Part shown: piece after piece, positions 1 to 50,749 of the stretch
How the letters are laid out: each line of letters opens with the position of its first letter
How positions within the stretch are numbered: the first letter of the stretch is position 1
Assembly (NCBI GenBank): GCA_026982475.1
Contig: JALSHB010000172.1
Location: forward strand, 1 to 50,749
Origin: Chromatiales bacterium
GTDB lineage: Bacteria; Pseudomonadota; Gammaproteobacteria; SZUA-152
Reading direction: 5' to 3'
Length of the DNA: 50,749 nucleotides
Notes under the pieces: model-generated
Seen by the model: the letters and a program-made list of their open reading frames with translations, nothing else
What the model was told of the DNA's origin: nothing
Databases searched by the model: none
Program-made: the position numbers and the translations under genes

Positions 1-225
1 GCCGGGTACCCACCAACAGGAAACGGTTATTTTGGGCCGCTTCCGATCACAACCGATGTGACGATACGGCGCATCCAGCAATTCCAGACATTGCCGGGTG
101 AGGAAATCAACTGGACTTACAATGGCGCCAGTGGGACTATTTATGCGAATGGGGATGGTTCATTGACGGTGCGGGGTCTTGAAATCACATCAAGCTTTGT
201 CCCGCTCATCCTAACCCGGCCTTAA
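1..225 (+). CDS. C-terminal fragment of an unrecognised protein
   Basis: An open frame runs from the first base (frame 1) to a TAA at 223-225, giving 74 residues. The fragment is rich in Thr, Ile, Gly and aromatic residues with alternating beta-strand-like stretches, and ends in a hydrophobic segment (FVPLILTRP) directly before the stop. It reads as the end of a beta-rich, possibly secreted protein. It converges on the minus-strand SGNH-like gene, with about 77 bp between them. I do not recognise a family, and the missing N-terminus prevents a functional call. Coding status rests only on the open frame and plausible composition. Confidence 0.45.
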   Translation, partial: AGYPPTGNGYFGPLPITTDVTIRRIQQFQTLPGEEINWTYNGASGTIYANGDGSLTVRGLEITSSFVPLILTRP

Positions 226-302
226 CAGCCTGAACAGCCTTAGCGCATGGATGCGCCGCATACACAGCAGTTCAAACTCAGGCCTGAATCCGCAGGTTCA
301 GA

Positions 303-1565
303 TCAAGGATTGCTCCACCGCTGCTCCTCCACCAGCTTTTTCAGTCGAGAGACAACCTCCACATGGACTGATTCATACTCGGCTGCCGCCAAGCGGCCCT
401 GCTCCAGATGAAGGTCAATATTCATTGGCGATACAGCAAAACCATAATCCGCTACCTCACCTCCGCCAGGACACCCCTCCTCAAGCATGCGACCCAGCAT
501 AAGATCACCCAACCCCTTCCGATAGTGAGCCGGCTCCCAGAACCACTTCATTGCAGTAGCATGCTTACCCTCCACGGGCAACGACTCGGAACTGTAGCGA
601 TCAAATCCGCTGAAGTCCCATACTGACCCAATGCCTTGCTCGGAGGCGATCCGGACGATCTCGCGCTTCCAGTTCTCGAACAAAATCCATTTCCCCGTTA
701 GCCGAATACTCTGCAAATATTCTGCATGATACGGATTAATAAAGATAACCACGCGCACACCCTGCTCTCTACCCCTGATGATGGCGTTCTTCAAGGCCTC
801 GAATTCACGAGACCAACGGGTTCCGGCATGGTAAATGCCCCATTTCTTTCTCGTCAGGGTGGCAACAATCTGTTTTCTCTTCTGCTGAAAGAGTACTCCC
901 TGTCCTTCGCTCTGAATGATATCAAGATACTCTCTGGCGGGATTGAACCCAAGCCCTGTGCGGTTGCTGGAATTCATATTCCCCTGCCCCCACACAGTCC
1001 TGACAGAACCCGTCAAGGCATCCATTGAAAGAAGTGAAGAAAGATGATCCTTGAGGAAACGCCATTGATACACACGACTTGTGCGTTGTTGCGGAGAAGT
1101 CAGCAGCCTTTGCTCGAACGCCTCATCCAGCAGTGGCAGCATGAATGGATCCCCATCTTCTTCCGGGCCGACCAGGAAATCAACAAAGTCAACTCCCCAC
1201 AAGATGAGATTGGGCTGTGTCGCCACAAGAGCATGCTGGGCAAACCGCGCCTGCATGTATACACCAGCACCGGGAACGGCCAGGTTGTAAACGGGTTTAG
1301 ATGACCAGCACGGATGGGAAGGGTCGAGGCCCATTTCAGGCCGCGAGTTCCCCACGATCAACGCACGAGGCTGGGCCTGAAGCACCTGGTATGGTTTCAC
1401 AACCCTGACCCGGGTGCCCGCAACAGGCTTCATTTCATTGATTCCGGTTACCCTGGGGGTATTGAATAGCCCGTAAGGATCGACAAGATAATTAGCCCCC
1501 GCCACCAGAAAAAGAAGCAGAAGGAGACTTGCCAGCCAGGACTGAAAAAAAAAGCTAGCTCTCAT
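303..1565 (-). CDS. AlgJ/AlgX-like SGNH acyltransferase partner of MBOAT
   Basis: About 420 aa. The frame is open further upstream, but ATG at 1565 is preferred: it follows a GAGG ribosome site and gives an N-terminus with a classic membrane anchor (hydrophobic run at about residues 9-25) followed by VDPYGLF. A GNSRPEMG block near residue 70 resembles the nucleophile motif of SGNH/GDSL hydrolases. A later segment with WEPAHYRKGLGDLML carries the kind of His expected in the catalytic dyad. The start is 8 bp after the MBOAT stop, so the two are translationally coupled. In alginate and cellulose acetylation, AlgI-type MBOAT proteins pass acyl groups to periplasmic SGNH proteins such as AlgJ/AlgX; I infer the same role here on the cluster's polysaccharide. 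It could instead be an esterase. Confidence 0.7.
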   Translation of the reverse strand: MRASFFFQSWLASLLLLLFLVAGANYLVDPYGLFNTPRVTGINEMKPVAGTRVRVVKPYQVLQAQPRALIVGNSRPEMGLDPSHPCWSSKPVYNLAVPGAGVYMQARFAQHALVATQPNLILWGVDFVDFLVGPEEDGDPFMLPLLDEAFEQRLLTSPQQRTSRVYQWRFLKDHLSSLLSMDALTGSVRTVWGQGNMNSSNRTGLGFNPAREYLDIIQSEGQGVLFQQKRKQIVATLTRKKWGIYHAGTRWSREFEALKNAIIRGREQGVRVVIFINPYHAEYLQSIRLTGKWILFENWKREIVRIASEQGIGSVWDFSGFDRYSSESLPVEGKHATAMKWFWEPAHYRKGLGDLMLGRMLEEGCPGGGEVADYGFAVSPMNIDLHLEQGRLAAAEYESVHVEVVSRLKKLVEEQRWSNP

Positions 1566-1572
1566 ATCAACC

Positions 1573-3159
1573 TCAGAACTGGAAGTAGAGAAATTCAGAG
1601 ACAGCGGATAGAGACAGCAATCCAAAAGCGGAAATCACGGCCACCAGAGATCCCCAGGCACGGCTCGGCGCCCACACAAGCATCTTCCAGTCGGGTAGCT
1701 GCAGAGAATCGCTGGAATCAGACTTATACTCGTTGTAGGCCGGAGAGAAGTTCGCCATTATCTGCTGGGTATTCGGCATGAATAGCGCGATTAGAAGGAG
1801 GGCAAATACCCATAAATAGGTAAAAACAAATTTCTCGCCTCCACCCAGATAATACTCCACACCAAGATCCTGTAGAAAAACGCCGAAAGGGCCGAGTCGA
1901 ACGGCGATGGCGTTGGGGATTGCCACCCCATTGGCGCCCATCATGCCCTCGAGAATAACAATGGCCGAGGACAGGTCGGAGGCCCGAAAGAACACCCAGC
2001 CAATAACGACACAAATGAACGTCAGGCCCCATGCCACACCCTTATACAGGGGGCCTGCCATATACCTTGCCGAGGGATCAAGCCTGCCGCGAATTTTTCT
2101 CCAGGCATGATTGACCGCCAGATAGGCCCCATGTAGCCCTCCCCAGATAACGAACGTCCAGCCTGCACCATGCCACAGGCCACCAAGCAACATCGTGGCC
2201 ATCAAGTTGAAATACCGCCGAAAGCTTCCCCGCCTGCTGCCACCCAAGGGAATATAAACGTAATCACGAAGGAACCGGGACAAGGTCATATGCCAGCGCC
2301 GCCAGAACTCGGTAATGCTGGTCGCCTTGTAGGGCGAATGGAAATTCAGGGGCAACTTGATGCCAAACAAGCGCGCTGCACCGATCGCCATATCGGAATA
2401 TCCAGAGAAGTCAAAATACAGCTGCATGGTGTACGCAAGCGCACCCCCCCATGCCTCAAAGAATGTGATCTCCTCACCTCGTTCAGCGGCATCAAAAACA
2501 GGTGTCGCATAAACAGCCACTCCATCTGCCAGAACGACCTTTTTGAATAGGCCGATCGAAAAAATCGATACTCCAACACAAACGTCAATCCTGCTTATCC
2601 GAAGCGCCCGCTCCCTGAAGAACTGCGGAAGCATTTCCCGGTGATGCACGATGGGACCAGCGATCAACTGAGGGAAGAAAGTGACAAACAGGGCGTAGTG
2701 CGAAAACTTGTATTCACTCGCCAGCCCCTTGTGGGCATCGACAAGATAGGCAATTTGCTGAAAGGTAAAGAAGGAGATGGCGAGTGGAAGTATGATTGGA
2801 TCGATATCGAACGTGGCATCTGTTACGACATTGATGTTTTCGACAATGAAACCCGCATACTTGTAATAGCCTAGGAGAAAGAGATTGGCCATGACCCCCA
2901 ATGCCAGAACAAGCTTCCCCTGCCGTATATTGCCTTGTGAGTGAAATTTCGCCAGCAACCTCCCAACGCCAAAATTGACAAGCATGGAGAGGCCGATAAG
3001 CACCAGATAGCCAGGACTCCACCAAGCGTAGAAGAAAAGAGACGCTGAAACCAGCCAAGCAATTGCGGGTTCATGCCCAAATCGATAGATAACAAAGAAG
3101 AATACCGCCAAGGTCAGCGGCAGAAACGCCAATATGAACTCATAAGAGTTAAAGAGCAT
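1573..3159 (-). CDS. MBOAT family O-acyltransferase (AlgI-like)
   Basis: 528 aa polytopic membrane protein whose start (MLFNSYEF) and length match AlgI/DltB-type MBOAT enzymes. The family's catalytic His is seen in GGLWHGAGWTFVIWGGLHG around residue 320, preceded by the typical TEFWRRWHMTLSRFLRDY block. These enzymes move acetyl groups from a cytoplasmic donor across the inner membrane for O-acetylation of exopolysaccharide. The SGNH-like gene follows 8 bp downstream, the expected partner. Upstream, the 293-bp palindromic element separates it from the O-antigen ligase gene, so it may need its own promoter or depend on read-through. The family call is firm; acetyl as the transferred group is inferred. 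Confidence 0.93.
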   Translation of the reverse strand: MLFNSYEFILAFLPLTLAVFFFVIYRFGHEPAIAWLVSASLFFYAWWSPGYLVLIGLSMLVNFGVGRLLAKFHSQGNIRQGKLVLALGVMANLFLLGYYKYAGFIVENINVVTDATFDIDPIILPLAISFFTFQQIAYLVDAHKGLASEYKFSHYALFVTFFPQLIAGPIVHHREMLPQFFRERALRISRIDVCVGVSIFSIGLFKKVVLADGVAVYATPVFDAAERGEEITFFEAWGGALAYTMQLYFDFSGYSDMAIGAARLFGIKLPLNFHSPYKATSITEFWRRWHMTLSRFLRDYVYIPLGGSRRGSFRRYFNLMATMLLGGLWHGAGWTFVIWGGLHGAYLAVNHAWRKIRGRLDPSARYMAGPLYKGVAWGLTFICVVIGWVFFRASDLSSAIVILEGMMGANGVAIPNAIAVRLGPFGVFLQDLGVEYYLGGGEKFVFTYLWVFALLLIALFMPNTQQIMANFSPAYNEYKSDSSDSLQLPDWKMLVWAPSRAWGSLVAVISAFGLLSLSAVSEFLYFQF

Positions 3160-3222
3160 GCACGTAAACTTTCTTCTATGATTAGGCTACGAATATGATT
3201 AGGCCACGAAAATAGACCGATA

Positions 3223-3515
3223 CTAGTACTCTTTCAAGGTAATAACACCGCGGATTCAGTTGGTCTGTCAGCGTTCAGGGCAAGGCGCGCCTCGCAGCGA
3301 ATGGCCTTAGTCCTTTGCAAGAGGCGCACCAACAGTAGGCGCTTTAGGCGACACCGCCATGGACGCTGACAGGCCAACCCTTCGGGCGTTCCTGTGGTGT
3401 CCCGCTGCTGCGTTGCAGTGCTTGACAAGGGCCAGGCCATTGCCTGCGCACTGCGCCTTGCCGCGAAACACCACAGGAACGCTGAATCCGTGTTATTACC
3501 TTGAAAGAGCACTAG
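3223..3515. repeat. 293-bp multi-arm palindromic (MITE-like) element
   Basis: The outer 26-bp arms (3223-3248 and 3490-3515) are inverted repeats with one mismatch. They continue for 8 more bp (3252-3259 with 3482-3489) after a 3-nt bulge. Inside are two hairpins: 3259-3274 pairs with 3363-3378 (16 bp, one mismatch) and 3386-3400 pairs with 3468-3482 (15 bp, perfect). Each contains a nested stem (3287-3293 with 3321-3327; 3415-3421 with 3448-3454). The two lobes also resemble each other in inverted orientation (about 3276-3306 and 3433-3461), so the element can be drawn as one long hairpin or as a cloverleaf. No coding content is credible. No clear target duplication is visible. The right arm begins exactly at the stop codon of the ligase gene. 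Confidence 0.85.
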
Positions 3516-4750
3516 GAGCCTTCCAACTGACGCTTTACCAGCAATTGCAGAAGAACGGTGATCCCTATGAGGTTCCATGGAAGATCAAAATAGGACAAGC
3601 TGAGGAAAGCACCACCGGACATATAGGCAACCAGGCTCACCTGGATCATGCGAGAAAGATCGGAAGCCCAGCGCATTTCCTCGGAGTCACCCGCCACCTT
3701 GATCACCCACCCGGATACCCGCCATGTAGCGAACAAGATGGATAGAAACAGTATAAGCCCGATCCAGCCGTGCTCCCCCAGCACGCTGAAATAGATGCTG
3801 TGAGCTGCTCTATAATCATACCCCGGTGAATACATGGCAAAGACCTGTGGAGACCAGAGTTCGAAGCCTCCGCCAAACAGCCGGTCGTTGGCCACATTGA
3901 ATGCCACTTCCCAGGCCTCCAGCCTTCCCTGTGCCGATTTATCCTCCTCATAGCTGGAAATGGTGCCCATGCGCTCATGCCACTGTTGCGGCATGAAGAA
4001 AAACAGCGCGCCGATGACCACTAAGCTACCCAGGGCGATGGGGATCTTCCTGGGACTCTTCAACCAAAGAAACAAGGCAACAGCCGATGTCGCCAGAAGG
4101 GCGCCCCGGGAGTAGCTGCCAAAGACAGAAACAGCGACAAGAACGACGGCCCCAAGCATCACCAGTCTCTGCCACCTTTGGGTGCACAGCGATCGCAGGT
4201 ATATCAGAAGCGGTATGGTCATCAGCAAGGCGAGCGCCAGATGATTGTTATCGGCAATAAATGAACCCGGTGGACCCCACACCCGGGCCCCTCCTCCTTG
4301 CAGCAGGGTAAAAATACCGCCCTTGACACCGAAGAAGGCAAGCGAAAGGGTGATCACCCAAACCAGCTGGAGAAGCCGGTTCTTGTCCTGGAAGAGAATC
4401 AAGGTCAGCAGGGCCATCAACTGAATCTTGAGAACCTTTATGAGCTGCGCCTGGGCGGCATCCGGATCCATGGCGAACACCGTGGTCACCCCCATCCATG
4501 CAATATACAGCAGCCACAATACGACGAGTCCGGTCACGGGAAAGCGCCCCCTTTCCTTCGAGAAAAGGATGGAGACAAAGGTGACGATAGCAATGACCTG
4601 GGCGAAGGGAAAATTGTAGGCAAAACCCCACCCAAGGCGATGCGGATTCATGTAGCTGATCCACGACCACAACAGCATGCCGATATGTGCCCGCTTCAAT
4701 ACAAACGGGAGGGCCGAGAACACGATCAGCGTAACGAGAATGTCACGCAT
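3512..4750 (-). CDS. XrtA-associated O-antigen ligase-like protein
   Basis: 412 aa with about 10-12 membrane segments. The N-terminus (MRDILVTLIVFSALPFVLKR, then SWISYMNPHRLGWGFAYNFP) is highly characteristic of the putative O-glycosylation ligases of exosortase A loci (TIGR03097 type, Wzy_C superfamily). A periplasmic loop near residue 305 with RAAHSIYFSVLGEHGWIG carries the conserved His region of Wzy/WaaL proteins. It probably polymerises the exopolysaccharide or transfers it to a lipid or protein acceptor. The TAG stop is the first triplet of the palindromic element's right arm, so the natural C-terminus may have been altered by that insertion. The next upstream gene ends 45 bp away. Confidence 0.9.
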   Translation of the reverse strand: MRDILVTLIVFSALPFVLKRAHIGMLLWSWISYMNPHRLGWGFAYNFPFAQVIAIVTFVSILFSKERGRFPVTGLVVLWLLYIAWMGVTTVFAMDPDAAQAQLIKVLKIQLMALLTLILFQDKNRLLQLVWVITLSLAFFGVKGGIFTLLQGGGARVWGPPGSFIADNNHLALALLMTIPLLIYLRSLCTQRWQRLVMLGAVVLVAVSVFGSYSRGALLATSAVALFLWLKSPRKIPIALGSLVVIGALFFFMPQQWHERMGTISSYEEDKSAQGRLEAWEVAFNVANDRLFGGGFELWSPQVFAMYSPGYDYRAAHSIYFSVLGEHGWIGLILFLSILFATWRVSGWVIKVAGDSEEMRWASDLSRMIQVSLVAYMSGGAFLSLSYFDLPWNLIGITVLLQLLVKRQLEGS

Positions 4751-4795
4751 GAGAAATTGTCTTTACTCGAAGGCCAAGCATCCTGGCTATTCCCA

Positions 4796-5635
4796 TCACT
4801 GTTGGGGAGGAGAAAAGAAATAGTCCCCCTCCCGGTACATTCTCTCTGCGGCGGCAACCATGGCCTTGCAATTCACCAACAAGAGCCGGGTATTGCCAAT
4901 CCTGCGCCGGGAAATTTCTCCGCGACGCTCGAGTACCCGGATATATCTTTCCTCGCAGCGCGCTTCCCGCGCCTGGTCGCTGATGACCCGTGTGGGTACT
5001 ACAATCTGCCGGCCTTCCGTATCGATCACCATGCCCGTGTAAATGTCCTCCTCGTATAACGGAACTCCGATACGATCACGTATGCGATCCTCTACAAAGT
5101 GCGTGAACGTAATGGACTCGAACCCGGTATCGATACACAGGATCTTTGCACCACGCTCATACAATTTTTCGAACGGGCTACCCTCTCCAAAAGGGACAAC
5201 GGCGCGTTCATGGCCGGCAACGAACTGATCCGCCAACTCCCCCCAGGCGACGAGGGGATGTGTCGCGCTTAAGCTCCGGACCGAGTCCCTGTTCCTGCGA
5301 AACACCTCGCTCAACAAGCCCATGTGCGAAGGCGTGAAACGCACATTCATGGGTTTTCCACGCATCAGATACTTCTTGGAGGAATCGGTGTAGGCCATGC
5401 TGGGCATGACCAATAGTCCTGTGGGACCCACGACCTCCATGAGGAGACGGCACATGTCGACAGGCCTGCCAAGAAAGCCGTTGTTCTTCCTGTACGAAGA
5501 GTGAACCATCAGGGCATCACCCTTGCCAACCCCCAAGCCTCGGAGCACCGCCAGGAAATCGTCTTCGCCATAGGTCAAAAAACGTGAGACCAGGAATGAC
5601 TCGAGCTTGAGCCTTATGGTTCCTAATCGTGACAT
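4796..5635 (-). CDS. AAC(3)-family N-acetyltransferase
   Basis: 279 aa, close to the usual 260-290 aa of the aminoglycoside 3-N-acetyltransferase superfamily (Antibiotic_NAT). Recognisable blocks are GDALMVHSSYR near residue 40, a TGLLVMPSMAYT strand near 95, RSLSATHPLVAWG near 140 with the conserved His, and a late FTHFVEDRIRDR helix. Family members transfer acetyl from acetyl-CoA to an amine. In a polysaccharide locus the likely substrate is a nucleotide-linked or chain amino sugar rather than an antibiotic; that is inference from context. The ATG at 5635 lies 13 bp inside the end of the toroid gene, indicating translational coupling. A resistance function cannot be excluded but is less likely. 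Confidence 0.88.
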   Translation of the reverse strand: MSRLGTIRLKLESFLVSRFLTYGEDDFLAVLRGLGVGKGDALMVHSSYRKNNGFLGRPVDMCRLLMEVVGPTGLLVMPSMAYTDSSKKYLMRGKPMNVRFTPSHMGLLSEVFRRNRDSVRSLSATHPLVAWGELADQFVAGHERAVVPFGEGSPFEKLYERGAKILCIDTGFESITFTHFVEDRIRDRIGVPLYEEDIYTGMVIDTEGRQIVVPTRVISDQAREARCEERYIRVLERRGEISRRRIGNTRLLLVNCKAMVAAAERMYREGDYFFSPPQQ

Positions 5636-6843
5636 TTCCGCATTTCTTCCTGACCATTCTTCTCTTTTTCCCTGATTCTGTACTCGAGCATGTTCGCGTC
5701 AGCGAAGAACTTCGCGGCCCAATTCAGGTATTCAAAGGACCCATAATCACCATCGACAGGGAACGATCCCTTGATTCCTCCCCGCACATCAGGATCGCCT
5801 GCCACTTTCATCGTCCTCCTGACGAAACGATTCAGGCGAAAAGCGGCTGCACGGTACTCCTGCTTACCCGTCATTTCGTGCAGCAGGAGAAGGCAATGTG
5901 CAATCTGCACGGACCCCGTCAGGCAGACCCATTTCACGGCGGGTCTCCAATCGGCATCCAGTCGGCCGGGAAGATAACCCTCTTCATCGACGATACGGAT
6001 GATGGCCTCCGCCGTCTTCCGGGCAGCTGCCAGGTAGCGTTCATCGCCGGACAACCGGTATGCCTCCAGTACCCCCCGCAAGACATAGCCTATGGTGTGC
6101 GTCAGGGGACGGGACGGTTCATTCAGACAGCAGTCTCCAAACCATCCATTTTCCTTCTGTTTCGTCAGTGCCCAGTCGACATTTCTCAGACCCGCTTCCC
6201 CCCAGCCTTGGTGAGGGTCTAGCCGCGCGGCCTCGAACAGTCCCCACGAAACATGCGTCTCATAGGCCTTCTCACCAGGTTTGGCAAAGGGGGTCGGGTG
6301 TTTCCGCCAGCAGCCATCCTCGTCCAGACTGTCCCGCAACCAGTTGGCCGCCTTGTGCATGGAGGCAGAATAAGGCTCGCCGAAAACACGCACACCCGCC
6401 GCCAGGCCCAGCAATATCTGGCCGGTATTGAAAGTCACTGGAACTACCGGCTTCGAGTCGATTTTCCCCCCCTGAAACCCACCATCGTCGAACTGGATAC
6501 TGACACACCAGTCCAGCATCTTCCTTGCGCCATTCCGGGCCAACTCATCATTCTTCCACTCTGCATACTCCAGTAGCGTCGGAATGATATAGCCGGTTGT
6601 CTCGGGGTAGGAGCTGGCCCACCCATTGATGAGACTGAAGTCACGTGCAACACCTCCGTCTGCCGAGGCGGAGTTTTCCTGGGCACGCAGCAACCAACCG
6701 ATACTCTCGTCAACAGACCTCTCGAGGCCCGGGTCGCCTGTGGGCAGTCCTTCTCCATCCCGTTTCAACTCTGCCCGTGCCGCTTCCGGAAGGGCCACTT
6801 TCTGTCTCATTTCCCTGATCTTGTTTGAGATAATCTTGAACAT
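5623..6843 (-). CDS. Alpha/alpha-toroid (six-hairpin) protein, function unknown
   Basis: About 406 aa. Tandem GTG and ATG codons at 6846/6843 are both possible starts; ATG is used here. The protein shows repeated Gly-rich helix-turn-helix units (for example FDDGGFQGG near 135, DEDGCWRKHP near 190, KENGWFGDCC near 245, DEEGYLPG near 305) typical of six-hairpin glycosidase, epimerase and lyase folds. No signal peptide is seen, so it is probably cytoplasmic. This fold includes unsaturated glucuronyl hydrolases, GlcNAc 2-epimerases and the C5-epimerase catalytic unit; I cannot assign one. Its placement between a sulfotransferase and an N-acetyltransferase suggests action on a sugar precursor or chain. 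It overlaps the next gene by 13 bp. Confidence 0.8.
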   Translation of the reverse strand: MFKIISNKIREMRQKVALPEAARAELKRDGEGLPTGDPGLERSVDESIGWLLRAQENSASADGGVARDFSLINGWASSYPETTGYIIPTLLEYAEWKNDELARNGARKMLDWCVSIQFDDGGFQGGKIDSKPVVPVTFNTGQILLGLAAGVRVFGEPYSASMHKAANWLRDSLDEDGCWRKHPTPFAKPGEKAYETHVSWGLFEAARLDPHQGWGEAGLRNVDWALTKQKENGWFGDCCLNEPSRPLTHTIGYVLRGVLEAYRLSGDERYLAAARKTAEAIIRIVDEEGYLPGRLDADWRPAVKWVCLTGSVQIAHCLLLLHEMTGKQEYRAAAFRLNRFVRRTMKVAGDPDVRGGIKGSFPVDGDYGSFEYLNWAAKFFADANMLEYRIREKEKNGQEEMRKCHD

Positions 6844-6982
6844 CACTATTGCACTCTCACCCTTGAATTTGAGTTCGCAGCCGTCCAGCCCGGCCTTGTC
6901 GTCCAGCTATCCGACGCCTGGACATGAGGAATATCTGCAAGCAGCTAACCACCATCCCCCCAGCAGGGGCACTCGTCATGCA

Positions 6983-7897
6983 TTACCATCGCCTGAACAG
7001 AGTGTACTGAAGGTGCCGGATCTTGGCGGCCAGCGTGACGCGGCCATGAATACCTTCGTAGCCAAAATCATTCAATGTCTCACCGGCAATCTGCTCATAA
7101 ATCATCTGGTCTGACGGCGTCATCTTGCTCTTCCACATCTGAATCTTTGCCGGATCTGGTGGTGAGATCGAACTGGCATGGTACTTGAGACTGTCCGATG
7201 GCATTGACTTGCTGGCTTCCTCGTGATACCTGAGCATCGCGTCATCGTATCGCTCGCCCACAAAGTCACAAATCTCCTCCAAACAGGCCTGTGGACTCCT
7301 GACGAGGTCTTCATAGCGAACCTCCAGATACTGATCCGGTATCATCGCCCCCATCTTGTGGGCCAGGGTAACCTTCCACTGCCAGTCTCGCGCCAGCCGG
7401 GGGATATTCCTGGACCCCCAATCGAGCCCCATGAGCGAACTGGCCACATCCCTTCCGTCGCGAACGATGTGAATGATCCGACAATCCGGAAACAGTTCAT
7501 GGATGACATCGAGATCGGTGACATAGGCAGGGTCCTTGTCACCCCATCGGGTTTTTCCGTGACTGGCGGCGTAAACCGTATAGATGGAACGGATAAGCTC
7601 AGGATAGGTATCCGGTGAAAAGGCGAGAATCTTTTCCTTGTCGACAATCAAGCCTCCCCTTGCGACGAAACTATCCTCCGCGATGTCATCCAGCAAGCGC
7701 CGCAGATTTTTTCTGTCCCGTAAATCACCATATTCGTCGATACGCCTGGCGGTATCGACGATAAAGTTCGATTCGAAGGGGATGGCGATATTGGGATGCG
7801 CATTGAGCATGAGACGGAGAAGGGTGGTTCCCGAACGCTGCGAACCGACGACAAATATTGGGTCACCCATGAGATTTCCTGCTGCCAATTCACTCAT
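6983..7897 (-). CDS. PAPS-dependent sulfotransferase family protein
   Basis: 304 aa from ATG at 7897; a second in-frame ATG lies at 7903. The downstream ATG is favoured because GAAGG sits about 7 bp before it but abuts the first. The 5'-phosphosulfate-binding loop GSQRSGTTLLR appears within the first 30 residues and the 3'-phosphate-binding segment IIHIVRDGRDVASS near residue 140. A later YLEVRYEDLVRSP block is also typical. The enzyme should move sulfate from PAPS to a hydroxyl or amino group, here most likely on the cluster's polysaccharide or a lipid-linked precursor. It is flanked by the heparinase-like gene upstream and the toroid gene downstream, both separated by just over 100 bp. Confidence 0.92.
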   Translation of the reverse strand: MSELAAGNLMGDPIFVVGSQRSGTTLLRLMLNAHPNIAIPFESNFIVDTARRIDEYGDLRDRKNLRRLLDDIAEDSFVARGGLIVDKEKILAFSPDTYPELIRSIYTVYAASHGKTRWGDKDPAYVTDLDVIHELFPDCRIIHIVRDGRDVASSLMGLDWGSRNIPRLARDWQWKVTLAHKMGAMIPDQYLEVRYEDLVRSPQACLEEICDFVGERYDDAMLRYHEEASKSMPSDSLKYHASSISPPDPAKIQMWKSKMTPSDQMIYEQIAGETLNDFGYEGIHGRVTLAAKIRHLQYTLFRRW

Positions 7898-8016
7898 CTT
7901 CATACCTTCGCTTCAGAATTCCAAACAGGGCACGGCTGTACCCGCAACTTATCCAGTGCGTCCGAAATATCGGGTCAGGGGTCATCCCCGCCCCGGAACG
8001 CGCAAATACCGCCAGA

Positions 8017-10215
8017 TCAGCAGACACTGCGAATCACCCGGTCAACCCCCTGCATGGCCAGTGCCGACTCGATGACACCACCTCTGAGTCTCGTCCATAG
8101 CATGGAGGCAAATATCCCCTCCCCCGGATGACCGCCGATTTTCCTGTCATCCCCAGACTCCGAGATGACCAATCGATCCTCGTATTCGGGGAAGGAAATC
8201 GATATGTGATACAAGCCATCCTCCCGGCTCTCTGTGCAGCGAAGGGGGGGGCTCGCCTGGGATGCGAATTGCCCAGCGATTACCGAGGTCGCCTGTGGAT
8301 CGAGAATTCGCAGGCAGATCTGTGGCGCCGCCTCCAACCGACCATAGGAGTCAGACACCCATCCGCCCAGCGGATCCAGGCTACCGGTCCGGATATCCTG
8401 CAGTGAAAGGTTTCTTCCCAGCCAGAGACGGGTGCGGGTACAGCCGTTGTCAATCGTCAGACCATTTTCCTCTCGAAACACCTCGCAACCTTCCGCGCAT
8501 TGAAATCTCAGCTCCGCACTCGTTTCGCCCCTCGCCTGGACAGGGAGCAGATCGTATATCAGCCAGTAATCGTCAGCGATCACGATGATACCCCTGCGGG
8601 CACCGTTATAGACATTGCCCGTCTGGAGTTCCGACTCCATCCAGGTTGCCGCGCCGGATTGCAAAACTCTCGTACGGCCATGTGCAGTGCATCGTGCATT
8701 TCGAAAATCCCTGTTCAACGTCCCCAAGGGGTCTTCGGCATCCAGCATCAGGCCATTGTGGGCCTCTGGCGAGGCAAGATAGGCCCTCCAGTTTATCCCA
8801 TGATCCCGGACACCGTATCGGTAGGAATGCGTGCCGCTGTCAACCCAGACAGGCTCATTGTCAGCCGTTAGGTAGACGGCATGGAGATCCGCATGGGCAT
8901 GCCCTGCATGCGAGGGCAGCCCTGCCCGCGGGGCCGTACGAAAAACGAGGCGATCTCCCGTTGCAGGCGTCTCCCAGACAATGATTCCGCCATCGGGAAA
9001 GCTGTGAATGACGGGGGTATCCCGCGCCACGCCCTCCTCTTCTGGAGGACAAAGCCCACCATCCAATAGCCAGTAGGCACTCTCCACCGAGAAATCCCAG
9101 CGTGGAGCAACCGGAACCCCCGCGTCGTACAGCCCCCGGTAAATCTCGCGCAAGCCCCCCGGACTCCGGCCCGGTTCGCCGCAGAATGGGAACATGGAGT
9201 CTTCGGTGGCATTTCCTAGCGAAATAGGCTTGCCGGTCTCACCAGCCAGAACGGTCTGGAAGCGGAGCATCTTTTCCAGGCGCGTGGAATCCTCCTGCCG
9301 AAGGGTCTCGCCGGCCTTTTTCTTCAACAGAACGTAGATCGCCGACACCTCGGAAGCGATCTCATGGTAGTGGCTGGATGCCTCGAAACCGCTGCCATCG
9401 TCATAGACCTGGCGTTCCCATTCGCGCAGCCAGGGGGCTTCAAACTCCCCCCACACATCCACATCAACCAGGTCGGGAAGGACAAATTCCACGAACCAGC
9501 CACCAAAATAGTCGATCAGGAGGTGATTGTTGGCAACGGCGTCGCCAAGACGCCCGTGCAGAAAGGCAATGTCGGCAACCAGGATCTTCAGCAGGTTCAA
9601 CTGAAGGGCATCCGGTTGTCCCCTGTCCAGCATCAGGATCCGCAGGCACCAGCAGACTACCAGCAAGCGCTGAATGACAAGCATGTTGCTGAAATAGGCC
9701 CCCGAATCATCTTCCCTGGCGTTGACCATCCACTGCTCGATGAACTGGTTTATCCGGGGAGCATCGTGACCACCGATGGTGCCAAAGACCCATGCGGGAA
9801 GAAAGGCGAAGCGGTGGGGGCGGAGGCGATAGAGAACGTCCTGACGGCGCTCACCCAGGGCATGCAGCGCACGGAAAAAGTCATCATCGACAGGTATCTT
9901 CTCGTCATAGACCGTGATGAAACCCAAGCGATCACCGTCAGGCGCAGGCTCGGGCCGCGGCCACCGGTTCCCACTGGAAGAAATCTCGGGGTAACGTCGT
10001 ACGGTATCCTCGCTGACAAGGGTGCAAAACCGGTCGCTGGCGGCGAGCTTGCGCCAGAGTCGGACAAACTCCTCACCACGCCCCTCTCCGGGGTCGCGCA
10101 AGAGACATGTATTGAGGCTTTCGAAGTCTGGCCGGTATCGCCTCTCGCTGTGACGCGAAAGCGTGAGCAACGAAATCGGCGCGGCGAAAAGACGCTTGGT
10201 AAATTCCTTGATCAT
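8017..10215 (-). CDS. Heparinase II/III-family polysaccharide lyase
   Basis: 732 aa from ATG at 10215, preceded by GAGG about 11 bp upstream; the open frame continues to 10335 without a better start. The N-terminal half is a helical (alpha/alpha-barrel) region with YDDGSGFEASSHYHEIASEV near residue 290, the Tyr-His block of this family. The C-terminal half holds the heparinase II/III beta-sheet domain with HAGHAHADLHAVYL and WVDSGTHSYRYG near 440-475. Such proteins cleave uronic-acid-containing chains by beta-elimination, and members are common in exosortase A loci. It may edit or release the polymer this locus makes. No clear Sec signal is visible, so its location is uncertain. Confidence 0.9.
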   Translation of the reverse strand: MIKEFTKRLFAAPISLLTLSRHSERRYRPDFESLNTCLLRDPGEGRGEEFVRLWRKLAASDRFCTLVSEDTVRRYPEISSSGNRWPRPEPAPDGDRLGFITVYDEKIPVDDDFFRALHALGERRQDVLYRLRPHRFAFLPAWVFGTIGGHDAPRINQFIEQWMVNAREDDSGAYFSNMLVIQRLLVVCWCLRILMLDRGQPDALQLNLLKILVADIAFLHGRLGDAVANNHLLIDYFGGWFVEFVLPDLVDVDVWGEFEAPWLREWERQVYDDGSGFEASSHYHEIASEVSAIYVLLKKKAGETLRQEDSTRLEKMLRFQTVLAGETGKPISLGNATEDSMFPFCGEPGRSPGGLREIYRGLYDAGVPVAPRWDFSVESAYWLLDGGLCPPEEEGVARDTPVIHSFPDGGIIVWETPATGDRLVFRTAPRAGLPSHAGHAHADLHAVYLTADNEPVWVDSGTHSYRYGVRDHGINWRAYLASPEAHNGLMLDAEDPLGTLNRDFRNARCTAHGRTRVLQSGAATWMESELQTGNVYNGARRGIIVIADDYWLIYDLLPVQARGETSAELRFQCAEGCEVFREENGLTIDNGCTRTRLWLGRNLSLQDIRTGSLDPLGGWVSDSYGRLEAAPQICLRILDPQATSVIAGQFASQASPPLRCTESREDGLYHISISFPEYEDRLVISESGDDRKIGGHPGEGIFASMLWTRLRGGVIESALAMQGVDRVIRSVC

Positions 10216-10539
10216 CAAACACGAAACCTCGCTACCATCCAAACGGAAGACTGGTGCACTGCGGATTGATACATAAAGCAGTACCCGGAAAGCCTGCATG
10301 CGCGAGAACAGCCAACCTCTGCTCACTTGACTCACTTGGCGCGATGTACTGGCGCACTGCCCCGACTGGACACGCAGCTTCCGCCCAAAACGGTTATTTT
10401 CTCACCTCCATTCACCAGACACAAAAAAATAATCTTGCAAATGCTCGCCGCCCTTGATTCCCCGGCACACCCACCGGCTCGCCCCTGAAACCAGGAGATG
10501 GGAAAGTATGACGAAGCCTTTGATTTATTCATCGCTTCG
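10216..10539. other. Intergenic region upstream of the lyase operon
   Basis: This 324-bp stretch lies between the start of the heparinase-like gene and the left edge of the IS remnant. It should contain the promoter for the minus-strand 10215-to-303 gene set, but I could not find a convincing -35/-10 pair or a correctly spaced sigma-54 site. An A-tract around 10424-10430 is the only conspicuous feature. The open frame of the lyase continues into it to 10335 without a credible start. Confidence 0.4.
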
Positions 10540-11392
10540 TCCATAGAGTTGCCCCGTTTTCGTGGACATCTGAGTATCTTGCAAAAGGAGGGGCCTGGAA
10601 ATGGACAAAACGAGAAAACCATATCCGCCGGAGTTTCGGCAACAGATAGTGAAGCTGGTACGGGCAGGCCGGCCCCCGGAGTCACTAGCCCGGAAGTTCG
10701 AGCCGACGGCTGAGAGCATCTGCAACTGGGTAAAGCAGGCAGACCGAGACGAGGGTCGTCGTGATGACGGCCTGAAGAGCCCGGAGCGTGAGAAGCTCTG
10801 CGTCTGCGGCGCGAGAACCGCCAGTTGAAGATCGGGCGGGAAACCAACTCGGTGCCACCGGAGTCTTCGAGTTCGTAAAGGTGAATCGGGCCGATTGCCC
10901 GGTTGCTACGATGTGCCGGCTGCTCGGTGTCTCCACGAGCGGGTACTATGCGCGGCTGAACCGTCCTGAGTCGGCCAGAACGTGGGGATACTGCTCTGGC
11001 TGGCAAGATTGAGGCAATCCACTCCCGTTCTCGTGGGATCTATGGTGCCCCTCGCATCCCTGCCGAGCTGCGTGCTGAGGGCGAGCAGGTCGGTCGCAAG
11101 CGGGTAGCGCGGCTGATGAGGGCAAAGGGTCTGGTGGGTGCCAACCTCCGCAAGGGTTGCCGCACGACATCTCGCGACGAGGCAGCCCGGCCGGCGCCGG
11201 ACCTGGTGGAGCGGGGGTATACCGCCGAGGCCCCGAACCGGCTGTGGGTGGCGGATATCACCTATGTGCCGACTTGGGAGGGGTTCCTATGCCTGGCTGT
11301 AGTGCTGGACGTGTTCAGTCGACGTACCGTGGGCTGGGACATGGCTGCGCACCTACGGACCGAACTAGTGCTTTCCGCGCTCAACATGACAC
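10540..11392 (+). pseudogene. Degraded IS3-family insertion sequence
   Basis: An orfA-like frame starts at 10601 behind AAAGGAGG (MDKTRKPYPPEFRQQIVKLV) and carries the helix-turn-helix segment typical of IS3 OrfA. It loses frame near 10795, and the leucine-zipper region is shortened by an internal deletion. OrfB-like sequence resumes at about 10840 (CRLLGVSTSGYY), shifts frame again near 10985, then runs through IEAIHSRSRGIYGAPRI to WVADITYVPTWEGFLCL and VVLDVFSRRTVGW. The first two Asp residues of the DDE triad are present. The match stops after LVLSALNM at about 11392, so the third acidic residue and the right end are gone. The left end is placed near 10540 by resemblance to IS3-family termini. 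It cannot transpose on its own. Confidence 0.85.
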
Positions 11393-12003
11393 TTCCGCAT
11401 CATCGGCATTCGCCACTGGACTGTCTATCGCTGATCAACATCGAACGACAGCATGCCCGGTACAGGGGCGAGCTTCATACCCCAAATGTTGAACCGTCCA
11501 CAGAAGTGGGGTAGCCCCAGTACCAGGCCGCCCACCCAAATTGGATACCAAACAGATGAGATGGCAGACAAACCACCTCCGGCACCCTGGGTGGCCAGTA
11601 GGTTCAACAGCAACTCGGCATCACTGCCCCTCCCGCCGGCGCCGCCGCAGATGGTTGGCCCGAGCCAGGCGCAGGCCCAACTTCAATTGCCGACACAGCC
11701 GGCCCAGCAACACCCAGGCCCCGGAACCGGTCAATTTCACGTCCGTGGAATCGATCTCGACGATAGGCGGTGTAGGCTGTACTCTCTTTATCGACGCACC
11801 CGCGATGTGAGGGTTTGGTTATCCGGTATTTTGCCGTATCTCCTCACAGCGTGCGCTTCTCCATTTCCTCTAGCCGGGCTTATCCTGGAACATGGCCATG
11901 TTGCGTTCATATTTATAACTACTTTATAGTTGTATGAAGTAGTGCTTTTCTAGCCGAAGGAGACATCCAGCAAGACTTTGGGCTAAAACAAAAGACCTGC
12001 AAA
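11393..12003. other. Non-coding debris downstream of the IS remnant
   Basis: These 611 bp contain no gene I can support. The open frames are short or Pro/Gln-rich with no recognisable motif. A reverse-strand stretch around 11625-11790 reads PIVEIDSTDVKLTGSGAW and could be a transposase or other gene remnant, but I cannot assign it. From about 11930 the base composition becomes visibly AT-richer and leads into the glycosyltransferase gene, marking a composition boundary. Confidence 0.5.
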
Positions 12004-13269
12004 GTGAGACATCTTCTTTTCCTACCCTCAAACAAACCCTCTGAAATGAACAATAATCTACCACAAATTTTCGCCTTAGCACCGATCAACTGGCATTTCC
12101 CATGGTGGACCGACAGACAGCACCTTTTATCAAGACTGGCTGCGAGAGGATGGCCAATAGTCTTTAGCAGTGGCCCACTAAGCCTTTGGGAAAGGGAAAG
12201 CCATGAATGGATGCACAGTAGTATATTTGGCAGAGCTGAGAGATTTGAGACAGGTGATAACAGACCACCACTGTTGATTGATCACCCAGGGAAGGTTCTT
12301 CCACTCTGGCCGAAGTTCCCTAAATGGGATCAGGTAGTCCGGCGCCGGCATGCCAGGCGACTGCAACTCATAGCCGGCAACAATAACGAAGCGGGCCGCA
12401 TCGCCTTCATCTGCTATCCATCGTTCCTTCCTTACGTGGATCTTCTTGATGCTCGATGGGTCGTATTGCACATCAATGATGCGTGGAATACATTCAGCGA
12501 CTGGAATGATGAGTTGAGCAATAATTTCTCAAAACTTGCGGAACGGGCTGATCTTATCACATGTATTGCAGGAAGTATGGCGCGTTCCTTGACTGTGGAC
12601 GGCCTTGAGAAAGTCAAGATCATTCATCATGGCGTAGATGCAGATGCTATAATCGCAGGACATGCGGCTCCGTGCCCCACTGACATCAAGGATATACCAC
12701 ATCCCCGTATAGGCTACCTTGGTCGAATTACACAAAAGGTTGATCTTGGCCTGGTGCATAAAATTGCCTCACAGCATCCTGATTGGCATTGGGTAATGAT
12801 TGGTACCATTGCAGGTATTCGAGATGCAAGTCCATCTGGACAAGATTTGAGAAAATGCCTATCACTCCCTAACATACATTTCATTGGACGCAAGGATCAG
12901 ATCGACCTACCCGCCTATTTGTGCCATATGGATGTAAACACCTTATGTTACAAGGTTGATGAAACTGGATTCTGGACATCAGGGTTTCCCCTCAAACTTT
13001 TTGAATACCTTGCTTCAGGCAAACCAGTCATTGGGAGTGACATCGAAAACATAAAGCCATATGCAGATGTCATTGACATTGCCAAAACACCCGAGGCATG
13101 GATTGAATCAATCAAACATGCGTTAATGTATGGAGGAGTCGGCACACCAGAACGGCGAAAGCAAGTCGCGTATGAAAATACCTGGGAAAAACGAACAGAT
13201 GACATGGAGCACCACCTCATGGACATGATAAAAACATGCGCGAACCACACTGGATCAGCTGCCAAATGA
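12004..13269 (+). CDS. Glycosyltransferase (GT4/TuaH-like), AT-richer than its neighbours
   Basis: 421 aa from GTG at 12004; an ATG at 12046 is an alternative, and neither has a strong ribosome site. The N-terminal Rossmann half includes WVVLHINDAWNTF and a RADLITCIAGSMARSL block near 190. The C-terminal half shows HPRIGYLGRITQKVDLGLV near 240, GTIAG and, near 330, GFPLKLFEYLASGKPVIGSD, the donor-binding region of GT-B family 4 enzymes. It should add one sugar to a lipid-linked chain at the cytoplasmic face. It lies on the opposite strand from most genes here, follows an IS remnant, and is clearly AT-richer than the surrounding genes, suggesting acquisition together with the flippase. Confidence 0.85.
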   Translation: MRHLLFLPSNKPSEMNNNLPQIFALAPINWHFPWWTDRQHLLSRLAARGWPIVFSSGPLSLWERESHEWMHSSIFGRAERFETGDNRPPLLIDHPGKVLPLWPKFPKWDQVVRRRHARRLQLIAGNNNEAGRIAFICYPSFLPYVDLLDARWVVLHINDAWNTFSDWNDELSNNFSKLAERADLITCIAGSMARSLTVDGLEKVKIIHHGVDADAIIAGHAAPCPTDIKDIPHPRIGYLGRITQKVDLGLVHKIASQHPDWHWVMIGTIAGIRDASPSGQDLRKCLSLPNIHFIGRKDQIDLPAYLCHMDVNTLCYKVDETGFWTSGFPLKLFEYLASGKPVIGSDIENIKPYADVIDIAKTPEAWIESIKHALMYGGVGTPERRKQVAYENTWEKRTDDMEHHLMDMIKTCANHTGSAAK

Positions 13270-13551
13270 CGGCATAGTCCCCAATGCACTGGTCGCCGTC
13301 CAGCCCAGTCACAATGAGCAACTCCCCACGGAAAAACAGCGTAACGAGGTGTAGACCACCATATACGCCGAACAACTGAAGCTTGCGCTGGCACAGAGCC
13401 ATCCTGCCAGCATCTCCGATCCAGCCCTATCGAAGACGGTCATGAGGCGGATACAAAGGCAGCCAATACGCCCCTATCCCTAGCATTGTTGAACCACCAT
13501 TCCACGCACGCACCCCAAAGCATGTGACATTCACTCATTAACCTAACTTCA
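13270..13551. other. Spacer with possible transposase remnant
   Basis: 282 bp between the glycosyltransferase and flippase genes. The plus strand, in line with the glycosyltransferase frame but broken by stops, reads phrases such as YAEQLKLALAQ that resemble the N-terminal part of IS66-type transposases. This is a weak impression from composition only. I see no promoter or terminator that I would defend. Confidence 0.3.
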
Positions 13552-15042
13552 ATGGCAGCTCCGAACGAAAGGATCAATAAGAAGAATATCGCTGGACACA
13601 TGCTCAGGGGTACCTTCTGGAATGTCCTCATGCGCTGGAGCATCCGCGCCATCGGCCTGATCAATGTCGTCATACTCGCCCGGCTGCTGACGCCGGACGA
13701 TTTCGGTATCGTGGCCATGGGCATCATAACCATGGCATTGCTCGAATCCTTCGCCAATCTCAATGTCACCTCCCTCATCATCCGCGAGAAAAACCTCGAC
13801 AGGGCGACCATCGATACCGCCTGGAGCATGCAGTTCCTGCAAAACCTGGCACTCGCGTTCATCCTCGCGGCCTCTGCCCCTCTGATTGCCACCTACTTCG
13901 GCGATCCACGCGTCACCGACATCATCCTGGTACTCGCCATTGCCACTAGCATCCGTGGCCTGACCAACATCGGCATGACCCTGGTCAGACGCGAGCTCGA
14001 CTATGCCAAGGACTTCCGCTTCGAGGTCTACAAGAAACTCTCCATATTCAGCATCACTCTTGCCCTGGCGCTCAGCCTGCAAAGTTACTGGGCTATTGTG
14101 ATCGGACAACTGGCCGGTGCCGTCATCGAAGTCATCCTCAGCTTTCTCATGCACTCCTACCGGCCTCGGCCACAGCTAAAGAATTGCAGACGTTTCTTAA
14201 ACTTCGGTCTCATCATGAGTCTGACCAACACACTCCAATACCTGAACCAGCGATTCGACAGCTGGGTCGTCGCAGGCATCAGTAACGCAGCCACCTTCGG
14301 CCTCTACAACATCGCCCTGGAACTGTCCCGGATGATCATCAACGAGATAACCACCCCGGTGAATCGGGCCCTGTATCCTGCCTACGCCAAGATATCCCAC
14401 GACCGGGAGGGCCTGGCGGAGATCTACCTGAACACCCTGGGCATCATCATCACCCTGTACTTTGCCCTTGGCATCGGATTGCACATGGTCGCCGACGAGA
14501 TGGTCCGCGTCATCCTGGGCGAGAAGTGGCTCGATGCCATCCCGATCATCGAATGGCTGGCGCTGCTCGCCCTCTTCGAAGGCATCTTCCAGATGCTGGC
14601 AGGCAATGTCGTGAATGTTATTCACAAGGAGAAGGCAGGGCTCTACCTGCACATCGGCAGATTCATCATGATCGCGCCTGCAATCATCGTTGCCAGCCTC
14701 TTTGGTGACATCATCACCATAGCCATGACGGCGGCCCTGGCAACAGCGGCCTATATCCCCATCACCATCGGTGTCGCCGCAAGGCTGTTCGGCGTAGGCT
14801 CCTGGCGCATTACAATTCTTTTCTGGCGGCCTGTGCTGGCGGGCATGGTCATGGGCCTCAGTATCGAGGCGCTGCATGTCTCCACCCGGCTGCCCATTCT
14901 GGGGTTAGTGTTGGACATCCTCGTCGGCGCGCTCACCTACACGTCCGCGTTGCTGGCGCTCTGGTTCCTCGCAGGGCGACCGGACGGAGCCGAAAGGCAG
15001 GTACTCGACAAGTTCAGAAAAAAACTGCATCCCCGCGCATGA
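13552..15042 (+). CDS. Wzx/WzxC-type polysaccharide flippase
   Basis: 496 aa with about 12-14 membrane helices and the length expected for MOP-superfamily oligosaccharide exporters. The N-terminus contains GTFWNVLMRWSIRAIGLINV followed by LARLLTPDDFGIVAMG, the family's first-helix signature. It should flip undecaprenyl-diphosphate-linked repeat units to the periplasm. No other flippase is seen in the window, so this gene is probably essential to the pathway although it sits in the inverted, foreign-looking segment. It ends 11 bp before the stop of the convergent CapK-like gene. Its composition is closer to the rest of the locus than that of the preceding glycosyltransferase. Confidence 0.92.
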   Translation: MAAPNERINKKNIAGHMLRGTFWNVLMRWSIRAIGLINVVILARLLTPDDFGIVAMGIITMALLESFANLNVTSLIIREKNLDRATIDTAWSMQFLQNLALAFILAASAPLIATYFGDPRVTDIILVLAIATSIRGLTNIGMTLVRRELDYAKDFRFEVYKKLSIFSITLALALSLQSYWAIVIGQLAGAVIEVILSFLMHSYRPRPQLKNCRRFLNFGLIMSLTNTLQYLNQRFDSWVVAGISNAATFGLYNIALELSRMIINEITTPVNRALYPAYAKISHDREGLAEIYLNTLGIIITLYFALGIGLHMVADEMVRVILGEKWLDAIPIIEWLALLALFEGIFQMLAGNVVNVIHKEKAGLYLHIGRFIMIAPAIIVASLFGDIITIAMTAALATAAYIPITIGVAARLFGVGSWRITILFWRPVLAGMVMGLSIEALHVSTRLPILGLVLDILVGALTYTSALLALWFLAGRPDGAERQVLDKFRKKLHPRA

Positions 15043-15053
15043 GCCGGTTTCTG

Positions 15054-16406
15054 TCAGACGGACACCAGACTCTTTACATAGCGATACTTGCCGGAGCCTT
15101 CGGGGTTGATCCTGTCGACGAACTCCAGCTTGACCTCCGTGTCCTCACCAAGCCTTGCCCTCATGCCGTGAATAATTTCCTCCTCGGTCCGCGAGGTAAA
15201 CTCGGCGTTGCGAACGATGAGAATCCTGAGAACGCCAACCGACTCCTGAACGATCTGAAATGAATCGATCCCGGCGAGATCCCGCAAGACATAGATCAGC
15301 GCCAGGCCGTGCATGACCGTACCGTCTTCGCGCACGATGAAATCCGTCGTCCTGCCCTGTATCTCGCGCAGGAGTGGAAGTCCCCTTCCACAGCGGCAGG
15401 GTTCGTCATCGAGAACGGCCACATCGCCCGTCCGGTAGCGGATGAAGGGAAAGTCACTGGTCGCCATGTGGGTGACGACGACCTCGCCCGCCTGTCCCGT
15501 CTCGACTGGGCTTCCATCGGCATCGACAATCTCCACGACGATATCCTCGGCGGTGATGTGCATGCCGCCTTCGGGGCACTGGTGGGCGATGAAACCAGCA
15601 TCGCGTCCGCCATAACCGTTGGCGACCGGGCAGGCGAAGACCCGTTCGATGCGTTCGCGCTGGTCGTCGTAGAGCTTTTCCGAGGTGACGAAGGCCACAC
15701 GGATGCCGAGATCCGTCATGTCGATGCCCGATCCTTCGGCATGGCCGGCAATCATCGCAATGGACGAGGGATAGCCGAACAGCATGCGTGGCCGGATGCG
15801 GCGGATCTCATCGACGAAGTTGCCGAGATTTTCTTTCGACATCTCGAATGCGGGAAGCAGATGGGTGCGCAGCAGCTTGTCCCGAATCAGCCGTATCCGA
15901 TCCTGCGAGCCCAGCTCGATGGGCGAGCCCCAGACCACGATCTCCGGGTCACCGATATCGACACCCCACCAGCGCGTGGCCCGCCACTTGGCCGCCACGT
16001 CGTGACTGACCCGTTCCTTTCCGAGATAAAAGATGAGTGGCTCGCCACTGGACCCGCCCGTGTTGAATCGTGACAGGGGGGCATGGCCTTCGGCCTTTAG
16101 TCGTTCCGTGTTTTCGCGTATCAGCCCCTTGCTCAGACAGGGCAATCTGGCCAGTTCGTCGATACTGTTCATGTCTTTCGGGGAGAAACCTGCCTGCTCG
16201 AACAGGTCACGATAGTACGGCACCCTTTCACCGGCCTGCTGCAGGAAGGTGCGTAGACGCCGCAGCTGATACGCCTGCATTTCCTGTGGCGAATACCACT
16301 GGGTACGTTCCATCTCCTTTCGCACGGCAACGCTTGCGTGCCCCTTCAGGCGCTCGTGCAGGGGAAACAGCAAACCGCTGACCAGCCGGGTATAGATACC
16401 GCTCAT
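15054..16406 (-). CDS. CapK-like adenylate-forming enzyme (phenylacetate-CoA ligase family)
   Basis: 450 aa from ATG at 16406. The frame is open further upstream, but that portion is the shadow of the preceding sulfotransferase; the ATG overlaps that gene's TGA as ATGA. The adenylation motif FNTGGSSGEPLIFY near residue 115 and the C-terminal GEVVVTHMATSDFPFIRYRT block near 325 (residues listed in part) are typical of PaaK/CapK proteins. A Cys-containing DEPCRCGRGLP segment may bind metal. In capsule loci this family is thought to activate a carboxylate as acyl-adenylate or thioester for attachment to the polysaccharide; the substrate is unknown. Overlap with the sulfotransferase suggests the two act in one modification step. 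Confidence 0.88.
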   Translation of the reverse strand: MSGIYTRLVSGLLFPLHERLKGHASVAVRKEMERTQWYSPQEMQAYQLRRLRTFLQQAGERVPYYRDLFEQAGFSPKDMNSIDELARLPCLSKGLIRENTERLKAEGHAPLSRFNTGGSSGEPLIFYLGKERVSHDVAAKWRATRWWGVDIGDPEIVVWGSPIELGSQDRIRLIRDKLLRTHLLPAFEMSKENLGNFVDEIRRIRPRMLFGYPSSIAMIAGHAEGSGIDMTDLGIRVAFVTSEKLYDDQRERIERVFACPVANGYGGRDAGFIAHQCPEGGMHITAEDIVVEIVDADGSPVETGQAGEVVVTHMATSDFPFIRYRTGDVAVLDDEPCRCGRGLPLLREIQGRTTDFIVREDGTVMHGLALIYVLRDLAGIDSFQIVQESVGVLRILIVRNAEFTSRTEEEIIHGMRARLGEDTEVKLEFVDRINPEGSGKYRYVKSLVSV

Positions 16407-17239
16407 GACGTCGAAACCGTTTCCTTCATACGCTGATGAAACCGTTCCGCCAGGCCTTCGCACAAGGCGGCCACGTCTGGCTCGATCTCGGGGGGGGGCC
16501 GCTTGCGGATGGAGCGTGGCGAAACCCAGCGCGATATGCCCTGGCTGTAGCGAATCCCGACAAATTGGAAAACCCGCTCGATTTCCTCGCCGGGCTGGGT
16601 GACCAGCGTTTCGTAGGAGACCAGTCTCAGCCGCGGGTCTGTGTCCAGCGCCTGCTCGAAGAACAGGATGTTCCGGTAATACCACTTGAGCGCCGCGGCC
16701 GTGGCCTCGTTGATATCCGGATGGGTGTACTTGCGGATCAGCGCATGGGTTTCGTCCGACATGCCCTCGCCTCGCCAGCCACAGGCATGGCGATCCTTGG
16801 CGATCAACTGGATTCGTTCCGCGAACCCCGGGAAAGAGATCATCAGGGAATTTACCGTATCCCGATAGTCTCGAACCACCCACAATGCCTTGGCAGGGGC
16901 AAACTCATCCAGCAGGGAACGCAGATGCTGGGACTCCAGCAGGGCCTTGATGACAAACACCTCGCCACCGGATCGCTCGATGAGTCCGTGAATATGCTGG
17001 CGGTCGCGCATGTGATAATCGTCGAAGGCGCGGGGATCTCTCTCGTGATAGGTGTCCGTCTGCATACTGCGCTCGAAGAGATCCATCACCAGGTTGGTTC
17101 CGGATCGTTGCATGCCGGCAACGAGCACCTGCCCCCGCGGCTTCAGGCCCCGCACGCGCCGGGCCGTGGAGAGCAGGCTTTTCCTTGCCAGGATACCCAG
17201 CCTGTCGATTTTTTCGTGGTAGTACGAAAGAGATTCCAT
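16403..17239 (-). CDS. Second sulfotransferase family protein
   Basis: 278 aa from ATG at 17239, preceded by AAAGGAA; the longer open frame upstream lacks family similarity. The PAPS loop VLVAGMQRSGTNLVMDLF sits near residue 40 and the second phosphate-binding region ALWVVRDYRDTVNS near 110, in the same order as in the first sulfotransferase (6983-7897). Overall similarity to that protein looks low, so the two probably differ in substrate. The stop overlaps the CapK-like start (ATGA). About 125 bp separate it from the upstream glycosyltransferase. Likely role: sulfation of a sugar hydroxyl or amine, or of a glycolipid. Confidence 0.88.
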   Translation of the reverse strand: MESLSYYHEKIDRLGILARKSLLSTARRVRGLKPRGQVLVAGMQRSGTNLVMDLFERSMQTDTYHERDPRAFDDYHMRDRQHIHGLIERSGGEVFVIKALLESQHLRSLLDEFAPAKALWVVRDYRDTVNSLMISFPGFAERIQLIAKDRHACGWRGEGMSDETHALIRKYTHPDINEATAAALKWYYRNILFFEQALDTDPRLRLVSYETLVTQPGEEIERVFQFVGIRYSQGISRWVSPRSIRKRPPPEIEPDVAALCEGLAERFHQRMKETVSTS

Positions 17240-17364
17240 CGAATGAAGCGTTCCTTTCAAAAGTTCAGCGGGGCATTTCCCTGAAACAGGAGCACCCGCA
17301 ACCCGTCCTGCCGGGAAAGCGGGAAATCCCCGCCCTGAGACGGTACCCTGCACAGGACAACGCG

Positions 17365-18606
17365 TCACCCCTGTTTCCCCAGGGAACAAAAACAACGCAC
17401 CAGCACCTCGACCCGGCCATCCCAGGTGTTCCTCTTCGCATGCGCAAGGATTTCGTCGCCATCCCAGTCCCGCGACAGCGCGGTGGCCAGCGCCGAGCAG
17501 AGGGCAGCCTGGTCGCCGAAGGGAACGATGATCCCCAGGCTGTCGCGGCACACGACCTCGCGGTTGCCGCCCACATCGGTGGTCACGATGGGCAGGCCGC
17601 AGGCCATGGCCTCCAGCAGCACATTCGCCCAGCCCTCGTTGCGGGTGGCGAGCACGAACAGATCCGCGGCGGAGAGCACATGCCGCAGTCGTTCCGGGGC
17701 GATGGCGCCGAGGAAGTGGACCCGTTCCTCGAGCCCCAGGTCCTTCACCTGCTGACGCAGGCGCCCGCTCATGTCACCTTCGCCGGAGGCGCCGCCCACC
17801 ACGAGATAGTGCACGTCGCCCAGCCTTCCCTTCAAGTCGGGCAGACAGTCGATGACGCGGTGGAAGCCCTTGCGCTCCACCAGTCCGCCGACGGTGACCA
17901 ACACCCGTGCCTGCTCGGGAAGCCCCAGGGCCTCGCGGCAGGCCCGCCGGTCCTCCGGGAAGAATTTCTCGATATCCACGCCATTGCCGACCACGCGCAC
18001 CTTTCCGGCCGGCACTCCCAGGGCGACGACGTGCCGCTTCAGGGCATCGGCCACGGAAAAGATCTGCGTGGCATCGGCCAGGGCGCGCAGCATGAGGTGG
18101 CGGCGGTTGCTGCGGGCGAGCGGCACCTCGGTGCCCCGCAGGGTAATGGTTACCGGACGCTTCAGCCAACGGCCGAGGCGGGTGGCGGCATAGCCGTCGG
18201 GATAGGCGAAGTGGGCGTCGATAAGGTCCACACCGAAGTCCCGGCACAGGCGGCGCACGGTGGGCAGGCTGCCCAGCGCCATCATCAGGCCATCCAGCCG
18301 GCGGCCGATGCCGGGGAAGGAAAAGAAGCGCGGGCAGTAGACATCGATGCCGTCCTGCACCACATGATAGGGCGACACGGGCCGGTAGCCCGGGCGGAAG
18401 CGCCGGATCAGCCCCTGCAGCGGAAACCAGGGCTGCGGCGAGACCACCACCAGCGGCAGATGGCGGGCCACGCGAAACATGCGCTCGCGGATGAACAGGC
18501 CGGCGCGGGGCTGGCCGGGGCGGGGAAACAGGCTGCTGAACACCAGCACATGCGGGGCATCCGGCTTCGGGCCACCCTCCTCTGCGCGCTTGCCGGGCAC
18601 CGCCAT
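17365..18606 (-). CDS. Glycosyltransferase family 4
   Basis: 413 aa from ATG at 18606, 18 bp after the preceding gene's stop; the frame runs on upstream only as a shadow of that gene. The N-terminal domain opens with HVLVFSSLFPRPGQPRAGLF and contains DLIDAHFAYPDGYAA near 125. The C-terminal donor domain has VRVVGNGVDIEKFFPED near 195 and RNEGWANVLLEAMACGLPIV near 320, the GT4 EX7E region. It should transfer a sugar from a nucleotide donor to the growing lipid-linked chain. Similar enzymes occur near TIGR04063 glycosyltransferases in exosortase A loci. The specific sugar cannot be read from sequence. Confidence 0.92.
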   Translation of the reverse strand: MAVPGKRAEEGGPKPDAPHVLVFSSLFPRPGQPRAGLFIRERMFRVARHLPLVVVSPQPWFPLQGLIRRFRPGYRPVSPYHVVQDGIDVYCPRFFSFPGIGRRLDGLMMALGSLPTVRRLCRDFGVDLIDAHFAYPDGYAATRLGRWLKRPVTITLRGTEVPLARSNRRHLMLRALADATQIFSVADALKRHVVALGVPAGKVRVVGNGVDIEKFFPEDRRACREALGLPEQARVLVTVGGLVERKGFHRVIDCLPDLKGRLGDVHYLVVGGASGEGDMSGRLRQQVKDLGLEERVHFLGAIAPERLRHVLSAADLFVLATRNEGWANVLLEAMACGLPIVTTDVGGNREVVCRDSLGIIVPFGDQAALCSALATALSRDWDGDEILAHAKRNTWDGRVEVLVRCFCSLGKQG

Positions 18607-18623
18607 CGCTTGATGCGCCTGCG

Positions 18624-19838
18624 TCACCGGCCCAGCAGCGATTCGTAGATGGGGATATAGCGCGACACGCTGCGCTGCCAGTTGCGTTCCTCCTCCACGA
18701 AACGGCGGCCGGCCTGCCGGCGCGCCGGCCAGGATGCCCGGTCTTCGACCAAGCGGGCCACGGTATCGCAGAGGGCTCCGGCGTCGCCGGCGCGAAACAG
18801 ATCGCCGGTCTCGCCATGCCGGATCAGCTCCTTGTGGCCGCCGACGTCCGAGGCCACCACCAGCTTGCCCTGGGCCATGGCCTCCAGCGGCTTGAGGGGG
18901 GTGACCAGGTCGGTCAGGCGCATGGGCAGGCGGGGATAGACGAAGACGTCCACCAGGCTGTAGTAGGCCTGCACCTCGTCGTGCGGCACGCGGCCGGTGA
19001 AGGTCACGCGGTCTTCCAGACCGAGCTGGCGGACCTGTCCCCGCAGGGTGTCGTCCTGCGGGCCGCCGCCCACCAGCAGCAGATGCACCTCGGGGATGCG
19101 CCCGCCCAGGCAGGCCATGGCCTCGATGAGCAAGGGCAGCCCCTCGTAGGCATAGAAGGAGCCGATGAAGCCGAGCACCACCCGGCCATCCAGACCGAGC
19201 CGCGTGACCAGGGCCTGGTCGCGCGGGCGGTCGAAGGTGAACTTTTCGATGTCCACGGCATTGGGGATCACCGTGATCTTGTCCTCGCCGATGCCGCGCG
19301 CCGCCATGTCCGAGCGCAGGCCCTCGCAGATGGTGGTGACGTAGTCGGCCTCGCGCAGCACCGAGCTCTCCAGTGCCCGGGTGAGGCGGTAGCGCAACCC
19401 GCCCTCGCGGCTGGTGCCGTGATCCACCGCGGCGTCCTCCCAGAAGGCGCGCACCTCGTAGACCAGGGGAATGCCCCGCCGCCTGGCCACGCGCGCGGCG
19501 GCCTTGCCGTTCAGGGCCGGCGAATGGGCGTGGATGATGTCCGGGGAAACGCTGTCCACGGCCTGTTCGAGGCGTCCTTCGAGGGCACCGATGACGGCCC
19601 ACTGGTTCAGCACCGGCAGGCCCGCCAGCAGGCCGCCGGCCGGCTCGGTGCGGAAGAAGTGCAGGTCGTCGATCAGCTCCTCGTCCGCCTTCGGCTGGAT
19701 GGCGTCGTTGTGCTTGGGGCTGGTGACGTGGTCGGTCTCCCAGCCGAGGGCACGCTGCTCGCGCAGGATGGCCTGCGAGCGGAAGGTATAGCCGCTGTGC
19801 AGGGGGATGGAGTGGTCGAAGACGTGGAGTATGCGCAT
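18624..19838 (-). CDS. XrtA-system glycosyltransferase (TIGR04063 type)
   Basis: 404 aa from ATG at 19838, giving the family's diagnostic start MRILHVFDHSIPLHSGYTFR; the open frame continues 14 codons upstream without support. Other landmarks are IIHAHSPALNGKAAARVARR near 100, VYEVRAFWEDAAVDHGT near 125 and VIPNAVDIEKF near 205, followed by the GT4 donor-binding region (PLKPLEAMAQGKLVVASDVG). This family is found almost only with exosortase A. The gene begins 10 bp after the amidotransferase stop and ends 18 bp before the next glycosyltransferase, so the three form a tight transcription unit. Confidence 0.95.
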   Translation of the reverse strand: MRILHVFDHSIPLHSGYTFRSQAILREQRALGWETDHVTSPKHNDAIQPKADEELIDDLHFFRTEPAGGLLAGLPVLNQWAVIGALEGRLEQAVDSVSPDIIHAHSPALNGKAAARVARRRGIPLVYEVRAFWEDAAVDHGTSREGGLRYRLTRALESSVLREADYVTTICEGLRSDMAARGIGEDKITVIPNAVDIEKFTFDRPRDQALVTRLGLDGRVVLGFIGSFYAYEGLPLLIEAMACLGGRIPEVHLLLVGGGPQDDTLRGQVRQLGLEDRVTFTGRVPHDEVQAYYSLVDVFVYPRLPMRLTDLVTPLKPLEAMAQGKLVVASDVGGHKELIRHGETGDLFRAGDAGALCDTVARLVEDRASWPARRQAGRRFVEEERNWQRSVSRYIPIYESLLGR

Positions 19839-19848
19839 GTCGGAAAAC

Positions 19849-21744
19849 TCAGGCGGCCAGCACGTTGCGGCGGAAGGCATCGTACATCAACAGGGTCCAG
19901 ATGCCGGCGCTGTAGTCGCGGCGTCCGGACTGGTGCTGTTCGAGCATGTCGGCGAGAAAGGCGCGGTTGAAGATGCCGGAGTCGCCCAGGGTTTCGCCCA
20001 GCAGGCTGTCGCGCACCCGTTCGCGCAGGGGGCCGCGGAACCAGTCGGCGAGGGGGATGGAGAAACCCATCTTCTGCCGGTAGAGAATGTCGTGCGGCAG
20101 GTGCGGCTCGAGGGCCTTCTTGAAGAGGTACTTGCCCTCGCGCCCGTGCAGTTTCATCTCCGGCGGCAGGCCGGAGATCCATTCCACCAGCTTGTGGTCG
20201 AGGATGGGCACGCGCACCTCCAGGCTGTGGGCCATGCTGGCGCGATCCACCTTGGTGAGGATGTCGCCCACCAGGTAGGTCTTCATGTCGATGTACTGCA
20301 CCAGGGACAGGGGATGATCGGTGGGCGCGCGCCCGGCATGGCGGCGGAACACGTCCACCGCGGTATAGCCCTGCAGCTCGCGACGGAAGCCCTCACTGAA
20401 CAGTTGCCGGCGCAGGGGGTCGCCCATCACCGATACGCTGTGGAAGTAACCCTCCACCGAGTCCCGCGCCATGCCCTGCAGGGTGGCCTTGGCGCGCAGG
20501 ATCCTGGGCGCCCAGTCGGCCTTGGGATAGACACTGCCCAGCAGGCCGAACAGGGGTCGGCGCAGGACGTCCGGCAGCAGGCCGCGCACCCGTTCCTCGT
20601 TCATGTGCCAGCGGTAGCGGCGGTAGCCCGCCAGGTTCTCGTCGCCGCCGTCACCGGACAGGGCCACGGTGACGTGCTTGCGGGCCAGTTCGCAGACCCG
20701 GTAGGTGGGCAGGGCCGAGCTGTCGGCAAAGGGCTCGTCGTACAGCCCGGAAAGCTTGTCGAGCAGGCCGAAATCGTCGCTGTCCACCTGCTCCACCTGG
20801 TGGTTGGTGTGGTACTGGTCGGCCACCTGCCGGGCAAACGCCGCCTCGTTGAAGCGCGGATCGCCGAAGGAGATGGAGCAGGTGTTGACGGGATCCTCGG
20901 ACAGACCGGCCATCATCGCCACCACGGCGCTGGAATCCACCCCGCCGGAGAGGAAGGCGCCCAGGGGCACCTCGGCGACCATGCGGATGCGCACCGCCTC
21001 GCGCAGGCGCTCGACGAGTTCGCGCTGCGCCTCGGCCTCGTCGCGGATGCCGTTGTCGGCAAAGGGCACGTCCCAGTATTCGCGCTTCTCGGGCCGTGGA
21101 CGGCCGCGCTCGAACAGCAGGCTGTGGCCCGGTTCCAGTTTGTGTACCCCGCGCAGGATGGTGCGCGGCTCGGCCACGTAGCCGAGGGCGAAATACTCCT
21201 CCACGGCGCAGGGATCCTCCTCGCGGGGCAGATCGGGGTGCGCCAGCAGCGACTTCATCTCCGAGCCGAAGATCACCTGGCCGTCCGGCAACTGCGCGTA
21301 GTACAGGGGCTTGATGCCGAGCCGGTCGCGGGCCAGGAACAGGCGGCGCCGGTTGCGGTCCCACAGGGCGAAGGCGAACATGCCGCGGAAGCGTTCCACG
21401 CAACGCTCGCCCCATTCCTCCCAGGCGTGCACGATGACCTCGGTATCACAGTGGGTGCGGAACACGTGCCCCGCCGCCTGCAATTCCACGGCCAGTTCCT
21501 GGAAGTTGTAGATCTCGCCGTTGTAGACCACCACCACGGACTCGTCCTCGTTGAACAGCGGCTGCTGGCCGCTGGAGAGGTCGATGATGGAGAGGCGGCG
21601 GTGCGCCAGGCCCGCGCCCGGCTCGATATGGATGCCGCCCTCGTCGGGGCCGCGATGGACCTGGGTCTGGTTCATCTTCTCGAGCAGCGCCCGGTCGATG
21701 CCGGTCTCGCCCCGTGAATCCCAAATGCCTGTAAATCCGCACAT
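19849..21744 (-). CDS. Asparagine synthase-like amidotransferase 1, XrtA-associated
   Basis: 631 aa. The N-terminal class II glutaminase starts with the required Cys2 (MCGFTGIWDS). The synthetase domain contains the ATP-pyrophosphatase loop LSGGVDSSAV near residue 265 and SGDGGDENLAGYRRY near 350. Length and order match amidotransferase 1 of exosortase A loci (TIGR03108). It should use glutamine-derived ammonia and ATP to amidate a carboxylate. Given three genes for uronic acid precursors at 46238-49990, amidated uronic acids are a reasonable guess; that is inference. The start lies 3 bp after the TAG of the upstream glycosyltransferase. Confidence 0.95.
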   Translation of the reverse strand: MCGFTGIWDSRGETGIDRALLEKMNQTQVHRGPDEGGIHIEPGAGLAHRRLSIIDLSSGQQPLFNEDESVVVVYNGEIYNFQELAVELQAAGHVFRTHCDTEVIVHAWEEWGERCVERFRGMFAFALWDRNRRRLFLARDRLGIKPLYYAQLPDGQVIFGSEMKSLLAHPDLPREEDPCAVEEYFALGYVAEPRTILRGVHKLEPGHSLLFERGRPRPEKREYWDVPFADNGIRDEAEAQRELVERLREAVRIRMVAEVPLGAFLSGGVDSSAVVAMMAGLSEDPVNTCSISFGDPRFNEAAFARQVADQYHTNHQVEQVDSDDFGLLDKLSGLYDEPFADSSALPTYRVCELARKHVTVALSGDGGDENLAGYRRYRWHMNEERVRGLLPDVLRRPLFGLLGSVYPKADWAPRILRAKATLQGMARDSVEGYFHSVSVMGDPLRRQLFSEGFRRELQGYTAVDVFRRHAGRAPTDHPLSLVQYIDMKTYLVGDILTKVDRASMAHSLEVRVPILDHKLVEWISGLPPEMKLHGREGKYLFKKALEPHLPHDILYRQKMGFSIPLADWFRGPLRERVRDSLLGETLGDSGIFNRAFLADMLEQHQSGRRDYSAGIWTLLMYDAFRRNVLAA

Positions 21745-21746
21745 CG

Positions 21747-22919
21747 CTATTCGCGTTCCTTGAAATCGCTCGGTGCTGCCCCCGTGAGCAGCTCGTCATA
21801 CAGAGAAAGATACCCCGCCACCATGCGCTGCATGCTGAACGAGGCCTCGACACGGGCACGCCCCGCCTCGCCGTGGGCACGGCGCAGGGCCGGCGACTCG
21901 ACATAGGCGCCCATCGCCGCCGCCATCGCCTCGGCATCGGCCGACGGCACCAGGCGCCCCGTCTCTCCCGCCACCACCAGTTCGGCGTTGCCGCCCACCT
22001 CGGTGGCCACCACCGGCAGGCCGCTGGCCATGGCCTCGAGGATTGTATTCGAGACGCCCTCCACAAGCGATGGCAGAACGAAGACATCCAGCCCCTGCAT
22101 CAGCGCCGGCGCATCGTCGCGCTGCCCCGGCAGCCAGGCCTGGCCAGCCAGGCCGGCCTCCGCCAGCAGGGCCGCGGCCGGCTCGCGCAGGGGGCCGTCG
22201 CCGATCAGCACCAGGCGCAGGCGCGCGCCCTCCTCCCCGCCCCGTCCCCGCACCAGGCGGATGAAGGCCCGGGTCAGGGTGAGCTGATCCTTCTCCCCCT
22301 GCATGCGTCCCACGGTGCCGATCACCACGGCATCCGCGGGAAACGGCTCGGGGGTGGGCAGCGGACGCCGCGCCGGGACGGGCAGGAAACGCTGGCTGTC
22401 CACACCGTTGTAGATCTGGCGAATGTCCCGGGCCGGCACGCCCACGGCCTGCTCCAGCCATTGCTGCAGATCCCGGGACAGTGCCACGTGCCGCTTCACC
22501 AGCGGGTTGAGCAGGCGGCGCAAGCGCAGGTACTTGCGGTTGGTACCGTGCAGGTCGTTGCTGTCGCGCCCGTGTTCGCCCTGTACCCGTCCCGGCACCC
22601 CGGCCAGGAAGGCGCTGAGCTGGAATTCCAGCGCGGCCAGGTTGCGCGTGTGCACGATGGCCGGCCGCAGGCGGCGGAACAGCCGCCAGGCGCGCCAGTA
22701 CACGCCGGGGTCGTGGCCGGGGCGCTTGTGCAGGGCATGCACCGTCACGTCATCGCGCTGAATGCGGCGGCGGAAGTCGGTGTAGTCGTCGATGCAGACG
22801 ATGGCATGGCGGTAGCGGTCCGCCGGCATGCGGTTGATGAGGTTGACCAGGCCGTTCTCCAGCCCGCCCACCGCGAGTCGGTAGATGACATGGGCCACCA
22901 GCGGTGGCTGTCCGCTCAC
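21747..22919 (-). CDS. XrtA-system glycosyltransferase (TIGR03088 type)
   Basis: 390 aa from GTG at 22919, which overlaps the TGA of the exosortase gene as GTGA; longer frames upstream are shadows. The family hallmark HVIYRLAVGGLENGLVNLIN is within the first 30 residues, with IVHTRNLAALEFQ near 95 and QIYNGVDSQRF near 160. The C-terminal GT4 donor region reads PSLVEGVSNTILEAMASGLP. This is the second sugar transferase subtype (stp2) consistently encoded with exosortase A. It should extend the lipid-linked oligosaccharide. Start choice rests on the overlap and on the family's usual N-terminus. Confidence 0.95.
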   Translation of the reverse strand: MSGQPPLVAHVIYRLAVGGLENGLVNLINRMPADRYRHAIVCIDDYTDFRRRIQRDDVTVHALHKRPGHDPGVYWRAWRLFRRLRPAIVHTRNLAALEFQLSAFLAGVPGRVQGEHGRDSNDLHGTNRKYLRLRRLLNPLVKRHVALSRDLQQWLEQAVGVPARDIRQIYNGVDSQRFLPVPARRPLPTPEPFPADAVVIGTVGRMQGEKDQLTLTRAFIRLVRGRGGEEGARLRLVLIGDGPLREPAAALLAEAGLAGQAWLPGQRDDAPALMQGLDVFVLPSLVEGVSNTILEAMASGLPVVATEVGGNAELVVAGETGRLVPSADAEAMAAAMGAYVESPALRRAHGEAGRARVEASFSMQRMVAGYLSLYDELLTGAAPSDFKERE

Positions 22920-24517
22920 GGCGTGTCCCCACCGCGCACCGCGGCCCGCAGGGAAGGCAGCATCGTGCCCAGAAAGTCCGCAAGGCGGGTATCGGCCTGG
23001 CTCGCATCCAGATCCCCCTCGGTGGCCACGGCGATCACCGCCGAGCCCTGCTCCCCGCCACGCAGCCGCCGGATCAGTTCGTACAGCTTGGCGCGCACCG
23101 GGCTGGTGGTGGCCTGGCCATCCACCTCGTACCAGTACCAGATCCGGCGACGGGTATCGGCATCGTCCAGCACCTCGGTCACGTACACCGGCCACTGCCG
23201 GCCATCCGACAGACGGAACTGATGCAGGCCCAGGGGGGTAACGCGGTCCCGCACGGCGTCATGGATCTTGTTCATCACGTTGACCAGTTCCTTGCCCTGA
23301 TGCTGGTCCTGGTACCAGGCGATGTATACCTCCACCGGCTCGCCATCCCCGTCGGCACGGTAACTGCCACGCAGTTCCCGGTCCGCGCCGTGGAACACGG
23401 GTTGCCAGGCGGGACCGGGTTCCTGCGGCCCCTGCCATGCCTCTTCGCCTTGAGGAAGCGCGAGAACGGGGAGTTCCCCCTCTGTTGACGGCGCCGTCTT
23501 GAGCACTTGGGCCAGCACCATGCCCGAGCCGCCCAGCAGCGCGGCCAAGGCCGCGCTGGCAAGGAATGCCCCACTACCAGCGGGTGGCCGGTCGGCTTGT
23601 GGCAACACCTTCGCCGTGTTCGGTGAGTCTGCCGGGGTCTCGTGAAACAGGGAACCCAGCCAGAACAACAGGAACATGACAATGCCGAAGAACACCCAGC
23701 CGTAGAGAATGTGGTCGACGCCCACCGCCAAGGTATAATCACTCAGGTCGGCGATCAGGACGATGCCGTAGGCGCGGATACCGTTGGCGACAATAGGTAG
23801 CACGATGCTCAACCCCACGAACACCAGGCGTCGCTTGACAGAACGGTAATTCAGATAGGCATACAGGGTGCCCAGGGCCAGTGAAGCGATAAGATAGCGC
23901 ACCCCGCTGCAGGCCTTGGCCACCTCGAAGGTGCCACTGGGCAAGTAGAAGAAACGCCCTTCCCAGTACACGGGGATGCCCGTCAGACGCAGGGCCTTGA
24001 CGGTAAAGGCAGCGGTGAAGTCCTGCAGGGGCGAGACCAGAAACTCTCCAAACGGCACACCGAAGAACAGATAGGCCAGCGGAAACAGCAGCAACCAGGC
24101 GATACGTCGCCCCAGCACCGCCAGCACCAGCAACGGCAACATGGCCACCACCGCGAACTGCTGCACAACGCCGGCATCCACCAGATTGCCCAGCAACCAG
24201 ATCAGGGCGGCACCGAACAGCCCGACCAGGGCAACCCAACAAGGCTGGGGCGCCACAGATAGCACCTCACCACGCCTGCGCCAGATAAGGAAAGCAACGA
24301 TGAAGGGGATCAGGCCACCATGGGCGAAGGTGCCATTGTTCAGCCAGATGTAGAGAATACGACCGTAAGTGTCATGGTAGGTGAACAATAGAACCAGCAC
24401 GCTTGCCGCGAGGGCCAAGCCCGCCTGCGGCCAGCCAGGGGCCAAACCCGGCGCAGACTCTTGCTGAAGGACGACCGCTGTCGGCCTTTTTTCAGACATG
24501 GACGACTTGGTTTCCAT
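22916..24517 (-). CDS. xrtA: Exosortase A fused to an EpsI domain
   Basis: 533 aa from ATG at 24517, with GGAGG six bases upstream. Residues 30-300 are a polytopic transpeptidase-like domain. The three catalytic residues are visible: Cys203 in AKACSGVRYL, Arg248 in NGIRAYGIV and His269 in VDHILYGW. A linker and further membrane segment lead to a C-terminal periplasmic EpsI domain (about 350-533), with PVEVYIAWYQDQHQGKELVN near 425. XrtA cleaves and probably transfers PEP-CTERM proteins; EpsI's role is unknown. In many loci EpsI is a separate gene; here it is one polypeptide. The gene overlaps both neighbours (26 bp upstream, 4 bp downstream) inside an XrtA glycosyltransferase operon. Confidence 0.97.
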   Translation of the reverse strand: METKSSMSEKRPTAVVLQQESAPGLAPGWPQAGLALAASVLVLLFTYHDTYGRILYIWLNNGTFAHGGLIPFIVAFLIWRRRGEVLSVAPQPCWVALVGLFGAALIWLLGNLVDAGVVQQFAVVAMLPLLVLAVLGRRIAWLLLFPLAYLFFGVPFGEFLVSPLQDFTAAFTVKALRLTGIPVYWEGRFFYLPSGTFEVAKACSGVRYLIASLALGTLYAYLNYRSVKRRLVFVGLSIVLPIVANGIRAYGIVLIADLSDYTLAVGVDHILYGWVFFGIVMFLLFWLGSLFHETPADSPNTAKVLPQADRPPAGSGAFLASAALAALLGGSGMVLAQVLKTAPSTEGELPVLALPQGEEAWQGPQEPGPAWQPVFHGADRELRGSYRADGDGEPVEVYIAWYQDQHQGKELVNVMNKIHDAVRDRVTPLGLHQFRLSDGRQWPVYVTEVLDDADTRRRIWYWYEVDGQATTSPVRAKLYELIRRLRGGEQGSAVIAVATEGDLDASQADTRLADFLGTMLPSLRAAVRGGDTP

Positions 24518-25715
24518 CTTTTTCCTCCAGCAGTTCGTCGAATCGGCGCAGGCTCGGCTCCCAGCCGTATTCCACCAGCACCCGCCGGCGCGCGGCCTCG
24601 CCCATGGCGCTGTGGTCTTCGCGCAGGCATCGCAGCACGCCCTGGCACAGTTCACCGGCATCGCGGCCAACCAGAAAGTGTTTGCCATCCTCGGCGTCGA
24701 TGCCCTCCGCCCCCTCGGGGCTGAGCACCACCGGGCGCGCCAGGGACATGGCCTCCAGCACCTTGTTCTGCACCCCGCGGGCGATGCGCATGGGCACCAC
24801 CGCCAGCCGCGCGTGTGCCACGTAGGGGCGGATGTCCTCCACCGCGCCGGTCACGGTGATGCCTTCCCGCTCGCCCAGTGCCCGGACCTCGGGCGCGGGA
24901 CGCGAACCGACGATGAAGAACTCCGCTTCGGCAATCTCGCGGCGCACGCCGGGCAGGATCTCGTCGGCGAACCAGCGCACCGCATCGACGTTGGCCCAGT
25001 AGTCCATGGCGCCGGTGAACACCATCACCGGGCCGCGTCCGACATAGGGGCCCGGCAGCGCGTGCGTGGGCGAGAAGTAGTCGGTGTCCACGCCATTGCG
25101 CACCGCGTGCACGCGTGCCCCGGTCTCCGGGGCCAGGCGCCGGAACAGGGCCGCCTCGTCGCCGGAGACGAACACCGTGGCATCGAAACTGGCGGCGATG
25201 CGCCGCTCGTAGCCCAGCAGGGTGCGCGACTCGCGCCGGTACAGGGCGCTCATGGGCCAGGACTTGCTGTCGGCATACTGGGCCCACTTGTCGGAGTCCA
25301 CGTCCACGAAGTCCGCCACCCGCCGCAGCCCGGCATGCCCCTCGACGAACTGCGCCATGGCCGATGAAAACACCACCACGTGCCCCACGGGGCGCGCGCG
25401 CAACAGTTCGTCCACCCAGGCCTGCAGGGCCGGGTCGGCGTAGTACGGCAGGGTCAGCGGACGCCCGTCCAGCAGGCCGCGCAGGCTCTTGCCTTTCGCA
25501 CGGGCCGGGTCGAGCCTCAGCAGGCGGCACTCGCCGCCGCCGATGGCCGCCACCTCGGCCTGGTGGCGCCAGTCGTCGGGGTCGTCCACGAAGCCCCCCA
25601 GGTGCACCGTCCAGTCCCGCGCCAGGTGGCGCAGGATGTTGTACGAACGGATCTTGTCGCCCTTGTTGGGGGGAAACGGGATACGATGGACGAGAAAGAG
25701 AAGTTCCTTCTTCAC
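24492..25715 (-). CDS. XrtA-system glycosyltransferase (TIGR03087 type)
   Basis: 407 aa from GTG at 25715, giving MKKELLFLVHRIPFPPNKGD, the normal start of this family. A TTG at 25727 overlapping the FemAB stop is an alternative. Other landmarks are DFVDVDSDKWAQYA near 130, VRNGVDTDYFSP near 215, a VFTGAMDYWANVDAVRWFAD block near 240 and VVPMRIARGVQNKVLEAMSL near 325. This subtype (stp1) is encoded next to exosortase A in most XrtA genomes. It should add a sugar to the lipid-linked repeat. The 3' end overlaps xrtA by 26 bp, so translation of the exosortase is likely coupled to it. Confidence 0.95.
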   Translation of the reverse strand: MKKELLFLVHRIPFPPNKGDKIRSYNILRHLARDWTVHLGGFVDDPDDWRHQAEVAAIGGGECRLLRLDPARAKGKSLRGLLDGRPLTLPYYADPALQAWVDELLRARPVGHVVVFSSAMAQFVEGHAGLRRVADFVDVDSDKWAQYADSKSWPMSALYRRESRTLLGYERRIAASFDATVFVSGDEAALFRRLAPETGARVHAVRNGVDTDYFSPTHALPGPYVGRGPVMVFTGAMDYWANVDAVRWFADEILPGVRREIAEAEFFIVGSRPAPEVRALGEREGITVTGAVEDIRPYVAHARLAVVPMRIARGVQNKVLEAMSLARPVVLSPEGAEGIDAEDGKHFLVGRDAGELCQGVLRCLREDHSAMGEAARRRVLVEYGWEPSLRRFDELLEEKDGNQVVHV

Positions 25716-25723
25716 GGTGACGC

Positions 25724-26764
25724 TCAACCCAGGTTCTTGACGATGTGCGGGCCCAGCCAGCGGGTGACGCCCAGCGGCAGCTTGCGCCACAGCTTGATGA
25801 ACAGCTGGTACTTGGGGTTCATGGGATTCACCTCCGGTACCCGGTCCGCCTTCACCAGGTGATAGGCATAGGGCAGCGGCTGCGGCTCGAAGCCCCAGTT
25901 CTTCTTGAAGCTGTAGGCGCCGGTGCCCACCTTGCTGCGGCCGAAGTCGAACACCCGCAGGCCCTGCTCGGCGGACTGGCGCATCAGTTCCCAGTACATG
26001 AAATCGTTGCCCTTGAGGGCGCGCGCCTCGGACGTCCCGCCACCGTAGTACGGCAACACTTCGTCACGAAAATAGAAATTCAGCACGCTGGCCACGGTGC
26101 GGCTGTCCTTGGTGATGGTGAGGACGCGCGCGTCATCGCCGAACACCTCCAGCAACAACTGGAAATAGCGCCGTGAGAACACCGGCGTGCCAAGAGCATG
26201 CACGCTTTGGGAATAGGCATCGTAGAAGCGTTCGGTATCGTCGTCCCTGGCCGACTCCAGGCCGGCCTTGATACCCTTGCGCACCATGGCGCGCTGCTTG
26301 CGGGGGATGTTCTTGAGATTCTGCTCGGGGTCCGGATCGATCTCGCGGCGGAAGGTGGCATAGAGATCCTTGCCCGGCCAGTCCGGCAGCCGGCGCTCGC
26401 GGTGACGCAGTTCCAGGGCTTCCACGCCAAGGTTCTCGGCCTTCTCCCGGGCGGCGTCGATGAGCGCCCCGGCGGCCTCCTCGTCGTCGGCCGCCACCCC
26501 GCCATAGACACAGAACGGCAGCGACATGAGGTTGTTGCCGAACAGCCGGCTGCGGATCTGCGCCAGCGGCAGCACGCCGGCGATTTTCCCGTCGCGCTCG
26601 GCGTACAGAAAGGTGGTGGGATGGCCGAAGGCCTCCTCGATCACGCGCTGCCAGCCGCTGCGGTGGAAGAAAGTGGCCTCGGGACAGGCGGTCACGAAGG
26701 CATCCCAGCGCGGATGGTCGCCGGGGCCGAGTTCGCGCAGGATCAGGTCGGAGTGCTGGTTCAT
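25724..26764 (-). CDS. FemAB-like XrtA-associated GNAT protein (TIGR03019 type)
   Basis: 346 aa from ATG at 26764, overlapping the deacetylase TGA as ATGA. The protein is a double GNAT-fold FemAB relative: WDAFVTACPEATFFHRSGWQ near residue 20, a LKNIPRKQRAMVRKGIKAGL block near 150, and VLPYYGGGTSEARALKGNDF near 245 followed by FDFGRSKVGTGAYSFKKNWG. FemAB enzymes add amino acids from aminoacyl-tRNA to peptidoglycan precursors; the exosortase subtype is always in XrtA loci and its acceptor is unknown. It may attach an aminoacyl group to a polysaccharide amine. Position between deacetylase and glycosyltransferase matches the canonical locus order. Confidence 0.94.
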   Translation of the reverse strand: MNQHSDLILRELGPGDHPRWDAFVTACPEATFFHRSGWQRVIEEAFGHPTTFLYAERDGKIAGVLPLAQIRSRLFGNNLMSLPFCVYGGVAADDEEAAGALIDAAREKAENLGVEALELRHRERRLPDWPGKDLYATFRREIDPDPEQNLKNIPRKQRAMVRKGIKAGLESARDDDTERFYDAYSQSVHALGTPVFSRRYFQLLLEVFGDDARVLTITKDSRTVASVLNFYFRDEVLPYYGGGTSEARALKGNDFMYWELMRQSAEQGLRVFDFGRSKVGTGAYSFKKNWGFEPQPLPYAYHLVKADRVPEVNPMNPKYQLFIKLWRKLPLGVTRWLGPHIVKNLG

Positions 26765-27609
26765 GAATGGGTACGCCCTTCGAGAAAGATCTGGTCCATG
26801 CGCCCCCAGGCGAAATCGCGCAGGAGGGCCTGCAGGCGCTCCTCCATGCGGCCCAAGTTGAGGTAGTGGCGGAAGCGTGTCCGGGCGCTGAGTCCGTCCT
26901 GGCGCGGCTGGTCCGGGTCGATCTCCCAGGGATGGAAGTAGAACATGCCGGGCTGGTCCTCTACCCGGTTGACCCGGCGCAGGGCCCAGCGCGATACGGT
27001 ATAGGGGTAGAGGCGGAAGAAACCGCCGCCGCCGCAGGGCAGGTTGCGACCCGCCACCCGCAGGGTGGTGATGGGAATCTCGAGAATGCCGCCCTCGCCA
27101 CGCGGTCGAAAGGCGAAGCGCGGCGCCTCGGGCATGCCATAGAGATCGTGCTTCACCGGGTAGATGCTGGAGCTGTAGGCATGGCCGGCCTCGGCCAGCT
27201 CGTCCAGCGCCCACAGGTTGTCGGCGCCGATGGAATAACTGGCGGCTCGATAGCCCTTCACCGCCACCCCCGCCGTGTCCTCGAGCAGTTTTTTCGTCTT
27301 CTCGATGTCGGCACGAAATTCCTTCGGCTGCTGTTGCGTCACACGCACATGGGAGTAACCGTGGCTGGCCAGCTCATGGCCGTTATCAACAATGCGCCGC
27401 ACCAAGCCGCGATAACGCTCCGCCACCCAGCCCAGGGTAAAAAAGGTGGCCTGGATCCCGGCCGCATCGAATAGGGCAAGGATACGATCGGTATTGGCCT
27501 CCACGCGACAGGGGATGCGCTCCCAGTGGTCACGCTCGATGTAAGGCTCGAAGGCCGAGACCTGGAAATAGTCCTCGACATCGACGGTCATGGCGTTGCG
27601 GATGGTCAT
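26761..27609 (-). CDS. XrtA-system polysaccharide deacetylase (TIGR03006 type)
   Basis: 282 aa from ATG at 27609. The N-terminus NAMTVDVEDYFQVSAFEPY gives the catalytic-base and metal Asp residues of carbohydrate esterase family 4. The metal-binding HxxxH region is in NGHELASHGYSHVRVTQ near residue 85, and FYFHPWEIDPDQPR near 230 supplies the late His. A DUF3473-type C-terminus completes the subtype. It should remove N-acetyl groups from amino sugars in the polymer, which would create free amines for the FemAB-like, AAC(3)-like or sulfotransferase enzymes. No signal peptide is seen, as is usual for this subtype. WecB is encoded 19 bp upstream. Confidence 0.95.
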   Translation of the reverse strand: MTIRNAMTVDVEDYFQVSAFEPYIERDHWERIPCRVEANTDRILALFDAAGIQATFFTLGWVAERYRGLVRRIVDNGHELASHGYSHVRVTQQQPKEFRADIEKTKKLLEDTAGVAVKGYRAASYSIGADNLWALDELAEAGHAYSSSIYPVKHDLYGMPEAPRFAFRPRGEGGILEIPITTLRVAGRNLPCGGGGFFRLYPYTVSRWALRRVNRVEDQPGMFYFHPWEIDPDQPRQDGLSARTRFRHYLNLGRMEERLQALLRDFAWGRMDQIFLEGRTHS

Positions 27610-27628
27610 AGGCGATTTTCCCGGCGGC

Positions 27629-28762
27629 TCAGGCGCGCGCCGCCAGCCAGCCTTCCAGCACCGCAACGATACGCTCGGCGGCCTTGCCATCCCACAGTTC
27701 CGGCACGCGCCCGGCCTTGCCGCCGCTGGTCATCACCTCGTCGAAGGTGGCGCGGATCTTCGCCGGGTCGGTGCCTACCACGGTATTGGTGCCCTGGGTC
27801 ACGGTAATCGGCCGTTCGGTGTTCTCGCGCAGGGTGATGCAGGGCACGCCGAGGGCGGTGGTCTCTTCCTGGATGCCGCCGGAATCCGTCAGCACCACCC
27901 TGGCCTCGCTCATCAGGCCCAGCAGTTGCAGGTAGCCCTGTGGGGGCAGGGTGAGGATGCGCGCCCCGTCGATCAGGCCGGACAGACCGGCCTCGCGCAC
28001 CTTGCCCTCGGTACGGGGATGGATGGGGAACACCAGGGGCAACTCCCCGCTGATCGCGGCCAGGGTATCGAGCAGGCGGCGCAGCACCGCGGGATCGTCC
28101 ACGTTGGAGGGGCGGTGCAGGGTCAGCAGTCCGTAGGCGCCGGGCTGGAAGGCCGCATCGGCGTCCATCTCGCGGAAGGTATCGGCGGCCGGCACCTTCT
28201 TCTGCAACTGGGCATGCAGGGTGTCGATCATCACGTTGCCGGTGAAGTGCACACGGGAGGCATCGATGCCCTCGCGCGCCAGGTTGGCCTCGGCCTCGCG
28301 CTCGGTGGTGAACAGCAGGTCGGAGATCTGGTCGGTGAGCACGCGGTTCACCTCCTCGGGCATAGCCCGGTCGTAACTGCGCAGACCGGCCTCCACGTGC
28401 ACCACCGGCACCCCCTTCTTGGTGGCCACCAGGGCGCAGGCGATGGTGGAATTGACGTCACCCACCACCAGCACCAGCGCCGGCTGCTCGCGATCCAGCA
28501 CCGGCTCGAAGCGGCGCATGATCTCGGCGGTCTGTACCGCATGACTTCCGGAACCGACGCCCAAGTCCTCATCCGGCTCGGGGATGCCGAGCTGGTCGAA
28601 GAAGGCGTGTTTCATGGCTGCGTCGTAGTGCTGGCCGGTATGGACCAGGTACGGCGCGAGTGACGCTGAAGCCTCCAGCGCCGCCATCACCGGGGCGATT
28701 TTCATAAAATTGGGACGTGCGCCGACGACGCAGAGAATCTTGGCATGTTGCGATGGACTCAT
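27629..28762 (-). CDS. wecB: UDP-N-acetylglucosamine 2-epimerase (non-hydrolysing)
   Basis: 377 aa from ATG at 28762. Conserved blocks in order are VVGARPNFMKIAPVM near residue 10, HTGQHYDAAMKHAFFDQ near 42, VVGDVNSTIACALVATKKG near 95, HVEAGLRSYDRAMPEE near 118 and LTDSGGIQEETTALGVP near 288. The enzyme interconverts UDP-GlcNAc and UDP-ManNAc in the cytoplasm, implying ManNAc or a derivative in the polymer. No WecC-type ManNAc dehydrogenase was identified with certainty; the TviB-like gene at 47597 is the nearest relative. Non-hydrolysing membership is supported by the conserved GARPN and EAGLRS blocks. A wecB gene in this position is standard in XrtA loci. Confidence 0.95.
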   Translation of the reverse strand: MSPSQHAKILCVVGARPNFMKIAPVMAALEASASLAPYLVHTGQHYDAAMKHAFFDQLGIPEPDEDLGVGSGSHAVQTAEIMRRFEPVLDREQPALVLVVGDVNSTIACALVATKKGVPVVHVEAGLRSYDRAMPEEVNRVLTDQISDLLFTTEREAEANLAREGIDASRVHFTGNVMIDTLHAQLQKKVPAADTFREMDADAAFQPGAYGLLTLHRPSNVDDPAVLRRLLDTLAAISGELPLVFPIHPRTEGKVREAGLSGLIDGARILTLPPQGYLQLLGLMSEARVVLTDSGGIQEETTALGVPCITLRENTERPITVTQGTNTVVGTDPAKIRATFDEVMTSGGKAGRVPELWDGKAAERIVAVLEGWLAARA

Positions 28763-28805
28763 GGTGTTTCCTGTTGCAAGGGTGTTTCGTGTTCGGTGGC
28801 GCTGC

Positions 28806-30242
28806 CTACAGACTGATAATGAGGCGAACGGCGAGCAGGTTTTCGCTGTAGTCAGTGGTGTTGCTGCGCGCGCGGCGGGTTCTCTCATACTCAACGGTAG
28901 CAGTGCTCTTCTGCCCCAATTCCTTCCTGTAGGATACGCTGGAGGTGATCATGTCGTCCGTATAGGCGTTGAGCACTGCCACATCCATTAAGGTGAAGCG
29001 GGACTCCAGGTTCAGCGAACCACGCCGGGTCAATGACCAGCGCCAAGCCAGGAAGGCGCCGTTGATGTCCTCCTGTCGCCCACTTTGCTGATAGTCACGG
29101 ATCTCACGATAAATACCTACGCGGCTCCTCGATTTGCGCGTGCGAAACTCAAGGTTCAGCTGGCCGAGCTGGCGAATAAACACTTCATTGACGGGAATGC
29201 GTCCGATCAGCTGTTCCGATGTGTTGGGATTAATGACGGGATTACCATTCGAGTCGTACACAGGCACGCTGACCAGGGTGCGGGCGCGGGTATTGAGGTC
29301 GTGGATATAGCTGGCACTTGCCTCGGTTCGCCGCCCACGATGCGACAGCTCCAGATTCCACACCGGACCGAAATATCGCTCACCCCGGCTGAGCCGGAAC
29401 GAAGTGCGTGGCGAAGGCCGCCAGTCGAAGCCCACCGTCCAGAACGCGCCAGAAAGCGCGGGGACGCCCCCTCCACGCTGATACTCGTTTTTCTCGTACC
29501 CCAGAGTGCCATTGAGACTGAGCTTGCGGCCAACGAGATAATCCAGCGATGACCTGACGTTCTGCCAAGTTTCGCGCGGGCGCAGCCCCGGCGTGTACTT
29601 GACCTTGCGCGAATAGAAGCCCAGCCGCCAACCCCAGCGATCCGCCGTCCGGGCATCCGCCAAATTACCAGAAACGATATCCGAAACGCTGTCTTCCGTA
29701 TAAGTTGTGCTATTACCGTCGAGAAAGCGGACAGCTTCCCGGCTGTAGCGCAGCTCGCTCTCGGCCCACCCTCCCAGCCTGCGCTTGAGATAAGGGGTGA
29801 GCCTGCTGGTCGCGATATTCTGGCGGAAGGTGTTGATAGAGATATTTCCCTGTCCAATATCCCTTTCCGGATCGACCACCATCTGCCGATACGCGGCATC
29901 ACCGTCGAAATACAGCAGGTCTTTCATCAGTTCCGAATCGAAGGCGCCCAGTATCTGCTGATAGGAGCTGTTGAGTTTTTCGGAGCTGGCGTATAACAGG
30001 TTCTGCAAACGATAATCGAAGCGAAGATCCAGGCGGGGTCCCTCACCCACAAGCGAGACACCGGGGTTGATCTGAGTAACGAAGTCGGATTTCGTCTGTC
30101 CTGCCGGCTGCAGATACAGGTTGTCCGCATAGGTTCCGGAAATCTCCAGGAATGGCTTGACCTCCCAGCTGGCTGCCGACGACCACGATGGAACGGTTGC
30201 AAGTATCAGTCCTGCCAATACCCGCCCCCGCAGCCGCTTCAC
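28806..30242 (-). CDS. XrtA-associated outer-membrane beta-barrel protein (TIGR03016 type)
   Basis: 478 aa from GTG at 30242; a TTG at 30251 directly abutting the upstream TAG is an alternative. A Sec signal peptide is clear (KRLRGRVLAGLILATVPSWS, cleavage after SSA near residue 23). The mature protein opens with VKPFLEISGTYADNLYL, a phrase typical of this family, and continues as alternating amphipathic strands with many Arg, Tyr and Trp residues, ending in an aromatic-flanked final strand (LLAVRLIISL). It is probably an outer-membrane pore or scaffold for exopolysaccharide export. The usual neighbouring XrtA locus ATPase (TIGR03015 type) is not found between it and wecB, where only 43 bp remain. 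Confidence 0.9.
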   Translation of the reverse strand: MKRLRGRVLAGLILATVPSWSSAASWEVKPFLEISGTYADNLYLQPAGQTKSDFVTQINPGVSLVGEGPRLDLRFDYRLQNLLYASSEKLNSSYQQILGAFDSELMKDLLYFDGDAAYRQMVVDPERDIGQGNISINTFRQNIATSRLTPYLKRRLGGWAESELRYSREAVRFLDGNSTTYTEDSVSDIVSGNLADARTADRWGWRLGFYSRKVKYTPGLRPRETWQNVRSSLDYLVGRKLSLNGTLGYEKNEYQRGGGVPALSGAFWTVGFDWRPSPRTSFRLSRGERYFGPVWNLELSHRGRRTEASASYIHDLNTRARTLVSVPVYDSNGNPVINPNTSEQLIGRIPVNEVFIRQLGQLNLEFRTRKSRSRVGIYREIRDYQQSGRQEDINGAFLAWRWSLTRRGSLNLESRFTLMDVAVLNAYTDDMITSSVSYRKELGQKSTATVEYERTRRARSNTTDYSENLLAVRLIISL

Positions 30243-30251
30243 CGGTGACAA

Positions 30252-31124
30252 CTAAGCCCCCCGCCCCGTCGCCCCATAACCGTACCCATAACCGTAGGCC
30301 TGGGCTGAGGAACGATTCTTGTTGAGGATCACACCGACCACCTGATTCTCGTCGAGCAGGGCGAGAGCCTCCTTGACCATTTCCTGTGGCGTTCTGGCTG
30401 CCTCGATGACCACCACGATCTGGCCCATGTACGAGGACAATGTCACCGCCTCGTTGGAAAGCAACAGCGGCGGAGCATCAAAGAGAACGACCCGGTCCGG
30501 ATAGCGGTTGGCAAGTTCGTCCATCAATGATTCCATCGCGGTGCTGGCCAGAAGCTCCGCCGAGGAGGGGTGGCGGCGACCGGCGGGAAGTATGGTCAGC
30601 TTGGGAACGTTGGTCTTCATCAACAGATCCGACAGATCCATGTTAGAGTCTGCCAGGTAGTCCACTAGCCCGTACTCGGGTTCAGGAATACCGCAGTAGC
30701 GACACACGGCCGGCTTGGCGACATCCCCCTCCACCAGCAGCACGGTGCGATCCAGCTCCATGGCCATGCTCATCGCCAGGTTGATGGAAGTAAAGGTCTT
30801 TCCCTCGCCCGGCAATGCGCTGGTAATCATGATCAGGTTGCCATGGTCAATCTCCACCGCACCACGGCCGAAGGCATTTTTCAACAAGGGACGCTTGATG
30901 GCGCGGTATTCATCGGCCAGCCCTCCCTGAGCAGTCTCCGGTGTGAGCATGCCGGCGGCATGAAGAAGCCCGAAGTCGATCTCGACGTGCTGACGGGTAG
31001 TCGCGCGCGGAGCCGTTTCAGAAGCAGGCGAAGCCTGCTCGGCAACCGAGGGCGCCTGTGTTGCGACTCCCGCCTCCACTGCGTCCTTGCCAAGCTTGTC
31101 AATATAGCGTTCGATGGAACTCAT
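30252..31124 (-). CDS. XrtA-associated tyrosine autokinase (BY-kinase, CpsD/Wzc-C type)
   Basis: 290 aa. After a variable Ala/Thr-rich N-terminal stretch, the kinase domain shows Walker A ITSALPGEGKTFTSINLAM near residue 105, Walker A' TVLLVEGDVAKP near 130 and Walker B VVLFDAPPLLLS near 215. The C-terminus ends in an alternating tyrosine cluster (AYGYGYGYGATGRGA), the autophosphorylation site of bacterial tyrosine kinases. The membrane activator is the separate chain-length protein 36 bp upstream, the Gram-positive-like split arrangement usual in XrtA loci (TIGR03018). Phosphorylation cycles should control polymer length and export. Its stop TAG directly abuts the barrel-protein reading frame. 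Confidence 0.95.
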   Translation of the reverse strand: MSSIERYIDKLGKDAVEAGVATQAPSVAEQASPASETAPRATTRQHVEIDFGLLHAAGMLTPETAQGGLADEYRAIKRPLLKNAFGRGAVEIDHGNLIMITSALPGEGKTFTSINLAMSMAMELDRTVLLVEGDVAKPAVCRYCGIPEPEYGLVDYLADSNMDLSDLLMKTNVPKLTILPAGRRHPSSAELLASTAMESLMDELANRYPDRVVLFDAPPLLLSNEAVTLSSYMGQIVVVIEAARTPQEMVKEALALLDENQVVGVILNKNRSSAQAYGYGYGYGATGRGA

Positions 31125-31160
31125 CGTCGTGTCTTCCCCTGATCGGCGCGTAGCAATGGC

Positions 31161-32738
31161 CTAAATATCCAGATTGAGCTTGTCCAGCAGAAGATAGGCC
31201 ATGTAGATCCCGTACAGCCCTACCAGGATCAGTCCCATCGAGCCAAAGCCGAACACCTCGGCACGCCGCTTCAATCGGGCCTGCCGGCTCCATACCCGAG
31301 AGACGCTGCCGAACACGGGCACGCCCAACTCACGGCTGACCGTGCGCACGTTATCGAAGGAAGGCTTGATCTGCGACATGAAGAAGGCAAAGGCCAGCCC
31401 CGCCAACAGGCTGCCGATGAGCACCACCGATACCAGCAGAGGACGGTTGGGCCCAGACGCCTCCATTGGTGCAAAGGGTGGATCGATGATGCGGAACTTC
31501 ACGTCCTCGGAACTACGCCCGGCCTCGCGGGCGATTTTTGCCGCCTCGCGGCGAGCCAGCAGCTGATCGTAATTCTTCTTATTGATCTCGTAATCGCGGT
31601 TGAGACGCTTCAGTTCGGCCTCCACCTTCGGAATGGTATCGACCATCTTACGCAACTTGTCTACATCGGCCTGGTAACGGCCCACGCGCGCGCGCAGTGC
31701 CGAGACATTGGCTTCGGCCTCGCCGAAAGAGATCTTGAGCTGTTGATACACCGGATTGGTTTCCAGCGCCATGCCGGGCTGAGCCGTCATACCCGGTGCC
31801 ACCTTGGCCATCATCGCCAGCTCCTTGTCCCGCTGTCCCTCCAGGCTCTCGATGTTCTTCTGGATGGCAATCACGTCCGGGTGCTTGTCAGTGTATTGGA
31901 GGAAAAGGTTATCCAGGCGCTGGTAAAGTTCCTGGATACGGGAATCCAGCAAGGAATTGCTGGCGGGAGCCCGAGGCGCCGCGCGGGGCGTCATGATGCC
32001 GAAGGTGGGTTCCGATCCCTCCATCTGCCTGCGCAGCTCATCTCGACGACTCACCGCCTCACTTAGCTCCAGCTGCGCCTCGGCGAGCCGGAGTTGCGCA
32101 TCCTGCAACTGCTGATAGTATTCTCGCCCTTCCTGCGGCATGAGGCCGACATTGCGGCGCTTGAATTCCTTCAGCGCGTCTTCCGCCGAGAGGAGCCTCG
32201 CCTCGTATTGCCTGATCTGCTCGTCGATGAAACGCTCAGCCACATCGGTGTCACGCCGTGTGTCACCCAGGCTGTTCTCGACGAAAATGGTCAGTAGGGA
32301 CTGTACCACCTGCTTGGCCCTATCGGGACTCTGGTCGGTGTAGGTAATGGTATAGAGCTTCTCGCGCCCCCGGCCCTGGATCTTGATCGTATTTTCAAGC
32401 CGCAGCAGCAGGTTTTCCATTTCCTCGGGCGTAGTCGCCTCCAGATCCATGTCTGTCATGCGCGCCACCTTCTCCAGATTGGGGCGGCTGAGCAGGGTGC
32501 GGGTCATGATGGCCACTTCGCTACCGACATCCGTTTCCACGGCAAGGCCCTTCAGCAGGGGGCGCAACACGGATGTGGTGTCCACATAGACTCGAGCCGA
32601 GGCTTCGTATTGGTCAGGCAACAGGTAGACCATAACCCAGCCACCGACACACAGGGGCCATGCCAGCAGATAGACGAACCAGCGAAAACGCCAGATGCCA
32701 CGCAGATGGCCCTTCAGTTGGTCAATTAGTTCTTCCAT
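31161..32738 (-). CDS. XrtA-system polysaccharide chain-length determinant (Wzz/PCP type)
   Basis: 525 aa from ATG at 32738; upstream extension is not supported. Membrane segments lie at about 20-40 (FVYLLAWPLCVGGWVMVYLL), 435-455 (LLVSVVLIGSLLAGLAFAFF) and a third at the C-terminus. Between the first two is a long, coiled-coil-rich periplasmic region with the Wzz-like DQYEASARVYVDTTSVLRPL entry. Size and third helix match the exosortase subtype TIGR03007. It should set chain length and act as membrane activator for the separate BY-kinase downstream. The order export lipoprotein, chain-length protein, kinase, barrel protein is the canonical XrtA export module. Confidence 0.95.
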   Translation of the reverse strand: MEELIDQLKGHLRGIWRFRWFVYLLAWPLCVGGWVMVYLLPDQYEASARVYVDTTSVLRPLLKGLAVETDVGSEVAIMTRTLLSRPNLEKVARMTDMDLEATTPEEMENLLLRLENTIKIQGRGREKLYTITYTDQSPDRAKQVVQSLLTIFVENSLGDTRRDTDVAERFIDEQIRQYEARLLSAEDALKEFKRRNVGLMPQEGREYYQQLQDAQLRLAEAQLELSEAVSRRDELRRQMEGSEPTFGIMTPRAAPRAPASNSLLDSRIQELYQRLDNLFLQYTDKHPDVIAIQKNIESLEGQRDKELAMMAKVAPGMTAQPGMALETNPVYQQLKISFGEAEANVSALRARVGRYQADVDKLRKMVDTIPKVEAELKRLNRDYEINKKNYDQLLARREAAKIAREAGRSSEDVKFRIIDPPFAPMEASGPNRPLLVSVVLIGSLLAGLAFAFFMSQIKPSFDNVRTVSRELGVPVFGSVSRVWSRQARLKRRAEVFGFGSMGLILVGLYGIYMAYLLLDKLNLDI

Positions 32739-32802
32739 GGATGTTCCGCTCTCATCAAGGTAGGACCGGACAGCATTCCGTCCGTGGCCGGCTCGGGCCG
32801 GA

Positions 32803-33420
32803 CTACAGCCAAGACTCGGGTATAATGAGGATATCCCCGGGGAGAACAGGGACATTGGCCGATATGTCGCCGTCACGAATCAGATCGTCCAGCCGCACGG
32901 CATACTGGCGGGATGCGTCACCCTGCAGGCGAACAAGGCGGGCCTTGTTGCCGGCCGCGAACTCGGTCAGGCCACCCACAGCGATCATCACATCCAACAC
33001 AGACATGTCCTCGCGATAGGGCAACACCATGGGGGTCGTCGCCTCTCCTACGACGCGTACTTGCTGGTCATAGGGGCCGACAAAGCCACGCATCATCACG
33101 GTTACCAGCGGTGTTTTCAGGTACTGGGACAGCTCCCGCTCAATGTCGCGCGCCACCTGGGTCGGCGTCCTGCCAGCCGCCACCAGATCCTCCACCAGGG
33201 GCGTGGATATCTTTCCGTCAGGACGCACCACCACCTGGGTAGAGACCTCGGGATTGCGCCAAACGAATACTTCGAGGGCGTCGCCCGGCCCGATGATGTA
33301 GTCGGGACTCGCCGATGCCGAGGCGGGTGCCGGCGGCAGGGAGCTGGCGCAGCCTGTGGCTCCGGCAACGAACACAATCAACAGAAACACTATCATTCCG
33401 TACAGACCGTCACGAACCAT
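32803..33420 (-). CDS. XrtA-system exopolysaccharide export lipoprotein (Wza-like)
   Basis: 205 aa from ATG at 33420. The N-terminal hydrophobic segment ends in a lipobox (FVAGATGCASS), so the mature protein should be lipidated at Cys24. A Poly_export (PES) domain follows with YIIGPGDALEVFVWRNPE near 40 and VRPDGKISTPLVEDLVAAG near 65, then one SLBB-like domain (VRVVGEATTPMVLPYREDMS). It is shorter than E. coli Wza (about 380 aa), as usual for TIGR03027 proteins, and probably forms the periplasmic/outer-membrane channel entrance. It is the first gene of the minus-strand core operon, so the 785-bp region upstream should hold its promoter. Confidence 0.95.
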   Translation of the reverse strand: MVRDGLYGMIVFLLIVFVAGATGCASSLPPAPASASASPDYIIGPGDALEVFVWRNPEVSTQVVVRPDGKISTPLVEDLVAAGRTPTQVARDIERELSQYLKTPLVTVMMRGFVGPYDQQVRVVGEATTPMVLPYREDMSVLDVMIAVGGLTEFAAGNKARLVRLQGDASRQYAVRLDDLIRDGDISANVPVLPGDILIIPESWL

Positions 33421-34205
33421 GCGTTGTAAGCCTCGTAAAAACTCGAATTACCGCTCAACTGGCAAAATGATATCACAGCCCGATGCCCGTGATGCACAGA
33501 CACCCCACCACACGAATTTGCAGACTATTTGCAGACCGACTGTTGCTGACTCACTCACAGGAACCAACAAAACCCCGCATCATGATTGCGGCAGCCCATA
33601 GGGTCTTGTTGGCGGCCTGACAAAATTCCTGGCGAGAACGGCTTCCCGCCATCTTGCTGCTGTGAGAAACATCATCATCTGCCTCATCCAACCAGACACG
33701 GAAGGCCGCACAGAGAATTTCACTGAGCAACCACGGGGTGGCGAACTATACTACGATCAATGACTTAACAACATAGCCCCCAAAAACCGCGATGAAGAAA
33801 TAGGCGTATTTTCCGCAACGGGATTCAGCTTGGGCAGCCAAAAGACCCTTTGTCGGCCCTACGCTTGTCGGAAATTTTTACACTCTTCGCCATGCCACCA
33901 CAGAACAAAACCAACGCCACCTGCCGGCCCACTTCCTCTCCCCTCAACCGAATCGAAAAATGACACATAACCCATTGATACAGCGACCATTTGTCTGATT
34001 TTCTCGCACATACGCGCACATTGCCTCCCCTGTCGAGATACTTTACAACCCCATCAGTCTTTTCGCACAGAAACGAGAAGTTATCTTATATTTCCGCGAC
34101 TTACACACATGGCACGCCTCTTGCTTGCCAGCAGATTGAGAGAAGAATTATATTTTTTACCCATACCTACATTAGATAGTTTTACTTTTAACGATAGAGG
34201 ACTGA
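33421..34205. promoter_or_regulatory. Divergent regulatory region between export operon and cargo gene
   Basis: 785 bp with no credible gene; frames are short and without motifs. It serves the minus-strand export operon (start 33420) and the plus-strand PEP-CTERM gene (start 34206). Visible signals are a consensus sigma-54 promoter at 34110-34125, tandem TTTGCAGAC copies at 33517-33525 and 33528-33536 (11-bp period), TTGTCGG copies at 33850-33856 and 33865-33871, and GCACA-ended repeats at 33997-34020 and 34058-34069. The last lie within enhancer distance of the sigma-54 site and could bind PrsR; that is a guess. I found no convincing sigma-54 site facing the export operon. Confidence 0.6.
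34110..34125 (+). promoter_or_regulatory. Sigma-54 (RpoN) -24/-12 promoter of the PEP-CTERM gene
   Basis: TGGCACGCCTCTTGCT matches the RpoN consensus TGGCACGN4TTGCW at every defined position, with correct GG-to-GC spacing. The predicted transcription start is about 34136, giving a leader near 70 nt that is AT-rich and ends in AGAGGA before the tandem ATG codons at 34206/34209. A sigma-54 activator with a GAFTGA motif (PrsR) is encoded 6 kb away in the same locus. Confidence 0.92.
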
Positions 34206-34928
34206 ATGATGAGCAAACTCAACAACAACCTGATGGCGGTCATCGCAGCGGGAATGCTGACTGTTTCTGGCGCAAGTGGAGCCGTCACCTTCAGCGACGG
34301 CGGCGCCGGTCTGCAAGGACTGCTGGACGGCAACCCGAACGTAGGTGCTGGCACTGTCGATGTAATCAACGACCAGATGGGCGACGCCATCGACAGCTAT
34401 TGGAACTTCGGTGGAACCGGCGGCTCGATCCAGGTGATTCTTGGTGAAAACAGCCCGAATGCAGGCGTCAACTCCTTTGGTATCTTCAGCGGCAGCGATT
34501 CGCTGGAGGTCTTCATCGGCAGCGACGCAGCCGACTACAAGGCCTTTGTGAACTACGCCGGAGGGAGCCTTACCGCCAACGTCTTTGATGGTGGCGGCAC
34601 CTTCGTTCGCAGCAATAGCATCGCTTGGCTGGGCAACCCCTTTGGCTTCTACCTGAATAATGGCAGCGATACGTTTTACAGTGACAGCACGCTGAACGCG
34701 GGTGGCTTCGACGCCATGGTCGCCTATCAGGATGTGCCCATGCCTGGTGAAAGCATCCTGGCCTTCGAGGACGGAATCGCGGAAAACGGCTTCACCAACA
34801 CCGACTACGACGACTTTGTCGTGATGGTCGAGTCCGTCTACCCTGTTTCGGCGCCGGCGACACTGGCTCTGCTGGGCCTGGGCCTGATCGGCTTGGGCTA
34901 CCGCGCACGCCGCAAGGCCGCTGTCTGA
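34206..34928 (+). CDS. PEP-CTERM sorting-domain protein with variant SAP motif
   Basis: 240 aa, behind AGAGGA and tandem ATG codons. A Sec signal peptide is evident (hydrophobic run at 10-25, cleavage near SGASGA). The mature region is Gly/Asn/Ser/Asp-rich and acidic, with no Cys and many aromatic-flanked beta-strand motifs, as in secreted matrix proteins. The last 27 residues form the tripartite sorting tail: VSAPAT, a hydrophobic helix (LALLGLGLIGLGY) and a basic end (RARRKAAV). The first motif is SAP rather than PEP. XrtA should cleave it and perhaps anchor it to the envelope or polysaccharide. It is monocistronic: sigma-54 promoter upstream, strong terminator 22 bp downstream. No enzymatic function is recognised. 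Confidence 0.93.
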   Translation: MMSKLNNNLMAVIAAGMLTVSGASGAVTFSDGGAGLQGLLDGNPNVGAGTVDVINDQMGDAIDSYWNFGGTGGSIQVILGENSPNAGVNSFGIFSGSDSLEVFIGSDAADYKAFVNYAGGSLTANVFDGGGTFVRSNSIAWLGNPFGFYLNNGSDTFYSDSTLNAGGFDAMVAYQDVPMPGESILAFEDGIAENGFTNTDYDDFVVMVESVYPVSAPATLALLGLGLIGLGYRARRKAAV

Positions 34929-34950
34929 ACCTGGCAGGCACGCAGCGAGA

Positions 34951-34977
34951 ACGCCACCTTCGGGTGGCGTTTTTTTT
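34951..34977 (+). terminator. Rho-independent terminator after the PEP-CTERM gene
   Basis: An uninterrupted 8-bp stem (ACGCCACC with GGTGGCGT) closes on a TTCG tetraloop and is followed by a run of T residues through 34977. It starts 22 bp after the stop codon. The T-run is only on the plus-strand side, so it should end cargo transcription but not transcripts arriving from the convergent prsT genes. Confidence 0.93.
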
Positions 34978-35305
34978 GTCCCAAAAAGCAGCATGGACTA
35001 TGCGCACCCCTACCGCATAGATGCGCACCAGGCCTGCGACGAAAGCAACAAGCACATTTCGCAAAACCGAGTCCGGGTATCCGGATTTTACAGCGACAAG
35101 CGGTCATTCCGAGCACGGGCGGAGAACACAACACTCCGGTTCAGTGCAAGAACTCAAGGTTCTTTCGCTGCGTCTCGTAGTCGGCTTCAGCATCTCGTGC
35201 CACCGACTGTACATACATGAGCTCATCCAGTCGCACGTCCCGCCTCGCCTCCTGCATTCCACCGATGCGCTCTCAGCGTTTTTCGCGCTTCCGGGGGCGG
35301 GACAC
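34978..35305. other. Convergent intergenic region
   Basis: 328 bp between the cargo terminator and the end of the first prsT gene. It contains GGTGCGCAT-type repeated hexamers around 35000-35030 with potential for small hairpins, and a possible 38-codon reverse-strand frame described separately. I see no clear terminator for the minus-strand prs operon. Confidence 0.4.
35141..35257 (-). CDS. Possible small protein downstream of prsT
   Basis: A 38-codon frame, ATG at 35257 to TGA at 35141, begins 49 bp after the prsT stop on the same strand. It encodes a charged, helix-prone peptide (DELMYVQSVARDAEADYETQ in its middle) that looks more protein-like than the neighbouring frames. The only ribosome-site candidate (GGTGGA) sits too close to the ATG. 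It may be a true small gene, the remnant of a larger one, or chance. No family is recognised. Confidence 0.25.
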   Translation of the reverse strand: MQEARRDVRLDELMYVQSVARDAEADYETQRKNLEFLH

Positions 35306-38086
35306 CTAGAGACTCCCGAGCAATTTCTGCGCCTCGTCGCGGCTGGGGAAAGCCTGATCCGCATCAAGGAGGCGCTCGAGGATCTTCCTGGATTCCGCCT
35401 TTTTACCGGATTTGGCCAGTGCCACCGCTAGATGGTATTGCACATCGCCCACCGTAGGCAGTTTTTCAGCAGCTTGCCGCAACAGACCCAGGGCGGCCTT
35501 GGTGTCACCCTGCTTCAATCGTATCCACCCCAGCGTGTCCAGCACCGGGCCACTGTCCGGGCGCAGCTCATGGGCCTTGCCGGCAAGGTCTCCGGCCTCC
35601 TCCAGCCTGGCGTCTTGCGCCAACAGCCACGCCAGGTCGTTCAGTGCAGGCACATATGCCGGGTTTTTTTCCAGCAACCGGCGATATTCCTTTTCGGCAG
35701 TGCCTGTTTGTCCGTCTGCAGAATAGGCCAACGCCAGGGCATAGTGTGCGGCGGCATCATCTGCATGGGATTTCATCCACGACTCCAGCAACGAAATAAC
35801 GGCCGCGTTGCCCTGGCTTTGCCGACGGGCAGTCGCTTCCTTCAACAGGACACGTGTGCCACCACCCATTTCTCTGGCCCGGGCATAGGCGCTCGCAGCC
35901 TTGGCGTTCTGTTGCTGGTAGGCATGCACATCACCCTCGAGCTCATGGCCTGCTGGTGACTTGGGAAAGCGCCTTTTGATCTCGTTGGCGGTTTCCAGGG
36001 CATCATCGAATCGTCCCGCTTCCACCTCCACCAGCACCAGCAGGGAGGCCGCCTTAATGTTCGCCGGATGAAGCTCCAACGCTGTTTTCAGCGCCGACTC
36101 GGCACCCTTGATGTCGTTGGCGCGGAAACGGGCAACACCCAAGGCGTAGTAAGCTTGTTCCCCTGGCGCGATTTCAACCAAACGCTCAAAGGTTTCTGCC
36201 GCCGCGCCGGCCTCCTGTGATTCCAGCTCTACGCTGCCGAGTTCAAGGAGCACACGAGGATCTTGAGCATCGATTGCTTCCGCCTCCCGTGCAATCTTCC
36301 GCGCGCGATCGAGTTTTCCTGTTCGCGCGTAATAGCGGGCAAGCAGGAGGCGTGGCGCCAACGCCGTCGCATCCACCGCGCGCGCCTTTTCCAGCCAGGT
36401 CACGGCCTGCTCACGGTCGTTTTCAGCATCCGCCAATTGGGCCAGGGCCAACAGCGCCGAGATATTGTTCATGTCATCCAGCAGTACTGCGTCTAGGCGT
36501 GCGCGCGCGCTTTCGAGGCGCCCTTCCAGCACGTCAAGGCGCGCGAGATTCAGGACCGCCGCGGAAAACGACGGGTCAAGCCGCAGGGCATTGGTGAAGG
36601 CATCCCTCGCCTGGCGCATATCGCCCTGTGCGCTGAATATGACGCCCAGCAAATTCTGCGGATAGGCGTTTTCTGGATGCGCCTCGGCAAGGTTCCGCGC
36701 GACTTCCACGGCTTTTCCGAAGTCCTTTTGCTTCAGGTAGGCCAGGGCGAGCATGGACTGTTCCTTGGCCGGCGCATCCCCAGTTACAACAGCCTGCTCC
36801 AACTCCAGAATGGCTTGGGCATCGTTTCCTTCGGCCATGTAAAGCATGGCCAACTGAGCACGCAGACCGGCGTCGCCCGGCTGCTCGGCTATAGCCTGCT
36901 CAAAATATTGACGGCTGCCTTCCAGGTCGCCTTCACGAAGCGCAGCCTGGCCGGCCATTGCCAGCAAGCGCGCATCACGAGGACGGTGGGCCAATGCCGG
37001 CTCGAGTATTGCCAGTGCATCACCAGATTCGGCTTGCCGCAAACGTATTGCCGCCAGCATCATGCGGGCAGGCACAAGCTGGGGCCGCTCTGTGACTACC
37101 CGTGCCAACTGCACCTCGGCCTGTTCGAGGCTACCCAGGCTGAAATTGACACTGCCCAGCAGAAACAACCCGGGGATGTGGTCCGGCGCCGCCTTCATCA
37201 CCTTCACCAGATAATCCCTCGACTCCGCATAGTCGCCTTTCTCATAAGCCAGCAACGCCGCCAGATAGTTGGACACAGGGTGCTTCGGCACCGCCTTCAG
37301 CAGGTAGTCCACAAGCTCTTTTGCCTCGGCAAGCTTGCCCTGGATCAGAAACATCCTGGTCAGGCGGGCTCGGGCGGTGATGCCGACCCGGGTGGTAACG
37401 GTTGGAGGAAGCAGCTCGATACTTCGCTGGTACGCGGACAGCGCCTCGGCATCCTGCTTGTTCATTCGCGCCAGGTCGCCCTTCAACAACCAGGCCTCGG
37501 CATTCTCGGGATCGAGGCTCAAGAGCTGACGCACTGCCTCGGTGGCCACCTCCGCCTCCTTCGCGGCCAGCGAGACACGGGCCAGCCCCATCAGGGCTCC
37601 CGGCGCGTCCGGCTGCTCCTTCAGAATTGCACGAAAGACGGCCTCTGCATCTGCGCGTTTCCCCAGGCCAAACAAGGCCTCGCCTCGCAAGGCCTGGAAC
37701 TCAGGCAGACTGGCAAACGCCTTTCCCGGCAAGACCTCGAGTACCTCGCCATACCGTTGTTGTAGAAGCATCGCCCGGATGCCAAGGCGTTCGACGAATG
37801 GGCCAGTCACACCCAGGTCCTTCGCTCTCTGCAATTCCTTCTCCGCCGCGGCGCCATTTCCCAAAAGAACGTAGAGCTCACCGAGAAGAAGCCGTGCCTC
37901 AGTGTTTTTTGGATTTTGCTGGAGAGCGTTTTTCAATTCGATAAGGCTGGCTCTGAAATCACCATCCGCTTGATTTTGTTTGGCGAGCTGGACATGCTCG
38001 ACATCGCTGACATCCGCCTTGCCACAAGCCACCAACAACAACGCCACTGTTACGACCAAAGGCAATAGATTACTCGACAATTTCAT
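35306..38086 (-). CDS. prsT: PrsT-type TPR lipoprotein of the PEP-CTERM system, copy 1
   Basis: 926 aa. The N-terminal signal ends in a lipobox (LLLVACGKADVSD), so the protein is predicted to be lipidated at Cys21. The remainder is about 20 tetratricopeptide repeats; the first unit reads LIELKNALQQNPKNTEARLL. Size and organisation match the PEP-CTERM TPR lipoprotein family (TIGR02917). Such proteins are encoded with PrsK/PrsR and probably scaffold envelope complexes for export or cargo handling; the precise role is unknown. The second copy ends 51 bp upstream. The two share the N-terminal sequence pattern and nearly the same length, indicating an old tandem duplication. This is the last firmly supported gene of the prs operon. 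Confidence 0.95.
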   Translation of the reverse strand: MKLSSNLLPLVVTVALLLVACGKADVSDVEHVQLAKQNQADGDFRASLIELKNALQQNPKNTEARLLLGELYVLLGNGAAAEKELQRAKDLGVTGPFVERLGIRAMLLQQRYGEVLEVLPGKAFASLPEFQALRGEALFGLGKRADAEAVFRAILKEQPDAPGALMGLARVSLAAKEAEVATEAVRQLLSLDPENAEAWLLKGDLARMNKQDAEALSAYQRSIELLPPTVTTRVGITARARLTRMFLIQGKLAEAKELVDYLLKAVPKHPVSNYLAALLAYEKGDYAESRDYLVKVMKAAPDHIPGLFLLGSVNFSLGSLEQAEVQLARVVTERPQLVPARMMLAAIRLRQAESGDALAILEPALAHRPRDARLLAMAGQAALREGDLEGSRQYFEQAIAEQPGDAGLRAQLAMLYMAEGNDAQAILELEQAVVTGDAPAKEQSMLALAYLKQKDFGKAVEVARNLAEAHPENAYPQNLLGVIFSAQGDMRQARDAFTNALRLDPSFSAAVLNLARLDVLEGRLESARARLDAVLLDDMNNISALLALAQLADAENDREQAVTWLEKARAVDATALAPRLLLARYYARTGKLDRARKIAREAEAIDAQDPRVLLELGSVELESQEAGAAAETFERLVEIAPGEQAYYALGVARFRANDIKGAESALKTALELHPANIKAASLLVLVEVEAGRFDDALETANEIKRRFPKSPAGHELEGDVHAYQQQNAKAASAYARAREMGGGTRVLLKEATARRQSQGNAAVISLLESWMKSHADDAAAHYALALAYSADGQTGTAEKEYRRLLEKNPAYVPALNDLAWLLAQDARLEEAGDLAGKAHELRPDSGPVLDTLGWIRLKQGDTKAALGLLRQAAEKLPTVGDVQYHLAVALAKSGKKAESRKILERLLDADQAFPSRDEAQKLLGSL

Positions 38087-38137
38087 CAGACGTTCCCCAG
38101 ATCCTTCTTTTCTGCGTGGCTTTCTTTCGGCGGTTTC

Positions 38138-40921
38138 CTACATGGTTTTCAGCAATTGCCGGGCCTGTTCGGCGCCACTGAAACTACCATCCATATCCAG
38201 CGCCCTTTCCAACTCCGCCCGGGCCCTGGCTTTCCGTCCGGAGCGATGAAGCGCAACACCGAGGTGATAGCGGATTTCCGCCAGGTGCGGCGCCTTGGCC
38301 ACGGCCTGCTCCAACAGGGACAACCCCCGCTTCGTCTCACCGTTAGTGACCAGCAGCCACCCCAGGGTGTCGATGATGGCCGGGTTCTCGGGCGCCAGTT
38401 TGTAGGCCTGTTCGGCATAGTCGACCGCCCCGTCCCTGCCTAATTGCTGAATCACCCAGGCAAGGTTGTTGAGGGCCACGATGTTGTCAGGCTGCCCGTC
38501 CAGTACCCGCTGGTAGTGTGCGACCGAGGACTCCAGATCCCCCATCTCCTGCAAGGCGCTGGCAAGGGCGGTGCGCACCGCGGCATCTTCCGGCTGTGTG
38601 TCCAGCCATTCTTCCAGCACACTTTGAGGACTTGCCAGGCCAGCCTTCTTGCGAGCCGAATACACGGCCAGCACCAACCGTGTCGTGGGCGCTTTTTCAA
38701 GCCCCTTTTCATAGACAACGACTGCGTCCGCAGGTTTCCCTTCCTGCATCAAGATATCACCTTCCAGGCGGTAACCGACGGCATTGTCCGGGCGCTGCAG
38801 TTGGATCTGGCGCGCAATGCGCAGGGCCGCTTGCGGATGTTCTTCCTGCATGCTCAGCCGGGCCAGTGCAAGCTGCGACGGCAGGTGATCATCAACGAGG
38901 GAAAGCGCTTTTTCGTACTGCTGCCTGGCCTCTTTGGGATGTTCCAGGGCCTCGCGCACCGTGCCCAGCAAATACAGTGTTTGCGGTGAATCAGGCGTGG
39001 CTTGCTGCAACGCCTCGAAAGTAGCCAGCGCAGCATGGTAGTCTTTGTTTTCCATCTGTGACTGACCCAACGTATGAAGGACTCGCGGGTTATCCGGATA
39101 CCGGGCTTTCATTTCCCGCGCAACGCTTACAGCACGCAGCGGTTGCTTGCGCTGTAGATAATAACGCACCAGGGCCAATCCTGGCTGTAAAGCCCCCTCA
39201 TTCTCTCCCCAGGCCTTCTGCAGGTACTTCAGCGCTTCACTCTCCTGTTCTTGCCGCGCAGCCAGGCGGGCCAGTGACATCAAGGCACCCAGATGAGACG
39301 ACTCCTGCTTGAGTATGGCCTGATATGCTTGTTCGGCCTTGTCCAGGCGCCCCTGTTGCTCGAACAATCGCGCCAGATTCATGCGTGCCGGCAGAAAGCG
39401 GGCGTCCTTGTCCAACGCCTTATTGAACTCAGCCCGGGCATCATCTGTCCTGCCCAACCCTAAATAGGCGGCGCCGGCCAGGTTGTGGGGCAACGGACTG
39501 TCAGGGTTCTTGTCGCCAAAAACCCGCGCCTGTCTCAGCGCCAGATCGAAATCCTGCTTGCGCAAGTGCACCAGGGTTAGCATGAGTTCAGCCTGAAAGA
39601 CGTTCTTGCCCAAATCGACGGCCGTTTCGAGTTCCTTGACCGCCGCCGTGGTCTCGCCAGCGGCAAGATGCCCCAATGCCAGTTGGGTGCGCACACCTGC
39701 TGCCTGCGGATCCAACTCGGCAGCGCGTTCAAGATAGTCGATTCCCTCGGCATTTTCCCCATCACGCAAATAAGCCGTACCCAGCAAGGCGAGAAACTGG
39801 GCGTCATCCATTGCCATTTCCCGGGCAGGAAGAAGAATCTCAATGGCCTTCTCGGCATGTCCCATTTGCAGCAGGGTTGTCGCCAGCAGTTTGGTGGCGG
39901 CGATATTGTCCGGCTGCGCGCTCACCACCCGTGACAAGGCCTGCTCGGCCTGCTCGTAACGCCCTTTCGAAAAGTCGATGGCGCCCATCATTTGCAGGCT
40001 CGGCAAGTGATCAGGCACGCCGCGCAAAACCACCTGCAAGGCCTCGATGGCACCGTCCGGATCGCCGCCACGGTAGAGACTGACTGCGCGCAGATAATTT
40101 GACAGCGGGTGGTTGGGGCTGAGTTCGAGAATCCGGTCAATGGCCTTGTTGGCCTTTTTGTGGCGATTCAGGGCCAGGTTTACGCCGGCACTGCCTAGCA
40201 AGGCAGCGGGGTTCATTGGATGCAGAGACAAGGCCTTGTCAAAATGAGCGTCGGCGGCGGCCAGCTCGCCCTTCTGCCGGGCAATTTCACCCTTGATGGC
40301 CCAACCCTCGCTGCTCTTCGGGTTGATAGCCAGCGCCTTGTCCGTCAGTGTCATGGCTACATCCTGCTGCTGCTCCATGATCGCAAGGCGCCCAAGACCA
40401 AGCAGGGCATCCACCGCGTCCGGATTCAGTTCAAGCGCATCGCGAAAGGCACTCCTGGCCAGATCCGGCTGGTTTTTCTGCATGTAAGCGTTGGCATGCA
40501 CAACCAGAATATCGGCCTTGGCCCTTGCAGGGAGATCGTCTTCCAGGAGAAGCTTTTCCAGTGCATCATCGGCCTTGCCCTGCATGAGATAGGCTCGGCC
40601 CAGTGGACCAGCCAGCCTGTCCAGGCCGACGCCCAGGCTTCGCGCGCGCTCCAACTCCTTCTCCGCCCCCGCCCCGTCGCCCCTCAGCAAGTAGGTTTCA
40701 CCCAGGGTCAGGCGCGCCTCGCGGTTTTTGGGATCCTGCTGGAGCGCATTCTTCAACTGAATGATCGCCGCCCCAATCTCACCTTTTTCCAGATAGACCT
40801 TGCTCTCGGCCAGATATTCCGCGCTGCTCTCGGCCCATGCCAGCGCAGGCACAACCATCAAGCTGATGATCAGCAGCAGACATTTTTCGCTCAACACGCG
40901 ACTCCTATCACCCTGTGCCAT
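38138..40921 (-). CDS. prsT: PrsT-type TPR protein, copy 2 (no lipobox)
   Basis: 927 aa from ATG at 40921, behind AAAGGA. The N-terminus is an ordinary Sec signal (LLLIISLMVVPALAWAESSA) with no lipobox Cys, so the mature protein should be soluble in the periplasm, unlike copy 1. The body is again about 20 TPR units, beginning IIQLKNALQQDPKNREARLT, closely parallel to copy 1. Most internal repeats have diverged. It follows prsR by 65 bp and precedes copy 1 by 51 bp. Different membrane attachment suggests the two have separate positions in one assembly. Family membership is clear; function is not established. Confidence 0.94.
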   Translation of the reverse strand: MAQGDRSRVLSEKCLLLIISLMVVPALAWAESSAEYLAESKVYLEKGEIGAAIIQLKNALQQDPKNREARLTLGETYLLRGDGAGAEKELERARSLGVGLDRLAGPLGRAYLMQGKADDALEKLLLEDDLPARAKADILVVHANAYMQKNQPDLARSAFRDALELNPDAVDALLGLGRLAIMEQQQDVAMTLTDKALAINPKSSEGWAIKGEIARQKGELAAADAHFDKALSLHPMNPAALLGSAGVNLALNRHKKANKAIDRILELSPNHPLSNYLRAVSLYRGGDPDGAIEALQVVLRGVPDHLPSLQMMGAIDFSKGRYEQAEQALSRVVSAQPDNIAATKLLATTLLQMGHAEKAIEILLPAREMAMDDAQFLALLGTAYLRDGENAEGIDYLERAAELDPQAAGVRTQLALGHLAAGETTAAVKELETAVDLGKNVFQAELMLTLVHLRKQDFDLALRQARVFGDKNPDSPLPHNLAGAAYLGLGRTDDARAEFNKALDKDARFLPARMNLARLFEQQGRLDKAEQAYQAILKQESSHLGALMSLARLAARQEQESEALKYLQKAWGENEGALQPGLALVRYYLQRKQPLRAVSVAREMKARYPDNPRVLHTLGQSQMENKDYHAALATFEALQQATPDSPQTLYLLGTVREALEHPKEARQQYEKALSLVDDHLPSQLALARLSMQEEHPQAALRIARQIQLQRPDNAVGYRLEGDILMQEGKPADAVVVYEKGLEKAPTTRLVLAVYSARKKAGLASPQSVLEEWLDTQPEDAAVRTALASALQEMGDLESSVAHYQRVLDGQPDNIVALNNLAWVIQQLGRDGAVDYAEQAYKLAPENPAIIDTLGWLLVTNGETKRGLSLLEQAVAKAPHLAEIRYHLGVALHRSGRKARARAELERALDMDGSFSGAEQARQLLKTM

Positions 40922-40986
40922 GTTTTTTTCCTTTGAGGTTCTCCATTGCAGAGAATCATCCCTCCAGCGGACGATCTCCATACACG

Positions 40987-42351
<1,365 letters not shown>

Positions 42352-42354
42352 GAA

Positions 42355-44442
42355 TCAGTCTGTTCCCTTTGCTTCCGCCGTCAGCGGAATCGAGGCCAAC
42401 GCCAGGGTAATTCGAAAGTTCGTACCCTCCCCTGGCTCACTGTGCACATCAAGACGACCGCCAAGGGAATGAATGAACTCACGGCTTTCATAGACACCGA
42501 TTCCCATGCCGGCATTGCCCTTGGTGGTATCGAAAGGTCTAAACAGGCGTTCGCGGATGAAAGCCGCATCCATACCACAACCATTATCCTTTATCTCAAT
42601 CACTGCTTCCTCACTGTCACGCGACAATCGTACCTGAATCTCACCATTGTCGTCTGTGGCATCCTGTGCGTTTTGTACCAGATGGCCAATCACTGCCGCC
42701 AAGCGGTCGCTGTCGGCTATCACCGCCAGCCCTTCATCATCCTGCAAGAAACAGGGTGCTGGGCGTTGCCCGGCATGCGATTCAATCACTTCCTTCAGCA
42801 TCTGGCCCAGATCCACCGGTTTCTGCGGCTGGCTCGCCATACGCCCCTTGCGCAACTGCGTAAGGAGGCGATTCATTTTTCGCACCGAGTTGTCCACGGT
42901 GGCAAAGGCATCCTCGACAAATTGCGGATTGTCTCGATGTCGCTCCGCGTTCCTGACCACCAGCGACAATTGCGCCACCAGGTTCTTCAGGTCATGCACC
43001 ACATATGCAGAGAGTCGGTTGAAGGCTTCGAACTGGCGCGCATCCACCAAGGCCTCATTGGCCGCCAGCAAGGCCAGATAGCTGGCAGACTGACGCCCCG
43101 TGGTCACCAACAGATCACGCACTTCCCAGTTGATCTGCAAGGGAGTGCGTGGACGCGCGAGCACGATGAAGCCATGCAACTCCGACATATTGAACAGAGG
43201 AACCAGTAGCCAGGCATCAGGTATTTCGCGCAACCAGCCAGGTAGCGCCAGGCCGGCATAAGACTCAGGCTCCCTCGCCACCTGATCCAGTTCGACAATC
43301 CAGCCGCGCTCGACAAAAAAATGTATCAGCGATTCGCCTTCCGCCATCCTTTCCGCGGATTCTGGCATATTCCAGCTGGCGGTGGGCACAAGGACATCCT
43401 CCCCTCTCTTCTGCCAGAGCAGGCCACCGGGGCTCTCGACGATTTGCGCCATGGCCTGGATCACCCGCAGACGCAGATCATGATCGAGCTCCGCCGAGGA
43501 CAGGGTATCGATGAACCGTAGCCACTCCTCACGGTAATCGTAACGATAGTTGAAAAAATGCTTGCTGAGGAAAACACGCAGCCGGGCACGCATCTGCCCG
43601 GAAAACAACAGCACCACCAGCAGCATGCCGGCCGCGAAGAAAAACACCAGCTGCGCCGGCCCGCTCCATTCACCGCCGTAGAGCTGGATATAATAACCCC
43701 CTGCGGCCATGGCCAGCAGATAAAGCCCCGCCCCCAGCAGACTGGCGCTGTGAAACACGAAACTGCGCGAGACAAAAACATCCAGCGACCACTGCGGATT
43801 GCGCGCCGCCGAAACAATGATCAGCGGCACCACGATGGCATTGACGAAGCCACGCGCAGTCCAGATGGCGGGGGAAATATCATGCAACAAGAGAGCATTC
43901 GAATAGAGATAGAAATCAAAGGCAAACAGGCCGCCCAGGCCCAGGCACAGATATTTGATGGCCCAGCGTTCCGCCAAAGGCGTATTGCGAAACAGCTGTT
44001 CTACCAACACCAGCCCCAACAGGGAAAACACCAGGAAGGTAAAGATGCGAAGGTCAAAACCAAGGCGAGAAGGAATACGGACCTCGCCACTGAACACCAA
44101 CCCAAGAACCAGCACCATGGCCACCCCGAACACCACGACCAGTGTGGACCCTGCACGCAGGAAGCGCCGCGCAGAAGCGGCCCGACCATGGCCGAGAATC
44201 GCCAGCAAAAACCACAACCAGAGGACGTCACGCAGCAGTTCGGCGGCGACCACGAAAACGGATGAGAGGTAAAGTCCGCCGGCCTGCCAGGCAGCCACGG
44301 CGGCCCACAGGGCGGTGGCGGCCGAAGCCGCCAGCAACAGCCCGCCTTCGCGGCGACCGCGCCAGGCCGTGGCAAGCAATAGCGTCAACACAAGAAAGCC
44401 CAGAGCCGCGGCACTGTAGCCGATCAACATCAGGCTATCCAT
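42355..44442 (-). CDS. prsK: PEP-CTERM system histidine kinase PrsK
   Basis: 695 aa from ATG at 44442, preceded by GGGAGAGG. The first 300 residues contain about nine membrane helices. A GAF-like segment follows (about 320-470), then the phospho-acceptor region YVVHDLKNLVAQLSLV near 500 and a HATPase_c domain with IEIKDNGCGMDAAFIRERLF and GMGIGVYESREFIHSLGG. The HDLKN form of the H-box is characteristic of PrsK (TIGR02916). It should sense an unknown envelope or membrane signal and phosphorylate PrsR, encoded 3 bp downstream. The large membrane domain suggests sensing within the bilayer rather than through a periplasmic domain. Confidence 0.97.
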   Translation of the reverse strand: MDSLMLIGYSAAALGFLVLTLLLATAWRGRREGGLLLAASAATALWAAVAAWQAGGLYLSSVFVVAAELLRDVLWLWFLLAILGHGRAASARRFLRAGSTLVVVFGVAMVLVLGLVFSGEVRIPSRLGFDLRIFTFLVFSLLGLVLVEQLFRNTPLAERWAIKYLCLGLGGLFAFDFYLYSNALLLHDISPAIWTARGFVNAIVVPLIIVSAARNPQWSLDVFVSRSFVFHSASLLGAGLYLLAMAAGGYYIQLYGGEWSGPAQLVFFFAAGMLLVVLLFSGQMRARLRVFLSKHFFNYRYDYREEWLRFIDTLSSAELDHDLRLRVIQAMAQIVESPGGLLWQKRGEDVLVPTASWNMPESAERMAEGESLIHFFVERGWIVELDQVAREPESYAGLALPGWLREIPDAWLLVPLFNMSELHGFIVLARPRTPLQINWEVRDLLVTTGRQSASYLALLAANEALVDARQFEAFNRLSAYVVHDLKNLVAQLSLVVRNAERHRDNPQFVEDAFATVDNSVRKMNRLLTQLRKGRMASQPQKPVDLGQMLKEVIESHAGQRPAPCFLQDDEGLAVIADSDRLAAVIGHLVQNAQDATDDNGEIQVRLSRDSEEAVIEIKDNGCGMDAAFIRERLFRPFDTTKGNAGMGIGVYESREFIHSLGGRLDVHSEPGEGTNFRITLALASIPLTAEAKGTD

Positions 44443-44478
44443 GATTCCTCTCCCTGGCAGCATCGCCTCGGCAAGGCA

Positions 44479-45873
44479 TCAACGCCCGCCCTTGCCCCAG
44501 GTCACCTCATGCGCCGTCTGCAGGATGATCACCAGATCCAGAAACAGGCTGTAGTTCTTGATGTAATACAGGTCGTATTGCAGCTTTTCCATGGAATCCT
44601 TCTCCGAGGCGCCATAGGGGTAACAGACCTGCGCCCAGCCCGTAATGCCTGGCTTGACCCGATGGCGCTCGGAATAATAGGGGATCTGTTCCGACAGCTG
44701 GGTGACAAACTCCGGCCGCTCGGGGCGAGGGCCGACGAAGCTCATGTCGCCACGCAGCACGTTGAAGATCTGCGGCAGCTCGTCCAGGCGCACCTTGCGG
44801 ATGAAGGCGCCGACGCGGGTCACGCGGCTATCGTTCTTCTTCGCCCATTGCGCCCCACCCTTTTCAGCATCCACGCGCATGCTGCGGAACTTGATGACAT
44901 GAAACAACTTCCAGTGTTGGCCGACGCGTACCTGCTTGTAGAATATCGGCCCACGACCACCGCTCTCGATGACAATGGCCATCGCCACCAGCAGCATGAA
45001 GGGCCAGGTGATGGCCAGCAGCGTCAGGCTGATCAGGATATCGAAAAGCCGTTTCCGGTATTCCCCCTGATTGAAGCCGTCGGAAAAGATCATCCAACTG
45101 GGATTGAGGATATCGAGCTTGATCTTGCCGGTTTCCCGCTCGAAGAACCCCTGCAGGTCGATGACGTCGACACCGCTCATCTTACAGTCCAGCAGCTCAT
45201 GCACGGGAAAGGTCTTGCGCCGCCGCTCGCCAACCGCCACCACGATTTCATCCGCCTGCAGCTCCTTGGCCAGGGTCAGCAGGGGCACGTCGGGCCTCAG
45301 CACCTGGTCTTCATCGACGACATCGTGCTCGCCGCGGACATGCACATAACCCACCACGTGAAAGCCCTGCTGATCCACACGACGGCGCAGATGACGCGGA
45401 ATCTGCGCCGCCTTCTCGCCGGCGCCGAGCACCAGGATGCGGCGTTTCAACATGTCCTGATTCAGGGTCTTGATGAAGACGATGCGAACCGTGAGCACCA
45501 ACACCGCCGCCACCAGGATGATGGCGGCCAGCATCCCCCGCCCCACCGCCAGAAACGGCGCCACGTAATAGATCATGCTGATGGCGATGGCGCCGCCGAT
45601 CAAGGCGGTAATGATGCGCAACAGCATGCCCGCCATGGCAAAACGGAAGCGGCGCTGATACAGGCCCATCGCCACCATGGACAGCATCATCACCAGGGCA
45701 AAGGCCAGCGCCTTGGGCCACAGGCCCTGATCGCCGACATGAATCGCTCCGGAGGCAAAGAAATGATTATAGGCGAGAACACCGAGGTAAACGGACGCCG
45801 CAAACAGCACGAACTCCACCACCCCGAGAACCAGAAAAGGCACAGGAATATATTGTCGGAAAACCCTAACCAC
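44479..45873 (-). CDS. XrtA-system initiating sugar transferase (TIGR03013, EpsB-like)
   Basis: 464 aa from GTG at 45873 (start [20 protein letters not shown], the family norm), with AAGGA about 12 bp upstream; ATG codons further upstream would add unrelated residues. Four N-terminal membrane helices, a CoA-binding-like central domain ([16 protein letters not shown] near 125), then a fifth helix and the catalytic PHPT domain: [20 protein letters not shown] near 275, [17 protein letters not shown] near 325 and [20 protein letters not shown] with PRPERPEF. It transfers a sugar phosphate to undecaprenyl phosphate and so starts polymer synthesis. It heads the prsK-prsR-prsT operon, tying chain initiation to the regulators. 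Confidence 0.95.
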
Positions 45874-46237
45874 TAACGCGTAACATCCTTCTGTCTGCAG
45901 GGGCTTGGCAGGCATCTTGCCTGGCTGGGGGAAGGCGCAGATTTCCGTCTTCAGACAGGTAAGATGCACCGAGTGAGATTGTAAAGGCTTTCCCAGACCT
46001 AAGCCAGCACCCCACCTCCGGTAATCTGACCCATTGAGGGTGCGTCTAATCGACACATAAAAAAAACCAGGGCAGGCAAAGCCCATATTCCAATAAGCGG
46101 CGCCAGACACCGGCCGTATAATGTACTCGCAAACCCGCTTTTGCTATCGTTCGCGCTGCAATCGCGGGCACCGGTCGGGTTTCGACCAAGAGACCTTGCA
46201 AAAAACGGCCGCAGAAGAACTCAACAGGGAAACACAA
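45874..46237. promoter_or_regulatory. Divergent promoter region between sugar transferase and ugd
   Basis: 364 bp without a credible gene. On the plus strand a perfect TATAAT at 46117-46122 is a likely -10 for ugd; no good -35 lies 16-18 bp upstream, so it may need an activator. The predicted leader is about 108 nt. On the minus side, the sugar-transferase leader holds a short hairpin (CAGGCA at 45909-45914 with TGCCTG at 45918-45923). No sigma-54 consensus was found here. Confidence 0.5.
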
Positions 46238-47572
46238 ATGAAAGTCACAGTTTACGGCTCGGGCTATGTGGGCCTGGTAACGGGCACCTGCCTGGCGGAG
46301 GTCGGCAACGACGTCCTCTGCGTGGATATCGACGAACGCAAGACCGCCATGCTGAAAAACGGCGAGATCCCCATTTACGAGCCTGGCCTGGAGGCCCTCG
46401 TCACCAAAAACATCGAGGCCGGCCGGCTGAACTTCACCACCGACCCCGACGAGGGCGTGGCCCACGGCCTGTTCCAGTTCATCGCCGTGGGCACCCCACC
46501 CGACGAGGACGGCTCCGCCGACCTGCAATATGTGCTGGCCGTCGCCAAAAGCATCGGCGAGCACATGGACGAATACCGCGTCATCATCGACAAGTCCACG
46601 GTACCCGTGGGCACCGCCGACAAGGTACGCGACAAGGTCAAGGAGGTGCTGAAGACCCGGGGAGTCGACGTGGAATTCGACGTCGTCTCCAACCCCGAAT
46701 TCCTCAAGGAGGGCGCCGCCATCGACGACTTCATGAAACCCGACCGCATCGTCATCGGCACCGACAACCCGCGCACCACCGAGCTGCTGCGCGCCCTCTA
46801 CGCCCCCTTCAACCGCAGCCACGACCGCCTGGTGGCCATGGACATCCGCTCCGCCGAGCTGACCAAATACGCCGCCAACGCCATGCTGGCCACCAAGATC
46901 AGCTTCATGAACGAGCTCTCCAACCTGGCCGAGCGCCTGGGCGCCGACATCGAGAAGGTGCGCGTGGGCATCGGCTCCGACCCGCGCATCGGCTACCACT
47001 TCATCTACCCCGGCTGTGGTTACGGCGGCTCCTGCTTCCCCAAGGACGTGCAGGCGCTGGAACGCACCGCCAACGAGATCGGCTATGAGGCCCAGCTGCT
47101 GAGCGCCGTGGAGGCCGTCAACCACCGCCAGAAGGCCGTCCTGTTCGAGAAGATCAGCCGGCACTTCGACGGCGATCTCGCGGGCAAGACCTTCGCCCTC
47201 TGGGGCCTGGCCTTCAAGCCCAACACCGACGACATGCGTGCCGCGCCCTCGCGCACCCTGATGGAGGCCCTGTGGGCCGCCGGCGCCAAGGTGCAGGCCT
47301 TCGATCCCGAGGCCATGAACGAGGCCCGGCGCATCTATGGCGAACGCGGCGACCTGGTCCTGATGGACAACCCAGAGGCCGCCCTGGAGGGCGCCGACGC
47401 CCTGGTCACCGTCACCGAGTGGAACGTGTTCCGCAGCCCGGACTTCACGCTCATTAAAGAACGCCTGGGCCAGCCCGTTATCTTCGACGGCCGCAACATG
47501 TACGACCCGCAGCAGCTGAAGGCCGAAGGCATCACCTATTACAGCATCGGACGGGACACCCGCCACGCATAA
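46238..47572 (+). CDS. ugd: UDP-glucose 6-dehydrogenase
   Basis: 444 aa from ATG at 46238 with AGGGA upstream; the frame is open earlier but the NAD-binding fold starts here ([20 protein letters not shown]). The catalytic Cys lies in [20 protein letters not shown] near residue 260, and DKSTVPVGT near 118 plus [15 protein letters not shown] near 152 are standard. It oxidises UDP-glucose to UDP-glucuronate with two NAD+. It is first in a plus-strand set with a second dehydrogenase and a UDP-glucuronate epimerase, giving precursors for uronic-acid-rich polymer. High GC at third positions gives a very long antisense open frame, which is not a gene. Confidence 0.97.
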
Positions 47573-47596
47573 GCCACCACAAGGAAAGACAGACCC

Positions 47597-48874
47597 ATGT
47601 TTGAACTGGACAAGATACAGATTGGCATTATTGGTCTCGGCTATGTCGGCCTTCCCCTGGCCGTGGAACTGGGCAAGCGCTACCCCACCAAGGGTCTCGA
47701 TATCAGCGCCGCGCGCGTCGCCGAGCTGCAATCGGGCCAGGACAGCACCCTGGAGGTGGAGCCGGAAGAGCTCAGGCAGGCCACCCGACTGAGCTACCAC
47801 AGCGACCCCAAGGACCTGGCCGGCTGCAATTTCTACATCGTCACCGTCCCCACCCCCATCGATTCGGCCAAGCGCCCCGACCTGTCGCCGCTGGAGGGCG
47901 CCAGCCGCACCCTGGGCAAGATCCTGAAACAAGGCGACGTGGTGGTGTTCGAATCCACCGTCTACCCCGGCGCCACGGAAGAGGTCTGCGTGCCCATCAT
48001 GGAAGAAGTCTCCGGCCTGACCTACAACCAGGACTTCTACGTCGGCTACAGCCCCGAGCGCATCAACCCCGGTGACAAGGAACACCGCGTCACCAACATC
48101 CTCAAGGTCACCGCCGGCTCCACCCCCGAGGTGGCCGACTACGTGGACGCCCTGTACGCCAGCATCATCACCGCCGGCACCCACAAGGCCAGTTCCATCA
48201 AGGTGGCCGAGGCCGCCAAGGTGATCGAAAACACCCAGCGCGACGTCAACATCGCCCTCATCAACGAGCTGGCCCTGATCTTCCACAAGCTGGGCATCGA
48301 TACCCTGGAGGTCCTCGAAGCGGCGGGCACCAAGTGGAACTTCCTGCCCTTCCGCCCCGGCCTGGTGGGCGGCCACTGCATCGGCGTCGATCCCTATTAC
48401 CTGACCCACAAGGCCCAGGAGATCGGCTACCACCCGGAGATCATCCTCGCCGGCCGCCGCATCAACGACGGCATGGGCAGCCACGTGGTGGAGCGGGTGG
48501 TGAAGCTGATGACCCAGAACCGCATCCACGCCGTGGACGCCCGCGTCTTGATCCTCGGCTTCACCTTCAAGGAGAACTGCCCGGACCTGCGCAACACCCG
48601 CGTCATCGACATCATCGAGGAATTCAACGACTACCACGCCAGCGTGGACGTCTACGACCCCTGGGTGAACGCCGACGAGTTGGAGCACGAATACGGCATC
48701 CGACCCGTCGACAGGCTGGAAAACGGCCAGTACGACGCCATCGTCCTCGCCGTGGCCCACGACCAGTTCAAGGCCATGGGCATCGACGCCATCCACGCCC
48801 TGGGCAAGGACAAACACATCCTCTTCGATGTGAAAAACATCCTGCCCGCCGAGCGCGTCGACGGGCGATTGTAA
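47597..48874 (+). CDS. tviB: TviB-type UDP-N-acetylhexosamine 6-dehydrogenase
   Basis: 425 aa, starting 24 bp after ugd behind AAGGAAAG. The NAD fold [20 protein letters not shown] begins at about residue 9. [20 protein letters not shown] near 92 and [16 protein letters not shown] near 122 are hallmarks of the WbpA/TviB/WecC group rather than Ugd. The catalytic Cys is in [20 protein letters not shown] near 260. The TviB subgroup oxidises UDP-GlcNAc (or UDP-GalNAc) to the uronate; exact epimer preference cannot be read here. With wecB in the locus, UDP-ManNAc oxidation is an alternative. The product would be an amino-uronic acid for the polymer. Confidence 0.92.
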
Positions 48875-48888
48875 AGAGCACAATGACT

Positions 48889-48955
48889 GTAGGGTGGGCA
48901 CTGCCCACCACTTGCACGCAATGGCATTCTCCACGGTGGGCGATGCCCACCCTAC
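48889..48955. repeat. REP-like inverted repeat
   Basis: Two 21-bp arms (48889-48909 and 48935-48955) of GTAGGGTGGGCA-type sequence face each other across a 25-bp spacer, and each arm is itself nearly palindromic (GGTGGGC..TGCCCACC). It lies in the 108-bp gap between tviB and the epimerase gene. GTAGGGTGGGCA palindromes are dispersed in many proteobacterial genomes. It could form a large hairpin and affect mRNA stability between the two genes. Confidence 0.85.
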
Positions 48956-48982
48956 GCACTCAGCACTGCACAAGGAAACCCC

Positions 48983-49990
48983 ATGAAAGTCCTGATCACC
49001 GGCAGCGCCGGCTTCATCGGCAGCCAGCTGGCCCTGCGCCTTCTGGAACGTGGCGACGAGGTCATCGGCATCGACAACCTCAACGACTACTACGACGTCT
49101 CCCTCAAGGAGGCCCGCCTGGCGCGCATCTCGTCCCACGAAAACTTCACCGAGGCGCGCATCGGCATCGAGGACCGCCCGGCCATGGAGGCGCTGTTCGC
49201 CGAGCACAGGCCGAACCGCGTGGTCAACCTGGCCGCCCAGGCCGGCGTGCGCTACTCGCTGGAGAATCCCCACTCCTACGTGGAGAGCAACATCGTCGGC
49301 TTCATGAACATCCTCGAGGGCTGCCGCCACAACGGCGTCGAGCACCTGGTGTACGCCTCCAGCAGCTCGGTGTACGGCGCCAACACCCACATGCCCTTCT
49401 CCATCCACAACAACGTGGACCACCCCCTGAGCATGTACGCCGCCACCAAGAAGGCCAACGAGCTGATGGCCCACACCTACAGCCACCTGTACCGCCTGCC
49501 CACCACCGGCCTGCGTTTCTTCACCGTCTACGGCCCCTGGGGCCGCCCGGACATGGCGCTGTTCCTGTTCACCCGCAAGATCCTCGCCGGCGAGCCCATC
49601 GACGTGTTCAACTATGGCAAGCACCGCCGCGACTTCACCTACATCGACGACATCGTCGAGGGCGTGATCCGCACCCTGGACCGGGTCGCCGAGCCCAACC
49701 CGGACTGGAACGGCAAGCACCCCGACCCCGGCACCTCCAACGCCCCCTACCGCCTCTACAACATCGGCAACAACAAGCCCGTCGAACTCATGCACTACAT
49801 CAAGGTGCTGGAGGACTGCCTGGGCAAGAAGGCGGAAATGAACATGCTGCCGCTGCAGCCCGGCGACGTGCCGGACACCTATGCCGACGTGGAAGACCTG
49901 GTCAAGGACGTGGGCTACAAGCCGGCCACCAGCGTGGAAGACGGCGTGGCCCGCTTCGTCGACTGGTACCGCGACTACTACAAGGTCTGA
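48983..49990 (+). CDS. UDP-glucuronate 4-epimerase family protein
   Basis: 335 aa, with AAGGAAA just before the ATG. Extended short-chain dehydrogenase fold: NAD loop [20 protein letters not shown] at the start, [20 protein letters not shown] near 85, catalytic Ser in [15 protein letters not shown] near 125 and YAATK near 155. [20 protein letters not shown] near 180 is the signature of the UDP-glucuronate epimerase (LspL/GAE) group. It should convert UDP-GlcA made by Ugd into UDP-GalA. It is third in the precursor operon, separated from tviB by the REP-like repeat. Confidence is high for the family and good for the substrate. Confidence 0.93.
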
Positions 49991-49998
49991 CGGCCGGC

Positions 49999-50469
49999 AT
50001 GGATATCCGCCGGCGATGGGGAAAGATACGCAAGACGCGCATCTTCGCCTTGCCGCTGGCGGGTCTGCTACTGACACTTCCGGGCCTGAGTCTGTGGGCC
50101 AGCCCTCCCCCACCCATCACACCCACACGCATTGCCGGCAGCACCATCGTCAACGCCGAGCAGCTCATCGAACTCGCCAACGAGACCCCCAGCCTCGTCA
50201 TCATCGACTCGCGCATCCGCGGCGACCGCAAGCAGGGCTATATCGAAACCTCCATCAGCCTGCCCAATGTCGAAACCGACTGTGACAGCCTGGCGCGCAT
50301 CATCCCCGACCTGGCCAGCCCGGTGCTGTTCTACTGCAATGGCGTCAAATGCGGGCGCAGCGGCAAGGCCGTGAAGATCGCCATCGACTGCGGCTACCGC
50401 ACTATCTACTGGTTCCGCGGCGGCTTTCAGGAATGGCTGGCGAAGGGGTATCCCTTCCTGCAGGAGTGA
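49999..50469 (+). CDS. Exported rhodanese-like domain protein
   Basis: 156 aa from ATG at 49999, 9 bp after the epimerase stop. A basic N-terminus and hydrophobic stretch (IFALPLAGLLLTLPGLSLWA) form a signal peptide or anchor. The single rhodanese domain has LVIIDSRIRGDRKQGYIETS near 70 and an active-site loop LFYCNGVKCGRSGKAV near 112 whose first Cys is the expected catalytic residue. A second Cys five residues later is unusual for simple rhodaneses and could allow a disulfide or redox role. Linkage to polysaccharide genes is by position only; it may be sulfur-carrier or redox related. A thiosulfate sulfurtransferase activity is not proven. Confidence 0.85.
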   Translation: MDIRRRWGKIRKTRIFALPLAGLLLTLPGLSLWASPPPPITPTRIAGSTIVNAEQLIELANETPSLVIIDSRIRGDRKQGYIETSISLPNVETDCDSLARIIPDLASPVLFYCNGVKCGRSGKAVKIAIDCGYRTIYWFRGGFQEWLAKGYPFLQE

Positions 50470-50749
50470 CGGGCATCCGGGGGCTGCCCTGCGGCACTTG
50501 TCCGCAAATGAACGCCAATCAACGCCAATGAGCCGACGGACGAAGGCAGGCAGGGTGCCGGTGAGTGAAGCGAACCGCGCATTTCGCGCCTTTCGCGCAT
50601 GGCCGTGACGATCCCCCTCGACCGATGTGGTTCGCTGCGCACACCGGCCTCCTGCGATTTCCCGCAACACCGCTCTGCGGGGTTACACGGGCGCAAGACG
50701 CATCCCGCCAAGCCGGAATGCAGGAGCAGACCCGTGGGCCGCCATGGAT
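50470..50749. other. Terminal region without recognised gene
   Basis: 280 bp with no frame I can support. Short repeats are visible: AACGCCAATC/AACGCCAATG at about 50511-50529, and CGCGCATTTCGCGCCTTTCG-like repeated CGCGC/TTTCG units at about 50576-50600. No terminator with a T-run is seen after the rhodanese gene. Confidence 0.4.

Follow-up and report, generated by a model that had tools for sequence, protein, structure and literature searches.

Two predicted sulfotransferases in an exosortase A polysaccharide locus of a Chromatiales bacterium, one of them part of a conserved gene module

Known systems and the layout of the locus

The canonical exosortase A (XrtA)/PEP-CTERM locus (Haft et al. 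2006, PMC1569441) encodes exosortase A, PrsK, PrsR, PrsT, an EpsB-type transferase and the glycosyltransferases (GTs) stp1-3, together with an amidotransferase, a FemAB protein, a deacetylase, chain-length and export proteins and the TIGR03097 ligase. The locus described here differs by two added sulfotransferases, a word that was not found in that paper. Among the papers searched, none joins PEP-CTERM or exosortase with polysaccharide sulfotransferases; the exopolymer cluster of Gallionella ES-2 (Galf_1266-1292, PMC3770913) contains one sulfotransferase, mentioned in passing, and its authors drew no link to the exosortase system.

Two sulfotransferases of different subfamilies are likewise present in the Wzx/Wzy-type xss cluster for synechan of Synechocystis 6803 (PMC8205485). 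That cluster is, however, cyanobacterial, and the term 'exosortase' is absent from the main text of the paper. Its product has been shown chemically to be sulfated. The same paper states that sulfotransferase genes of this kind had not been known from other polysaccharide clusters of bacteria. Gammaproteobacterial clusters with sulfotransferases have been described for the sulfated capsules of Vibrio sp. KMM 8419 and Cobetia marina KMM 1449 (PMC11641403, PMC11766843). They contain the genes for PAPS supply, as does the XrtA locus of another genome in our comparison (G139). PMC11641403 sees in such a combination of PAPS genes and sulfotransferases within a polysaccharide cluster a hallmark of the synthesis of sulfated polysaccharides. 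The two clusters make ABC-transporter capsules with solved structures and are not of the XrtA/Wzx kind.

The window, that is, the whole 50,749-nucleotide stretch analysed, contains an XrtA/PEP-CTERM exopolysaccharide locus with exosortase A and associated families above their cut-offs (TIGR03109, 03108, 03097, 03087, 03088, 04063, 03019, 03006, 03007, 03018 and 02916; Table 1). The Pfam matches, invariant residues and TIGR models bear out the sequence-only reading of two sulfotransferases with intact PAPS-binding loops, named ST1 and ST2 here, in an exosortase locus, and show this to be a complete XrtA polysaccharide locus.

Table 1. Features of the window (positions in nucleotides)
Feature	Position	Strand	Basis or remark
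MBOAT partner gene, SGNH/AlgJ-like by position only	303..1565	(-)	no Pfam match; homologs occur in loci also holding MBOAT homologs
MBOAT O-acyltransferase (glycan O-acylation)	1573..3159	(-)	PF03062 E 3e-36
XrtA-system ligase/polymerase-like protein (TIGR03097, Wzy_C)	3512..4750	(-)	519.8 bits, cut-off 188
AAC(3)-like N-acetyltransferase fold protein	4796..5635	(-)	PF02522 E 3e-45; every AAC(3) equivalog far below cut-off
Alpha/alpha-toroid protein, recurrent beside TIGR03097 ligase	5623..6846	(-)	weak Pfam matches; homologs in other loci
ST1, Sulfotransfer_3 family sulfotransferase	6983..7897	(-)	PF13469; second in-frame ATG at 7903
Heparinase II/III-family polysaccharide lyase	8017..10236	(-)	PF07940, PF16889; start uncertain, ORF open to 10335
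TuaH-like GT4 glycosyltransferase	12004..13269	(+)	low GC3 (0.44)
Wzx-type flippase	13552..15042	(+)	PF13440 E 6e-69
PaaK/CapK-like adenylate-forming ligase, ST2 downstream partner	15054..16406	(-)	PF00501; PaaK-type NCBIfam below cut-off; conserved neighbour
ST2, sulfotransferase of the glycosyltransferase-ST2-ligase module	16403..17239	(-)	PF00685/PF13469, AlphaFold model, conserved gene order; ATG 17239
GT4 glycosyltransferase (TuaC-like), ST2 upstream partner	17365..18549	(-)	PF00534/PF13692, conserved neighbour; start inferred from domain onset
XrtA core: GTs stp3/stp2/stp1, amidotransferase, exosortase A (22916-24688), FemAB, deacetylase	18624..33420	(-)	TIGR models above cut-off
XrtA core, rest: UDP-GlcNAc 2-epimerase, outer-membrane protein, Tyr kinase, chain-length protein, export protein (by Pfam; the others by TIGR models above cut-off)	18624..33420	(-)	
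Two TPR (PrsT-like) proteins, sigma-54 response regulator (PrsR-like), PrsK, EpsB-type sugar transferase	35306..46110	(-)	
UDP-Glc 6-dehydrogenase, TviB-type UDP-GlcNAc 6-dehydrogenase, UDP-hexuronate/hexose 4-epimerase-like protein	46121..49990	(+)	TviB-type enzyme exceeds curated cut-off; 4-epimerase-like protein without equivalog above cut-off

The two sulfotransferases and the conserved surroundings of ST2

By their domains and PAPS-loop residues, ST1 and ST2 are members of the PAPS-dependent sulfotransferase superfamily, and transferase activity is predicted for both. ST1 matches PF13469 (E 6e-40, 138 bits, above the Pfam cut-off) and PF00685 (E 3e-13), with the 5' loop GSQRSGTTLL and the 3' motif RDGRDVASS; R21, S22, G23, T24, T25, R146 and S154 are invariant in an alignment of seven homologs. 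Its nearest relatives in the PDB by sequence are the CurM/olefin synthase sulfotransferases and TPSTs. ST2 matches PF00685 (E 4e-11, 43 bits) and PF13469 (E 1e-10, 42.7 bits), both above the Pfam cut-off, and contains the PAPS-binding loop GMQRSGTN and the 3' motif RDYRDTVNS, with Q44, R45, S46, G47, T48, R123 and S131 invariant across 37 aligned homologs. Because a sequence search of the PDB with ST2 returned zero matches, its fold was predicted. The AlphaFold model is confident (pLDDT 95.6), and the PDB matches listed for it in a fold search are exclusively sulfotransferases. CurM/olefin-synthase and tyrosylprotein sulfotransferases, which act on polyketides or on tyrosines of peptides, are among the nearest (12-18% identity).

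A GT4 glycosyltransferase, ST2 and a PaaK-like ligase form a conserved module in which ST2 is a fixed part, and ST2 co-diverges with the core genes. The exact order glycosyltransferase-ST2-PaaK-like ligase seen in the window recurs in 49 of the 64 other loci found with ST2. XrtA-locus genes are present in 53 of these 64 loci, and sulfotransferases are therefore not foreign to XrtA loci. The distance matrix of ST2 correlates with those of the adjacent GT (r 0.957), GTstp3 (0.944), the amidotransferase (0.925) and the ligase (0.877), with 0 of 499 permutations reaching these values in Mantel tests and a core-to-core control of r 0.973. Genera in which the module was seen include Thiobacillus, Aromatoleum, Methyloversatilis and Thiohalobacter; in the culturable Thiobacillus thioparus DSM 505, ST2 is part of an XrtA locus (L159).

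ST1 was probably added to the locus later. Homologs occur in other XrtA loci; among the 24 genomes of the family that were searched, an ST1-type gene was found in the source genome only and in none of its 23 relatives. The gene is low in GC, and an IS remnant lies nearby.

Among the 150 PF13469 matches listed for 60 gammaproteobacteria bearing an XrtA ligase, 26 lie <10 kb from this ligase, against 0.96 expected, an enrichment that applies to these listed matches; the Poisson and Fisher values used here treat genomes as independent and are indicative only. A sulfotransferase-like gene is located within ~10 kb of the ligase in 25 of the 59 other ligase-bearing genomes. Such genes had been considered not to be a standard part of XrtA clusters, which holds in that they are not core genes but overlooks their recurrence. 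For this XrtA locus, sulfation is a plausible role, now backed by the comparative evidence of conserved order, co-divergence and enrichment.

Supply of PAPS

No PAPS synthesis genes were found in the source assembly, and an assembly gap at the expected site is the likeliest reason. An APS kinase was detected neither in this assembly (100% complete by marker estimate) nor in the window; a match above the Pfam cut-off on contig C34 was FtsY and was rejected. PF01507 has a single match in the assembly, a CysH carrying the cysteine motifs of APS reductases, and a search for CysD gave none; sulfate assimilation here therefore needs no PAPS. In three congeners (G003, G005 and G006), apsK sits between ahcY and metF. 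In the source assembly, contig C160 breaks off ~200 bp inside ahcY and no metF was detected; a gap at this place is therefore likely, and after this synteny check we rejected the view of the strain as PAPS-negative.

Inactivity of both sulfotransferases for want of PAPS would agree with the missing kinase, with three of the six congener assemblies, all 74-90% complete, likewise showing none, and with the PAPS-independent sulfate assimilation. Nevertheless, we consider it improbable, because the apsK site of the three congeners coincides with a contig break and because neither ORF is disrupted and the PAPS residues of both are invariant. No APS kinase was seen in G389, a 2.5-Mb MAG with the ST2 most similar to that of the window (78%), but 44 of the 49 ST2 genomes have one. 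All 25 XrtA genomes whose ligase has a sulfotransferase-like gene close by contain the kinase, as do 27/34 of the others (Fisher P 0.016; the genomes are not phylogenetically independent). While no APS kinase was found in the window beside its sulfotransferases, the XrtA locus of G139 includes one, together with a 45% ST1 homolog; in another locus (L131), the kinase is located 113 bp from ST2.

The likely target of sulfation

The best explanation, to which we assign a probability of roughly two in three, is that ST1 and ST2 are PAPS-dependent cytoplasmic enzymes that sulfate the XrtA glycan while it is lipid-linked, or else a decoration on it. The GT4 enzyme would add a sugar onto the lipid-linked repeat unit, and ST2 would sulfate this sugar or a group activated by the PaaK-like ligase. 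Wzx would then flip the sulfated unit, the TIGR03097 protein would polymerise or transfer it, and it would be exported, presumably as a free, secreted polymer and not as a glycan bound to protein. ST1, probably gained later along with the part of the locus that holds the lyase, may add a second sulfation, and PAPS would be supplied by a housekeeping APS kinase whose gene most likely fell into the assembly gap. The gene association would, however, also fit sulfation of a small acyl group or of a glycan on a protein.

If ST2 and the PaaK-like ligase acted on a small aryl or acyl group, the sulfate would be on a substituent and not on a sugar. The pairing of ST2 with a PaaK/FlxY-like ligase in 50 of the 64 loci, the overlap of the ligase ATG with the ST2 stop codon (ATGA) in the window, and the tyrosylprotein and SULT-type sulfotransferases among the nearest folds of ST2 would fit this idea. 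However, the ligase is found in many XrtA loci without ST2, no ligase was detected with the ST2 of Salinisphaera or of L131, and heparan 3-O-sulfotransferases are also among the PDB matches, which makes a sulfated substituent an unlikely product. Unlikely, too, is a sulfated glycan joined to PEP-CTERM proteins instead of a free polysaccharide. TIGR03097 is named a putative O-glycosylation ligase and is strongly matched here, and a Methylobacillus epsH mutant still produced its polysaccharide (PMC1569441); yet this family name is hypothetical, and the chain-length and export proteins favour a polymer.

The sequence-only reading had likened the locus to a route to a sulfated polymer resembling a glycosaminoglycan (GAG); this would be a uronic acid/hexosamine polymer with O- or N-sulfation, trimmed by the heparinase-family lyase. 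The lyase is indeed present (PF07940 E 6e-20; 72 bits, cut-off 24), but its family is not GAG-specific, does not indicate the substrate and spans lyases of several polymers. A weak alignment (E 0.35) to heparinase III (5JMD) covers its candidate catalytic Asn (NNH) and Tyr (HYH), and a His-rich segment (HAGHAHADLH) was read from the sequence alone. The three uronic acid precursor genes exist as well, with predicted UDP-GlcA-, UDP-GlcNAcA-type and epimerase functions, but at 46121-49990 they lie beyond the 6983-17239 region given for the two sulfotransferases and 29-43 kb away from ST1 and ST2. The XrtA deacetylase (TIGR03006) would also suit a GAG, as would the best fold match of the 5623-6846 protein, a heparin-specific unsaturated glucuronyl hydrolase. 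This match (model pLDDT 72.5) is unspecific, however, since GH88, AGE-epimerase and GH76 folds match alike, and XrtA loci in which no lyase homolog was detected have the protein too. Its assignment as a glucuronyl C5-epimerase was rejected because Pfam C5-epim_C reached E 0.01, below cut-off, and because of the same unspecific fold search. No GAG polymerase (KfiA/KfiC, PmHS or HAS-like) was among the Pfam/NCBIfam matches of the window's proteins, and several GT4s, the Wzx flippase and the Wzy_C protein point to a heteropolysaccharide repeat. A lyase homolog was undetected near ST2 in the 64 loci and in the other XrtA loci compared; a G139 candidate (L118:3603-6044) had no Pfam match and was not used. 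A GAG-like polymer is thus quite unlikely, and nothing shows a resemblance to animal heparin.

Among bacteria, sulfated polysaccharides were termed exclusive to cyanobacteria in 2021 (PMC8205485), and a few marine capsules have been added since. In granular sludge, sulfated polymers were measured throughout, yet very few producers were identified by means of reference sulfotransferases (PMC10483923). The co-inherited GT-sulfotransferase-PaaK-like-ligase module may represent a widespread branch of XrtA loci, so far unrecognised, by which Beta- and Gammaproteobacteria make sulfated biofilm glycans, possibly including part of the sulfated glycoconjugates of unknown producers in granular and activated sludge, a proposal that we regard as evenly balanced. 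Many bacteria that degrade sulfur compounds, methanol or aromatics have the conserved ST2 gene set in the same cluster and therefore probably produce sulfated sugars in their biofilms. Cultured genera with a sulfotransferase as a fixed part of this common floc- and biofilm-type locus provide named genes and strains for identifying the makers of sulfated polymers, and the module is a candidate genetic source of sulfated polysaccharides beyond animals and algae.

Composition of the locus

The contig analysed here belongs to a draft assembly of 3.0 Mb in 224 contigs, and family-model searches of the window proteins revealed a full XrtA (exosortase A) exopolysaccharide locus. Exosortase A, three stp glycosyltransferases (GTs), an amidotransferase, FemAB, a deacetylase, a chain-length protein, a tyrosine kinase, an outer-membrane protein, PrsK and the TIGR03097 ligase (a ligase/polymerase-like protein) each exceeded the curated cut-off; an EpsB-type transferase is a further member, as are PrsR-like and PrsT-like proteins. 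The two sulfotransferases that the sequence-only reading had placed in this locus, ST1 and ST2, are real and intact. An MBOAT acyltransferase and its partner lie at the locus end, and the pair is again found near it in L143 and in Thiobacillus genomes (L139, L153); the XrtA glycan of the window is probably O-acylated as well. The AAC(3)-fold protein within the polysaccharide locus scores far under all resistance-gene cut-offs; it likely acetylates amino sugars rather than conferring resistance.

Features of the window discussed in the text
Feature	Position	Strand	Remark
MBOAT acyltransferase and partner	303-3159		
TIGR03097 ligase	3512-4750	-	
AAC(3)-fold acetyltransferase	4796-5635		
Toroid protein	5623-6846	-	alpha/alpha-toroid
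ST1	6983-7897	-	
Lyase	8017-10236	-	heparinase II/III family
IS remnant	10332-11930		between lyase and TuaH-like GT
Integrase-core (rve) fragment	11116-11514	+	flanked by more transposase-like sequence
ST2	16403-17239	-	
Uronate genes	46121-49990		third gene without equivalog assignment

ST1 is a Sulfotransfer_3 protein whose closest solved relatives are the CurM and olefin-synthase sulfotransferases and TPSTs. It was detected at E 1e-30 in none of the 23 other genomes of the family, and its best match among 369 genomes of the class (45% identity, G139) likewise lies in an XrtA locus. From the named relatives in it, this class corresponds to the Gammaproteobacteria of GTDB. GC3 is 0.58-0.69 in the ST1 segment (303-10236) versus 0.78-0.91 in the core (18624-28894), and the segment adjoins the IS remnant with its integrase-core fragment. 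ST1, the toroid gene and the genes for the lyase and the acyltransferase were probably gained together at a later stage. A 224-aa ORF on the opposite strand of the IS remnant was rejected as spurious.

Polymer type and PAPS supply

The proposal that the polymer is glycosaminoglycan (GAG)-like found no support. Uronate donors are possible given the uronate genes, but these are distant: their near end is separated from ST2 by ~29 kb and from ST1 by ~38 kb (far end, ~42 kb). More than one uronate polymer falls within the range of the lyase family, searches of the other ST2/XrtA loci examined found no homolog of the lyase, and no GAG polymerase was seen in the window. The toroid protein, which no family model fits well, is repeatedly encoded near the gene of the TIGR03097 ligase in other XrtA loci (L055, L068, L070, L071, L081, L085, L097, L098, L139-L166). 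A heparin-specific unsaturated glucuronyl hydrolase heads its fold matches, with isomerases and mannanases scoring nearly equally, and the substrate therefore cannot be read from this match.

PAPS synthesis had been named as a check on sulfation, and APS kinase was not found in the assembly. The lone marginal match (L003; contig C34, 6005-6148) is FtsY, which reaches the Pfam gathering cut-off of APS_kinase; lone marginal matches there can misguide pathway calls. The APS kinase gene sits between ahcY and metF in three congeners (G003, G005, G006), contig C160 of the source assembly stops ~200 bp inside ahcY, and a search of this assembly did not find metF, a gene that is normally present. We infer that an assembly gap at ahcY-metF is the simplest explanation for the absent gene. 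Judged from its genes, sulfate assimilation looks APS-reductase based: the source genome has a single CysH, bearing ECCRIRK and CAPC motifs, and CysD was not found in it. PAPS would then be required for sulfation only. In other genomes the connection is a direct one: G139 has APS kinase within its XrtA locus (L118:6674-7294), and in L131 the gene and ST2 are 113 bp apart. Of the XrtA genomes, the 25 with a sulfotransferase-like gene nearby all possess APS kinase, versus 27 of the 34 others; of the ST2 genomes, 44 of 49 possess it.

Sulfotransferases of other XrtA loci

Among 60 gammaproteobacterial genomes carrying the TIGR03097 ligase, 26 of the 150 PF13469 matches listed lie within 10 kb of this gene (expectation, 0.96), and at least 20 genomes contribute to these among the matches listed. 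When the Pfam matches were supplemented with those of profiles derived from relatives of ST1 and ST2, a sulfotransferase-like gene was found near the ligase in 25 of the 59 other genomes. The earlier statement that XrtA clusters do not include sulfotransferases as a standard part is therefore true of the core only. Sulfotransferases have been reported from the cluster for synechan (PMC8205485) and from those for two marine capsules (PMC11641403, PMC11766843), and a paper on a Gallionella exopolymer cluster mentions one in passing (PMC3770913); in literature outside subscription journals, we found no paper joining them to exosortase or PEP-CTERM loci. The XrtA-ligase neighbourhood of G358 (L119:2116-14000) encodes a divergent APS-kinase-like protein (PF01583, E 1e-29), a PF13469 sulfotransferase and, by eye, a protein resembling PEP-synthase/pyruvate-phosphate-dikinase, and may represent a second sulfation or phosphorylation route.

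ST2 diverges more than ST1, and sequence search detected no PDB relative. Its predicted structure (pLDDT 95.6) matched sulfotransferases only among the PDB matches listed, including TPST and heparan 3-O-sulfotransferases, and its PAPS-binding residues show no variation across 37 relatives. When 84,980 species genomes were scanned, 64 loci were recovered (63 clear ST2 matches and one remote), 53 of which contain XrtA-locus genes within the fetched flanks. ST2 relatives in Salinisphaera (L170, L163, L169) lie outside an XrtA core; the polysaccharide locus that holds them is of another kind and includes an epimerase and Wzx.

A single-strand arrangement of a TuaC-like GT4, ST2 and a PaaK-like ligase is found in 49 of the 64 loci, and the order in the window is identical, with the ST2 stop and ligase start overlapping as ATGA. 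Cultured carriers include Thiobacillus thioparus, T. denitrificans, Aromatoleum diolicum, Methyloversatilis thermotolerans, Thiohalobacter thiocyanaticus and Seongchinamella sediminis. ST2 distances correlate with distances of the adjacent GT at a Mantel r of 0.957 and with those of the core amidotransferase at 0.925, values near that of the core-to-core control (0.973). The conserved gene order, matching distances and ATGA overlap thus indicate that ST2 is an old, co-inherited part of one XrtA locus type. The original observation is confirmed and its interpretation partly supported; the stronger finding, which lies outside that claim, is that of a conserved module in XrtA loci that contains a sulfotransferase.
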